From contig OW203762.1 in assembly GCA_934045905.1 (NCBI GenBank), forward strand, positions 5,518,001-5,582,000: a stretch of 64,000 nt of DNA, read 5' to 3'. Origin of the DNA: Leuctra nigra. Taxonomy: Eukaryota; Arthropoda; Insecta; Plecoptera; Leuctridae. A program made the position numbers and the translations under genes. Within the stretch, counting starts at the first letter, position 1; each line of letters opens with the position of its first letter. The notes below the pieces were generated by a model. The model made no database searches. It was not told the DNA's origin and saw only the letters and a program-made list of their open reading frames with translations. Of this stretch, positions 1 to 64,000 are shown one piece after another.

Positions 1-221
1 CTGCTTGGCGGGTTTGTCGCTGTCGCTGCCTGGCTGGGGCTGCAGCCCGCCGCCTCCGCCGCCTCCACCGCCGCCGCCGCCGTGCTGCGAGCCTTGCGGG
101 TCGCACAGCGAGCCTCCGCCGAGCCGCCCATGGTGGTCGTTCTGTCCACACCCGTGGTTCAACGTCGAGATCTTCAACTCCGGGTGGTGGCGTTTCAGGT
201 CGTCGCAGATGTCTTTTGAAC
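1..221 (-). CDS. otp: orthopedia-like homeobox gene, coding exon 2 (partial, runs off the window)
   Basis: Read on the minus strand, this exon opens after a pyrimidine-rich acceptor (TTCATTTTCTGCAAG|GTTC) and stays open to the window edge. It encodes SKDICDDLKRHHPELKIST, then LNHGCGQNDHHG, a run of about 11 glycines, LQPQPG and SDSDKPAKQ. From recall of the family, insect Otp proteins have a KPAKQ-type sequence directly before the homeodomain (which starts near KRHRTRF), so the DNA-binding domain should lie just past base 1. The exon starts with two bases of a split codon, which matches the single leftover base of the exon at 6739-6784. A proline-rich frame on the plus strand (5-235) is the antisense shadow of the glycine run. 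Otp is a paired-class transcription factor of the nucleus with roles in the nervous system. Coding status is fairly sure; the Otp identity is an inference, and another PRD-class gene is the alternative. Confidence 0.62.
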
Positions 222-1543
222 CTTGCAGAAAATGAAGGCGGGAATTAAACATAGTAACTGTGCACTTGGATGAGGGTTCTGGAATTAACTATCAGATGGC
301 AGCCCTCCACGAATGCCGGAGACATGCGTTTCTGCTGCTGCGAGAAATCGATGCAGTTCAAAAATTATACTTTCACAGATGATTAAGGTGGCTCCAGCGA
401 CTGAGTCATGGGCTCAGATGTATACGTACTTATTTATGATCATGCCAAACAATCTCTACACTTCTTGTGTGTTTTCTGAAATAAATTGATCTTCATGAAA
501 TCAATTTATCTCAGAAACCGCCAAGTAAAATCATGTCGTTTTTAAACTTATAATGAAGATCTCATAATTTTGTGTGTATCGATTTGAACAAAAACACTTA
601 TTTTCTTGAAGAGATAGACATTATGAAAAAATTGAAAACAATGCCAAATTGTGTTTCAAAGTTAGAAACCAAAAATCTACACTGATTTCTCAATACCTCA
701 TGTGGTAAAGTTTCGTTAATTCCAGACAACAATTAAAACTCATTACAAGACGGGATTTACACTTTGGGATTATATTAATCTTTTATTTATAGCTTTGGAA
801 TAATGTTCAAATTTCCTAAAGAAAACGTCGCTCGGTTCAGCCAACTTCAACGGCACCAATGTGACATCTCTGGAGTGTGTTGTCCAAAGCCTGGTTTGAT
901 CAGTGGGACGCCGGCCTAACGCGTTGCTAAAGTGCAGTCAATGCTGTGTATGAGTTGCTGATGCACTCGAGAGTGGAAGCAAATACCACATTTACAGGTG
1001 AAGGTGCGGTGCAAATAATTAGGTACAAGTTTAAAATGTCAGCAGCTCTTTAATTTGGACGAATTCGTCAAAATAAGTAAAATCTGATATGATGCTGGTC
1101 CCTTGTGCAAATAGATACTTCATATTTTTTGTACGTATCTTTTTAGATAATTTAAACATTGTATCTGTATATCTAGATACAAATAAACAAAAATATACAC
1201 TTTTGGATACATTTCAAAAAATAATATATTTCTGTATGTTACGTTTAAAGTTAATTTATTGTGAAAACGGTTTCTTTACGTAAATTAAGGACATAAGATG
1301 GCTGTTTGGCTATGAAAATTGAGGACAAGAAATGAATAGTACTATAGTTTTGAAATTTTTCATTTAGTGGACTCCAGAGGAAGAAGCGAAAATAACGTCT
1401 CTTCATCAGAGACAACTGCAATGTTGTGCGCTCCACAAGACAACAATTTTGTTGGTTCTTTTGAAAAATATGATTGTGCATTTTTACACTTTTCTTTAAT
1501 TTGCCGCAATTGTCAAATCTCCCCGTGTTCTAACAAATAGATC

Positions 1544-1920
1544 ACTTTGAGTCCTGGGGACCGCTTTGGAAACTGGACGGTTGGGTCAAATCTTCCCAAA
1601 ACACCTAAGTCTCCCCAAGGCTCATTCTCCACGGTTATGCAACTTTTGGGAGGTAGTTTTGATACCCATTTTCTCAAAATACTATTGATAACATTTAAAA
1701 AATATTTAAAGAAAAAAAAGTGTTATTTTTCACATATGTCATGAAAAAATATGAAAAAAAACTTTTTTTGTTTCAAGTATTTCTTAAAATTTGTCAATAG
1801 TATTACGAGAAAATGGGTATCAAAACCTGGAGTAAAAAATGAACCTTGGGGAGACTGAGGTATTTTGGGAAAAGTTGACGCAACCTTCAGTTTCCATAGC
1901 GGTCCCAAGGACTCTTAAAC
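1544..1920. mobile_element. foldback MITE
   Basis: Imperfect inverted arms of roughly 160 bp face each other. The left arm contains GAGTCCTGGGGACCGCTTTG, the right arm CGGTCCCAAGGACTC, and the inner parts ACCCATTTTCTCAAAATACT and AGAAAATGGGTATCAAAAC also pair. Two short ORFs on opposite strands encode mirror-related peptides because the arms are inverted copies. There is no coding potential of its own. Confidence 0.7.
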
Positions 1921-2489
1921 GTTGCAAATTGAAATTACCTAAATTTCTGTTAAAATTTGCATCAAAAGTGTCAAAATTTCAATAATCTACTTGATTAATC
2001 TGAAAGTATCTCAGATCCACAGATACACAATAAAAAGTATCTAGAACAGATAAAGAAATACCTAGAAGAATCTAGATACTTTACAACACTACATGACTCA
2101 TTCATCGGAAAAACAGTTTATTTCGAGTCTTAGCCAGCTATAGAGGATTTTGCTGAAGAATTAATGTCTTCGCTGGAATGATGTTAGAGAAAGGACCAAC
2201 TTCCCTTCTCTAATTATGACAAAAGTGCGGTTGAAACTTTCAGATCGATGTGCTGATCGACGCGTCGCAAAACAAATAGAGATGAATTCAAAAGCAATGC
2301 AGCTGCTTCATTATTCATCATCGAACTTGAGAGAAAATCCATGTGATAAATGAAATGCTCGGTGGTAACTCCGGTCTTGCTAAGGCTCAGTTATTTTTAA
2401 TTCCATTGACGGACGTGACAGTGATATAAGAATGGAACCTTCCCGGCATTTACCTCTTGACTGAGGAAGACCAAGAAAAACCTCAGTCA

Positions 2490-2545
2490 GAAATCACGAA
2501 TTGCGGCCTCGGGAATTGAACCCGGGACCTCCCGAGTGCAGATAA
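2490..2545 (-). repeat. tRNA-like (B-box) SINE remnant
   Basis: On the minus strand the segment reads CTCGGGAGGTCCCGGGTTCA followed by ATTCCCGAGG, a tRNA T-arm/B-box-like module. I see no complete cloverleaf, so a degraded tRNA-derived SINE head is more likely than a tRNA gene. Confidence 0.4.
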
Positions 2546-4290
2546 TAAATTAAAAAGAGAGGTACTATTCGAAAACTTAAGGAACCGACTGCACTCTGGT
2601 GGATATTGTGAGGCAAATGGCGGATGACAGGGGCATATTTTGTATACATTCCCGCAAATAAGAGATACGTGAGGGAGCCACTTCTTGCAAGATGGCTTCC
2701 ACAGATTAATTTATTTGTTTTTACATTTCGTATTTCCATAGAGCAGAAAAAAGAAAAATGAGAAACAAATGAAATTGAAATTTTGTTATAAATTTACTTT
2801 TTAGCCATCTAACAACTATAGCAAATATTTATATTTATGCAAATGCGCCCTTGATAGCCGCCATTTACCTAGTAGCACAAAATCCACTGGAGGTCAGTCG
2901 TGTTCCTTTTTTCTCGAATTTGCTCAGTTGTTTGCTATGGCTATTCAAAGTAAATTAATGTGTAACTTAATTTAAATTGCAATTGTCTCTCAGTTTTTAC
3001 TGCACTTTGGAAACGCGAATTGTAAAAATAAATAAACGAATCTGTAAAGTTGACAGTAGCCATCTTGCCAGAAGGGGCTCAACCACGTTTGCCTTATATG
3101 TGCTAATGTTTATGCATAGGCTAGAAGTAAACCACTCAGCATAAGATTTAAAATTTAAGTGCAGCCCACAAAACTCTTTCCAAGTCCAACCAAACATTTT
3201 AATAATTGAATTGCAGATTTGTCCGAATTGTGTTATAAAATTGAATTTCATACTTTTAAAATAATTGACCTGGTAAAAGGACAATGTTGAAAATGTTATT
3301 TCGTGTCGGTTGGACGTGGTACTTGGGCGATGGTCCCATATGTTGGTGCCAATATTTGCGTTCGCGCTGATGTCTACATGCAGTGAAGGATATTTGCAAG
3401 TCATGTATCATTTCTACGCGCGTTTATCCACATTCTGTAACCTTGCAAGTCAAAGTCAATACCGCCAATAAAACATTCTTGACGCCAAGCAAGCATCGAA
3501 CCCAGTATCTCGGAGAGTATAATACCATTCGTACCAACCATGAAGCAGACCCAACCGACATCAAACCATTCCGAGCAAATCGCCAAAACAAGTTCCAAAG
3601 TCTGCTTTGCCACAGATTACAAAATTAAACCACATCTTTTTAATTTAATTTAATGTTTTGTTTCTAGTTAATTAGTTTGGAAGTATGGATTTAATAATTT
3701 CCCCTTCTTTAACATTTTACAAAATATTTTATTTTATTTTAAGAGACTAAAATAAAAATAGTTTGTGAAACGTTCGAGAAAGAGAATTATTATTAATTTT
3801 TTAATTAAAGTTTTAACTTACAGTTAGCTATCTTATCTTAAAATTTGTTTACTCCAATGTTAACGTCCATAACAACGGTTGCTACTGTCTTAAATTTTAA
3901 GATAAAAGAGTGAAAATGCGTACAGGAATCACCACCCAGTTTGTCAATATTCTGTACAATTTTAAACAGTTGATTAGGACATTGCCATGGCAAACGACCA
4001 CTTAAAATTAACTACTGGTTTTATCAGAGGCTTGAAAACAATGCTCTGCTAAATTTTAAACAGTTGATATTGCCAATGCAAAAATCTATGTAATTCCTTA
4101 AACAACGACTTAAGTTTAACTAGTGGTTTTAACAAATTATTGAAAAACCTTTCCTATACGGATCAGTTTTTTAAAATTTAAATTTTAAACTCTTGATTGG
4201 CAAGAACCAATAAATAGCATTCCTTGAGTGACCACTTAAACTAACCTACTAATTTTAACGGAGAATTGAAAACCGGCCCTAAAAGAATGC

Positions 4291-4370
4291 CAATTCTTGA
4301 GATTCACGTTTTGAAAAGTTTTATACAATGCAAACGTAAAACGGTTTGAAAACGTGAATCTCAAGAATTG
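4291..4370. mobile_element. short foldback element
   Basis: An 80-bp hairpin: CCAATTCTTGAGATTCACGT on the left and its exact reverse complement ACGTGAATCTCAAGAATTGG on the right, separated by about 36 bp. This is consistent with a very small MITE. Confidence 0.65.
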
Positions 4371-5107
4371 GCCACCATAGACATTCTTAAACGAGCGAGA
4401 ACATTGATTTCAACTGGCAATATCGCTCAACAAATTCCAAAATGTCACTCCATGAGTGTTGTAACGGCCGAGGTATGAGAAACGAGTACAAACACATGAC
4501 GTCGTGCGCGGGCCGGGCAGAGCGCCGTGCTCGGACATTTAGCACGTGACCGTCCAACTCGTTACCGACTCATTAGCGAGACGAATCATCGGCGAGGCTT
4601 CAAGTGGCGCATCACGTCTTGTCAACAGCGTTGTGATTGGAAAGTAAAACATCGCCTATTGACTCGAGAGATGGTAAGCGTCTTGGATGCAACGACGCTG
4701 TTCAAACAGCGCCCAAATGTAAGAGGCTCTAATGGCAAGGAGGGATGTTAAATGAGATTTAAGTGGGTGTCCATGTTGGAGGTTTTGAAAGTGACGATTG
4801 GTTTTACCTTCTCTTGGGCTGGATTCTATTGAATATTGAGCAGCAGAAAGAACGTCTGAGGTGCGCGAAATTTGTCGATTGACAATTAGGATTGCAAGAT
4901 AAATCATGATAAATCATAAATCATTATCAAACAATATCATTAAAATACTTCTTCGGACCAATTCAATCAATAAGAAAAGCAGAACATTATAAAAATAAAT
5001 TCTACACTCTACATTATAAAACAATCCTTTTGAAACTTATTACGTTGCGCTACGTTGGGGCTACGTTGAAATTTATTTTATTTATAATAAATAAATAAAA
5101 AAAAAAT

Positions 5108-5318
5108 TAAGCCCCACAGTAAAATTTTCTATCAAATCTTTTGTCAATTCTCTATATAAAATCTTGTATAGAATTAGAACGTGCTTTATGACAAAAGATT
5201 TTTACAACCCTTTAACAGAATATTTTACCATCAAATTGTTTTGCGGTAAAATTTCTTTGAAGAAAAGATTTTATCAAACATTTGATAGGAAATTTTACTG
5301 TGTAAATGAGGCTTAATT
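5108..5318. mobile_element. TIR MITE
   Basis: Terminal inverted repeats TAAGCCCCACAGTAAAATTT and AAATTTTACTGTGTAAATGA/GGCTTA flank an AT-rich core with internal partial repeats of the same arm (GTAAAATTTC, ATCAAA). It has no coding potential. Confidence 0.6.
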
Positions 5319-5944
5319 TGCATTTTATTTTATTTTAACCTACCCACAAAAGAATAATTGATTTTAGTTACGCCGTGGCAGATTTCCACTATACCTTCTT
5401 CATTTTAAATTTATTAACACTCTGTTCTACTTTGTAGATTTTTCAAAAGTACAACAGCTGCCATTCGATTTATAGATGAAAAATTTTCTAAGCTTTCTGA
5501 ACTTTACTCTTATAAATAGGTACTTTTTGGTTATCATACCTAAGCTCGGTAAAACAAAAAAGTAACGCTCAATTACAATAACAATGTTAGATCGCACCAT
5601 CAGAAATCAGTACCAGCTACGATCTCCTTGTCTCACTCTTACGTAAATTTCATTGATAATAACACATTGATTGCTACGGAACCTGAGCAAGTCATTCAAA
5701 TTTGTTCAGCGATCGGTAATTGTTTTCTTTTGCCATGTGTCCATCATTGTCTTGGTTCCTATTATTAATTCTTAAAAACAGCAAACTCAATAATATTCTT
5801 GTCATTTGCTGTCTTTGTGTTTCTGAAGATAATGATGTTATAAAAAATTAATGATGTTTGATGAAACATGCCATTGATTGGTGACACACGTTGCATGCTT
5901 GAAAGCTTAAATTAATAATTTCGAATGAAAATAGAAGACTTCTA

Positions 5945-6080
5945 TATTGCACGATAATTAATAGTGTAGGGGCAATTTTTACAAAATACCGGTGGGTTCA
6001 AAGTCCACATCTTAGGCGACATTGTTGTGATGGTAATTTGTAAAAATTGCCCCTACTCAATTTATCATGCAATATAATTA
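5945..6080. mobile_element. foldback MITE
   Basis: Inverted arms TATATTGCACGATAATTAAT/AGGGGCAATTTTTACAAA and TTTGTAAAAATTGCCCCTA/CAATTTATCATGCAATATA enclose about 60 bp. Typical small MITE structure. Confidence 0.65.
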
Positions 6081-6738
6081 TTGTTGAGGCATGATTTTGG
6101 CAACGTTCGATTGACATCTTCCCTACCCATCTCATAATCTTCATTACAAAGCAAAGAAGGACGTGAAATCGCATAAGATTGCAAACCTACCAAAACCGAA
6201 TAATAAAAACACCTATCACATCACTCGCACACATTTCTCTCAAAACTAAATCATATTCCATGAAACAATCCACTGTCGTCTGCACCTCGCACACAACCAA
6301 GAGTAAAACACGATCAACTCACATTCCGACGGCGTCGTCGACGTCGATTGTCCGTCGTTAGGCGACGCCGAACAGACATCTCCGAACTCCGTCGTCTCCC
6401 AAGCCCGACAAATTGATTGCATTTAGAAGCCAGTGCTGGAATAGGCTGCCTTCAGAATTGAATGTAATTAGGGCGCGGCGTCCCTAACTCAATTTAATCC
6501 CTTAGTTCACCTATCAAAGGGGAAGCCACTAACGAGCTCCTTAATGTGTAAGCGAGACAGAAGATCTATCCATAACACACGATAATAATTTGTTGCATCT
6601 ACCGTAACCCGTAAATAATTAGTGACTATCTGTGGAGTTAATGAACGCTACTACGACGCGAGATAAATATAACTAAGGTTAATATGAAGAGGCACCGCCC
6701 CGCTAGACTGCTACAGATCTCCCAACCCCTTCTCTCAC

Positions 6739-6784
6739 CTCCTAATGTCAGGCCGCCGGCGTTGACGGCGATGTTGTTCAACAT
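6739..6784 (-). CDS. otp: orthopedia-like homeobox gene, first coding exon
   Basis: This is a 46-nt coding exon on the minus strand. The ATG is at 6784 with A at -3 (GGGACAATG). It encodes MLNNIAVNAGGLTLG plus one base and ends at a strong donor, TTAGGAG|GTGAGAGA (GT at 6738-6737). The leftover G joins the GT that opens the exon at 221 to make a Gly codon (...LTLGG-SKDICDD...), so the two exons agree in phase. The sequence upstream is GC- and CpG-rich, as expected for a 5' UTR or promoter of a developmental regulator. The short length means no ORF finder would report it. The chief doubt is that the join rests only on splice-site quality and phase. Confidence 0.55.
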
Positions 6785-7250
6785 TGTCCCGGTGTGTCCC
6801 GGCCTCAGCGCCAGTGACGACAGAATCTTGAGGCCGGAGGAGGACGCCGTCGACGGATATCACAGAAACACGCACGAACACGGGGGGCCGCACTCTCCGG
6901 GGTCGCCGTTCAGCGCCACATCGACGCGGAACACGGCGAGATTTTAAGGTGAAATCAAGAGCTTTTTGAAAAGCGTTCCACGTGAGAACGATGTCGAATT
7001 GAGACTCGTATTTTAATACGCCGAGGATTCGATGGAGGTAGTCGGAGGATACACACAAGTTTTGTCATCGCTTTGCCGCGGGTCTGACGCGGTGGGCGGG
7101 GTCTGCGACGTGGAGGTGGCCAATGGCAGGGTGGAGATGCTCGAGGACGGCGACGTGGAGGTGGAGACGCCCTCGCGACGGCGGTGTGGGGGCGACGGGG
7201 GGCGGGGCGATGTGGGAGATGGGAGAACACACGGACATGAGATGTGAGAT
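6785..7250 (-). promoter_or_regulatory. GC/CpG-rich block, putative 5' UTR and promoter of the otp-like gene
   Basis: An abrupt GC- and CpG-rich island in AT-rich surroundings lies immediately upstream, on the minus strand, of the proposed otp-like start codon. Long ORFs cross it in several frames but none resembles a known protein; open frames are expected where stop codons are rare. No TATA box was identified. The promoter role is inferred from position and composition. Confidence 0.35.
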
Positions 7251-8403
7251 GAGGCAGATCGAGAGGATCTGAGCTCGATGTTGGCTGATGAATATTGGTA
7301 TTGATTGGCGAGATTAATGGCAAGGTCGCTTGCAAATAGGTGAGGTCAACGTGTCCAAGTTCACACTCCTTGTTTAAATAATTACATGCAGTTTTTGTTT
7401 CCTTTTTTTAATTACACAAAAATAATATTGAATATTGATCAAGATTGAAACTATTTATGAAATTTAGGGGAGTGGGAGGGGGCAGATCAATTAATATTTT
7501 GAAACAAGTTCTAAAATTCGGCGGCATCGGAACTTCAAGGTCATTCGTTTTGGTAATTATTTGAATCAGTGTACCAGTTTTATTGCTCTAATACTTAAAA
7601 AAATATTACTACCTCTCGAACTTAGGTATGTTGAATATTACGTATAATATTCTCATGGCTAATTTTCTAGAAATTTCAATTTCAATAATTTTCATTTTCA
7701 TTTTCATCTCATTAGGTCCCTACAATGTTCCATGGTAAAACATAAGTTCATAACCATGTTATTTCAACATCATTTCGAATGATTAATATTTTTGTTAAAA
7801 TTCTTAACATAACATGATGTGAAATGAATTCCCAATAATTTACATCTTATCAAGGGTAGTTTATTTACGTTTTTTGATAGATCAATTTGGCAAATAAAGT
7901 ATTTAAAATTAGCTTAATTACTTTGAGCTGCAGGGGCCCTATTCTAGAACTTTTAAATTCCCTGATTCATGCTGAATTAATTTCCAATACATTGTTAATC
8001 TATGGCCTGAATCGAATTCATGAATTGGACATTCAATAGTTCTAAGATAGGGCCCAGGAGGTCTACTTATTCTATAACGTTTTCACCAATCAGAGGATTT
8101 CGCTCATAAACAAGGTGGAGTTCTCGCTGGTGGGCCGAAGTGTTCCAAATCTGAATATTCAGTTTGATGCGTTAATTGTTGTGACCCAGACGGTGCTAAC
8201 AAAAAACAAACGGAGAAAGCACCTATTGTACACAAGAGCACTATCTTTAGTCAAAGTGTAGCAATAAGGGTATTAGATTAGATTAGATTATTTATTTTTG
8301 TTTGTGACCATTTTCATGGTATAACACGTCAATTACAATATAATATCATAATAAAAATAACAAACTGCCATACAATACATACATTTAAATCATAATTCAT
8401 CCC
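7251..8403. repeat. AT-rich intergenic DNA with a small MITE
   Basis: No gene seen. At 7932-8055 a TIR element has ends GGGGCCCTATTCTAGAACT and AGTTCTAAGATAGGGCCC. The last 130 bases, starting with ATTAGATTAGATTAGATTAT, look like the degraded 3' end of an interspersed repeat. Confidence 0.4.
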
Positions 8404-8700
8404 CACCAATGGACTGCCACCTTGACGTGGTGGTGGGGCTTAAGGGGCCGGCTCACATATGAGTTGGCCCCAACCAAGTGCAGTCCAGGGTCGACCTAGT
8501 CCCATGCCCTCCTCAAATTCGCGGGTCCCTCGGGCCGGCCTCCCCCCTCGAGATGGTGATACCCCTGAAATCGAGTCCCACCGGCCCGAAGCTCTCCACC
8601 CCCCGGTCTGTCCCCATTCTGACCTGGCTTTCCCACCAGTTTCAGACTCCCCCAGATCGGGCCCGTTAGGTCGACCCCTCCCGATGTCCTCCTCTTAGTT
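8404..8700 (+). repeat. GC-rich interspersed repeat, possible non-LTR retroelement 5' fragment
   Basis: A sharply bounded GC-rich segment begins with a hairpin (CCACCTTGACGTGGTGGTGG) and is open in two frames with no recognisable domain. The composition and hairpin resemble 5' ends of some non-LTR retrotransposons, but no reverse-transcriptase motif is present. The assignment is tentative. Confidence 0.3.
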
Positions 8701-9013
8701 CAACAAAGTTAAAAGTTAAAATTAATGTGCGCAATATAACCTCGTCGTTGACGCGCCGTTAAACTCTATTAATCAATCATAATTCATAAATAAGTTACAA
8801 CTATAAACACCATGTACATAAATTAATGATCAAAAGATAAAAATTCATCAAAACTATAAAAACAATTTTTAATAAGGAACATTTTTAAGTTACATTTAAA
8901 AATATGAAGTCTGTCATAATCAACTGTTTCCTTAAGATTCACAAGAAAAACCAACCGCTAAAGGATTTTGCTTAATATATTTCGAATTGACTAATCCTGT
9001 TCTTAAATCTTTA

Positions 9014-9911
9014 TTGAGCGAGCGTAGCGAGCGTCACCACGGTACTCTTATGGCACTTTCTCTGTGTGTTTTTTTTTTTTTTTTTTGCCTGCACTGCCCA
9101 GGTCAAACCGCACAACCAATCGATCTGAAATTTTGTACACATACTAACGTAATCTATGCGATCCCTGGGATCTTTTCTGAACGGGATCCTGTGATTGGTT
9201 CAAATTTTATAAAAATTATCTTTCGATTGGTTGGTTCGATCAATTTGAAATTTAGGAAAGTCATTGCAACCAACATTGTACCCATTCAAAAAAAAAATTC
9301 AGCCAAATCCTCCAATTGGTTCAAATTTGAAACCATTTTTCCTGTGATTTTTGAAATTTAAACTGGAACCGATTGACCGACCAACTAAAAACTTCGCATG
9401 GTCATTGGTACCAACATTTGAAGTATTTTTGCCAATTTTCACTCTAATCTGTCGTTATTTTCAAAAGTTTTTGTCATTTTAGGGACATTTTGCGTGTTGG
9501 CTGTCAAATTCACGGCGTCTTCGAATCTACAGTTCAAGGCAAGGTAGTTAGAGCAGAAAGTTTTAAACGATATGAAACTAATAATGACCGTTACACAGAT
9601 TTATCTGATATTGTGTACACACACTACATATCATATAATATGGGTGGTCCCAGGTATATATTTTGAACGAGATCCTGTGATTTTTGAAAATTAACAAGGA
9701 ACCGTTCAATTATAAAGGTTTAATCGATCAACTTAAAACTTAGCAAGGATTGGCACCAATATTTTTGGAGATTTTGGAGATTTTTATACAAGTATGTGAC
9801 GAAACTAAAGAAATTAAGAAATTAATGACATTCGATAGACATAATTTCGGTTCGAGGTGTTGCGTGTATCCGTGCTCGCTCATCAACGCGTTACACTGAG
9901 CGTTTTCCTAG
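9014..9911 (+). mobile_element. Helitron/Helentron-like non-autonomous element, copy 1
   Basis: The 5' end is TTGAGCGAGCGTAGCGAGCG, followed by a poly-T tract. The 3' end carries a hairpin (CGCTCA...AACGCGTT...TGAGCG) a few bases before a terminal CTAG. It lacks long terminal inverted repeats and a transposase, and GAGCGAGC is shared by both subterminal regions in opposite orientation. It is nearly identical to the copy at 59572-60485, whose empty site shows insertion without target duplication. The family fits Helitrons or HINEs best; the exact class is an inference. Confidence 0.7.
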
Positions 9912-10265
9912 TTATTTCTTGTGAAGTGCGAATGCACTTAATTGACCTCATGTGTTAAATGTTTATTCTCAATTACGTACGTAACAACATGAAAAATGTA
10001 AATACAAGGCAACGTCATGATATTAAATCGAATGAATAAAGGTCTACAAGAATCTTTATAGAAAACACCTGCTGTGCACGGGTCAAATTTTGCATCCGCC
10101 AGGTACCGTATTGCTCTCTTTTGCAATATTTGTTGTGTAAGTTAAGCCAGGACATCTTCCTACAAGGAACACGTTACCTCATACGAAAACTGTCACATAT
10201 ATAAAAGAATAACAATTTTATATTTAAATTTTACTATGCGTGAAGATGACAGCAGCAGCAAATAA

Positions 10266-11227
10266 TTAAGCGAGCGGAGCGAGCGTCTCCACTTGACTCT
10301 TGCGGCACTTTCTCTGTGTGTGTGTTTTTTTTGTCGCTTCAACCCAGGTCGCACCGGTCAACGTCTCGATCAGAAATTTTGCACACACCTTCATCTCATA
10401 CTAACTTAGACCTGTATAGTTTTTGAGAAAGATCCGTCCATAAATAAAAAAAATCGTGTTTTCCCATATAAATAGCATTGTAGGTTCGAGGAGTCCGTTG
10501 CGGCCGCTCGATGCACCCCATTCAAAACAAACTCGGAAGCAGTCAGCTGTCTATAGATTATTGTTAGAATACGTTTTACGGTTAAATAGGTATAGTTATA
10601 GCAATACCTGCGAGGTTATAGTTTTTATTTTATTTTAACCGATAGTATAGGTATTTATTGTTTATAAAAGTTTTAACATGCAGTCTTACTTCCAATCCTT
10701 TCAAATGCTAAGCAAATTATTTGTAGACCGGCGAAATGTCTGCTTGATTGTAGAAATAGATTGGTTGGTTGGTTGATAAATGAAATTACGTTTATGAATT
10801 ATTTTATTTATTCAGTCACGTTATATTTATAGTTACAATACAATGTGTTGGGTAATAGGAAATTGCTCTATTGTACGGAACGGCAAGTAACTGTTTGAAT
10901 ACTATTTCTTAAATTATGTCAAGTTGCCTATTTTGTGAGTTTCAATCTCTGTGTTTATCTGTATTGTTTAATTATCTGTTTTGTTTCTGTAATTATTATT
11001 TGGAATAAATCCCTTTGATACACACCTAAATACTCCAAAAAATACACATGAGTGTGTGTCTGTTACTAACTTGCAATGAGACACAAATGCAGTTATTTTT
11101 TATATAATTTAGTGAATCATGCTTCTAGCCTTCAGTATATTATTGCCGTGTTTTAAGGAATTATGGTTCGAGGTGTCGCACGTATCCGTGCTCGCTTATC
11201 AACGCGTTACACAGAGCGTTTTCCTAG
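10266..11227 (+). mobile_element. Helitron/Helentron-like element, copy 2
   Basis: Same family as 9014-9911 but diverged inside. The 5' end is TTAAGCGAGCGGAGCGAGCG and the 3' end has GCTCGCTTATCAACGCGTTA with the terminal CCTAG. It is complete at both ends and has no coding potential. Confidence 0.65.
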
Positions 11228-12861
11228 TAATTAGTATATATTTTTTTTTTATAAAATAGATAATTTTTTGTTTTTAACAGAATTGTACATATCTTTTTTA
11301 AGAGAAAGACGAAGAAGGGTATAAAGAGGTAGGTAATCTGTTTAAAAGGAATGTCATGAACTTGATTCATGTACCTAATTTAATTAGTAGGTAATCTTGT
11401 GTAATTTGTGGAGGTGCCGTGATCACTGGCACCTCCACCTGTGACAGCTAATGTGAAATGTGAAGTAAGTTGATCTCATTTTATGTTTTCAGGGGTGTGT
11501 CACAAATACACTTGCGACTCATTGAACATTCAATATCGAGCTGCAGAATCACACAATTGCAATTGGCATTGCGTTGAATTGAGCACAATGTATTGTACCT
11601 GAAAGTACTTCCAACTGATATTGCCCTCTCGCTCATCGTTTGACGTTTTGTTAATAACGTGCGCTCTGTTTCACAGTTCAAGGGGTGTTTAAAGTTTATT
11701 GCGCGTGGCACGGGGTGGGGTGTGGTGGGGCTGTGGTTCCAAGAGGGTGGCGTGATTTTCACCAGATTTCAAACACAAACACACGAGACGTGATTGAATG
11801 ATGGAAAAAAGAAAATATACCTAGTATAAAAATTATTATGGCCAATTTACATTCTATTTCATATCTTATCCTTCCAGAGTTGCAGGAAAAGCCATGATGT
11901 TACCCAAATTCAATACAAATGCATGAAAAGAGATTTTTCTCAGAAATCTTAAAATCTAATGAAAAGGAAAATTTCAGTCAGTTAAGGAAAATTTAAAAAG
12001 CTTCGAGTTCGATTTCAAGTCCATGTATCTGAATATCTTGACCATGGGTTTTATCAATCACGCTCCTCGACCATCAAAACAACACATCTACACGTAGCAA
12101 GCGCCCGGCACTACTTCCATGGAATAAAACAAAAATCACACACCACTAGCAACAAACGTTAATTAAACGTTAATAACTTCACTTCCTCCTTTTATTTCAC
12201 TCCAATTAACGAACTAGTATTCGCCACTTTGACAATTAATCAACCAATTTCCACCTTCAAACGCTGCATTTTCATTGTCCAATGGATTGAAACACATTTA
12301 ATATCAATTGACATCATTTCTGCAACATGTTACAAACTGAATTCATAACAAAGGCAACAAAATCATCGAAAACAACCATGACGCAAAATATATCGGCGGG
12401 AAAATGTCAAGCACAAAGATATTTGGAATTCCTGTCCTTTTGTCTCCCGTAGCAACCCCTCATGTAGCTGGTATATTGTATTAATAACAACCCCTCGCAT
12501 TTCATACACAGTGTTATCTCACAGACTCGCTACACTAATTATTATTATAATATTGTGAACATGCAATCTATCTCAAGAAGAGTCGAGAGCAATAAAAACA
12601 GGTAAAACATAATAAAACGACGCAAAGTTTTTATTAATAAAGGCTGTGGAAGCTTCGTTTTGCGATTTATTAAAAGTGGAGAATGCGTTGGAGCGTCTCG
12701 TGCGATATTAAAACGCACCCGACGGAGAGTGGAAACGCAGGAAGAGGTATTTAGGCGGGGAATGCGGGGTTAATGAATTGTAGCTCAATTGCGTTCATTT
12801 TGGAACATAATTACTTAGTCAAACATGTTTTATGTGATATACGGGAGTGAATGGAATATTA
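11228..12861. other. intergenic, nothing recognised
   Basis: AT-rich sequence with only short chance ORFs. No RNA gene, splice-linked exon pair or clear repeat was recognised. Confidence 0.4.
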
Positions 12862-13172
12862 CTAGGAAACGCTCTGTGTAACGCGTTGATAAGTGAGGCT
12901 TCGTACTGCATGCGGATTGGTACGTGGGTGAAAGTTGCTGCTCTGTGATAGACCTTGGAAATGATAGTAAAATAACATTTCTTTTTTGAATAAACCATCC
13001 CAGGATCTCGTTCAAAAACTATACACATGACTGCTCATATGACATTAGTGTGTGTGCAAATTTCAGATCGATTGGTTGAATGGTTTGACCTGGACACTAT
13101 GCTGGCAAAATCACAGACTAAAAAGCAAACGCAGAAGAGAAAGTGTCGAAAGACCGTGGTGACGCTCGAATG
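12862..13172 (-). mobile_element. Helitron/Helentron-like element, short internally deleted copy 3
   Basis: On the minus strand its 3' end is present (CTAGGAAACGCTCTGTGTAA as read on plus, with the AACGCGTT palindrome). The 5' end is degraded near GTGGTGACGCTCG. It is only about 310 bp against 0.9-1.1 kb for full copies. Confidence 0.6.
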
Positions 13173-14593
13173 ACTGTACAGAATTAATTGACTAAAAGTT
13201 AATAGAGACTCTTAGATGGTCATTCCAGGTGTGATTAGTAGTAGTCATAATCAACTGTTAATTGACAAAAACTGATTTAACAGAAGATTGAAGAACAAGA
13301 AACAATTTGTAACAAATAGTAAATTATCATAGAATAATAATATTGTTCAAAAGGTCCATAATTTGACAATCCAACCAAATCAGACTGTTATCCATTGATC
13401 AGAACCAACGACATATTATCAAGCTACTTCAGAACGAAAGATAACCTTTTGGTTTCAATAACAAGCAACGAATGTCAAAATTCTCCCGATTTAGTTTTAA
13501 TTTATATTTCCTTGTTTTGAAATGAAATATTTACGGAGATGAGAAGAATAAGTCGAAGTGATTTTGGCTGTAGATACCTTGAAACACAAGTGGAGTAATA
13601 TGCTTTCTTCGTCTAAACTCGTTCGGTAATGTTGTAGATTCTGCCAGAGTTTCCAACTTGTATCGTCCAAGATGACAAGCGTTCAGAAATAGTTGCAATA
13701 TTCCCGTGATAAATTCCAAGCTGCGTCTTTCTTCCAGCAAACATTCTAAATTGAAACTTCGACGTTGTGTGGTACTTCAAAGTTGGATTCCAGGTATATC
13801 AGAGGAGCCAGCAATATCATCTCGTCATACCTGAGCAAGCTGCCTTCTCGCAAGCTACATCAAAAACAATTCTTTCGCGCGAATTCCCCGCCAATGATTA
13901 TAATATGCTGCCGGCAACCAGCGATGCTCGCGAGTGGTGCGGGTTGCCTAGCGAAGAGCTTCCAGGGGCAGGAATGCAATAACGTTCTGTTAGCTCTCTC
14001 ATGCGCAGGGGGGGGGGGGGGGGAGTCAAGTGGGCGCTGCAAAGGTAGATGGCATTCAGGAATAAAATGGAAATATATATATTTGAGTCACGGGCGTGGT
14101 GTAATATAGTAAAATGCTTTTGTAAATGAAGAATGTGATTTGAATGATATTACTTTTTTACTGTTTCTGTTTTAAAACATTTTATTTTTGTATCTCGAAT
14201 TCGTCTTCGTTTTATTGCTGTTCTCGAGATTTCAAACAATCATTCCATTAAGCTTGAGTTTGTAACATTTTGACATTTTCATAAAGGAAAAGTCTACCTC
14301 AAGTCACTCAATTAAATAAAGATCAATGGGCGGTTATTTACTTATTGATGATGTTTATAACCCCCCTCCCCCTACTCCCCTTGCTCACCATCTTGTAGTT
14401 ACACAGTAGTTAAGTGAAACAGAAGGGCAACTGACGCGCACGGCTCTTCAAAGTGTTTATTGCAGCTTTGTCTTCACACAAACAGAATTTAAGAAATCAG
14501 ATATTAATGCCACACACTGGAGTACATTATGACCTTAGGTATGACCTCAAAGTGTTAAAAACGATTTATTCAAAAACACTGGCAGGAGTAATT
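13173..14593. other. intergenic, nothing recognised apart from a poly-G tract
   Basis: No gene recognised. A poly-G run sits near 14008-14023. Overlapping ORFs at 13765-14109 span that run and show no domain. Confidence 0.35.
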
Positions 14594-15079
14594 CAGAGTT
14601 GGGTAGTAAACTCAACGAAAGTATAGTTACTTTCTGTAACTATGAAATTAACTGTAGTTACTTTCTGAGTATCTTTTGGGTAAAAATACTATTCATCAAC
14701 TGTAATTTTGTGAGTAACTAAGTTACAATTTAAGAGTATCTTGTAACTTAATTTTTGTTTCTTTTAAAGATACTTTTAGGTGAAATAATAATTTGACAAA
14801 TATGATATTTTGGTAGAACAGAGTCATCAAACTCCATCCACTTGAGAGAAAATCCAAACCCAAGTTTTATTTTATTTTACAATTCTATCAGACGTATAAT
14901 ATTGAAAAGTTAAAAAGTAACATTAAAGTAACATAAAAGTAACTTTCATTTTTTGATAACTACTCTGTTACTTTTCAAATCAAGTGACGTATCAAGTAAC
15001 TTAGTTCCTTTTGAGATCAGGTAGCTTACAGAGTAACGAGTTCGAGTTCCTATTTACAAGTAACTTATACCCAACTCTG
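14594..15079. mobile_element. hAT-like MITE
   Basis: Perfect 12-bp terminal inverted repeats CAGAGTTGGGTA and TACCCAACTCTG bound 486 bp. The 8-bp flanks, GAGTAATT on the left and GTGTAATC on the right, match at six of eight positions, as for an aged 8-bp hAT target duplication. The interior is rich in GTAACT/AGTTAC motifs, common in hAT MITEs. No transposase is present. Confidence 0.75.
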
Positions 15080-15119
15080 GTGTAATCCATCAGGTATTTA
15101 CCACTTATCACTACGGTTG

Positions 15120-15335
15120 TCCTACATTTGTGTCCAATGTCCGTCCGTCCGCCCGGGTAGCTCAGTTGCTCGAGCCCCGGTTCGGTCGGACATTTCGCAA
15201 TTCGCACATCCCATAAATATGTTTTGTTTTGGATGGGCAAGTGACAATTTGGATAGGCGCGAGCCCACTTTCACCCTCACCTTGCGCCATTGCGGTTTCA
15301 TTGAAGTAGAGGAAAATTTAACTTTCAGTTTTAAT
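15120..15335 (+). repeat. tRNA-derived SINE-like element
   Basis: GTCCGTCCGTCCGCCCGGGT runs into a box-A-like GTAGCTCAGTTG and then CCCCGGTTCGGTCGGACATT. The same head and tail words occur at 62985-63180. The middle of the tRNA-like part is deleted here, so it is not a functional tRNA gene. Confidence 0.55.
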
Positions 15336-18206
15336 TTTTTTATAGGTAATTCACAATGGTTCCAAATTCAATAATAATCGTTTCATGTATAGGTGTTTTT
15401 CGAGCAAGTTAATTTTTTTCTGTATTTTTAACTGACATTTGCAAGTTGCATTCCAGATCCCCGTGTTGATGGTCGATTAAGCAACCTCTTTTCCAAACTC
15501 CAAACCAAACTCCAACTACTCTCGGTAGTGTAATTTCATTCCGTTGAGAATAAACACAACATCTGAATGTCACTTCACCATCACGGATGAACGAATGGCT
15601 CGGTTGGTAGCGCGACTTCCCACCTTGCCGGAACTTAACCCTGTTCTTGTTGATTGTAGAGAAGTTGGTAATTGCTTGTAGAGCCCGACTAACTGATCCC
15701 CGCTGCTGGGAAGTGTAAAATTAATTCTAATCTCCTCAAGCACCTGTTCTTGCGAGGCTGTAGAAGACGGCCACTAGCATGTCTCTTGTCTTGACACAGG
15801 CAATCTTATCTGACGTCACAGCTGAACAACATGTAACAGGGGCTTTCAGTAGATACATAATAAGTAATCGTTGTCTTTCTTGATATTATTTCCTTATTTT
15901 ATTTGATACCTTTTTGTCTTTCTTTTTTATATCTTTCTTTCACAACTGTATTTAAAATTAAATTACTATTAAACTATTGAAAAATTGCCTATAAAACGAG
16001 ATTGAGGTATGTTACCATAGCAACCAGGGCGTACTACCTTAAGAGATGCGCGATCTCATAAGTTATTATTTCGAAGTTGTGATTTACTATTTTCTCTGGT
16101 TCAAAAACAATTTCAATTCCTACTAACTATGATGTTATCTGAGAAGACTAGATTAGTCGACCTTTCAATTCTCATCATTAAAGGTGTCAAAAAATATGTA
16201 AAATATTGGTAGGTATAAATAGGCGATTTACATTTTGGATCTTTTCAAATAGGCCCGACCCGAAAATGTTCGCAATTTCACTTGAATCTTGCATCTTGTC
16301 GAACATTTCATATGCGGTTTCGATTCGACAATCACCCTGTCCCCACGTTTTCATCGTTCCATGACACCTTCAATGTCAACATCTCATTGAAACTCTAAAT
16401 TGGTAATTTTTTTAAATTTGTAATGTTTCGAGATAGTTTTGTATTTCCGCAGTTTCGGAATCATTCAAATCCTAGTCAAAGTCTGATATCTTCTAGAAGT
16501 TCGCAGATTCCAAGATATTCGTAACGGCAGTGTTTCTGTCCTCTCGCGTCAGGCGATGCAAGTCTCTGACTGTTTTCTGTTTGATATGAGGAAAACATGC
16601 GACGTTTAGCCGAGACAATCAGGCGTCTAAGTGGCACTGCTTTAGTCTGATTAGAAGTCTAATGGATCAAGACACACCTCCGACACGAGCCACCGAAGCC
16701 ACTGCGAGACGATCAGAAGACGATCAGGAACCAGGGGACTAGCTTCTCATCTCGACATTATTCACGACCTCCATGTTCAATTTCACCGTCGCTGAAAGTT
16801 CCGTGCATTTTGGAATATCGGTAAAAGTTCCGTCGGCGAAACGTTCGTTTAACCCTTCTAGGGGGAGGAACTTTTGACTACGACAAGAAAGTTATCATTT
16901 CACCCCATGTTGCTTAGTATCTGTTGTCGTACAAATTACTGATGATTGATGAAACAATTCTTATCCTTTACTATAATACGCTTAAAAGAGAAGAACGTCG
17001 TCCCCGTAGCAACGTGGCTGAAAATTTGGTTCTTTTTAAAAATCATGAATTTTCCACCGATCAAGTTGAAACTCGCCAGTAATGTACAAAATTACGTGAC
17101 TTGATTTATAGTAACACTTTCGCGACATTCTGTTCAGTATTTACAAAGTTATTCGTGAAAAACATCGCCTTTTCTGATCTCTTAATTTTAAACGTCAATT
17201 TCAATTGTGCAGTGAAAATCAATTTTAGTAGGCAGTGAAACTAATTTTCACAATTCGACCTGAACAATATTTGGCCATGGAATCCGGAGCTCGGAAGTTG
17301 CGTTACGATTCGCGTCTATAAACATCGCGAATTTTGCACAATTTTCAACGAAACATGACTTTTCCTGTACACAATTTCAAGCGAACTGCCAAGCAAAAAG
17401 TTTCGTTTGAATCCGATAAGTATTTAGAGAGATACTAAATAGAAACAAAATTGTCATTGAAAAAGTCACTGTTTTCGAAACTTTCCAAATGTAGGAGTGA
17501 ATCCATTTGGCAGTGAAGAAAATATTGGAATTTCCTTGACTAGAATCATGGCAAACCAACATTTTATTGTTACTTTTTGATATTGGACCTAATTTCCAAT
17601 ATTACGTCTCTCATTTGATATGACTAGATAAACAAATATCAAGCAAGCAAGAACATTCATTTTCTGCTTACTTCACAACTTAGCATTTTATCAAAAGATT
17701 TTAATTGGTACACCTACATACCTAATACTGTATCGTTCGCTGATGTTTTCATGTGTGCAGAGAATATGCGAACGATTAAATAATCAGGATAAGTTAGAAA
17801 GTGGAAACATGCATAAAATTGTATTGAGTAAATTTCGTAATTTTTTAAGTTTTCACATAAAAAGTGACGAACTTCGATTAAATCTCGATACCACTTTTCG
17901 TTCATCATAATTGCAAATCAAATCAGATTCCATTTTAATATCAATCACGCCTATTTGTTTTAATTCAGTTTCAAATATTTATTCTTATTTTGAACCCCCC
18001 CCCCCCCCCCCCCCCCCCCCGTGATGGACTTGGCCAGTCGCGTTGATCGGTTGCGGAGAAGAATACCCTAGACTATGATGTACATCTCACACAATAATTA
18101 AATTGTAAACAGGATTCGACTAAATAAAATTTTGGAACCTGAATTCGATCATCATATAGATACATTTTATTCTGTTGTGTTTCAAATATAATAAAATAAT
18201 TTTAAT
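15336..18206. other. intergenic, no gene recognised
   Basis: A short tRNA-like piece lies near 15597 (GGCTCGGTTGGTAGCGCGAC). A poly-C tract of more than 20 bases ends near 18020. Around 16540-16760 the sequence is less AT-rich and unlike nearby repeats, but it has no ORF. Nothing else can be supported. Confidence 0.35.
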
Positions 18207-19200
18207 CTAGTGGAGCGGTCGCTCCACCCAGCCAAGTCGTACCGTACACTCACACTCACTCAACATACCGTATATGCATAATAAACTGAGGAGCAGACCA
18301 ACCACTTTTACTGTAAGCAACAACACGGCATTTTCGGCCTACTGGATCTTAAAATTAGAAAATCTCACATTGTTGCGATATATCTTAATTTCGAGCTATG
18401 GCCCACCCCACTACATATACCAAATTAGGGAACAATATGTTATGCCGTTTGCGAGCTAGAGGGCCGTGAAAAACGTGAAATTACACCCCTTTTAAAACCT
18501 ATCTTGATCTGATGATGATGATGATATCAGGAAACACCGCAATCACCGCCACAGCCTAAACGGCTGAGCCGATCGATACTATAACGTGCCTTTTTATAAA
18601 ACCAACAGGAAGCCGCTATTTTGAAACCGGAAGTGACGTATTATCTCGAAAACAGCTAGACCGTTAGGAATTAAACCAGCGCCAAATGATTCAGACGGTC
18701 ATCTATATGGAATATCAATAGTTAAAGTAGAGATGTACTATTACCGAAACCGGAAATGACGTCATGAAAATGAAGAACTAGATTTAAATGACCTCTTACT
18801 ACAATAACTACATATTCAGAAGGCTTATAATGATACATAACATTTATAGAAATAAATTTTATGTGGCAGTAATTTTAGTCGCCATTTTGAAAACCGGAAG
18901 TGATACCATATCTCGAAAACGGCTGGACTGATTGTAACGAAGCTTGCGCAATTCTTCATGGAATATCACTTTAAGCTTAGGTATATTGAGCACCAAACAC
19001 AATTTTTCGTATTAACCAATTCGGAAATGGCGTATTTTTTAAAAGGAATTGGTCATTGTTGCTCCGATGTGTGTTACAAGTTGTGTAAATAAACTAAAAA
19101 AATAAGTGATATCCCCATAAAAAACACTCCGTGTAAAAATACCCGCCAAGTCTCTTCAACTATAAAAAAATAGAAGAAATCTAAAAATTCAACACTGAAA
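18207..19200 (+). mobile_element. repeat family with CCGGAAGTGACGT monomers, copy A, cut by an assembly gap
   Basis: It starts with the palindrome GTGGAGCGGTCGCTCCAC, shared with 56551. Monomers follow containing GCCGCCATTTTG- or GCTATTTTGAAACCGGAAGTGACG-type cores and AAACGGCTGGACCGAT-like stretches. It runs into TATCCCCATAAAAAACACTC, the outer end of the foldback seen at 57517-61250. Directly after the first foldback arm the assembly breaks into Ns. No protein is encoded. Confidence 0.6.
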
Positions 19201-19400
19201 NNNNNNNNNNNNNNNNNNNNNNNNNNNNNNNNNNNNNNNNNNNNNNNNNNNNNNNNNNNNNNNNNNNNNNNNNNNNNNNNNNNNNNNNNNNNNNNNNNNN
19301 NNNNNNNNNNNNNNNNNNNNNNNNNNNNNNNNNNNNNNNNNNNNNNNNNNNNNNNNNNNNNNNNNNNNNNNNNNNNNNNNNNNNNNNNNNNNNNNNNNNN
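19201..19400. other. assembly gap (200 N)
   Basis: Exactly 200 N bases, probably a placeholder size. The two frames called open across it contain unknown residues only. The gap lies where a long hairpin element would be expected to continue. Confidence 0.98.
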
Positions 19401-20400
19401 CATTCCGTGAGTTGAAAAAAATTATCACGAGAGACAATTCTTTGCCAGCATATCAGAGTAGTTTTATTTTAATGGTGGTCCATCTTCAGTTATGCATTGC
19501 CTTGCCCAGAAAGATAGCAAATAGGGTCATGTATTACTTGGCGGGGCTCTCTAGTACCACATAAAACCATTATATTTACCGCATGATCCAATTTAAGTTC
19601 CACTTATACTACACTTATTCTACTAATACTACCTATGCCAAAAAACTGTATTGCAGTACAACGTTGCCAGATATATGATACATTCTCAGATTATACACTT
19701 ATCTTTCTTATTTGGCCGGTTACCGTATAGGTATATTTTCTAACGGCAGCCTTACTCTAACAAGTGTTATCTTTAAATTGAGACTATTTTCAATATTTTG
19801 TCATTGCTCTTGCGGTTTTAGGATCACTTCCAGGACGATTTCATGTCTCTCTGTGCTATCTTATGGGGCAAGGTGAGGGATGGCTCACCGTAAAACACTG
19901 AACTTGCCAACAGTAAGATTACGTCCTTTACGAACTGCAGGGTCGTGAAAATCGTGATGCACCAGTTTTCAGATTCAATTTTCGCATTGATTTCATATCC
20001 TTGCAAGAACAAACTCAACAGCAGGCAACTGTTGCAATTCTCTATCTATATTAGATTTGTTTTATTTTTAAATGAAAATAGATTAAATTATTTTGACGTA
20101 ACAATACGTGTGTAAACTGTGTGAGGTCATTTTAAGTGCGGTCTTTGATCAAATATAAAACGAGATATGAAAACAATTGAAAGGAAAGCACAGAACGTGA
20201 AGAGTGAAATTAGCCCCGTCACGTGACTCAATTGTAGAGAAAAGGTGAGTTAAGGGCGGTTTGGGGGGGGGGGGGGCTATAATCAGTGGCGTCACGTCAG
20301 GAAGTCGGCACGGAATTAGGATCGGAAATTTCCCCCACATCCTTTCCTTTCCCACAATCAGGTGTTGATTATAACAAGCCATCGCATGTACTGTGACGTC
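19401..20400. repeat. intergenic with an interspersed repeat shared with 32.8-33.1 kb
   Basis: About 19640-19875 resembles 32890-33115. Shared words include TTTCTTATTTGGCC, TTGAGACTATTTTCAATA, TCTTGCGGTTTTAGGA and GACGATTTCATGTCTC. The family is unidentified. A poly-G run lies near 20264-20276. No gene seen. Confidence 0.5.
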
Positions 20401-20616
20401 AGCGAGTGCAGCTCTCCCCTCCCCCCCCCCCTCGCAGGTCGTGTGTTCGATGTTTTCCTCGTGTCATCCATGCCTCCATCAAGTCGTCTAATGAAATCTG
20501 CCAACTCCTCACCCCCCGTCCTGGTCGCTTAATTCCGACCCCCTGCGCGCCCTCGCCGGGCCATCAACCCCGCCCTTCCTGCCGCCCGCACGTCATTCCG
20601 TGGCTCGGGGTGCGTG

Positions 20617-21285
20617 CGGCGTCATCGCTTCCCCGTCTCATTCCAGACGTGGCAGCAGCGGCGTCATCGCTTCCCCGTCTCATTCCAGACGTGGCAGGAG
20701 CGGCGTCATCGCTTCCCCGTCTCATTCCAGACGTGGCAGGAGCGGCGTCATCGCTTCCCCGTCTCATTCCAGACGCGGCAGGAGCGGCGTCATCGCTTCC
20801 CCGTCTCATTCCAGACGCGGCAGGAGCGGAGTCATCGCTTCCTCGTCTCATTCCAGACGCGGCAGGAGCGGCGTCATCGCTTCCTCGTCTCATTCCAGAC
20901 TCGGCAGCAGCGGCGTCATCGCTTCCCCGTCTCATTCCAGACGTGGCAGCAGCGGCATCATCGCTTTCCCGTCTCATTCCAGACGTGGCAGCAGCGGCGT
21001 CATCGCTTCCCCGTCTCATTCCAGACGCGGCAGCAGCGGCGTCATCGCTTCCTCGTCTCATTCCAGACTCGGCAGCAGCGGCGTCATCGCTTCCCCGTCT
21101 CATTCCAGACGTGGCAGCAGCGGCGTCATCGCTTCCCCGTCTCATTCCAGACGTGGCAGCAGCGGCGTCATCGCTTCCCCGTCTCATTCCAGACGTGGCA
21201 GGAGCGGCGTCATCGCTTCCCCGTCTCATTCCAGACGCGGCAGGAGCGGCGTCATCGCTTCCCCGTCTCATTCCAGACGCGGCGA
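20617..21285. repeat. 42-bp minisatellite, about 16 copies
   Basis: The unit is about 42 bp, with core GTCATCGCTTCCCCGTCTCA then TTCCAGACGTGGCAGCAGCG. Copies differ at a few positions (GTGGCA/GCGGCA/CTCGGCA; CAGCAG/CAGGAG). Because 42 is a multiple of three and the unit lacks stops, long frames stay open on both strands. One plus frame repeats SSLPRLIPD with an Ala-rich link, and other frames repeat SHSRRGRSGVIAS or GMRRGSDDAA. No frame is favoured, no domain is visible, and codon third positions are not especially variable, so I call it noncoding. Confidence 0.85.
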
Positions 21286-21506
21286 CATCACATTTCAAAC
21301 AGATTCGCTTTAAATGCACAAGACAATATTGTACCTGCAAAAAAATGATTAAATTATTAAATTATTTATAATTTCCATTGTATTCTTATCATACATACTT
21401 GTAATATAAAAACAAAGTTATACATTATAATTCTAACTATTATAGTTTTTCTTAAATCACAAAAGACAGAAAGTAAGAATGAAAGACAGATAGAAAGAAT
21501 AATAAA

Positions 21507-21562
<56 letters not shown>

Positions 21563-22175
21563 ATGTTACAAATTTCAATGCTAAATGCATAGGTTCAAAC
21601 TTTTATTTGATTTTTTTTAATAAAAATTTCTCTCTGATGCATTCCTATTTTTTAGTATTAATTACATTGAGAATGAAAAAGTGAAAATATATACAATATA
21701 ATGACATTTCTAAGAAGTGTTTTGGTGAATGTAATTGGGTTGAAAAGCTCTGAGGCATGTTTCTCCACCCCTACGCAGTACTTAATTTACTTGATCGACT
21801 GGGCAAAGGGGGTGAATGGGGTGGGTGGTGGGTGGGTGGGGGTCGTGTAATGAAAGTGTCTTTGCTGTGATTTGGGGCTGATTAAAGTTGTTTGACCGAT
21901 TAACATGAGCATGCGCAATCAATTGAATGTTTAAAGACGTTGACAAACTAGATTTGTAAAATAAAAGATGAGATAATTTTACAATACATTTATTTTTGTG
22001 GAAACTTCCAAATCTGCATATCATTCACTCTTCAACTAAATTTCTATATGGGACTAACATGTGGTATAATAGGTACAAAATAACACAAATTGTTCTTAAA
22101 AAACAAAAAATAATTTAACTTAATGTTTCAGAACACATTTTCAAAGAAAATAAACAGTACGGTATGAGTTCTATA
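21286..22175. repeat. AT-rich intergenic with a (GAAA)n microsatellite
   Basis: A (GAAA)n tract of about 50 bp lies at roughly 21510-21562. No gene recognised elsewhere in this stretch. Confidence 0.5.
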
Positions 22176-23281
22176 CTAGGAAAACGCTCGGTGTAACGCG
22201 TTGATGAGCGAGCACCGACACGCACGACATCGCCAATCATAGCACGATCCATTCAATCAAAGATAACTAACTAAACATTATTTATTACCAATTTTCCTTG
22301 CAATTTTTCATAAACACTCTGGATCAATTAAATAACAGATTATTGTACTGATATTTTTCCATCAATCTCTTTGGACAGATATTCAAACACTTAAAACAGC
22401 AATAAATCTGGAAATTCTTGACCGATTGGGCTGGAAATGTGTAAAATATGATGCTATCTAGTCAAAACGTTGTTTTCATAACTGTGAAACACAATCCATT
22501 TCGTAAAATCGATTATTTTAGATAAGGTATACCTATACCTATGTATATGAAATACCTACATTACATTTTGACTACATTATGTATTGCAATATGATCCACT
22601 AAGAAAAGAATCTGTCTTACATTGATATTGAGAATATAGCCATCTATAAACTTTGCTTTGCTATACATAGAGCAACCCAGAATGCAGTGGAATTTCTGTT
22701 TTTAAATGTCATTTCTGACAGTTATTAAAACTGTCAATAAGTGCATCTATGTTCTTGACTGGTAGGGCTGAAAATTTGTAAAATAAGAGACAATGTTGGT
22801 CTGAACGACCATGCAAAATATGAGTTTGATTGATCAGATTAATCGAAGACCATTTGATGGGTCAAATGGTGGTGTGGTTATAGGCCGGTTTAAATTAAGT
22901 ATACAAATGTCAGTAAAATCTATATTACTCTTGAAGCTCATTACAGATTGGTAAAAAATCACTTATAATGCTGGTACACATGACCTTGCAAAATTTGGTG
23001 ATGATCGGTCAAACTATTGCAGTTATATATACAGAGTTTCCTTCATCCCCATTGCCAAGCTAACTATAACTACACATCAAGTTTCCGATGCAACCAATGG
23101 AGCGAACTTGCTGAAAATCTTTTTGACCATAACGAGAATAGTAATTTAAGTTGTGTGAAAAAATTGGCCTGATATATTACTTCGTTTGGCAGGAGACGCC
23201 AAATGCACAAATAAACACACAAAAAAAAACAGAGATTCAAGCCATAAGTTTCAAGTGGAGACGCTCGCTCCGCTCGCTTAA
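22176..23281 (-). mobile_element. Helitron/Helentron-like element, copy 4
   Basis: This is a complete copy on the minus strand. CTAGGAAAACGCTCGGTGTA with the AACGCGTT palindrome is the 3' end, and GACGCTCGCTCCGCTCGCTT is the 5' end. The internal sequence is diverged from copy 1. No coding capacity. Confidence 0.65.
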
Positions 23282-25128
23282 AAATTAGTATTAAATCAAA
23301 TAAATGAAACGTTGTCAATTTGCTATGTTGAAGCATGCAAACGTATGTTGAGGCTGCAAGTAAGTTTACTTCGGGAAATGTAACAAAGTAATTTGTTTTG
23401 CATCATTTCCGTGCCCCTCATGTGAGCAAAATTTCGTCAAGTGGATAATTCCATAGATTTAATGAACAACTATCACTGAACAACGGTAGCTGTTCATTAA
23501 AGCTATGGTACTATCTATAACACAATTCAAATTGGACAATTTTATCATAATAATATGCCAGTCGGATTTCAGAATTTCACTCAAAACGCTACTTCATTGT
23601 CTAGATATTGAAATTGCCAAATTTCAATAAAGCGAACAATTTCTATAGTTTAAATGAAATCGAAGCATAGAAGAAGAAAATATCTAAGACTTTATGTTTG
23701 ATTTTTTCCGTGCGAAATAGAGATACTTGCATTTAAATATAGTAACCAACTACATACAATTTTTTTTCTTTTGAACGATTTTCATGAACGATATTAAATA
23801 AATTATTCAAAATGTCCTAAAATAACGTAAATAACAGTAAATGATTTCTTGCAGTTTCACGAATAACATGAACCTACACAGCACTACTGTCGAGTCCAGA
23901 GTGAGTTCTTCGCCTCGCCGCCAGCAGCGCCACGACGTCGACGTCGCTGATGGATCCGTGAGACGGGCGTCGGTCGCGGGGGCGGGGGAGGAGGAGGGGA
24001 TACGCCGGAAACTCTAGCAAATTGAAGCAAATGGAAAGAAATGGAGTGGGACTTAGAGTTAGAGTATACGCCGCTCCAGTTCCAGACCAGCCAAGGTGCC
24101 GGGACTCCACTCGCTGACCCTTCACCAGAGAGAGCGACATATTTTACATTTTCATAACAACGACTCTGACACATTGCACTTGTTGCAGTTTACAATTATC
24201 TAGGGCATACTGACAGAGAGCATAGAGCATAGAGCAGAGCTTAGAGCATGGTATATGTAAGATAGGGTTGTTATTGTTTCGAAGTTATAGCACTAGAGTT
24301 TGCAGAAATACATTGGAGATACTTGAACCGCACTTATGATGGACACTTAAATATTCCCGTACCAACTATAAATCACTGGAGCAACGATTTTGAAATTATT
24401 GTTTTATTGACATCGTTTGGAATCTACATATTTCTGTACCAGAGGTAGAAGGCCGGAAGTCCATTGTCTCGATTTTACGCTGTACACTTTTGGAATGATG
24501 AAATCAAGCACTATCAATTCCATGCAATACTCTATGCTCGCTTATCAACGCGTGTTCCTAACAGTTTGACTGCCTAGCCACAGCATCTTGTAAAAGACAA
24601 GACAATCGCGTTGTCTTCGCAACAATGGTTTCCCATTAAGACAACTCAGCCGAATGGGATTTAAACTTTTCTGGTCATCGAAACAAAATCCCACACAAAA
24701 TAGAAAAACTTTTCTTTAATCTCGTGAAAATACTTTTGCTCTAAACTCCTTTGGGTCTTGCTCCATTCCGACGCTAACAGTTTATTTATTCGCTGAATTC
24801 CTGCCTAAGGCCTGGAATATCACGATCTAAAGATAGCGACAAGATTAACAGACAATGACTTCCCATGCTAACGAGGCAGTACACGATATTGTTTTACTTT
24901 GATTTCACTTAAATTCGTCGTAATACAATATGAGTGAATATTATTTGTATTTTATTTGGTCTTCACCTTCATTTAACATTATCATCTTGATGGGAGCACC
25001 TTGGATTCGTGACCCTCAAGAAAATGCATGTTATATGCAGCAGGATACACTTCAAATTGTTTAGACACTCTACTTCTGAAGAAACGCGTGATGCAAATGA
25101 CACGCAAAGAGAATGTCTCACTCAACTG
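23282..25128. other. intergenic, with a GC-rich island at 23880-24140
   Basis: AT-rich DNA interrupted by a GC-rich block at about 23880-24140. That block is open in two minus-strand frames (up to 96 codons) but shows no domain. It could be a 5' exon or promoter of an unseen transcript. A decayed Helitron-like 3' end (GCTCGCTTATCAACGCG) is at 24537-24553. No gene can be supported. Confidence 0.3.
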
Positions 25129-26037
25129 CTAGGAAAACGCTCTGTATAACGCGTTGATGAGCGAGCACGGACACGCGCAACACCTCGAACCGAAAATATG
25201 TCTATCGAAAATATCATTAAAAGCCAATAATTCTTGAAATTCGTCAGACTTGTAGGTATAAAAATCTCCAAATATTCCTAAAGTATTAGTCCCAATAGCC
25301 ATGCAAAGTTTTCAGTTGATCGATTGAACATTTATGATTAAAATGTTCCTTGTTAAAATTAAAAAATCATAGGATATATTTAAAAAAAAAATATACCTGG
25401 GACCACTCATATGATATAAGTGTGTGTACTTACACAATATTAGACGATCTGTTGAACGGTCATATCAGTTTCATTCGTTTGAAAGTTTCTGCTCTAACTA
25501 CCTTGGAACTATAAAGAGTCGAAGAAGCCGTGATCAACATTTTCGAGAAATTTGACAGATAACACGCAAAATGTCAGTAAAATGTCAGTAACTTTTGGAT
25601 TTAAACACAGATAAGTCTGAAAATTGTCAAAAATACAGATAATGTTGGTCCCAATGACCATGCAAAGTTTTAAGTTGATCGGTCATACGGTTCTAGTTTA
25701 AATTTCAAATATCATATGAAAGATTTTTTTAAATTTTAACCAACAGGAGGATATGGCTGAAACTTTGTATGATTGGGTAAAATGTTAGTGGTAATGACTT
25801 GTCAAAATTTCAAATTGATAAAACAAACCAATCGAAAGATAAGTTTTTTTTAAATTTGAACCAATCACGGGTTCCCGTTCAAAAACGACCCCAGGGACCG
25901 CATAGAGTACGTTAGTATGTGTACACAATTTCAGATTGATTGCTTGAGCGGTTTGACCTGGGGTGTGACCACAAAAAAAAAACACACAGAGAAAGTGCCA
26001 TAAGAGTACCGTGGTGACGCCCGCTACGCTCGCTCAA
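25129..26037 (-). mobile_element. Helitron/Helentron-like element, copy 5
   Basis: Minus-strand copy of about 909 bp with both ends intact: CTAGGAAAACGCTCTGTATA at its 3' end and CGCTACGCTCGCTCAA at its 5' end. It includes the poly-T tract (poly-A here) next to the 5' end, as in copy 1. Confidence 0.7.
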
Positions 26038-26476
26038 TTAATCCCAGTTTACACAGTTTGGTTCAACGAATGTAACCGTGCAGGCGCGAAATTGATGCAA
26101 AATAACTGTTGACGGTTGACTACAATACATTGCATGCGGTTCTAACTGAATTGAATGAATCATTGAACCGTGTAAACTAAGCTGTAAGCTACTACTGTGT
26201 TTAGGTATGTTATTAAAACATTTTCTCACCACATTTTCATTGCGTAGAATTAGTAAATGTAAAAAATGAAAAAACTCAACTCCATATTTGCATATTTTCA
26301 TGCGTTTCGGCCCTTGCCCCAGGCTCGCTTCCACCAGCCATCCTTTCTGACTGAGCTTTCATCATGAAGAGAGGCAAATGATGGGAAGGTTCACTACTAA
26401 TAGGCCACGACCTATTCGCCTTTAACATCTCCTTATCATCATAATAATCCATCGCCATTAGCCAAGTGAGCGTCTT

Positions 26477-28945
26477 GTGATTGACACACGCATTGCTGGA
26501 ATGATTGTGAGTGTGTGGACGCACTGCTGGTCTGATTGTGCGTGTGTGGACGCACTGCTGGACTGATTGTGCGTGTGTGGACGCACTGCTGGACTGATTG
26601 TGCGTGTGTGGACGCACTGCTGGACTGATGTGCGTGTGTGGACGCACTGCTGGACTGATGTGCGTGTGTGGACGCACTGCTGGACTGATGTGCGTGTGTG
26701 GACGCACTGCTGGACTGATTGTGCGTGTGTGGACGCACTGCTGGACTGATTGTGAGTGTGTGGACGCACTGCTGGACTGATTGTGCGTGTGTGGACGCAC
26801 TGCTGGACTGATTGTGCGTGTGTGGACGCACTGCTGGACTGATTGTGCGTGTGTGGACGCACTGCTGGACTGATTGTGCGTGTGTGGACGCACTTCTGGA
26901 ATGATTGTGCGTCACGCACGCACTGCTGGTCTGATTGTGCGTGTGTGGACGCACTGCTGGTCTGATTGTGCGTGTGTGGACGCACTGCTGGACTGATTGT
27001 GCGTGTGTGGACGCACTGCTGGACTGATTGTGCGTGTGTGGACGCACTGCTGGACTGATTGTGCGTGTGTGGACGCACTGCTGGACTGATTGTGCGTGTG
27101 TGGACGCACTGCTGGACTGATTGTGCGTGTGTGGACGCACTGCTGGACTGATTGTGCGTGTGTGGACGCACTGCTGGACTGATTGTGCGTGTGTGGACGC
27201 ACTGCTGGACTGATTGTGCGTGTGTGGACGCACTGCTGGACTGATGTGCGTGTGTGGACGCACTGCTGGACTGATTGTGCGTGTGTGGACGCACTGCTGG
27301 ACTGATTGTGCGTGTGTGGACGCACTTCTGGACTGATTGTGCGTGTGTGGACTCACTGCTGGACTGATTGTGCGTGTGTGGACGCACTGCTGGACTGATG
27401 TTCGTGTGTGGACGCACTGCTGGACTGATTGTGCGTGTGTGGACGCACTGCTGGACTGATGTGCGTGTGTGGACGCACTGCTGGACTGATTGTGCGTGTG
27501 TGGACGCACTGCTGGACTGATGTGCGTGTGTGGACGCACTGCTGGACTGATGTGCGTGTGTGGACGCACTGCTGGACTGATGTGCGTGTGTGGACGCACT
27601 GCTGGACTGATTGTGCGTGTGTGGACGCACTGCTGGACTGATTGTGCGTGTGTGGACGCACTGCTGGACTGATTGTGCGTGTGTGGACGCACTGCTGGAC
27701 TGATTGTGCGTGTGTGGACTCACTGCTGGACTGATGTGCGTGTGTGGACGCACTGCTGGACTGATTGTGCGTGTGTGGACTTACTGCTGGACTGATTGTG
27801 CGTGTGTGGACTCACTGCTGGACTGATTGTGCGTGTGTGGACGCACTGCTGGACTGATTGTGCGTGTGTGGACGCACTGCTGGACTGATTGTGCGTGTGT
27901 GGACGCACTGCTGGACTGATTGTGCGTGTGTGGACGCACTGCTGGACTGATGTGCGTGTGTGGACGCACTGCTGGACTGATTGTGCGTGTGTGGACGCAC
28001 TGCTGGACTGATTGTGCGTGTGTGGACGCACTGCTGGACTGATGTGCGTGTGTGGACGCACTGCTGGACTGATGTGCGTGTGTGGACGCACTGCTGGACT
28101 GATTGTGCGTGTGTGGACGCACTGCTGGACTGATTGTGCGTGTGTGGACGCACTGCTGGTCTGATTGTGCGTGTGTGGACGCACTGCTGGACTGATTGTG
28201 CGTGTGTGGACGCACTGCTGGACTGATTGTGCGTGTGTGGACGCACTGCTGGACTGATTGTGCGTGTGTGGACGCACTGCTGGACTGATTGTGCGTGTGT
28301 GGACGCACTGCTGGACTGATTGTGCGTGTGTGGACGCACTGCTGGACTGATGTGCGTGTGTGGACGCACTGCTGGACTGATTGTGCGTGTGTGGACGCAC
28401 TGCTGGACTGATTGTGCGTGTGTGGACGCACTGCTGGACTGATGTGCGTGTGTGGACGCACTGCTGGACTGATGTGCGTGTGTGGACGCACTGCTGGACT
28501 GATTGTGCGTGTGTGGACGCACTGCTGGACTGATTGTGCGTGTGTGGACGCACTGCTGGTCTGATTGTGCGTGTGTGGACGCACTGCTGGACTGATTGTG
28601 CGTGTGTGGACGCACTGCTGGACTGATTGTGCGTGTGTGGACGCACTGCTGGACTGATTGTGCGTGTGTGGACGCACTGCTGGACTGATTGTGCGTGTGT
28701 GGACGCACTGCTGGACTGATTGTGCGTGTGTGGACGCACTGCTGGACTGATTGTGCTTGTGTGGACGCACTGCTGGTCTGATTGTGCGTGTGTGGACGCA
28801 CTGCTGGACTGATTGTGCGTGTGTGGACGCACTGCTGGACTGATTGTGCGTGTGTGGACGCACTGCTGGACTGATTGTGCGTGTGTGGACGCACTGCTGG
28901 ACTGATTGTGCGTGTGTGGACGCACTGCTGGACTGATGTGCGCCA
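26477..28945. repeat. 31/30-bp minisatellite array, about 80 copies
   Basis: The unit is CTGATTGTGCGTGTGTGGAC then GCACTGCTGGA (31 bp), with a 30-bp variant lacking one T (CTGATGTGCG). The array is about 2.4 kb and very homogeneous. Because 31 is not a multiple of three, three successive units cycle through all frames, giving minus-strand ORFs of about 400 codons with QSSSASTHA/QSVQQCVHTRT/ISPAVRPHTHN repeats. These are array artefacts rather than plausible proteins. A 400-bp higher-order duplication is visible (27941-28340 against 28341-28740). Confidence 0.92.
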
Positions 28946-31248
28946 CGCTGGGCTGACAATGGAGACTGATCTCATCTCCATCACGTGATCACACACGCAG
29001 CGGGAGTCAGCGCCAAGTGTTGTCCGAGCATGACGTCATCCCATACGTCACGATACGTTCAGGTGTTCGATCACTTTGAGACGGTTGCATCATTTCTAGG
29101 CCTGATGTCCGATCAAATGTTGCTTGAGGCGAGATAAGAAATTAGTAATTATGCGTTTGTCCAATCATATTTCGCAGTGTGAGATTGTATGTGTTTGTTC
29201 TTTTTCACATTAGCAATATCAAGTAAATGAAGGTTGAAGTTTGACAAAAACACAGCGGAGCTTAGAAAATACGAACCGATATGGATGTAGATTAAACTGG
29301 TCAACAAATTGATGGCATAGGAGAAGGGCACTGTGAAGACAAAATAATAAATATAAAGTGAAAATACATAGAACACTTAAATTATTACTCAGACCACTCT
29401 GATATATCACCCTGCGATATGCAATCGTGGTGTAAGTTATTGAGTAATACAATACTCAGATAAAACTGTATTTATTAACTGCAGTCAAATTGTAGTTGAT
29501 TGAGCTTGATTACATCAATCCAATAGCGTGCAACGCAAATCGAGCAAATGGACATCGGGCCTTCTACCATTGAGGTACAGAAATGTTTCAATTTAAAACA
29601 CCAAAGTATGCCAACCAGTTTGGAGTTAAAACAGTTGGTATTTTTATCGGCAAAAGCAAAATAGATGAAAAAATTCACATATTGAATTTAAATATTAACT
29701 TCTAGGCTATTGAAGGTTATCAAACGGCTATAAGCAGATTCAGCATAATATTTCATTTAACCTTAACCTGATTCATGATCACATTTCCATTTTAAAATTA
29801 GTGTAAATTTGTTAGTAAATGTGTAAACTACCTACATCTGCCACCAATTGTAATTTTGATATAATAAATAGATTCTACAAATGGTGGCAGATGTAGGATT
29901 TTTTTGTTTGAAACCTGAATCTAGATTGACAACTATTCTAGGTTATTAAACGTCGCTTTCAGATATAATCCAGGTACTTTTCACTGTTTGTGTTTAGTTT
30001 TATTAAGTAGTTTCACTTCTCGTTTATGCCCACTTGCCATTATACGTAACTGCCCATACACTTCGTCAACATCTAACAGTAAAATTATCTTTATATTTCT
30101 GACCATCGTATTATACAAACTGTTAAAACGACTATAGAATTGTCGTTTGGCGCTACGTTATTTGAAAAGTAAGGGCATTTCCGATAGCCTGTAAAGCTGT
30201 AATGATCGTGGGTTGTTCGGGACGCGATCGTTCGGGCGGTTATCGTCTGCCAATGGGATCGCGTGGGAAGAGGGAGGGGAGGGAAGTGTTCCCTATCACC
30301 ATTAGATTGAATTGTGACTGGGAGATGGGAAAACTAGAATGTTATGTGCTGGAAAGGGTCAGTGCTATAAAAGAACAATCTCAAATATTATTATTTACAA
30401 CGTATCTTGAATAGCTTTAGAGTTTTGGATGTGAATTAGTTAGAGGAGTATTTTGGGATGTAAATAGCGTTTTATTATTGTCATTATTCCAAAAATTATT
30501 AATATCAATCGCAATTACATGATTTTTCTGAATAAGTAAAACTACATTTGGTGGCAGATGTAGGATTTGAGGTGAGAAACTTCCACTACGATTAGTAACG
30601 ATGTATATCACATTTCCAAAGAACACTGCATGCTAATTCCGCATCTGAGTCTTCTCTCTTCAAGAAATAAACATTCAGCACTAAAAACTAGTCGTAGTCT
30701 ACTCGTTTCAATAGTGATTATTAAAAATGAAATACAATTTGGCTGGGTCTTCCATATTGTTAAGTTTTGTTGCAATTGTGTTGCGTTTTCGTGAGAGATG
30801 GCATAAGTGTAGTTATAATTTGACCTTGAACGGCTCTGTTAATGTATCCATATGTATCTTGCAGAAGCAGTGATACATAATTCAATGTGGCTTTATATTA
30901 CGAGCCCCGCCATGTGTTGGAAATCCCTCCTGTAGGCATGTTTTCACCGACTAGGCGGGAAAACCACGTATCAAATGGGCCATTTGTATGATCCGTTCTA
31001 CTCCCAATTCCATGGCGGATACTGTGATCTGTGGGGGGGGGGGGGGGGGGGGCAAGCTGGGGGAGGGTGACATTTTAACACCCAAAGTGTATTTATAATC
31101 GCGAGTGGTGGAAATACAAATTCCAGAACGTGGTTTTTAGAGTGCAAAAGAAAACTGAGCACAATCGAGTTTCAAGCAAATGTCATTGACCATTGTGTTG
31201 TCTCGTTTTTCCTTAGAAGTATATTATTTGCTAATATTCTAAAAATTA
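28946..31248. other. intergenic, no gene recognised
   Basis: An inverted pair of CTACATCTGCCACCA-type words lies at about 29831-29900, and a further single copy, GGTGGCAGATGTAGGATTT, is near 30550. A poly-G tract of about 20 bases is near 31028-31051. No domain-bearing ORF. Confidence 0.35.
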
Positions 31249-31546
31249 CTACATACATACATACATACATACATACATACATACATACATACATACATAC
31301 ATACATACATACATACATACATACATACATACATACATACATACATACATACATACATACATACATACATACATACATACATACATACATACATACATAC
31401 ATACATACATACATACATACATACATACATACATACATACATACATACATACATACATACATACATACATACATACATACATACATACATACATACATAC
31501 ATACATACATACATACATACATACATACATACATACATACATACAT
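31249..31546. repeat. (CATA)n microsatellite
   Basis: About 74 uninterrupted tetranucleotide repeats. MYVC-repeat ORFs called here are artefacts of the tetranucleotide. Confidence 0.97.
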
Positions 31547-34500
31547 AATATCTACATACTTATAGCAGTAGTGAGAAATTGTTTTACAAGAATTCTAATG
31601 CTAAAGTCATCCGCAGTCGATCTGTGGATTGGAAAAGGGTCTTTTTACTTTTCCGTCCCCTACTTTACCTGCGTGCGCACCATGCCCCATTGTTCATACC
31701 GAGTCTTCTCTTGGGTTGAGCTCGCTAAGGGGTTCGTAAAATACCTGTTTTTCAAGAAAATCCCAATCCACAGATCGACTGCGGGTCACTTTAGTAGTAT
31801 TAACTTATCGCATCTTTTAGTCACTTCCTTTGGGTATGGAATATTAATTTCTAGTGTACCAAAGATGCTTGGCTGGAGTGTTTATGCATATAGTTCCAAG
31901 TATCAAGAGATAATTAATTCTGTTCAATTATTAAGAAAATTGGGCAATATGAATTACAGAAATGGAATCTATTATGCTTATCGTTTACTGTTCACTCTTA
32001 AAGATGTAGAAATAGTCGGATATGGGAGTAATTAAACACGATCTGCTTCTCAAATATCACCTCCGACAACTTATGTAAGTAAAAATGGTTTTCGATAGAA
32101 ACGGATTGGCTGAAAATGATTTTATGGCATCATCCCATGAAGTCTATGCTGACTCTAGTAAGTGAGCTCTGATTTCATTGATATTAATAACAAGGATTTA
32201 ATGTCAAGGAAGCTGAGGAAGTAGCCAATAAGTTTTGCCCAAGTATACCTAATTGCAGCGTAGTCTTATAGCTATGTTGCGCACGTTCTTCTGCAGATGT
32301 GTTGCAATGTGCTCTTGAAATGCGTCCCCGACTGTACTTGCTGGAAACATCACAATAATCTGCAGGCATGTCGACGCGCATTCGAATTCAAGAGCAGCAG
32401 GAAATAAAACAGACTTATCTCGGATAAAACAAAATGGACGAATTATTGGTTCTTATTTACGAGTTTTAATATCGACTCGACGTTTAAGACAACGCCTCTT
32501 TGGGATCGAAAAGCGACTTAAAAGTCGTAAAATGCGACGCTCTCTTTCAGAAAATAGTCGACCATTTCACAGCAAAAGATATCAAGAAGACAAAGAAAAT
32601 ATCCTACTGTTCAACTATCTTGAAGAAAATGAAGTCACTGCTTAACATATTATTTTGAATTAGTTATGTAAATCCGATTGTCTATTAGGCAATTAACTGT
32701 ATTATAATTTTAATTAAAGTGGTCCCACTGCTCCAGCCAAGGTGCTTAGAATTCGCCGTAATTCATACAAATCTCTGATGAAATAATACCTCAAACAACA
32801 GCATAAAACAATTATATCTTACCGTGTGCTCCAATTATATGTTTTTAATTGAAGTTCCAATTAAACTATCCCAAAATAATTCATATTTGTAGTGCAATGT
32901 TGCCAGATTTATGGTAAATTGTACACATTGTACACAGTTTCTTTCTTATTTGGCCCGTGACCCCATATTTTCAAACGGCAGTCTTATTCTAAAAATTATT
33001 ATCTTTAATTTGAGACTATTTTCAATAATTTGTCATTCCTCTTGCGGTTTTAGGAGCAATTTAAGGCCAATTTTCCGGGACGATTTCATGTCTCCCTGTG
33101 TTATCTTATGGGGGAAAAGATGATCTTCAATCAAGAATATCTAATTATATGATACCGTAAGGGGCAAATATTTTTTGCTAGTTGTATGTAATATGGTTTC
33201 ATTAATCTTTGGTGTGAATTACAGCAAATTCTCATTCCTATGCCGAAACGATGGAACCACTTTAATGTTATTCTATTTATATATTTAGTATTCTTCCAGA
33301 CATAGAAAGTTTGCTCTGGACTTGCACTCAGCATGTTATGGGTTCGATTCCCACGGCTGTCCTTCCTTACTGATGTATTTTATATATTCCCTCAGTCGTG
33401 GGGCAAACACTGCGAAGGTTCCCTAAATAATCCCACCGTCCGTCCATCCTTACCTAGTCTTCATCTTCATCATAATGATTCATAAGTCGCCAATATCACA
33501 GTTGCAGCAGAACTGATAAAACTAACAACTAAGAACTATAAGAACTATTAATCAAGTTTGACAATACTTGAACGCACTAGTTCTGTGTCGGTCAATACTG
33601 CTGATCTGAAGGGAGTTTGCTTTTAATGAAATCATAGCTCACCTGCTAGAAACTAGAGTTAGATAATGCATTAGCACAGACTTCATGGGACGGGGCCATC
33701 AAACTTTTTGACAATCCATTTCTTTCGAGGTACCGTTCATTATTTGTTCAAGTGCCCGTATTAGAAAACACAAGCTACTTGTCAACAGCATTGTTGTGGG
33801 TTGAGTCCTATGGTCCGGGAACAGCGAGTGGAATGCCCCCCCCCCCCCCCCCCCCTAGTAAACACCCCCACGCTGATAACCGCCCCAGCTGAGTGATCGA
33901 ATGGCGCCGACAGCTTTCGGAAACTGTTACAGACAATTCGCAGCCGGAGAAAAGCCCACGCTGTGAATTCAATTCAATTTAGAATTGAAACGCTATTGAT
34001 TGCTGGGGTGATAACGCAAATACTAATCCGTTTGCCTTTATCCAGCAATCTCATGGCTGGACTGATCTGAATCTGACCCGTTGTTGATGCTCTTAAACTC
34101 TTTGCAGCCTGATTAGATCGCAGATGAGCAAATGTGAGCGGAACTCATATATGTACTTGTCATTGGAAGCGCCTGTTGTTTCGAGTAATCGAGCGTCTTC
34201 ACTTGAAACTTGGATGTTGTCTGCCGTTCTCTTCGCATTAGGGTCAAATCAAGTAACGGATCAAGGCCAATTGATTGCTAGCATGATCGGTTCCTTGGTT
34301 TCACCGGACAATTGAATAGTTTAGCAGGAAATCTTCGATTGCAGATCATCGGTTGAATTGCATGACCTCGGCAGTGCATGCAAAAGCACAGACAAAAAAA
34401 TGAAAAAGCAAATATTTTCTACTGAAGTAAATATCAACACAAATAATATATCAAGCATTGATACTTATTGAGGGTCGCGTGCATGAACCGGTCTATTACA

Positions 34501-34729
34501 AGAACTAGTTCTGAGCTCAACATTTGAAGCATCATTTGAAAAGCAATCCGGTCTTGCACTTTCTCCCAGTCCCCCAATTACACAAAAATATCACAATTAC
34601 ATTTCTACAAATCAAATTTACACCTCACTTGAGGAAAAACTGCGTGTGCCGTTTCTCAGAATGATGAAATTTTTAAGTTCCCAACAATGTGTTACCAAGG
34701 TGAAGCCTTTGTTGTCATGGCAATGCAGA
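31547..34729. repeat. intergenic with foldback and SINE-like pieces
   Basis: A foldback lies at 31608-31792, with arms CCGCAGTCGATCTGTGGATT and AATCCACAGATCGACTGCGG. A 154-codon ORF at 31571-32035 spans it without a recognisable domain. A tRNA-like SINE is at about 33320-33480 (GGGTTCGATTCCCACGG, followed by a C-rich tail). A relative of the 19.6-19.9 kb repeat lies at 32810-33120. A poly-C tract is near 33837-33855. No gene supported. Confidence 0.45.
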
Positions 34730-36187
34730 ACATTACAGCCTAAACGGCTAAGCCGATCGATCTGAAATTTTTACCACATGTGCACTTTTGTCGTCTGATG
34801 ATACCTTGCCTCTTGTGATTTTTTGGGCCGCCATTTTTAAACCGGAAGTGACGTCATATCTAGAAAACGGCTGGACCGATCGGAACGAAATTTGCGCCAA
34901 TCGATTTAGATGGTCATCATTATGAAGTATCAATAAAAAAAAATTATTTCCTATTTTCTAAACCAGAAGTGACGTCATAAATACGCAATATTTAACTTAT
35001 TTCAACAAATTATACTTAAAATACATACATAATTAACTTACATTGTAACAAAGACAATACAATTTATAAATTCAAGGTAGCAGTGTTCTCGGCCGCCATT
35101 CCTGAAACCGGAAGTGACGTCATATATCTAAAACGCCTGTACCGATTGCAACTGAACTAGCTCCTGCGTATTCATTCTGCTATTTATTTGAAAAATCAAT
35201 TGTGAAAAATGAATAAACAAATTAATAGTACAGGAAATGGCGGCAGGAACCACTAAATGAAACCGGAAGTGACGTCATATATTACAAACGGCATGACCGA
35301 TTTTACGAAAATATTGGGATTATGAATTCAGATGGTCGTTCATGAAGTATCAACTAGATAAAACTAGATTGTTTTCTTATTACCTGTACCGGAAATGACG
35401 TCATAAATATGCTAAATGACACTAAATTCACCAATTTATACTTTTAAATAGATATTAGTAAACGTACATAGTAATTAATTATAAATTCAAGGTTGCAGTG
35501 TTCTCGGTCGCCATTTTTAAAACCGAAAGTGTCGTCATATATCGAAAACGGCTGTACTGATTGCAACCAAATTTAGGAAATGTGTAGGTCTAATAATTAT
35601 GAATTAAAGACGACATTATTTTCGGCCGCCATTGTTAAAACCGGAAGTGACGTCATATATCGAAAACGGCTGTACCGATTGCAACTAAATTATGTAAATA
35701 TGTAGGACATAAGATTATTGATTATAAATTCAAGACGACATTATTTTCGGCCGCCATTGTTAAAACCGGAAGTGACGTCATGTATCGAAAACGGCTGTAC
35801 CGATTGCAACCAAATTTTGGAAATATGTAGGACTAATAATTATGAATTCAAGACGACATTATTTTCGGCCGCCATTTCAAAACCGGAAGTGACGTTATTT
35901 ATCGAAAACGGCTGTACCGATTGCAATCAAATTATGTAATTTTGTAGGACTTATAATTATGAATTCAAGACGACATTATTTTCGGCCGCTATTTCAAAAC
36001 CGGCAGTGGCGTCATATATCGAAAACGGCTGGACCGATTGGTACGAAACCTAAGCTTTTCTTCTTGGATAATCAAACGCAACTTTTCTTAGTACCTATCC
36101 AAATCGGTTGAGGCGTATTTTTTTAAAGAAATTAGTCGTTGCTCGGACATGTGCTACAAGCTGTATGAATAAACTAACAAAAGAAGC
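34730..36187 (+). mobile_element. tandem monomers with GCCGCCAT + ACCGGAAGTGACGTCA cores, copy B
   Basis: Several roughly 120-bp monomers are arranged head to tail, clearest from 35500 to 36050. Each carries GGCCGCCATT, then AAACCGGAAGTGACGTCATA and TCGAAAACGGCTGTACCGAT. Related but untandem copies are at 18580-19100 and 56930-57500. There is no protein. It is directly followed by the foldback at 36188. Confidence 0.75.
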
Positions 36188-37256
36188 GATATCCCAGAAA
36201 AAACACTCCGTGTAAAAAGGGCAGCCAAGTCTCTTTACTTTAAAAAAATTCAACACCGAAGAGAAGTGATATCAAAAAAGGAGCCAAGTCAATGACATTT
36301 CCAAATATTTAATCGTATTTTTGAAATAAAAGAATAAACACCGAGAAATACTTTACAAAAGGACTTGGCGCATCGTTTTTTTAAAGACATTTTGCTATAT
36401 ATAAGCATAAGCCATGTATATACAACAGTCATTAAGAATTTTTAGAATAATAGAGAAACATCTTTCAATTACATATTATACATACCTACTGTAAAATATT
36501 TTCTATTTGAATATATACGCGATGAAATTTGTTGTCTATGTTTTCTATAAATACACAATAGTTATCTTCGTAATATTGTTTCGTGGTCAACATAATTAAG
36601 TCTCATGCGTTATACCTTCTCATCATGAAATACATTTCAATTCATCCACATTTTATAACAATACATTTCACAAAGAACACAGTCACATTGTATTTCTATT
36701 AAAAAATTTAACTTTATACTTTAAAAATATATAATAGTGTTCCATAGATAGCTAGTAATTATTTGACAACATTTCATCATTTCCTTCAGTTAAGATCAAA
36801 TTATGAAAAGATACCCTTCTAATATCACCATATTAACAGTACTGCAAGAATATGTATGAGCCCACTTCCAATTGTTATTTAATTCTTCCATCCTTATATT
36901 ACATATCTATTACAGCATGAAATCTTTCTTCTATCGCCATTGACAAAACTATAAAATAGCCATTACTAAAAGTAGCTTGATTCAAAGATTCTGGCTCTAA
37001 TAGAAAGAGGAATATGTACCTACTTGTAGATTTCTTTCCACTTTTAGGATAGAATGATGTCTTTAAAAAAACGATGCGCCAAGTCCTTTTGTAAAGTATT
37101 TCTCGGTGTTTATTCTTTTATTTCAAAAATACGATTAAATATTTGGAAATGTCATTGACTTGGCTCCTTTTTTGATATCACTACTTTTCGGTGTTGATTT
37201 TTTTTAAAGTAAAGAGACTTGGCTGCCTTTTTTACACGGAGTGTTTTTTCTGGGTC
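36188..37256. mobile_element. foldback element, about 1.07 kb
   Basis: Arms of roughly 190 bp: ATCCCAGAAAAAACACTCCG at the left end and CGGAGTGTTTTTTCTGGG at the right, with inner AGTGATATCAAAAAAGGAGC pairing with GCTCCTTTTTTGATATCACT. The AT-rich centre is noncoding. The outer ends are shared with the palindrome at 57517-61250 and the gap-truncated piece at 19119. Confidence 0.8.
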
Positions 37257-37419
37257 AAAATTACACCACACAATGTTTTTCAAGTAAGATGAGTGGGATC
37301 GTGTCGTTCGGTCACGCTGCATTTATATTTAAAAAATAATTTAAAGAATGGAATAAAGAATTGTTAAAGTATCTTATTGTACCAGAAACACTAAAAACGA
37401 ATGCGTAAAAAGCATTATA

Positions 37420-38466
37420 CCGGGTGGCGCAAAAAAAATCCCCCTGATTGAGAGGTCACTATATCAAAACTATTATAGATAGGATTCTGAAATTTGTACA
37501 CATATTAGAAAACATACCAAAATTTTATATGTGCAAGTTTCAAAAACATTACTATTGTAGGAAAAAAGTTACAACGGTTCAAATTTGGTTGTCAAAAAAT
37601 TGATTAAACCGAGCTCAAATAGCGCGCGTCGAGAAAACTTCCAATGGCCGGGACGCTGTTTCTTCAAAACTTCGTACGATATCAAGCTGAAAATTTCAAA
37701 TTATATTCAAAATAGATTAAGATCGATTGTGTAAAAATTTCAATCAATTTGAATGAAAGGAACGAAAATTATGGAATCTTGAAGTTGAGCTTGAAAACAG
37801 AATAGTGGGAAAAGAATCACATTTATAACGTGTGTAATAAAAGTTTAGAAATAATCTTCGTTTTCTGATTTTACGCTCAACTTCAAGATACCATAAATTT
37901 CGTTCCATTCATTCAAATTGACTGAAATTTTTACACAATAGATCGTAATATATTTTCAATATAATTTGAAATTTTCAGCTTGATATCGTAAGTAGTTTTG
38001 AAGAAACAGCGTCCCGGCCGCGTATTTCCGAATTGCACCCGATTTCGGCACCATGCAACTTAGTCACGCCCCTTATATACTCTCTGACCGAAGAACATTA
38101 GAGTATTATTGTACTGTCTTCCAAGAAACAATTACCTCATAATTAATGATAAATTGTTAATTAAAATATGATAATTAATTGCGATGGTATTATTAAAACA
38201 AACTTTGTTGGGTGCAATTCGGAAATACGCGTCCCGCGTATTGGAAATTTTCTCGACACGCGCTATTTGAGCTCCGTTTAATCAATTTTTTGACAACCAA
38301 ATTTGATCGTCTGAAACTTTTTTCCTACAATAGTAATGTTTTTTAAACTTGCATATATTAAATTTTGGTATGTTTTCTAATATGTGTACAAATTTCAGAA
38401 TCCTATCTATAATAGTTTCGATATAGTGACCTCTCAATCAGGGGGATTTTTTTTTGCGCCACCCGG
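37420..38466. mobile_element. foldback element with TA target duplication, carrying a nested element
   Basis: Ends CCGGGTGGCGCAAAAAAAA and TTTTTTTTGCGCCACCCGG are flanked by TA on both sides. The arms pair over several hundred bases (for example GAGAGGTCACTATATC and GATATAGTGACCTCTC). At about 38020-38236 a second inverted element (CGTATTTCCGAATTGCACCC and GGGTGCAATTCGGAAATACG) interrupts the right arm. The uninterrupted left-arm sequence GGCCGGGACG shows the pre-insertion state. Confidence 0.8.
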
Positions 38467-40622
38467 TACATAATATTTAACGACGTATTTGCCTCGTAAA
38501 ATCGATCTGTCTACGTGTTTCATTTCCTCTTTAACGGCGCACCTCGCTGCTGACGACGGCGACGTCGCGACGTCCTCTAGGGAGCGTCCCGACGTAGTGC
38601 ACTTCCATGTCCCCGCATTAGTCTTGATATGCGCCGTGACGGGCCCCGAGGGCGCCCCCCGCTGTCATTAATACCGCCCGGACTGATCGGGATGCGGGGG
38701 CACCAAGTCACTGGGGGGAGCACATCTGTGAGGCCAAGCGGCGGGGACGAAGCAGAAGACCATCAATTATTTATTGCTCTTGTTTTATAAAATAATGTTT
38801 TGATAGTTTATGATTGATGTGTAATCGTTACTTAGTTAGACTAGTAGCAGAGCAGTGTGACTTTAAATCCATTGTTGTACCTTGCATTTGTGTTTGTTTT
38901 GTAGTTATTTATTTAGTAGTTTTTAGTATTTTAGTATTACATGTTACTAACACATAATAAGAGTTAAACTTGATGTTACAAAATCTTTCATTGTCAGGTA
39001 TTTAAGCCATTTTCAAGTTAAATTGTCCCACAGTTTCTGGAAGATACGTATCTACGCGGGAAGATACGTATCTTCCCGCGTTGAACGTATTTTCCCGCTT
39101 ATTGTAATTTCCAAAACAAAAAGGAAAGCATTAAAAAAATGTTTTTAACAATAAAAAGTTGTATAAGATATTGAATTGTAAATTCCTATAGGTTTTTCCT
39201 CAGAGTTTGTTTTCTCCTCCTCTTGGGCCCGGTTGTAGGAGTACAATGTGAAATGTCTAGGTAAAGTTAGCTGTAGGAATATCTTAGGTAACCTTGGTAA
39301 GCCAATAAAACACAGTTGCATTAATAATAAATCTTGGTACTTCTCAAAGTCTATTAAAACCCTTCTGAAGTAACTGAACTGGTCTGGCTTTTGGAGCCGT
39401 ATTGTAGGCTTTGTAGAATCAAATGTAGAATGTTAATAAAAGTTCTAATTTGTTGTGTAAATTGCGAGCAAAGAGCGATTACAAACATACAGTTCGGTGA
39501 ATCGGTATTACTTGGTACTGGTTGATAATTGCTTAGCAGCTTTATTCTTTCCTCACAGCTGGGTTTATTCGGTTCAAGTTTCCACTTCTAATTAGACCCA
39601 ATAGGGAAGTCTCCTCATTTTTTCTTAAGTTTAAATTAAAAACTAGAGGAAAAATGAAAAATTTCAACACTTGTTTTCCTTGTCTAGTCCGTCATTTTCA
39701 TTGTCAAATCTCGTATTGAAATATCGCCTAACATTCAGGCTAGTAAAACGGAGTTGGACAACATGAACGATTATGACGTAGACAGCAATGTTATCAGTAA
39801 CCGGTCTCATCATGATTATACATTGGGTTAAGTGATTCAATACACGTTTTTGACGTCAGTTGTCCCTTGGGTCGTTCATGCGCTCGCGATAAGTGACTAA
39901 TTTCATTCAGATTCGATTAAAACTTTGCTACTAGGAGTATTTATCCCACAGAATAAATTTTTTGATAATCGAGATCAGAAACATGAATATTTTTAAAATT
40001 ACACATATTTATTTCATTCTACATTTTAAGAGACTTCCCTATTCCCCAGAGGCAAATTGGTCCTGAGGTTATTATGTTTTTATTTTACCTTCTCCTATTA
40101 GGCATCACTCAACTGGATTTACAATGTAATGCAAAAGTAATAAAATAATGCGGTAACATTCTGGTAAGTTTACTAAAGCAATGTTTCAACCGACAAGCCA
40201 GAAGCACGATTACAATTTGAATAAGTATTTACAAACTAACCAAAAAAATTTAATTTATTTTTAATTTTTTTTTCGCTTAGGCAATTACAAACTTGGGGCC
40301 CTAAAACATTCTGCATGGGCGGGGGGGGGGGGGGGGATGCAGTCTGAAGTTATTCCACTGTTTTGCAGCCGGGAGTGGCTTGGTATAAGTCAGCAGAAGT
40401 CAGCAACGTCGTGGACAGTAAGTGTACCGCTTGGGTTTGCGTGTTCGTTTTTACTTATTTATTGAAGTAAGACGATTACATGGAACATGACGTATGACTA
40501 TGATTTATTGAGACCAACATATTGATTCAATTGAATTCATGCCGCCATGTTGAATTCCTGCCGTGATATTTGTGTATTTGAAGTGTTTGTTCAGCAGGCA
40601 GAGGAAGAAGGAAGAGGCAACC
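38467..40622. other. intergenic and 5' flank of the odorant-receptor gene
   Basis: A GC-rich island at about 38535-38750 has no recognisable ORF. A perfect 26-bp palindrome, CGCGGGAAGATACG/CGTATCTTCCCGCG with overlap, is at 39054-39080. Inverted words ATAGGGAAGTCTC and GAGACTTCCCTAT at 39600-40042 may bound a small element. A poly-G tract is at 40321-40336. A possible untranslated first exon ends at a GTAAGT donor at 40418, and AG at 40596-40597 (GTTCAGCAG|GCAGAGG) is a plausible acceptor before the start codon. Confidence 0.4.
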
Positions 40623-40713
40623 ATGGCATTCATCAGAGAGAGATATCAGCAAGTGATCAATGATGACAACAAGGACAGCATGTGGATCTTGGAGACTGTG
40701 CTCTATAAGTTAG
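40623..40713 (+). CDS. odorant receptor exon 1
   Basis: ATG in a strong context (GCAACCATGG). It encodes 30 residues beginning MAFIRERYQQ and ending ETVLYKL, plus one base, and ends at TTAG|GTACGA. The leftover G completes a Gly codon with GT from exon 2, restoring the KLGLWSQ signature typical of receptor N-termini. Confidence 0.82.
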
Positions 40714-43700
40714 GTACGATTAAAACCTACCTAGTGGTCAGAAGGCGGAATTGACTAATTCTTGGCTCAGTCAGTATTGATATTTTTGTTTTAGCAAGAC
40801 AATGCTACATCATCAATACATTTTTCCGTGTGGCAACACAATATTACACGTAAAACTGCACTTTTCGGAAGGAAACCCGTAAAAATAAAGCAGAAAACCC
40901 CTCATAGCTCGGTAAAACATCCACAAACGTATACATTTAAACATGTTAAAATAACCTGCCACCATCCTCTTCATGTGGCAAACAATCGAAGCCTCTATCT
41001 GCCCAGTTTAAATATCTCTCTACCCCCAGCTCACTTCTTATCTTCTAACTTCAAACCCTATCCGTTCTTGAAACCCCCTTCACACTCCTCAAGAACTTCA
41101 TCTCCGCTGCCTGTAGCTGATCCATTTCCTTTCCTCCCGCTGACCACGTCACTCCCCCGTATGTTAGTATTGGAAGGAAACACATTTTATAAGTTATTAT
41201 CATTTTACAGACTTTTGGAAACTTCTCATGCAATAGCAGCTTCCTCACACCTGATAGAAATACTTTACTTTTCTTCTTCTTTTCTGTACTCATCTACTTT
41301 TCTTGCGGTCTATTCTCGAAATAGTTATCACGTCATAACTCCGAGTTATGAATCATAAGGAGGTTTGCCCTATCTCTCACCATGTTAATCTTATGGCTTT
41401 TCGTCATATCATAACTTATGACGTGATAACTGTTTCGAGAAAAGGGGCCCTTTATTAGGCTGCATTTCACCAAGATTCCAAACCCGGGTTAGAGGCGGTA
41501 AACCTGGTTTAGAGGCTCCTAAACCTGGTTTACCGCCTCTAACCCGGGTTTGGAATCTTGGTGAAACGCAGCCTTAGTGTAGAATACAGAAATAGCATCT
41601 AACCCCCTTTAGCCATAGCTGTGACGTCAGACTATGTCATGTGTGTTTCAGGTCTCTGGAGCCAAGACAACGGGCCGAGAAGTCTGACTCTGCCAATACG
41701 AATCCTCTGTTTCTCCTCTGTAACTCTTGATCCACCGGTGTGACGTCAGACTATGTCATGTGTGTTTCAGGTCTCTGGAGCCAAGACAACGGGCCGAGAA
41801 GTCTGACTCTGCCAATACGAATCCTCTGTTTCTCCTCTGTTACTCTTGATCCACCGGTGTGACGTCAGACTATGCCATGTGTGTTTCAGGTCTCTGGAGC
41901 CAAGACAACGGGCCGAGAAGTCTGACTCTGCCAATACGAATCCTCTGTTTCTCCTCTGTAACTCTTGATCCACCGGTGTGACGTCAGACTATGTCATGTG
42001 TGTTTCAGGTCTCTGGAGCCAAGACAACGGGCCGAGAAGTCTGACTCTGCCAATACGAATCCTCTGTTTCTCCTCTGTAACTCTTGATCCACCGGTGTGA
42101 CGTCAGACTATGTCATGTGTGTTTCAGGTCTCTGGAGCCAAGACAACGGGCCGAGAAGTCTGACTCTGCCAATACGAATCCTCTGTTTCTCCTCTGTAAC
42201 TCTTGATCCACCGGTGTGACGTCAGACTATGTCATGTGTGTTTCAGGTCTCTGGAGCCAAGACAACGGGCCGAGAAGTCTGACTCTGCCAATACGAATCC
42301 TCTGTTTCTCCTCTGTTACTCTTGATCCACCGGTGTGACGTCAGACTATGTCATGTGTGTTTCAGGTCTCTGGAGCCAAGACAACGGGCCGAGAAGTCTG
42401 ACTCTGCCAATACGAATCCTCTGTTTCTCCTCTGTAACTCTTGATCCACCGGTGTGACGTCAGACTATGTCATGTGTGTTTCAGGTCTCTGGAGCCAAGA
42501 CAACGGGCCGAGAAGTCTGACTCTGCCAATACGAATCCTCTGTTTCTCCTCTGTAACTCTTGATCCACCGGTGTGACGTCAGACTATGTCATGTGTGTTT
42601 CAGGTCTCTGGAGCCAAGACAACGGGCCGAGAAGTCTGACTCTGCCAATACGAATCCTCTGTTTCTCCTCTGTAACTCTTGATCCACCGGTGTGACGTCA
42701 GACTATGTCATGTGTGTTTCAGGTCTCTGGAGCCAAGACAACGGGCCGAGAAGTCTGACTCTGCCAATACGAATCCTCTGTTTCTCCTCTGTAACTCTTG
42801 ATCCACCGGTGTGACGTCAGACTATGTCATGTGTGTTTCAGGTCTCTGGAGCCAAGACAACGGGCCGAGAAGTCTGACTCTGCCAATACGAATCCTCTGT
42901 TTCTCCTCTGTAACTCTTGATCCACCGGTGTGACGTCAGACTATGTCATGTGTGTTTCAGGTCTCTGGAGCCAAGACAACGGGCCGAGAAGTCTGACTCT
43001 GCCAATACGAATCCTCTGTTTCTCCTCTGTAACTCTTGATCCACCGGTGTGACGTCAGACTATGTCATGTGTGTTTCAGGTCTCTGGAGCCAAGACAACG
43101 GGCCGAGAAGTCTGACTCTGCCAATACGAATCCTCTGTTTCTCCTCTGTAACTCTTGATCCACCGGTGTGACGTCAGACTATGTCATGTGTGTTTCAAGT
43201 CTCTGGAGCCAAGACAACGGGCCGAGAAGTCTGACTCTGCCAATACGAATCCTCTGTTTCTCCTCTGTAACTCTTGATCCACCGGTGTGACGTCAGACTA
43301 TGTCATGTGTGTTTCAGGTCTCTGGAGCCAAGACAACGGGCCGAGAAGTCTGACTCTGCCAATACGAATCCTCTGTTTCTCCTCTGTAACTCTTGATCCA
43401 CCGGTGTGACGTCAGACTATGTCATGTGTGTTTCAGGTCTCTGGAGCCAAGACAACGGGCCGAGAAGTCTGACTCTGCCAATACGAATCCTCTGTTTCTC
43501 CTCTGTAACTCTTGATCCACCGGTGTGACGTCAGACTATGTCATGTGTGTTTCAGGTCTCTGGAGCCAAGACAACGGTCCGAGAAGTCTGACTCTGCCAA
43601 TACGAATCCTCTGTTTCTCCTCTGTAACTCTTGATCCACCGGTGTGACGTCAGACTATGTCATGTGTGTTTCAGGTCTCTGGAGCCAAGACAACGGGCCG

Positions 43701-46700
43701 AGAAGTCTGACTCTGCCAATACGAATCCTCTGTTTCTCCTCTGTAACTCTTGATCCACCGGTGTGACGTCAGACTATGTCATGTGTGTTTCAGGTCTCTG
43801 GAGCCAAGACAACGGGCCGAGAAGTCTGACTCTGCCAATACGAATCCTCTGTTTCTCCTCTGTAACTCTTGATCCACCGGTGTGACGTCAGACTATGTCA
43901 TGTGTGTTTCAGGTCTCTGGAGCCAAGACAACGGGCCGAGAAGTCTGACTCTGCCAATACGAATCCTCTGTTTCTCCTCTGTAACTCTTGATCCACCGGT
44001 GTGACGTCAGACTATGTCATGTGTGTTTCAGGTCTCTGGAGCCAAGACAACGGGCCGAGAAGTCTGACTCTGCCAATACGAATCCTCTGTTTCTCCTCTG
44101 TAACTCTTGATCCACCGGTGTGACGTCAGACTATGTCATGTGTGTTTCAGGTCTCTGGAGCCAAGACAACGGGCCGAGAAGTCTGACTCTGCCAATACGA
44201 ATCCTCTGTTTCTCCTCTGTAACTCTTGATCCACCGGTGTGACGTCAGACTATGTCATGTGTGTTTCAGGTCTCTGGAGCCAAGACAACGGGCCGAGAAG
44301 TCTGACTCTGCCAATACGAATCCTCTGTTTCTCCTCTGTAACTCTTGATCCACCGGTGTGACGTCAGACTATGTCATGTGTGTTTCAGGTCTCTGGAGCC
44401 AAGACAACGGGCCGAGAAGTCTGACTCTGCCAATACGAATCCTCTGTTTCTCCTCTGTAACTCTTGATCCACCGGTGTGACGTCAGACTATGTCATGTGT
44501 GTTTCAGGTCTCTGGAGCCAAGACAACGGGCCGAGATGTCTGACTCTGCCAATACGAATCCTCTGTTTCTCCTCTGTAACTCTTGATCCACCGGTGTGAC
44601 GTCAGACTATGTCATGTGTGTTTCAGGTCTCTGGAGCCAAGACAACGGGCCGAGATGTCTGACTCTGCCAATACGAATCCTCTGTTTCTCCTCTGTAACT
44701 CTTAACCCACCGGTGTGACGTCAGACTATGTCATGTGTGTTTCAGGTCTCTGGAGCCAAGACAACGGGCCGAGAAGTCTGACTCTGCCAATACGAATCCT
44801 CTGTTTCTCCTCTGTAACTCTTAACACACCGGTGTGACGTCAGACTAAGTTATGTGTGTTTCAGGCATCTGGAGCCAAGACAACGGGCCGAGAAGTCTGA
44901 CTCTGCCAATACGAATCCTCTGTTTCTCCTCTGTAACTCTTAACCCACCGGTGTGACGTCAGACTAAGTTATGTGTGTTTCAGGCATCTGGAGCCAAGAC
45001 AACGGGCCGAGAAGTCTGACTCTGCCAATACGAATCCTCTGTTTCTCCTCTGTAACTCTTAACCCACCGGTGTGACGTCAGACGAAGTTATGTGTGTTTC
45101 AGGTCTCTGGAGCCAAGACAACGGGCCGAGAAGTCTGACTCTGCCAATACGAATCCTCTGTTTCTCCTCTGTAACTCTTGATCCACCGGTGTGACGTCAG
45201 ACTATGTCATGTGTGTTTCAGGTCTCTGGAGCCAAGACAACGGTCCGAGAAGTCTGACTCTGCCAATACGAATCCTCTGTTTCTCCTCTGTAACTCTTGA
45301 TCCACCGGTGTGACGTCAGACTATGTCATGTGTGTTTCAGGTCTCTGGAGCCAAGACAACGGGCCGAGAAGTCTGACTCTGCCAATACGAATCCTCTGTT
45401 TCTCCTCTGTAACTCTTGATCCACCGGTGTGACGTCAGACTATGTCATGTGTGTTTCAGGTCTCTGGAGCCAAGACAACGGTCCGAGAAGTCTGACTCTG
45501 CCAATACGAATCCTCTGTTTCTCCTCTGTAACTCTTGATCCACCGGTGTGACGTCAGACTATGTCATGTGTGTTTCAGGTCTCTGGAGCCAAGACAACGG
45601 GCCGAGAAGTCTGACTCTGCCAATACGAATCCTCTGTTTCTCCTCTGTAACTCTTGATCCACCGGTGTGACGTCAGACTATGTCATGTGTGTTTCAGGTC
45701 TCTGGAGCCAAGACAACGGGCCGAGAAGTCTGACTCTGCCAATACGAATCCTCTGTTTCTCCTCTGTAACTCTTGACCTACCGGTGTGACGTCAGACTAT
45801 GTCATGTGTGTTTCAGGTCTCTGGAGCCAAGACAACGGGCCGAGAAGTCTGACTCTGCCAATACGAATCCTCTGTTTCTCCTCTGTAACTCTTGATCCAC
45901 CGGTGTGACGTCAGACTATGTCATGTGTGTTTCAGGTCTCTGGAGCCAAGACAACGGGCCGAGAAGTCTGACTCTGCCAATACGAATCCTCTGTTTCTCC
46001 TCTGTAACTCTTGATCCACCGGTGTGACGTCAGACTATGTCATGTGTGTTTCAGGTCTCTGGAGCCAAGACAACGGGCCGAGAAGTCTGACTCTGCCAAT
46101 ACGAATCCTCTGTTTCTCCTCTGTAACACTTGATCCACCGGTGTGACGTCAGACTATGTCATGTGTGTTTCAGGTCTCTGGAGCCAAGACAACGGGCCGA
46201 GAAGTCTGACTCTGCCAATACGAATCCTCTGTTTCTCCTCTGTAACTCTTGATCCACCGGTGTGACGTCAGACTATGTCATGTGTGTTTCAGGTCTCTGG
46301 AGCCAAGACAACGGGCCGAGAAGTCTGACTCTGCCAATACGAATCCTCTGTTTCTCCTCTGTAACTCTTGATCCACCGGTGTGACGTCAGACTATGTCAT
46401 GTGTGTTTCAGGTCTCTGGAGCCAAGACAACGGGCCGAGAAGTCTGACTCTGCCAATACGAATCCTCTGTTTCTCCTCTGTTACTCTTGATCCACCGGTG
46501 TGACGTCAGACTATGTCATGTGTGTTTCAGGTCTCTGGAGCCAAGACAACGGGCCGAGAAGTCTGACTCTGCCAATACGAATCCTCTGTTTCTCCTCTGT
46601 AACTCTTGATCCACCGGTGTGACGTCAGACTATGTCATGTGTGTTTCAGGTCTCTGGAGCCAAGACAACGGGCCGAGAAGTCTGACTCTGCCAATACGAA

Positions 46701-49700
46701 TCCTCTGTTTCTCCTCTGTAACTCTTGATCCACCGGTGTGACGTCAGACTATGTCATGTGTGTTTCAGGTCTCTGGAGCCAAGACAACGGGCCGAGAAGT
46801 CTGACTCTGCCAATACGAATCCTCTGTTTCTCCTCTGTAACTCTTGATCCACCGGTGTGACGTCAGACTATGTCATGTGTGTTTCAGGTCTCTGGAGCCA
46901 AGACAACGGGCCGAGAAGTCTGACTCTGCCAATACGAATCCTCTGTTTCTCCACTGTAACTCTTGATCCACCGGTGTGACGTCAGACTATGTCATGTGTG
47001 TTTCAGGTCTCTGGAGCCAAGACAACGGGCCGAGAAGTCTGACTCTGCCAATACGAATCCTCTGTTTCTCCTCTGTAACTCTTGATCCACCGGTGTGACG
47101 TCAGACTTTGTCATGTGTGTTTCAGGTCTCTGGAGCCAAGACAACGGGCCGAGAAGTCTGACTCTGCCAATACGAATCCTCTGTTTCTCCTCTGTAACTC
47201 TTGACCTACCGGTGTGACGTCAGACTATGTCATGTGTGTTTCAGGTCTCTGGAGCCAAGACAACGGGCCGAGAAGTCTGACTCTGCCAATACGAATCCTC
47301 TGTTTCTCCTCTGTAACTCTTGATCCACCGGTGTGACGTCAGACTATGTCATGTGTGTTTCAGGTCTCTGGAGCCAAGACAACGGGCCGAGAAGTCTGAC
47401 TCTGCCAATACGAATCCTCTGTTTCTCCTCTGTAACTCTTGATCCACCGGTGTGACGTCAGACTATGTCATGTGTGTTTCAGGTCTCTGGAGCCAAGACA
47501 ACGGGCCGAGAAGTCTGACTCTGCCAATACGAATCCTCTGTTTCTCCACTGTAACTCTTGATCCACCGGTGTGACGTCAGACTATGTCATGTGTGTTTCA
47601 GGTCTCTGGAGCCAAGACAACGGGCCGAGAAGTCTGACTCTGCCAATACGAATCCTCTGTTTCTCCTCTGTAACTCTTGATCCACCGGTGTGACGTCAGA
47701 CTATGTCATGTGTGTTTCAGGTCTCTGGAGCCAAGACAACGGGCCGAGAAGTCTGACTCTGCCAATACGAATCCTCTGTTTCTCCTCTGTAACTCTTGAT
47801 CCACCGGTGTGACGTCAGACTATGTCATGTGTGTTTCAGGTCTCTGGAGCCAAGACAACGGGCCGAGAAGTCTGACTCTGCCAATACGAATCCTCTGTTT
47901 CTCCTCTGTAACTCTTGATCCACCGGTGTGACGTCAGACTATGTCATGTGTGTTTCAGGTCTCTGGAGCCAAGACAACGGGCCGAGAAGTCTGACTCTGC
48001 CAATACGAATCCTCTGTTTCTCCTCTGTAACTCTTGATCCACCGGTGTGACGTCAGACTATGTCATGTGTGTTTCAGGTCTCTGGAGCCAAGACAACGGG
48101 CCGAGAAGTCTGACTCTGCCAATACGAATCCTCTGTTTCTCCTCTGTAACTCTTGATCCACCGGTGTGACGTCAGACTATGTCATGTGTGTTTCAGGTCT
48201 CTGGAGCCAAGACAACGGGCCGAGAAGTCTGACTCTGCCAATACGAATCCTCTGTTTCTCCTCTGTAACTCTTGATCCACCGGTGTGACGTCAGACTATG
48301 TCATGTGTGTTTCAGGTCTCTGGAGCCAAGACAACGGGCCGAGAAGTCTGACTCTGCCAATACGAATCCTCTGTTTCTCCTCTGTAACTCTTGATCCACC
48401 GGTGTGACGTCAGACTATGTCATGTGTGTTTCAGGTCTCTGGAGCCAAGACAACGGGCCGAGAAGTCTGACTCTGCCAATACGAATCCTCTGTTTCTCCT
48501 CTGTAACTCTTGATCCACCGGTGTGACGTCAGACTATGTCATGTGTGTTTCAGGTCTCTGGAGCCAAGACAACGGGCCGAGAAGTCTGACTCTGCCAATA
48601 CGAATCCTCTGTTTCTCCTCTGTAACTCTTGATCCACCGGTGTGACGTCAGACTATGTCATGTGTGTTTCAGGTCTCTGGAGCCAAGACAACGGGCCGAG
48701 AAGTCTGACTCTGCCAATACGAATCCTCTGTTTCTCCTCTGTAACTCTTGATCCACCGGTGTGACGTCAGACTAAGTCATGTGTGTTTCAGGTCTCTGGA
48801 GCCAAGACAACGGGCCGAGAAGTCTGACTCTGCCAATACGAATCCTCTGTTTCTCCTCTGTAACTCTTGATCCACCGGTGTGACGTCAGACTATGTCACG
48901 TGTGTTTCAGGTCTCTGGAGCCAAGACAACGGGCCGAGAAGTCTGACTCTGCCAATACGAATCCTCTGTTTCTCCTCTGTAACTCTTGATCCACCGGTGT
49001 GACGTCAGACTATGTCATGTGTGTTTCAGGTCTCTGGAGCCAAGACAACGGGCCGAGAAGTCTGACTCTGCCAATACGAATCCTCTGTTTCTCCTCTGTA
49101 ACTCTTGACCTACCGGTGTGACGTCAGACTATGTCATGTGTGTTTCAGGTCTCTGGAGCCAAGACAACGGGCCGAGAAGTCTGACTCTGCCAATACGAAT
49201 CCTCTGTTTCTCCTCTGTAACTCTTGATCCACCGGTGTGACGTCAGACTATGTCATGTGTGTTTCAGGTCTCTGGAGCCAAGACAACGGGCCGAGAAGTC
49301 TGACTCTGCCAATACGAATCCTCTGTTTCTCCTCTGTAACTCTTGATCCACCGGTGTGACGTCAGACTATGTCATGTGTGTTTCAGGTCTCTGGAGCCAA
49401 GACAACGGGCCGAGAAGTCTGACTCTGCCAATACGAATCCTCTGTTTCTCCTCTGTAACTCTTGATCCACCGGTGTGACGTCAGACTATGTCATGTGTGT
49501 TTCAGGTCTCTGGAGCCAAGACAACGGGCCGAGAAGTCTGACTCTGCCAATACGAATCCTCTGTTTCTCCTCTGTAACTCTTGATCCACCGGTGTGACGT
49601 CAGACTATGTCATGTGTGTTTCAGGTCTCTGGAGCCAAGACAACGGGCCGAGAAGTCTGACTCTGCCAATACGAATCCCCTGTTTCTCCTCTGTAACTCT

Positions 49701-52700
49701 TGATCCACCGGTGTGACGTCAGACTATGTCACGTGTGTTTCAGGTCTCTGGAGCCAAGACAACGGGCCGAGAAGTCTGACTCTGCCATAACGAATCCTCT
49801 GTTTCTCCTCTGTAACTCTTGATCCACCGGTGTGACGTCAGACTATGTCACGTGTGTTTCAGGTCTCTGGAGCCAAGACAACGGGCCGAGAAGTCTGACT
49901 CTGCCAATACGAATCCTCTGTTTCTCCTCTGTAACTCTTGATCCACCGGTGTGACGTCAGACTAAGTCACGTGTGTTTCAGGTCTCTGGAGCCAAGACAA
50001 CGGGCCGAGAAGTCTGACTCTGCCAATACGAATCCTCTGTTTCTCCTCTGTAACTCTTGATCCACCGGTGTGACGTCAGACTATGTCATGTGTGTTTCAG
50101 GTCTCTGGAGCCAAGACAACGGGCCGAGAAGTCTGACTCTGCCAATACGAATCCTCTGTTTCTCCTCTGTAACTCTTGATCCACCGGTGTGACGTCAGAC
50201 TATGTCATGTGTGTTTCAGGTCTCTGGAGCCAAGACAACGGGCCGAGAAGTCTGACTCTGCCAATACGAATCCTCTGTTTCTCCTCTGTAACTCTTGATC
50301 CACCGGTGTGACGTCAGACTATGTCATGTGTGTTTCAGGTCTCTGGAGCCAAGACAACGGGCCGAGAAGTCTGACTCTGCCAATACGAATCCTCTGTTTC
50401 TCCTCTGTAACTCTTGATCCACCGGTGTGACGTCAGACTATGTCATGTGTGTTTCAGGTCTCTGGAGCCAAGACAACGGGCCGAGAAGTCTGACTCTGCC
50501 AATACGAATCCTCTGTTTCTCCTCTGTAACTCTTGATCCACCGGTGTGACGTCAGACTATGTCATGTGTGTTTCAGGTCTCTGGAGCCAAGACAACGGGC
50601 CGAGAAGTCTGACTCTGCCAATACGAATCCTCTGTTTCTCCTCTGTAACTCTTGATCCACCGGTGTGACGTCAGACTATGTCATGTGTGTTTCAGGTCTC
50701 TGGAGCCAAGACAACGGGCCGAGAAGTCTGACTCTGCCAATACGAATCCTCTGTTTCTCCTCTGTAACTCTTGATCCACCGGTGTGACGTCAGACTATGT
50801 CATGTGTGTTTCAGGTCTCTGGAGCCAAGACAACGGGCCGAGAAGTCTGACTCTGCCAATACGAATCCTCTGTTTCTCCTCTGTAACTCTTGATCCACCG
50901 GTGTGACGTCAGACTATGTCATGTGTGTTTCAAGTCTCTGGAGCCAAGACAACGGGCCGAGAAGTCTGACTCTGCCAATACGAATCCTCTGTTTCTCCTC
51001 TGTAACTCTTGATCCACCGGTGTGACGTCAGACTATGTCATGTGTGTTTCAGGTCTCTGGAGCCAAGACAACGGGCCGAGAAGTCTGACTCTGCCAATAC
51101 GAATCCTCTGTTTCTCCTCTGTAACTCTTGATCCACCGGTGTGACGTCAGACTATGTCATGTGTGTTTCAGGTCTCTGGAGCCAAGACAACGGGCCGAGA
51201 AGTCTGACTCTGCCAATACGAATCCTCTGTTTCTCCTCTGTAACTCTTGATCCACCGGTGTGACGTCAGACTATGTCATGTGTGTTTCAGGTCTCTGGAG
51301 CCAAGACAACGGGCCGAGAAGTCTGACTCTGCCAATACGAATCCTCTGTTTCTCCTCTGTAACTCTTGATCCACCGGTGTGACGTCAGACTATGTCATGT
51401 GTGTTTCAGGTCTCTGGAGCCAAGACAACGGGCCGAGAAGTCTGACTCTGCCAATACGAATCCTCTGTTTCTCCTCTGTAACTCTTGATCCACCGGTGTG
51501 ACGTCAGACTATGTCACGTGTGTTTCAGGTCTCTGGAGCCAAGACAACGGGCCGAGAAGTCTGACTCTGCCAATACGAATCCTCTGTTTCTCCTCTGTAA
51601 CTCTTGATCCACCGGTGTGACGTCAGACTATGTCACGTGTGTTTCAGGTCTCTGGAGCCAAGACAACGGGCCGAGAAGTCTGACTTTGCCAATACGAATC
51701 CTCTGTTTCTCCACTGTAACTCTTGATCCACCGGTGTGACGTCAGACTATGTCATGTGTGTTTCAGGTCTCTGGAGCCAAGACAACCGGCCGAGAAGTCT
51801 GACTCTGCCAATACGAATCCTCTGTTTCTCCTCTGTAACTCTTGATCCACCGGTGTGACGTCAGACTATGTCATGTGTGTTTCAGGTCTCTGGAGCCAAG
51901 ACAACGGGCCGAGAAGTCTGACTTTGCCAATACGAATCCTCTGTTTCTCCTCTGTAACTCTTGACCTACCGGTGTGACGTCAGACTATGTCATGTGTGTT
52001 TCAGGTCTCTGGAGCCAAGACAACGGGCCGAGAAGTCTGACTCTGCCAATACGAATCCTCTGTTTCTCCTCTGTAACTCTTGATCCACCGGTGTGACGTC
52101 AGACTATGTCATGTGTGTTTCAGGTCTCTGGAGCCAAGACAACGGGCCGAGAAGTCTGACTCTGCCAATACGAATCCTCTGTTTCTCCTCTGTAACTCTT
52201 GATCCACCGGTGTGACGTCAGACTATGTCATGTGTGTTTCAGGTCTCTGGAGCCAAGACAACGGGCCGAGAAGTCTGACTCTGCCAATACGAATCCTCTG
52301 TTTCTCCACTCCAATGATGTTCATATCGTTCGCGGGCAACATTGTTCTAAACACGAGCAGCATCTCGGACATGTTGAGAGCTTTTATGAACACACTTGCT
52401 ATTACAATGGGAGCAATTGCTGTCTTGTCGATTACGAACAATCAAACTGAATTGCAGTTGATTATACAAAGTCTGAGGAGAATGAGAAAGCAAGGCCACA
52501 ACAATGACGCTATTCGAAACAGAGAGAGGCTTCTGAAGGTTTTCATTTCAATGTGGATCGGCTGTGAATTCCTCATCGCGTTAATAATGATGTTGGTTGG
52601 GATTCCAAATGGCATTTCTAAAAGAGAGTTTCCCCATGGGCAAGTAGACAATGATTGGCACGCACAGCATCAATGAAATTCATCATCCCATTCATTCATT

Positions 52701-55700
52701 CGTCTCCAATTAGATCAATCAGGTTAAAAGAATTAAGACTACAGGGTCTTTTTATATTGATGTCAGTCCTGTCGCATATCTTTATGCTCATAACTCTCTT
52801 CATCTCTCTTCTTCTTGCTTCATCACTTGCCACCATCATTCAAGCTCTACTTCTTCCCACTTGACTACACTTCTCCTGATACTTTCCTTCTAACACTCGT
52901 CTTGGTAATCCAACTCTTCCCATTCTCTTTATATCAATACCATTGCATTCGCTCTCTAATTTGTACCTTTTTGAGCGAGCGAAGCGAGCGTCTCCTTTTG
53001 GCTAATTTGGCACGGACCTCTGTTTTTTTCCGCTAGGTGAGGCTATGCAGGTCACAGTTTTTCTTCGATCGAGCTGAAATTTTGTACACATGTAGAGACA
53101 ACCTTTTCTGTTTGCAGACCCTAATATTTTTGAAATCTATTCACTGGTTAAAATTTAAATAAACATCTCCTGATAGGTTGAAAATTGAAAATGATCTTCG
53201 ATTAATCTGATCAAACTCATATTTTGGCTATACAGGTCAGAGTTTTTCTTCAATCGAGCTGAAATTTTGCAAACATGTAAAACTAACCTTCTCTGATTGC
53301 AGACCCTAATTTTTTTGAAATCCATTTATTGGTTAAAATTTAAATAAATATCTCCTGATAGGCTGAAAAATGAAAACGGTCTTCGATAATTCTGATCAAA
53401 CTCATATTTTGTATGATCATTAAGACCAACATTGTATCTTATTTTACAAAATTTCATCCCAATCAGTTAAGAACGCATGAACTTATTGACATTTTTAATA
53501 TCTGTCAGTAATGAAGTATCGAAATGAATGTTTTCCAGCGCCACTTGAATTGAATCTGATTTGCTATATTTACCAGGGTGCTTTGATGTTATTTTCACGT
53601 TTCGATGAAAAGTATAAACTTTTTTGTTGATTGAGTGATCATGTTTCAATTCAATATGTATGGATATGTTTTCTGTGCGTTGTGTACGCATTTCCGGTTT
53701 GAGAATTTGCACGTACCCGTGCTCGCTCATCAACGCGTTACACTGAGCGTTTTACTAGTAAATATTTCTAATACAAGGGAGGTCACAAAGTTCCTGGTCA
53801 AGAAGGGTTATCGGAGGGGTTTGAGTTTCTAGGCCAAGAAACCTAAAAAAAATATATATTTGGTAAAAATTGAGTATTCACCGTCATCAAGTTCTTGCAA
53901 AATCAAGGGAAAAACCTCAAGCTTAAACCATTTTGGAAGAGATTTTAGCTGTTAACGGAGTCCCCATGGTTTTCCATAGAACTAGGAAAACGCTCGGTGT
54001 AACGCGTTGATGAGCGAGAACCGATACGCGCAACACCTCGAACCGACGTTTCGGAACGCACGAACACATACAAAATATGATCCACTCAATCAACATAAAA
54101 GTACATCATTTTCATTGAAACTGAAAATATACACTCTGGTTACATAAAGATAATCAGATCCAAGTTGCATTGGAATAATTCCCATTCATTTCGATAGCAT
54201 CTTTCAAAGAGTTAAAAATGTCAACATTCTTGACCGATGGGGCTGATAATAATATGTAAAATGAGAGAAAGTGGTAATTCTAATAGCTATGCAAAATTTG
54301 AAGTTGATCGGACCATTTTTATTTTTCAACCAAACGGGAGAATTTTATTTTAAAATTAACCAATTAGAGGATTTAGCTGAAATTTGTATCCTTAATTATG
54401 ACGTCCTCAAAAACTGTGAAAAATTTCGATTCGATACGTCCAACGGTGTGAGCTACCAATGAGCTTTAATGTTCAACAAAAACTCATAAATGTTTTTAAA
54501 AACTATACATGAGAAATTTAGAATGATATTAATTATTGAAATCAAGCCATTGAAGTCAAGGCATTGATCAATACATTGACCCGTGTAAATCCAGCTTTAG
54601 AGTCAAGGTTGCTGTTCTTGGCTGCTCGTAGGATTTCCTTCAACTTCAGGTCTTGATTTGAGAATCAAGGTTGCTGTTGTTGGCTACTCGTAGGATTTCC
54701 TTCAACTTCAGGTCTTGATTTGAGAATCAAGGTTGCTGTTGTTGGCTACTCGTAGGATTTCCTTCAACTTCAGGTCTTGATTTGAGAATCAAGGTTGCTG
54801 TTCTTGGCTACTCGTAGGATTTCCTTCAACTTCAGGTCTTGATTTGAGAATAAAGGTTGCTGTTCTTGGCTACTCGTAGGATTTCCTTCAACTTCAGGTC
54901 TTGATTTGAGAATATTTAGGTGCAAGGAAGATGAAATCATTTTAGAAGTCATTTTCGCAGTTGGATGTGTCCTAACTTATCTGATGAGGATAAAGAAGGA
55001 CTAAACTGAACCCTTTCAAGTGAAAAGTTGTAGCATTTTGGATGAAAAAGTCACGTGATATGCCTTGGTCTTAACTTCCCTCGTATATTATGCATCAAAG
55101 TATATTCTTAATTTATGTATCAAATTTCACTTGGGTTGAGCACATTTTGCGAATCATCGCATGTGAAGTTTGAAATTATGATTTTTTAATGATTCCAGGT
55201 TTTGGACTCCGTTTGACCAAAGAGCATCACCTATGTTTGAAATTACATTAATTCTCTTTACTTTTACTGAGTTTGTACTCTATCCAATCTGCCGAGTTTT
55301 ACTAATAAATTGCAATGTATCATTCTTCATTCTTGTGGTCGCTCAGTGGAAGATTCTGATATACAATCTGAACCACTTGCCTCAACGAGCAAGAGCAAAC
55401 ATTCGACTTGGAGCTATTCTTACGCGAGCTGCTTGTAAGTGGATGAAAGCAGCGGGAGTTGGAAGATTTGCTCGGAGACATCCTCGCAGGGTACAGAGAA
55501 GAGTTTTGTTAAGAAGCTCGCAGTTACTAGAGTGGGTGACCTTGGACTCTCACAGCCAAGACATTGTGGACAATCAGGCAGATGAGTTGCCTATGGAGAG
55601 CGCCTGGTGGAGGAAAGAAGCCGATGAAGATGTTTGGCAACAGACAAGGAAGAAGAGGTTTGACCTTGAATTGCACCGACTCCTCGGCGACTGCGTCAAA

Positions 55701-56817
55701 CATCATCAAGATCTATTGGAGTAAGTACTCGTCTAATACTATATTCCGGATCAAATGCTATAAAACTAGTAAAATATATTTTGATATCACTCCTACAGTT
55801 CAACATTTTTATTTTTCCTTTTTCAATTTGATCAACATTTTTTCGTTGAAGAGACTTTGCCGATAATTTTACAGTGAGTGCTTTATATGGGGATCAAGTA
55901 ACGGAATATATCTCCTTCACAGGGTGCTTAGTCTGTACGAGTCAGCTATACAGCCACTTGCCAATGCAGCTCTTTTGACTTTCATCATCGTCATTACAAC
56001 ATTTATGTTGTATTCAAAAGTGGTAGGTATTCACAGACTCAGTACTAGGAAAACGCTCAGTGTAACGCGTTGATGAGCTAGCCTTCGTACTGCATCCAAT
56101 TTGATATGCGTTTGCAAGTCCCTGCTCTAGCACTGACAGCACTCATAAAATACTTGGCATACATTTGAAAATATTTCAAGATCATCGAATAAAATGTCCT
56201 TAAAATGACAATAACTTTTGAAAATAACGACATATTAGTCTAAAAATTGGCAAAAATATCACAAATAATGGTCCCAATGATCATTCAAAGTTTTAAGTTG
56301 ATCTGACCGAACGGTCTAGTTTAAATTTCAAAAATCACATAAGAAATGTATTTTAATTTTAACCAATGAACGGATTTCCATGAAATGTATGAACCTGTAA
56401 CTACCTTTAAATTTATAAACCTATAAGGCTGCGTTTCACCAAGATTCCAAACCCGGGTTAGAGGCGGTAAACCTGGTTTAGGAGCCTCTAAACCAGGTTT
56501 ACCGCCTCTAACCCGGGTTTGGAATCTTGGTGAAACGAAGCCTAAATCTAGTGGAGCGGTCGCTCCACGCCAGCCAAGTCGTACAGCGCGCGCACACTCT
56601 CATTTAAAAAGGCTGGAGCAACCCACTTTTACTGTAAGCATCAAAGTGGCATTTTCGGCCTCCTGGACCTCAAAATTGGAAAATCTCACATTGTTGCGAA
56701 ATATCTTAATTTCGAGCTATGGCCCACATATACCACATATACCAAATTTGAGAACAATAGGTTATGCCGTTTGCGAGCTAGAGGGCCGTGAAAACCGTGT
56801 AATTGTACGGCTTTCAG

Positions 56818-56884
<67 letters not shown>

Positions 56885-59627
56885 TGATGATTCATCTTCC
56901 AATAAATTCCGCGGTCTCCGCCACAGCCTAAACGGCTATGTTGATTGACCCGAAATTTTCACCACATATACAGCTCGTCTGCCTGATGATACCTTGCCCT
57001 TATAAATTTTTTGTGCCGCCATTTTGAAACCGGAAGTGACGTCATATCTCAAAAACGGCTTAACCGATCGGAACGAAATTTGCGCCAATCGATTCAGACG
57101 GTCCTCTATATGAAATAACAGTAGTTAAATTAAAGTTTTCTAATTACTGAAACCGGAAATGACGTCATAGTTAAGCGAAATCTGCCTAAATTCACTTCCC
57201 TTTATATAAAAACCAACTACATATTCAGAAGTCTTATAATGAAATATTAGTATTTATATACAAATTAATACAATGTGTAAGAGCTTTCAGCCGCCATTTT
57301 GAAAACCGGAAGTGATGCCATATCTCGAAAACGGCTGGACCTATTGGAACGATGCTTTCGCAATTCTTCATGGCATATCACTTTAAGTATATATTTAGCT
57401 CCAAACAATATTTTTTTTAGTAAATTATTCGGAAATGGCGTATTTTTTAAAAAGAATTAGCCATTGTTGTCCCAAAAAGTTTTACAAGTTGTGTAAATAA
57501 ACTAAAAAAATAATTGATATCCCCATAAAAAACACTCCGTGTAAAAAAGCAGCCAAGTCTCTTCAACTAAAAAAAAATATTATGAAATCTAAAAATTCTG
57601 CACTGAAACGTATAGTAGAGGGCCAAAAGGTCGATTTAAAGCTCCCGTAGGATCGTCGTGAAGGGAAGGTGCCACCTATCTCACTAAATGCATATATAGG
57701 TCCAAAACCTAAAAAATTTTGGTGTCACCCCCAGACCCCTGGCGGGGGCTGGGGGCTGGGGGCTAAAGTTATTCATTCCTGTACCCTACACGAAAAGACA
57801 TAGAGGATTATTATTTTTTATTTAAGATCAAAACAGAATGCCCTATATAAAAAAAATTATTTTCAAAAGTTTTGGCCGCCATGTTGGAAAAAAAAATTTG
57901 AAACATTAAGAATTTATATACACTATAAATGGGTCATTGGACGAACAAATGTCTCAAACAAAAGTTATAGTACTCATAAAATGCAATAACTTTGTAATTT
58001 AACATTTTTTTCTATCACCAATACTTTATGAGTGAGAGCCGATTTAGTGCCGTTTTTCGGAGCGGGATAGGGACTACACAATGTTAATTGATCTCGGGGG
58101 GCCTTGAACGGAGTGAATTTTACCGCTTTTTTATGACATCGTAACGCCAAAACCGTTCATCCGATCTAAAAAAATCTTTGCGGCATATGAAAGGTACATT
58201 CTTTGGGTCAACTTTCCCGAATTCGCAACAATCTTCTGTTTTCCATTGTTGAGAAAAAGCAATATTTCTTGAACAGAAATCGAACCTATTTTCAATTCGT
58301 TTTTATAGAGGTAGTACAGGCACAAGTGAATTATACCGTAAAATTTTTGTGAAGGGGGCTGGCACCAAATGCCATTTGATAAAGCATGCTTTGAGATGTA
58401 TGAAAAGTCATGGTGCCAACCTCGCAACCCTGGCCGGGGGCGGGGGCGGGGGGTATTTTCCAAAAAATCGACGGTTTCAAAAAAAAAAACTGAAAAAATT
58501 GGCACACATAAATTGGATTATGTAATTTGAAAAAAAGAGAACAAAAATGTCCATCGCCGCCATCTTGGATAAAAAAGGTTACAGAAAGAACTTTTTATAC
58601 ATACTGAATAACGTGGGCCGGTTATTAAATTCCGGTTGGCGCAAGAAAAGGTCCAATGAGCGAGTTATCGCTGTGGTGAAACTTCTTCAGTAATTTGGCT
58701 GAACATCTCACATATTATAACAAACATACCAAGGTTTGATGAGTAAAAGTTTTAAAAACATTACTAATGTAGAAAAAAAGTTACAGCTGTTCGAATTTGG
58801 TTATCGAAAAGTCGATTAATTTGAGATCCGTTTAATTGATTTTTCGATAACCATATTCGAACAGCTGTAACTTTTTTCTACATAAGTAATGTTTATAAAA
58901 CTTTCAAACATCAAACCTTGGTATGTTTGTTATAATATGTGAGATGTTCAGCCAAATTACTGAAGAAGTTTCACCACAGCGATAACTCGCTCATTGGACC
59001 TTTTCTTGCGCCAACCGGAATTTAATAACCGGCCCACGTTATTCAGTATGTATAAAAAGTTCTTTCTGTAACCTTTTTTATCCAAGATGGCGGCGATGGA
59101 CATTTTTGTTCTCTTTTTTTCAAATTACATAATCCAATTTATGTGTGCCAATTTTTTCAGTTTTTTTTTTTGAAACCGTCGATTTTTTGGAAAATACCCC
59201 CCGCCCCCGCCCCCGGCCAGGGTTGCGAGGTTGGCACCATGACTTTTCATACATCTCAAAGCATGCTTTATCAAATGGCATTTGGTGCCAGCCCCCTTCA
59301 CAAAAATTTTACGGTATAATTCACTTGTGCCTGTACTACCTCTATAAAAACGAATTGAAAATAGGTTCGATTTCTGTTCAAGAAATATTGCTTTTTCTCA
59401 ACAATGGAAAACAGAAGATTGTTGCGAATTCGGGAAAGTTGACCCAAAGAATGTACCTTTCATATGCCGCAAAGATTTTTTTAGATCGGATGAACGGTTT
59501 TGGCGTTACGATGTCATAAAAAAGCGGTAAAATTCACTCCGTTCAAGGCCCCCCGAGATCAATTAACATTGTTGAGCGAGCGTAGCGAGCGTCACCACGG
59601 TACTCTTATGGCACTTTCTCTGTGTGT

Positions 59628-59662
<35 letters not shown>

Positions 59663-62628
59663 CTGCACTGCCCAGGTCAAACCGCACAACCAATCGATCT
59701 GAAATTTTGTACACATACTAACGTAATCTATGCGATCCCTGGGATCTTTTCTGAACGGGATCCTGTGATTGGTTCAAATTTTATAAAAATTATCTTTCGA
59801 TTGGTTGGTTCGATCAATTTGAAATTTAGCAAAGTCATTGCAACCAACATTGTATCCAATCAAAAAAAAATTCAGCCAAATCCTCCAATTGGTTCAAATT
59901 TGAAACCATTTTTCCTGTGATTTTTGAAATTTAAACTGGAACCGATTGACCGACCAACTAAAAACTTCGCATGGTCATTGGTACCAACATTTGAAGTATT
60001 TTTGCCAATTTTCACTCTAATCTGTCATTATTTTCAAAAGTTTTTGTCATTTTAGGGACATTTTGCGTGTTGGCTGTCAAATTCACGGCGACTTCGAATC
60101 TACAGTTCAAGGCAAGGTAGTTAGAGCAGAAAGTTTTAAACGATATGAAACTAATAATGACCGTTCAACAGATTGATCTGATATTGTGTACACACACTAC
60201 ATATCATATCATATGGGTGGTCCCAGGTATATTTTTTGAACGAGATCCTGTGATTTTTGAAAATTAACAAGGAACCGTTCAATCATAAAGGTTTAATCGA
60301 TCAACTTAAAACTTAGCAAGGATTGGCACCAATATTTTTGGAGATTTTGGAGATTTTTATACAAGTATGTGACGAAACTAAAGAATTATTGGCTTTTAAT
60401 GACATTCGATAGACATAATTTCGGTTCGAGGTGTTGCGTGTATCCGTGCTCGCTCATCAACGCGTTACACAGAGCGTTTTCCTAGTGTAGTCCCTATCCC
60501 GCTCCGAAAAACGGCACTAAATCGGCTCTCACTCATAAAGTATTGGTGATAGAAAAAAATGTTAAATTACAAAGTTATTGCATTTTATGAGTACTATAAC
60601 TTTTGTTTGAGACATTTGTTCGTCCAATGACCCATTTATAGTGTATATAAATTCTTAATGTTTCAATTTTTTTTTCCAACATGGCGGCCAAAACTTTTGA
60701 AAATAATTTTTTTTTATATAGGGCATTCTGTTTTGATCTTAAATAAAAAAAATTAATCCTCTATGTCTTTTCGTGTAGGGTACAGGAATGAATAACTTTA
60801 GCCCCCAGCCCCCAGCCCCCGCCAGGGGTCTGGGGGTGGCACCAAAATTTTTTAGGTTTTGGACCTATATATGCATTTAGTGAGATAGGTGGCACCTTCC
60901 CTTCACGACGATCCTACGGGATACCACTTGGCCCCCTACTAGTAGTGATATCAAAAAATGAGCCAAGTCAAAACTTTATTTGAAAATTAAAAAATACTTA
61001 GCGCATCGTTTTTTTAGGGCATTGTAGGTATAGGTACTGTTAGTATATGTATTTATATCTAGCCTATACTTCTAAGCTATTTATATACACGATGCGCCAA
61101 GTATTTTTTAATTTTCAAATAAAGTTTTGACTTGGCTCATTTTTTGATATCACTACGTTTCAGTGCAGAATTTTTAGATTTCATAATATTTTTTTTTAGT
61201 TGAAGAGACTTGGCTGTTTTTTTTACACGGAGTGTTTTTTATGGGGATATAGGTTTACCGATACCGACGGCCTCAACAACTGGGAAACATTTCGAACTGA
61301 TACGTCGAACGGTGTGAGCTACAGGCCACTTTCATTTACCAACCAATCACAGGATCCTGTTCAAAAACGATCCCAGAGACGGCATAGATTACATAAGTAT
61401 GTGTGAAAATTTGACCTGGGCAACTCCGGAAAAAAAACACATAGAAAGTACCGTTTGAGCCCCGTATTGACACTCGCTAGTCGCTACGCTCGCTCAATTA
61501 AAGTCGTATAATTAACTATGTTGTATAGATCAACTTTAAACGCCAACAATCCAATATTCGAGACAAAATGATTGTTTTGTGGAATTCACAAATACAAATC
61601 TAATTAGTAAATTGTTTTGCAGGAGACGACTTACGATTATGAAGGTCTTGGATTCTATGTATTCGCATTTCTATACAATCTAGGAACTTACGTGTACTTT
61701 CAGTTCTTTCAGAAAATTGTCGACGAGGTATGTAAATGTTTGAATTACTATAAAATCTGATGTGCGCATATTATCTACGTCTTACTCTTGTTCCTGTAGA
61801 GCTCGCTGGTACGGGAGGCTGCGTATGATACACAGTGGTACGATGCAACAGATGGGTTCAAGAGGTCAATCCGTATCATCATGTCACGGGCTAATCAACC
61901 TAATGTCATGAAAGTGGCTCGGTTTGTGCCGCTGACTCTGGAAACCTTCGGGAATGTGAGTTTATAGAAATACATTTTAGAGGGAAGTCTCATGATTTTT
62001 TTTCCGCAGTAAATTTGTATGTAAATATCAACACAATAATAATGTCAAGCACCCGAGGAATCACACTGAAGTTTAAACCCAACGGCTGTTGTATTAGATA
62101 CCATCGGTTCTCGTCAGATCTTATTAACACCGGGCGCGGTATCCAAAACAGGGCTCTTACTTATGGGACAGTTTGGCGGGAAAACGGTATTTGGCAAGGA
62201 TCAGAACTGTGAATTAAATTTCAAGTTTCCAAAATATGTTATAACATTGTGATGTAATTTTCAATTTGCCTTATATAAAATTTGAAGAAACATATCAAAT
62301 TTTGTATGCTAATTACTTGAAAACTATTCATCCCACAATAAAAATAATGACACATCTGTGTTCAGCAACATCTCGACTTTCATAAAATAACTATTATTCT
62401 AAAAAGTTATTTTTACTAGACTTCTAATTTGTTTGGTATGAATCCTATTGCTCTTAATGTACAGTGAGATTTAGAGGGAAGCGGTCGGAGTGCATCACTG
62501 CCTGGCACAGGGGCACTACGACCGCTTTCTTCTGAATCTCACTGTACATACTTGTTTTCTTGTAGGTAACTGCTTTCAGTTATAAGTGTTATAACATTTT
62601 GAAAAAATCTACACTTTTCCGAAAGTAA
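40623..62628 (+). CDS. odorant receptor (7tm_6 family), seven coding exons, 477 aa
   Basis: Exons: 40623-40713, 52243-52639, 55199-55720, 55923-56022, 61623-61727, 61800-61955, 62566-62628; 1434 nt including TAA. Every junction keeps phase. Family features are LGLWSQ near residues 30-35, FWTPFDQ at 164, VVAQWKILIYNLNHLP at about 209-224, KHHQDLLEVLSLYESAIQPL before TM5, and the C-terminal PLTLETFGNVTAFSYK. Hydrophobic stretches fit seven segments with the N-terminus inside. Such receptors form ligand-gated channels with Orco in dendrites of olfactory neurons. It is not Orco, judged by its C-terminus. Oddities are a 101-residue loop (226-326) between TM4 and TM5, a GC-AG intron 2, and intron 1 filled by an exon-derived satellite. 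The family call is firm; subfamily and ligand are unknown. The gene looks intact. Confidence 0.88.
41051..41293 (-). pseudogene. non-LTR retrotransposon reverse-transcriptase C-terminal fragment
   Basis: The minus strand encodes FLPILTYGGVTWSAGG followed by KEMDQLQAAEMKFLRSVKG. This is the 'LTYG..TW....LQ..EMKFLR...G.TR.DR' stretch found after the catalytic palm in many RTE/Jockey-like insect elements. Only about 80 residues remain, with no YXDD motif and no endonuclease. It is a dead fragment inside intron 1 of the receptor gene. Confidence 0.7.
41305..41442. mobile_element. foldback MITE in receptor intron 1
   Basis: Arms TCTCGAAATAGTTATCACGT/CATAACT and TTATGACGTGATAACTGTTT/CGAGA form a hairpin of about 135 bp. 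Confidence 0.6.
41458..41573. mobile_element. 116-bp near-perfect foldback MITE, TTA duplication, copy 1
   Basis: It is almost wholly palindromic: GGCTGCATTTCACCAAGATT at the left, AATCTTGGTGAAACGCAGCC at the right, about 7 bp at the centre. TTA flanks both sides, a 3-bp duplication as made by PIF/Harbinger-type transposases. It ends 46 bp before the 119-bp array. A second copy is in intron 4 (56428-56542). Confidence 0.82.
41620..52307 (+). repeat. 119-bp satellite made of duplicated intron 1 end plus exon 2 start, about 90 copies
   Basis: The word AATCCTCTG recurs from 41701 to 52292, exactly 89 periods of 119 bp, so about 90 units with no net indel. Each unit is 32 nt of intron end (TGTGACGTCAGACTATGTCA...TTTCAG), 65 nt identical to exon 2 from its first base (GTCTCTGGAGCCAAGACAAC...TTTCTCC), and 22 nt of filler (TCTGTAACTCTTGATCCACC GG). 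The last unit is the real acceptor and exon: at 52308 the sequence leaves the repeat and continues as coding exon 2. Most units are identical; variants cluster locally. The orientation is that of the gene, and the array fills nearly all of intron 1. Reading the exon frame through a unit meets TGA within 31 codons. Assembled copy number may not equal true copy number. Confidence 0.97.
52243..52639 (+). CDS. odorant receptor exon 2
   Basis: The acceptor GTGTGTTTCAG|GTCTCTGG is identical to the 89 upstream decoys. It encodes residues 31-163: SLTLPIRILCFSTPMMFISF begins TM1, MLRAFMNTLAITMGAIAVLS is TM2, and VFISMWIGCEFLIALIMMLV is TM3. Stopping at CCCCATGG|GCAAGT leaves two bases that pair with the one base opening exon 3 (Gly codon). 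A canonical GT four bases later would break the phase. Confidence 0.85.
52971..53758 (+). mobile_element. Helitron/Helentron-like element, copy 6 (receptor intron 2)
   Basis: The 5' end is TTGAGCGAGCGAAGCGAGCG and the 3' end is GCTCGCTCATCAACGCGTTA with terminal ACTAG. It contains an internal direct repeat of about 190 bp (CAGTTTTTCTTCGATCGAGC near 53056 and a similar word near 53234). Confidence 0.68.
53982..54470 (-). mobile_element. Helitron/Helentron-like element, truncated copy 7
   Basis: A minus-strand 3' end is present (CTAGGAAAACGCTCGGTGTA, AACGCGTT). No GAGCGAGC 5' end follows, so it is truncated. The right boundary is approximate. Confidence 0.5.
54600..54913 (+). repeat. 62-bp tandem repeat, about 5 copies (receptor intron 2)
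   Basis: The unit contains TCAAGGTTGCTGTTCTTGGC then TACTCGTAGGATTTCCTTCA and ACTTCAGGTCTTGATTTGAG. Copies differ by one or two bases (GTTGTTGG/GTTCTTGG; TACTCG/TGCTCG). Confidence 0.93.
55199..55720 (+). CDS. odorant receptor exon 3
   Basis: The acceptor is TGATTCCAG|G. It encodes residues 163-337: FWTPFDQRASPMFE (ECL2 to TM4 border), TM4 around EITLILFTFTEFVLYPICRV, and VVAQWKILIYNLNHLP. An unusually long loop follows (226-326): the first half is Arg/Lys-rich, the second acidic and Trp-containing. Then comes DCVKHHQDLL. It ends TTGGA|GTAAGT, phase 2. A GTAAGT at 55435 inside the loop could act as a cryptic or alternative donor, but I found no phase-matched acceptor within the exon. Confidence 0.85.
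55923..56022 (+). CDS. odorant receptor exon 4
   Basis: The acceptor is ATATCTCCTTCACAG|G. It completes Glu337 and encodes VLSLYESAIQPLANAALLTF then IIVITTFMLYSKV, which is TM5. It ends at AAAGTG|GTAGGT in phase 0. Intron 3 is only 202 bp. Confidence 0.85.
56045..56400 (-). mobile_element. Helitron/Helentron-like element, truncated copy 8 (intron 4)
   Basis: The minus-strand 3' end CTAGGAAAACGCTCAGTGTA starts about 20 bases after the exon 4 donor. No 5' terminus was found. The right limit is approximate. Confidence 0.5.
56428..56542. mobile_element. 115-bp foldback MITE, TAA duplication, copy 2 (intron 4)
   Basis: Same family as 41458-41573: GGCTGCGTTTCACCAAGATT at the left and AATCTTGGTGAAACGAAGCC at the right, flanked by TAA on both sides. 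Confidence 0.82.
56547..57516 (+). mobile_element. repeat family with CCGGAAGTGACGT monomers, copy C (intron 4)
   Basis: It begins near GTGGAGCGGTCGCTCCAC, like 18207. It contains an (AAT)n tract at about 56820-56881, then monomers with GCCGCCATTTTGAAACCGGA/AGTGACGTCATATC. It ends against the palindrome at 57517. Confidence 0.65.
59572..60485 (+). mobile_element. Helitron/Helentron-like element, copy 9, with empty-site control
   Basis: It is inserted in the right arm of the palindrome. The left arm, read in reverse, gives the empty site TTAACATTG|TGTAGTCCC. The filled site is TTAACATTG + TTGAGCGAGC...TTTTCCTAG + TGTAGTCCC. There is no target duplication beyond a possible single T. It is nearly identical to copy 1 at 9014-9911 apart from poly-T length and scattered substitutions. 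Confidence 0.82.
60942..61156. mobile_element. 215-bp foldback MITE nested in the palindrome
   Basis: Arms AGTAGTGATATCAAAAAATG and CATTTTTTGATATCACTAC continue inward with GAGCCAAGTCAAAACTTTAT and its complement. It is absent from the matching point of the left arm (near 57612). It is related to the inner arms of the element at 36188-37256. Confidence 0.78.
61251..61499 (-). mobile_element. Helitron/Helentron-like element, 5' fragment, copy 10 (intron 4)
   Basis: A minus-strand 5' end is present (TCGCTACGCTCGCTCAA at 61480-61497) with about 230 bp of internal family sequence (AGGATCCTGTTCAAAAACGA, TGACCTGGGCAACTCC). The 3' half is missing. It abuts the palindrome, and the fold-back end may mark the break. 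Confidence 0.55.
61623..61727 (+). CDS. odorant receptor exon 5
   Basis: The acceptor is ATTGTTTTGCAG|GAG. It encodes 35 residues, ETTYDYEGLGFYVFAFLYNL then GTYVYFQFFQKIVDE (TM6 region), phase 0 at both ends, with donor GAG|GTATGT. Only 72 bp separates it from exon 6. Confidence 0.88.
61800..61955 (+). CDS. odorant receptor exon 6
   Basis: The acceptor is TTGTTCCTGTAG|AGC. It encodes 52 residues, SSLVREAAYDTQWYDAT through RSIRIIMSRANQP to ARFVPLTLETFGN. The AAYDTQWYD and PLTLETF words are hallmark C-terminal motifs of insect odorant receptors. Donor AAT|GTGAGT, phase 0. Confidence 0.92.
62459..62547. mobile_element. small hairpin element 18 bp upstream of exon 7
   Basis: GTACAGTGAGATT at the left and AATCTCACTGTAC at the right enclose GC-rich sequence with a second inner pair (AGCGGTCG/CGACCGCT). 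The structure occupies the region where the branch point of intron 6 should lie. Confidence 0.6.
62566..62628 (+). CDS. odorant receptor exon 7 (C-terminus)
   Basis: The acceptor is TTGTTTTCTTGTAG|GTA. It encodes VTAFSYKCYNILKKSTLFRK and TAA, completing TM7 after PLTLETFGN. The short last exon is typical of the family. Confidence 0.87.
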   Translation, partial: VTAFSYKCYNILKKSTLFRK

Positions 62629-62684
62629 AGGAAGAACTTAGTCAAGTATAAACCAGTAAAAGCATCTCAATGAATTACGTTCAG

Positions 62685-62782
62685 TTGATATTACGAGTGA
62701 GGATTTGTCGGTGCTGGAGAAGTTTGGAGCGGAGACTGAAGAAACTGAATCTTCTGCTGAAGAAGTAATTATACTAAAATAA
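62685..62782 (+). pseudogene. possible exon fragment downstream of the receptor
   Basis: After a TACGTTCAG acceptor-like site the frame reads DITSEDLSVLEKFGAETEET then ESSAEEVIILK and stop. A donor-like GAA|GTAATT lies at 62765. The sequence after it (CTAATACTATATTCGGAATC, ATAAAACTAGTA) resembles the start of receptor intron 3 (55733-55775). It could be a remnant of a tandem receptor copy or chance. No domain is recognised. Confidence 0.25.
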
Positions 62783-64000
62783 TATTTGATAATAGACTGC
62801 TAATACTATATTCGGAATCAAATGTTATAAAACTAGTAGAACTAGTAAAATAATAGTAATAACATTTGAAGTTTGAAATTTGAAATTTGAGTTTGAAGGA
62901 AGCAATTGTTTGATAAACAGTGTACTAACAAGGCCAACTTTCAGTCAAAAATAGGAAGTTTTTACAATGTCGTTAAAAAATATCTCACCGAACCGGGGTT
63001 CGAACCCTGGACCACTCACTTGCCGGGCGAGAGCTCTACCAACTGAGCCAACAGGTCGGTCGGACGGACATTAGACACAATGCACTGATCTCCGAGGAGA
63101 ATGGAATGAAGGTAGAGGGGTTTGAGCCCCGGTTCGGTCGGATATTTTTCTCAACGACTTCCCTTACCTTCATCCTGATTCCATAGAAGTTTTCCACAGA
63201 AACCTACATTCTCATTTTGTGTGCCCAGTATTTTTTATTTTAAAAATAAGGCCTTCACATATTGCAATGGAATAGATACATTTTTAAGATTCAGATATGA
63301 AAGAGCATAATACAAAACTTAAAAATAACATTTACAAACTAAAAACTACACATTGCTACATATAGGTAGCTGATAAAAATATTTACACTTTACGCATTTT
63401 GGTATTTAGCGGCAGTGAGAAGATCAAGAAAGAATGATTTAAATGTGGATTGTTTATTAATAAAATGATTTAATAACAAGTCGTCGTGAGATGTAGTAAA
63501 ATGCTGATGAACATTTTCAACTTTAACAATATATTAATCGAAATACAGGGGCCAGATTCAGAAAAAGTATTTTCTCCTAATAAGTAATATCTTTGATATT
63601 ATCTTTCATTTAAAATGGTGTTCTTGGTATTAAATCAAAAGATAGTAAGTATTAGAAGATAATACCTTTCGTGAATCCAGCCCCAGGAGTCCAAATTATT
63701 AACATTTACTGGTGTGTATCTATTACATTTTGGAATTATCCCTATGTCTCTATCTTGAAACATTAATGCTTATAGGTATATTGTACCTATATTATACATA
63801 TTATCAATTGATAGATGCCGACTTTTCCTACCAAGATAACCAAGTGTTTCAATTATTTTTCTCTATACTGTATTATGTTGTTTAAAGTATATGTTTACAT
63901 CATGCTTAAGTATTTGACTAATTTTACACATTTTACTTATTCACCATTTAGTACAATATTTAGTACTTCATTATTCAATAAACTTCATTTTCTTCATAAC
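62783..64000. repeat. 3' flank with a tRNA-derived SINE and a TIR MITE
   Basis: On the minus strand 62985-63080 carries GGCTCAGTTGGTAGAGCTCT (A box) and GGGTTCGAACCCCGGTTCGG (B box), followed by another GAGCCCCGGTTCGGTCGGAT at 63124. The acceptor stem does not pair convincingly, so this is a SINE head and not a tRNA gene. A MITE is at 63548-63685 (GGGGCCAGATTC and GAATCCAGCCCC). No gene seen in the rest. Confidence 0.55.

Follow-up and report, generated by a model that had tools for sequence, protein, structure and literature searches.

How does the beginning of an exon come to stand some ninety times in front of the exon itself, and what does this mean for the gene? The window analysed here, i. 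e. the whole stretch of 64,000 nucleotides, contains an odorant receptor gene on the forward strand that raises this question. Exon 1 (40623..40713, +) encodes residues 1-30 and the first base of codon 31 and ends at the donor GTACGA. The complete exon 2 (52243..52639, +; 397 nt) follows after a putative intron 1 (40714..52242, +) of 11.5 kb, of which 10.6 kb is a tandem array. A GC donor (TGG|GCAAGT) is predicted for exon 2 because the frame enters exon 3 only by way of such a donor. The gene model continues with exon 3 (55199..55720, +), exon 4 (55923..56022, +), exon 5 (61623..61727, +) and exon 6 (61800..61955, +); its 457 codons across six exons are free of stops and all splice sites are in frame. 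The sole Pfam match of the protein is PF02949 (7tm_6; E 2.4e-24, residues 72-455), and its solved relatives are Orco and odorant receptors (9 distinct sequences, best E 1.4e-7). A protein search among 4440 candidates gave no relatives at E 0.001. Exon 3 recurs with 55-80% protein identity at about 50 other places in the genome; it is conserved throughout the family, whereas exon 2 is not. A final short exon was not found downstream (the motif scan was empty and tblastx gave repeat-like matches only), so the gene as modelled may be incomplete.

Run on the window, Tandem Repeats Finder places the array at 41620-52307 with a period of 119, 89.8 copies, 99% matches and 0% indels. Each of the 89 complete units (41620..52210, +) joins 32 nt from the end of intron 1, terminating in TTTCAG, to the first 65 nt of exon 2 (residues 31-52) and to 22 nt of filler, which takes up unit positions 98-119 and is first met at 41717..41738 (+). 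This is the composition described in an earlier note on this DNA, which had proposed that the acceptor and part of exon 2 were amplified in place, within the gene's own intron 1, to about 90 copies. The anatomy of the array supports this, the count in the assembly being 89 complete units and a partial copy of 97 nt (52211..52307, +), which comprises the putative functional acceptor (AG at 52241-52242) and the first 65 nt of the complete exon 2. With the units cut in register, this 90th copy begins at 52211 = 41620 + 89 x 119, so the absence of a net indel, likewise claimed before, holds exactly. That the only complete exon 2 is fused to the last unit was also borne out, as exon 2 past nucleotide 65 occurs once in the window and the last copy runs into it. 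Downstream of exon nucleotide 65 the decoys read TCTGTAACTC and the last copy reads ACTCCAATG; the exon start GTCTCTGG downstream of the acceptor does not by itself tell a decoy from the last copy. The filler has 89 matches in the window (up to 3 mismatches) and none in 100 shuffles, which rules out an array by chance. The array is thus confirmed as real in the assembly, as earlier described.

The assembled genome of the animal comprises 536,196,549 bases in 144 contigs. With up to 2 mismatches the filler gave 88 matches in it, all at C2 inside the array; a control pattern, the reversed filler, gave none. A protein search with exon 2, in which 150 of 151 candidates were scored, returned 139 matches, namely the true exon 2, 89 decoys, which lie on C2 only, and 49 paralogous exons outside the array. 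Since in these searches the filler and the decoy peptide are confined to the array, the unit is not a dispersed satellite that happened to land here, an outcome that the earlier note had wished to see checked. A viral origin was ruled out as well (26-nt exact pattern, 0 matches in viral_contigs).

Minisatellites whose units cross an intron-exon boundary are called mirages, and the paper on Adh3 is reportedly the founding one. In amphioxus they are described for Adh3 and for the globins BflGb6 and BflGb9 (PMC3087553). At our locus the units span the boundary in 89 of 89 cases (32 nt of intron, 65 nt of exon), the array adjoins the authentic boundary of the same gene, where the last copy passes without a break into the complete exon 2, and the searches with filler and decoy peptide did not find the unit in the rest of the genome (88 of 88 filler matches in the array). 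As in amphioxus, many units keep AG/GT signals, and the unit size is alike (150-160 bp there, 119 here). The amphioxus arrays have 6 and 3 units with 81-100% identity, in contrast to 89 + 1 copies with about 99% here, and boundary units are excluded from homogenisation there, whereas the edges of the window array are clean. Unlike the amphioxus mirages, the window array contains a 22-nt insert and lies in an insect odorant receptor (PMC3087553). In the potato RdRp gene, a two-copy tandem duplication crosses the boundary of intron 1 and exon 2 and likewise carries the branch site, pyrimidine tract and acceptor (PMC4974935); there a single duplication gave a new, RNA-Seq-supported intron, whereas the window contains a large array, between whose copies a new intron would be hypothetical. 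Expansion of boundary minisatellites also alters gene structure among recent paralogs in human segmental duplications, where internal tandem repeats have units of about 30 bp in about 4 copies, with novel introns formed by cryptic sites (PMC2812944). Intron gain by tandem duplication in Drosophila is a related case (PMC2891723). Hence the statement in the earlier note that no such case had been described does not stand, as the amphioxus mirages and the two-copy potato gene precede it (PMC3087553, PMC4974935). Neither a case in an insect odorant receptor nor an array of about 90 copies was found in the full-text literature, a scope that leaves most subscription papers outside. The window array is of the mirage kind already published; what is new is its scale (about 90 copies) and its recurrence in sister genes.

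We consider it likely that a mirage-type minisatellite arose here by a duplication with an insert, expanded recently and is tolerated in intron 1, and that other receptors have been hit too. The flanks bear on its beginning. The array is bordered on the left by ...TTTAGCCATAGC and on the right by ACTCCAATG...; filler is seen on neither side, and at both margins the array shares zero bases with the neighbouring unit. The ancestral site may therefore be read as left flank, 97 nt and right flank, which together form an uninterrupted, filler-free intron end and exon 2. Judged from these junctions, the filler probably arrived together with the duplication. In a first step, 97 bp across the junction of intron 1 and exon 2 would have been duplicated in tandem and 22 bp inserted at the new junction, the outcome to be expected when end joining repairs a break whose staggered ends are long. 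Small tandem duplications are known to result from fill-in and joining of 3' overhangs, and fill-in by CST/Pol alpha predicts a direct duplication between staggered nicks, as the flanks in the window imply; the duplications of that work, however, come from cells of mouse and human, where the overhangs are shorter (43 bp) and no array expansion is described (PMC8355091). By analogy, fill-in at staggered breaks may have acted at the array. A local template for the filler was looked for and none was convincing: within 1 kb no match is longer than 7 nt (P 0.93), and one of many template coverage tests gave P 0.047.

In a second step the 119-bp unit would have grown to about 90 copies through unequal exchange or replication slippage, and recently so, because units and edges are nearly identical. 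Fifty-eight of the 89 units are identical to the consensus; 22 unit types and no indels occur, and the differences across units number 58 (0.55% per site; two units differ by 1.06% on average). Over their own length both the first unit and the final copy match the consensus, i. e. the margins of the array are as clean as its interior. Variants common to lag-1 neighbours number 16, compared with 1.8 expected (0/2000 permutations), and 9 are common to lag-2 units (p 0.004); at lags 3 to 30 no sharing above chance was seen. Sharing at lags 1 and 2 only, together with clean outermost units, fits a recent expansion with local duplications. The alternative of recent expansion or ongoing homogenisation, as it had been put earlier, thereby shifts towards expansion, and exchange is compatible with the data too. 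Variable sites make up 9 of 65 in the exon part and 14 of 54 in the remaining unit (p 0.11), and 3 of 9 exon variants are silent where 25% is expected at random; the decoy exon pieces thus show no sign of coding constraint.

In a third step the array would have been tolerated, since every copy precedes the complete exon 2 and would be spliced out along with intron 1. When exon 1 is joined to a decoy and read on, an in-frame stop follows within 35 codons in 89 of 89 cases. A working receptor must therefore use the last acceptor, and the stops rule out a coding repeat within an exon. The splice machinery would join exon 1 to the last acceptor because the last copy alone leads into a full exon that has a donor of its own. 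A strong donor at the normal distance would be missing from the decoys, and from this arrangement exon definition would be expected to favour the last copy. The GT in the filler matches 5 of the 9 positions of the donor consensus (no G at -1 or +5), while the donors of the six exons match at 6-8 of them. Other GT sites in the unit, one with 7/9 and two with 6/9, equal real donors, so that by sequence decoy exons may exist; as regards intron gain, every unit thus offers candidate GT sites with 5 to 7 of 9 consensus positions. In amphioxus, RT-PCR and the Adh3 data were read by the authors as regular splicing undisturbed by the mirages (PMC3087553). The array would accordingly be without a function of its own, yet would burden the gene with about 87 acceptors that look usable; in 87 of 89 units the AG is kept at unit positions 31-32.

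Possibly this load is not tolerated at all, and the array wrecks the splicing of exon 2 and has released the gene from selection, i. e. we see a pseudogene in the making. About 87 competing acceptors, each leading to a stop, lie upstream of the true one, the predicted donor of exon 2 is a non-canonical GC, the last exon was not found, and a gene on C1 with a duplication at exon 6 seemingly lacks exons 3-5. With the GC donor of exon 2 and the unlocated last exon the gene may be decaying. However, the 457 codons in six exons have no stop and in-frame splice sites, the 7tm_6 match spans residues 72-455, and exon 3 is conserved as in other members of the family. We therefore hold a pseudogene to be rather unlikely, though it deserves to be kept in mind.

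It is improbable that the animal has only a few units, which were multiplied by the assembler. In favour of such an artefact, loci of this kind are known to suffer mis-assembly, as in the aberrant amphioxus draft of BflGb6 (PMC3087553), and the scaffold analysed here has a 200-N gap at 19201-19400. Yet 31 of the 89 units carry variants, in 22 types that are shared chiefly by neighbours, and no longer period appears up to lag 30. There are zero indels, unlike raw long-read error, and arrays elsewhere in the genome have other units and another degree of homogeneity.

More doubtful still is a role of the units as genuine alternative exons or as regulatory elements that set the receptor level, in the form of decoy exons or of an enhancer with about 90 copies of TGACGTCA, which we take to be the CRE core. 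In every unit an acceptor is accompanied by a weak GT and by a perfect TGACGTCA (90 in the array as against 14 elsewhere in the window). Inclusion of one decoy exon of 68 nt or 86 nt, however, shifts the frame, and read-through runs into a stop; no part of the unit is significantly over-conserved, and no special RNA fold was seen (z +1.55). An array of mutually exclusive exons would consist of complete, frame-preserving exons distinct from one another, whereas the units hold 65 of the 397 nt of exon 2, agree at 99% and run into stops.

The reading of a tolerated mirage-type minisatellite extends to other receptors. The 49 places outside the array were taken with about 1.5 kb per side, and each exon start was checked against the sequence around it. 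At 48 of these 49 paralogous exon-2 loci no tandem copy of the acceptor region was found; L029, L034, L037, L038 and L052 gave short matches only (14-30 nt). At L047, L054 and L055 the acceptor is only approximately placed because the match begins inside the exon, and L014 and L015 resemble each other and may not count as independent. The single case is L031 on C7, where a 143-bp unit, made up of 41 nt of intron and 102 nt of exon, stands four times in tandem at 99%. This array is filler-free and fused to a complete exon 2, and its decoys likewise lead to stops; its boundaries and unit are unlike those in the window, which makes it a separate event. The C7 gene and the window gene are 81% (exon 1), 86% (exon 3) and 88% (exon 6) identical in DNA. 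From this likeness of 81-88% in exons 1, 3 and 6 and its absence from exon 2 we had considered a special mosaic pair on C2 and C7, an idea that was dropped, as exon 3 is conserved family-wide and exon 2 is not.

Among the tandem arrays listed for L005-L055 (30 rows), those overlapping a receptor exon are L031 (again in L044), L038, L022 and L028, and all lie at the 5' end of the exon. In L038 on C1 (135 bp x 2.2) the acceptor and the start of exon 6 are repeated upstream of the complete exon 6; exons 3-5 of this gene were not found. L022 (C12) has at least 26.6 copies of a 35-bp unit, in an array that extends past the fetched piece, and L028 (C9) has 3.9. This unit consists of 5' leader, ATGTCGTTCAT and GTGA; perfect units hold ATG TCG TTC ATG TGA, i. 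e. a four-codon upstream frame, which is exact in 16 units of L022 and 3 of L028. Genome-wide the 35-mer occurs at least 383 times with up to 2 mismatches. Four of five further places lead straight into a receptor exon 1 (C9:1.37, 2.04 and 4.14 Mb, C10:3.27 Mb); at the fifth (C4:2.864 Mb) there is no receptor exon 1 within the 435 bases fetched. Start-codon-containing 35-bp arrays are thus present in six receptors, and exon-start arrays in the family affect exon 1 in six genes, exon 2 in two and exon 6 in one. Among the 49 loci the start of exon 1 is visible in 17 and that of exon 3 in 28; no array was seen at any of the 28 exon 3 starts or at any exon 3' end, an absence that, given the small number of cases, is a hint at most.

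It is hardly to be expected that these repeats form a family-wide tuning device, in which exon-2 decoy acceptors and exon-1 upstream-frame arrays would lower output by copy number; if they did, the fast-changing repeat number would give heritable, gene-by-gene variation in smell. For the background, arrays with a period of at least 20 and at least 2.5 copies were counted. The 48 paralog loci contain 10 in 162,570 bases (1.48% of bases, two exon-1 arrays included), the window flanks 2 in 29,150 bases, the window itself 7, and eight random places 7 in 40,000 bases, where two satellite blocks bring the share of bases in arrays to 23%. A single array among 49 exon-2 acceptors, with the case in the window set aside, is what the background gives. 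As minisatellites are common in the genome, chance and tolerance suffice, and a targeting of receptors need not be assumed.

Several receptors of this minisatellite-rich insect genome have arrays at exon starts, among them the array in the window. If its copy number holds, it is a natural test of acceptor choice, in which one donor faces about 90 near-identical acceptors and protein results from the last alone, and it bears directly on exon definition versus first-come splicing. The recurrence in one receptor family provides replicate cases of different size within one genome, and the exon-start arrays of the receptors illustrate how minisatellites may alter the structure of genes in a fast-evolving family.

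Every 119-bp unit of the array in the odorant-receptor gene contains a perfect TGACGTCA, the first at window positions 41622-41629, and this motif occurs 90 times in the array and 14 times in the rest of the window. Duplications that include a splice acceptor were found in other receptor genes of the same genome as well. At locus L031 (contig C7), which carries a paralogous receptor, the acceptor and the start of exon 2 are repeated four times in units of 143 bp (1032-1605); this is an event independent of the window's array. At L038 (contig C1), a 135-bp unit comprising the acceptor and the start of exon 6 is present in 2.2 copies (oriented 1931-2223); exons 3-5 of this gene were not found.

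In six odorant-receptor genes, the start codon lies inside a 35-bp tandem unit, and the arrays lead into exon 1: L022 (C12), L028 (C9) and L064-L067 (C9 and C10). Perfect units contain ATGTCGTTCATGTGA, an upstream frame of four codons. The unit has at least 383 matches in the genome when up to two mismatches are allowed. A long array of it lies on the minus strand at C4:2864486-2868292, with no exon 2 match nearby among the matches listed in the genome search with the exon 2 protein; this array may be what is left of a receptor gene, or a satellite that has moved.

Tandem Repeats Finder identified three further minisatellites in the window: 31 bp x 80 (26488-28942), 42 bp x 16 (20616-21283) and, in intron 2 of the array-bearing gene, 62 bp x 5 (54599-54913). 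The receptor introns also hold two copies of an inverted-repeat element with the core AAACCTGGTTTA (41445-41575 and 56430-56545), one of which ends 44 bases ahead of the 119-bp array. The inverted arms in intron 4 (58131-58505 and 59145-59519), both holding an identical frame of 124 residues, are probably a transposable element.

The receptor exons are not conserved to the same extent. Exon 3 (55199-55720) and its paralogs share 44-80% identity in most full-length matches, whereas exon 2 (52243-52639) and its paralogs reach 25-45%. This contrast may reflect uneven exon evolution or exon-wise conversion in the receptor family.
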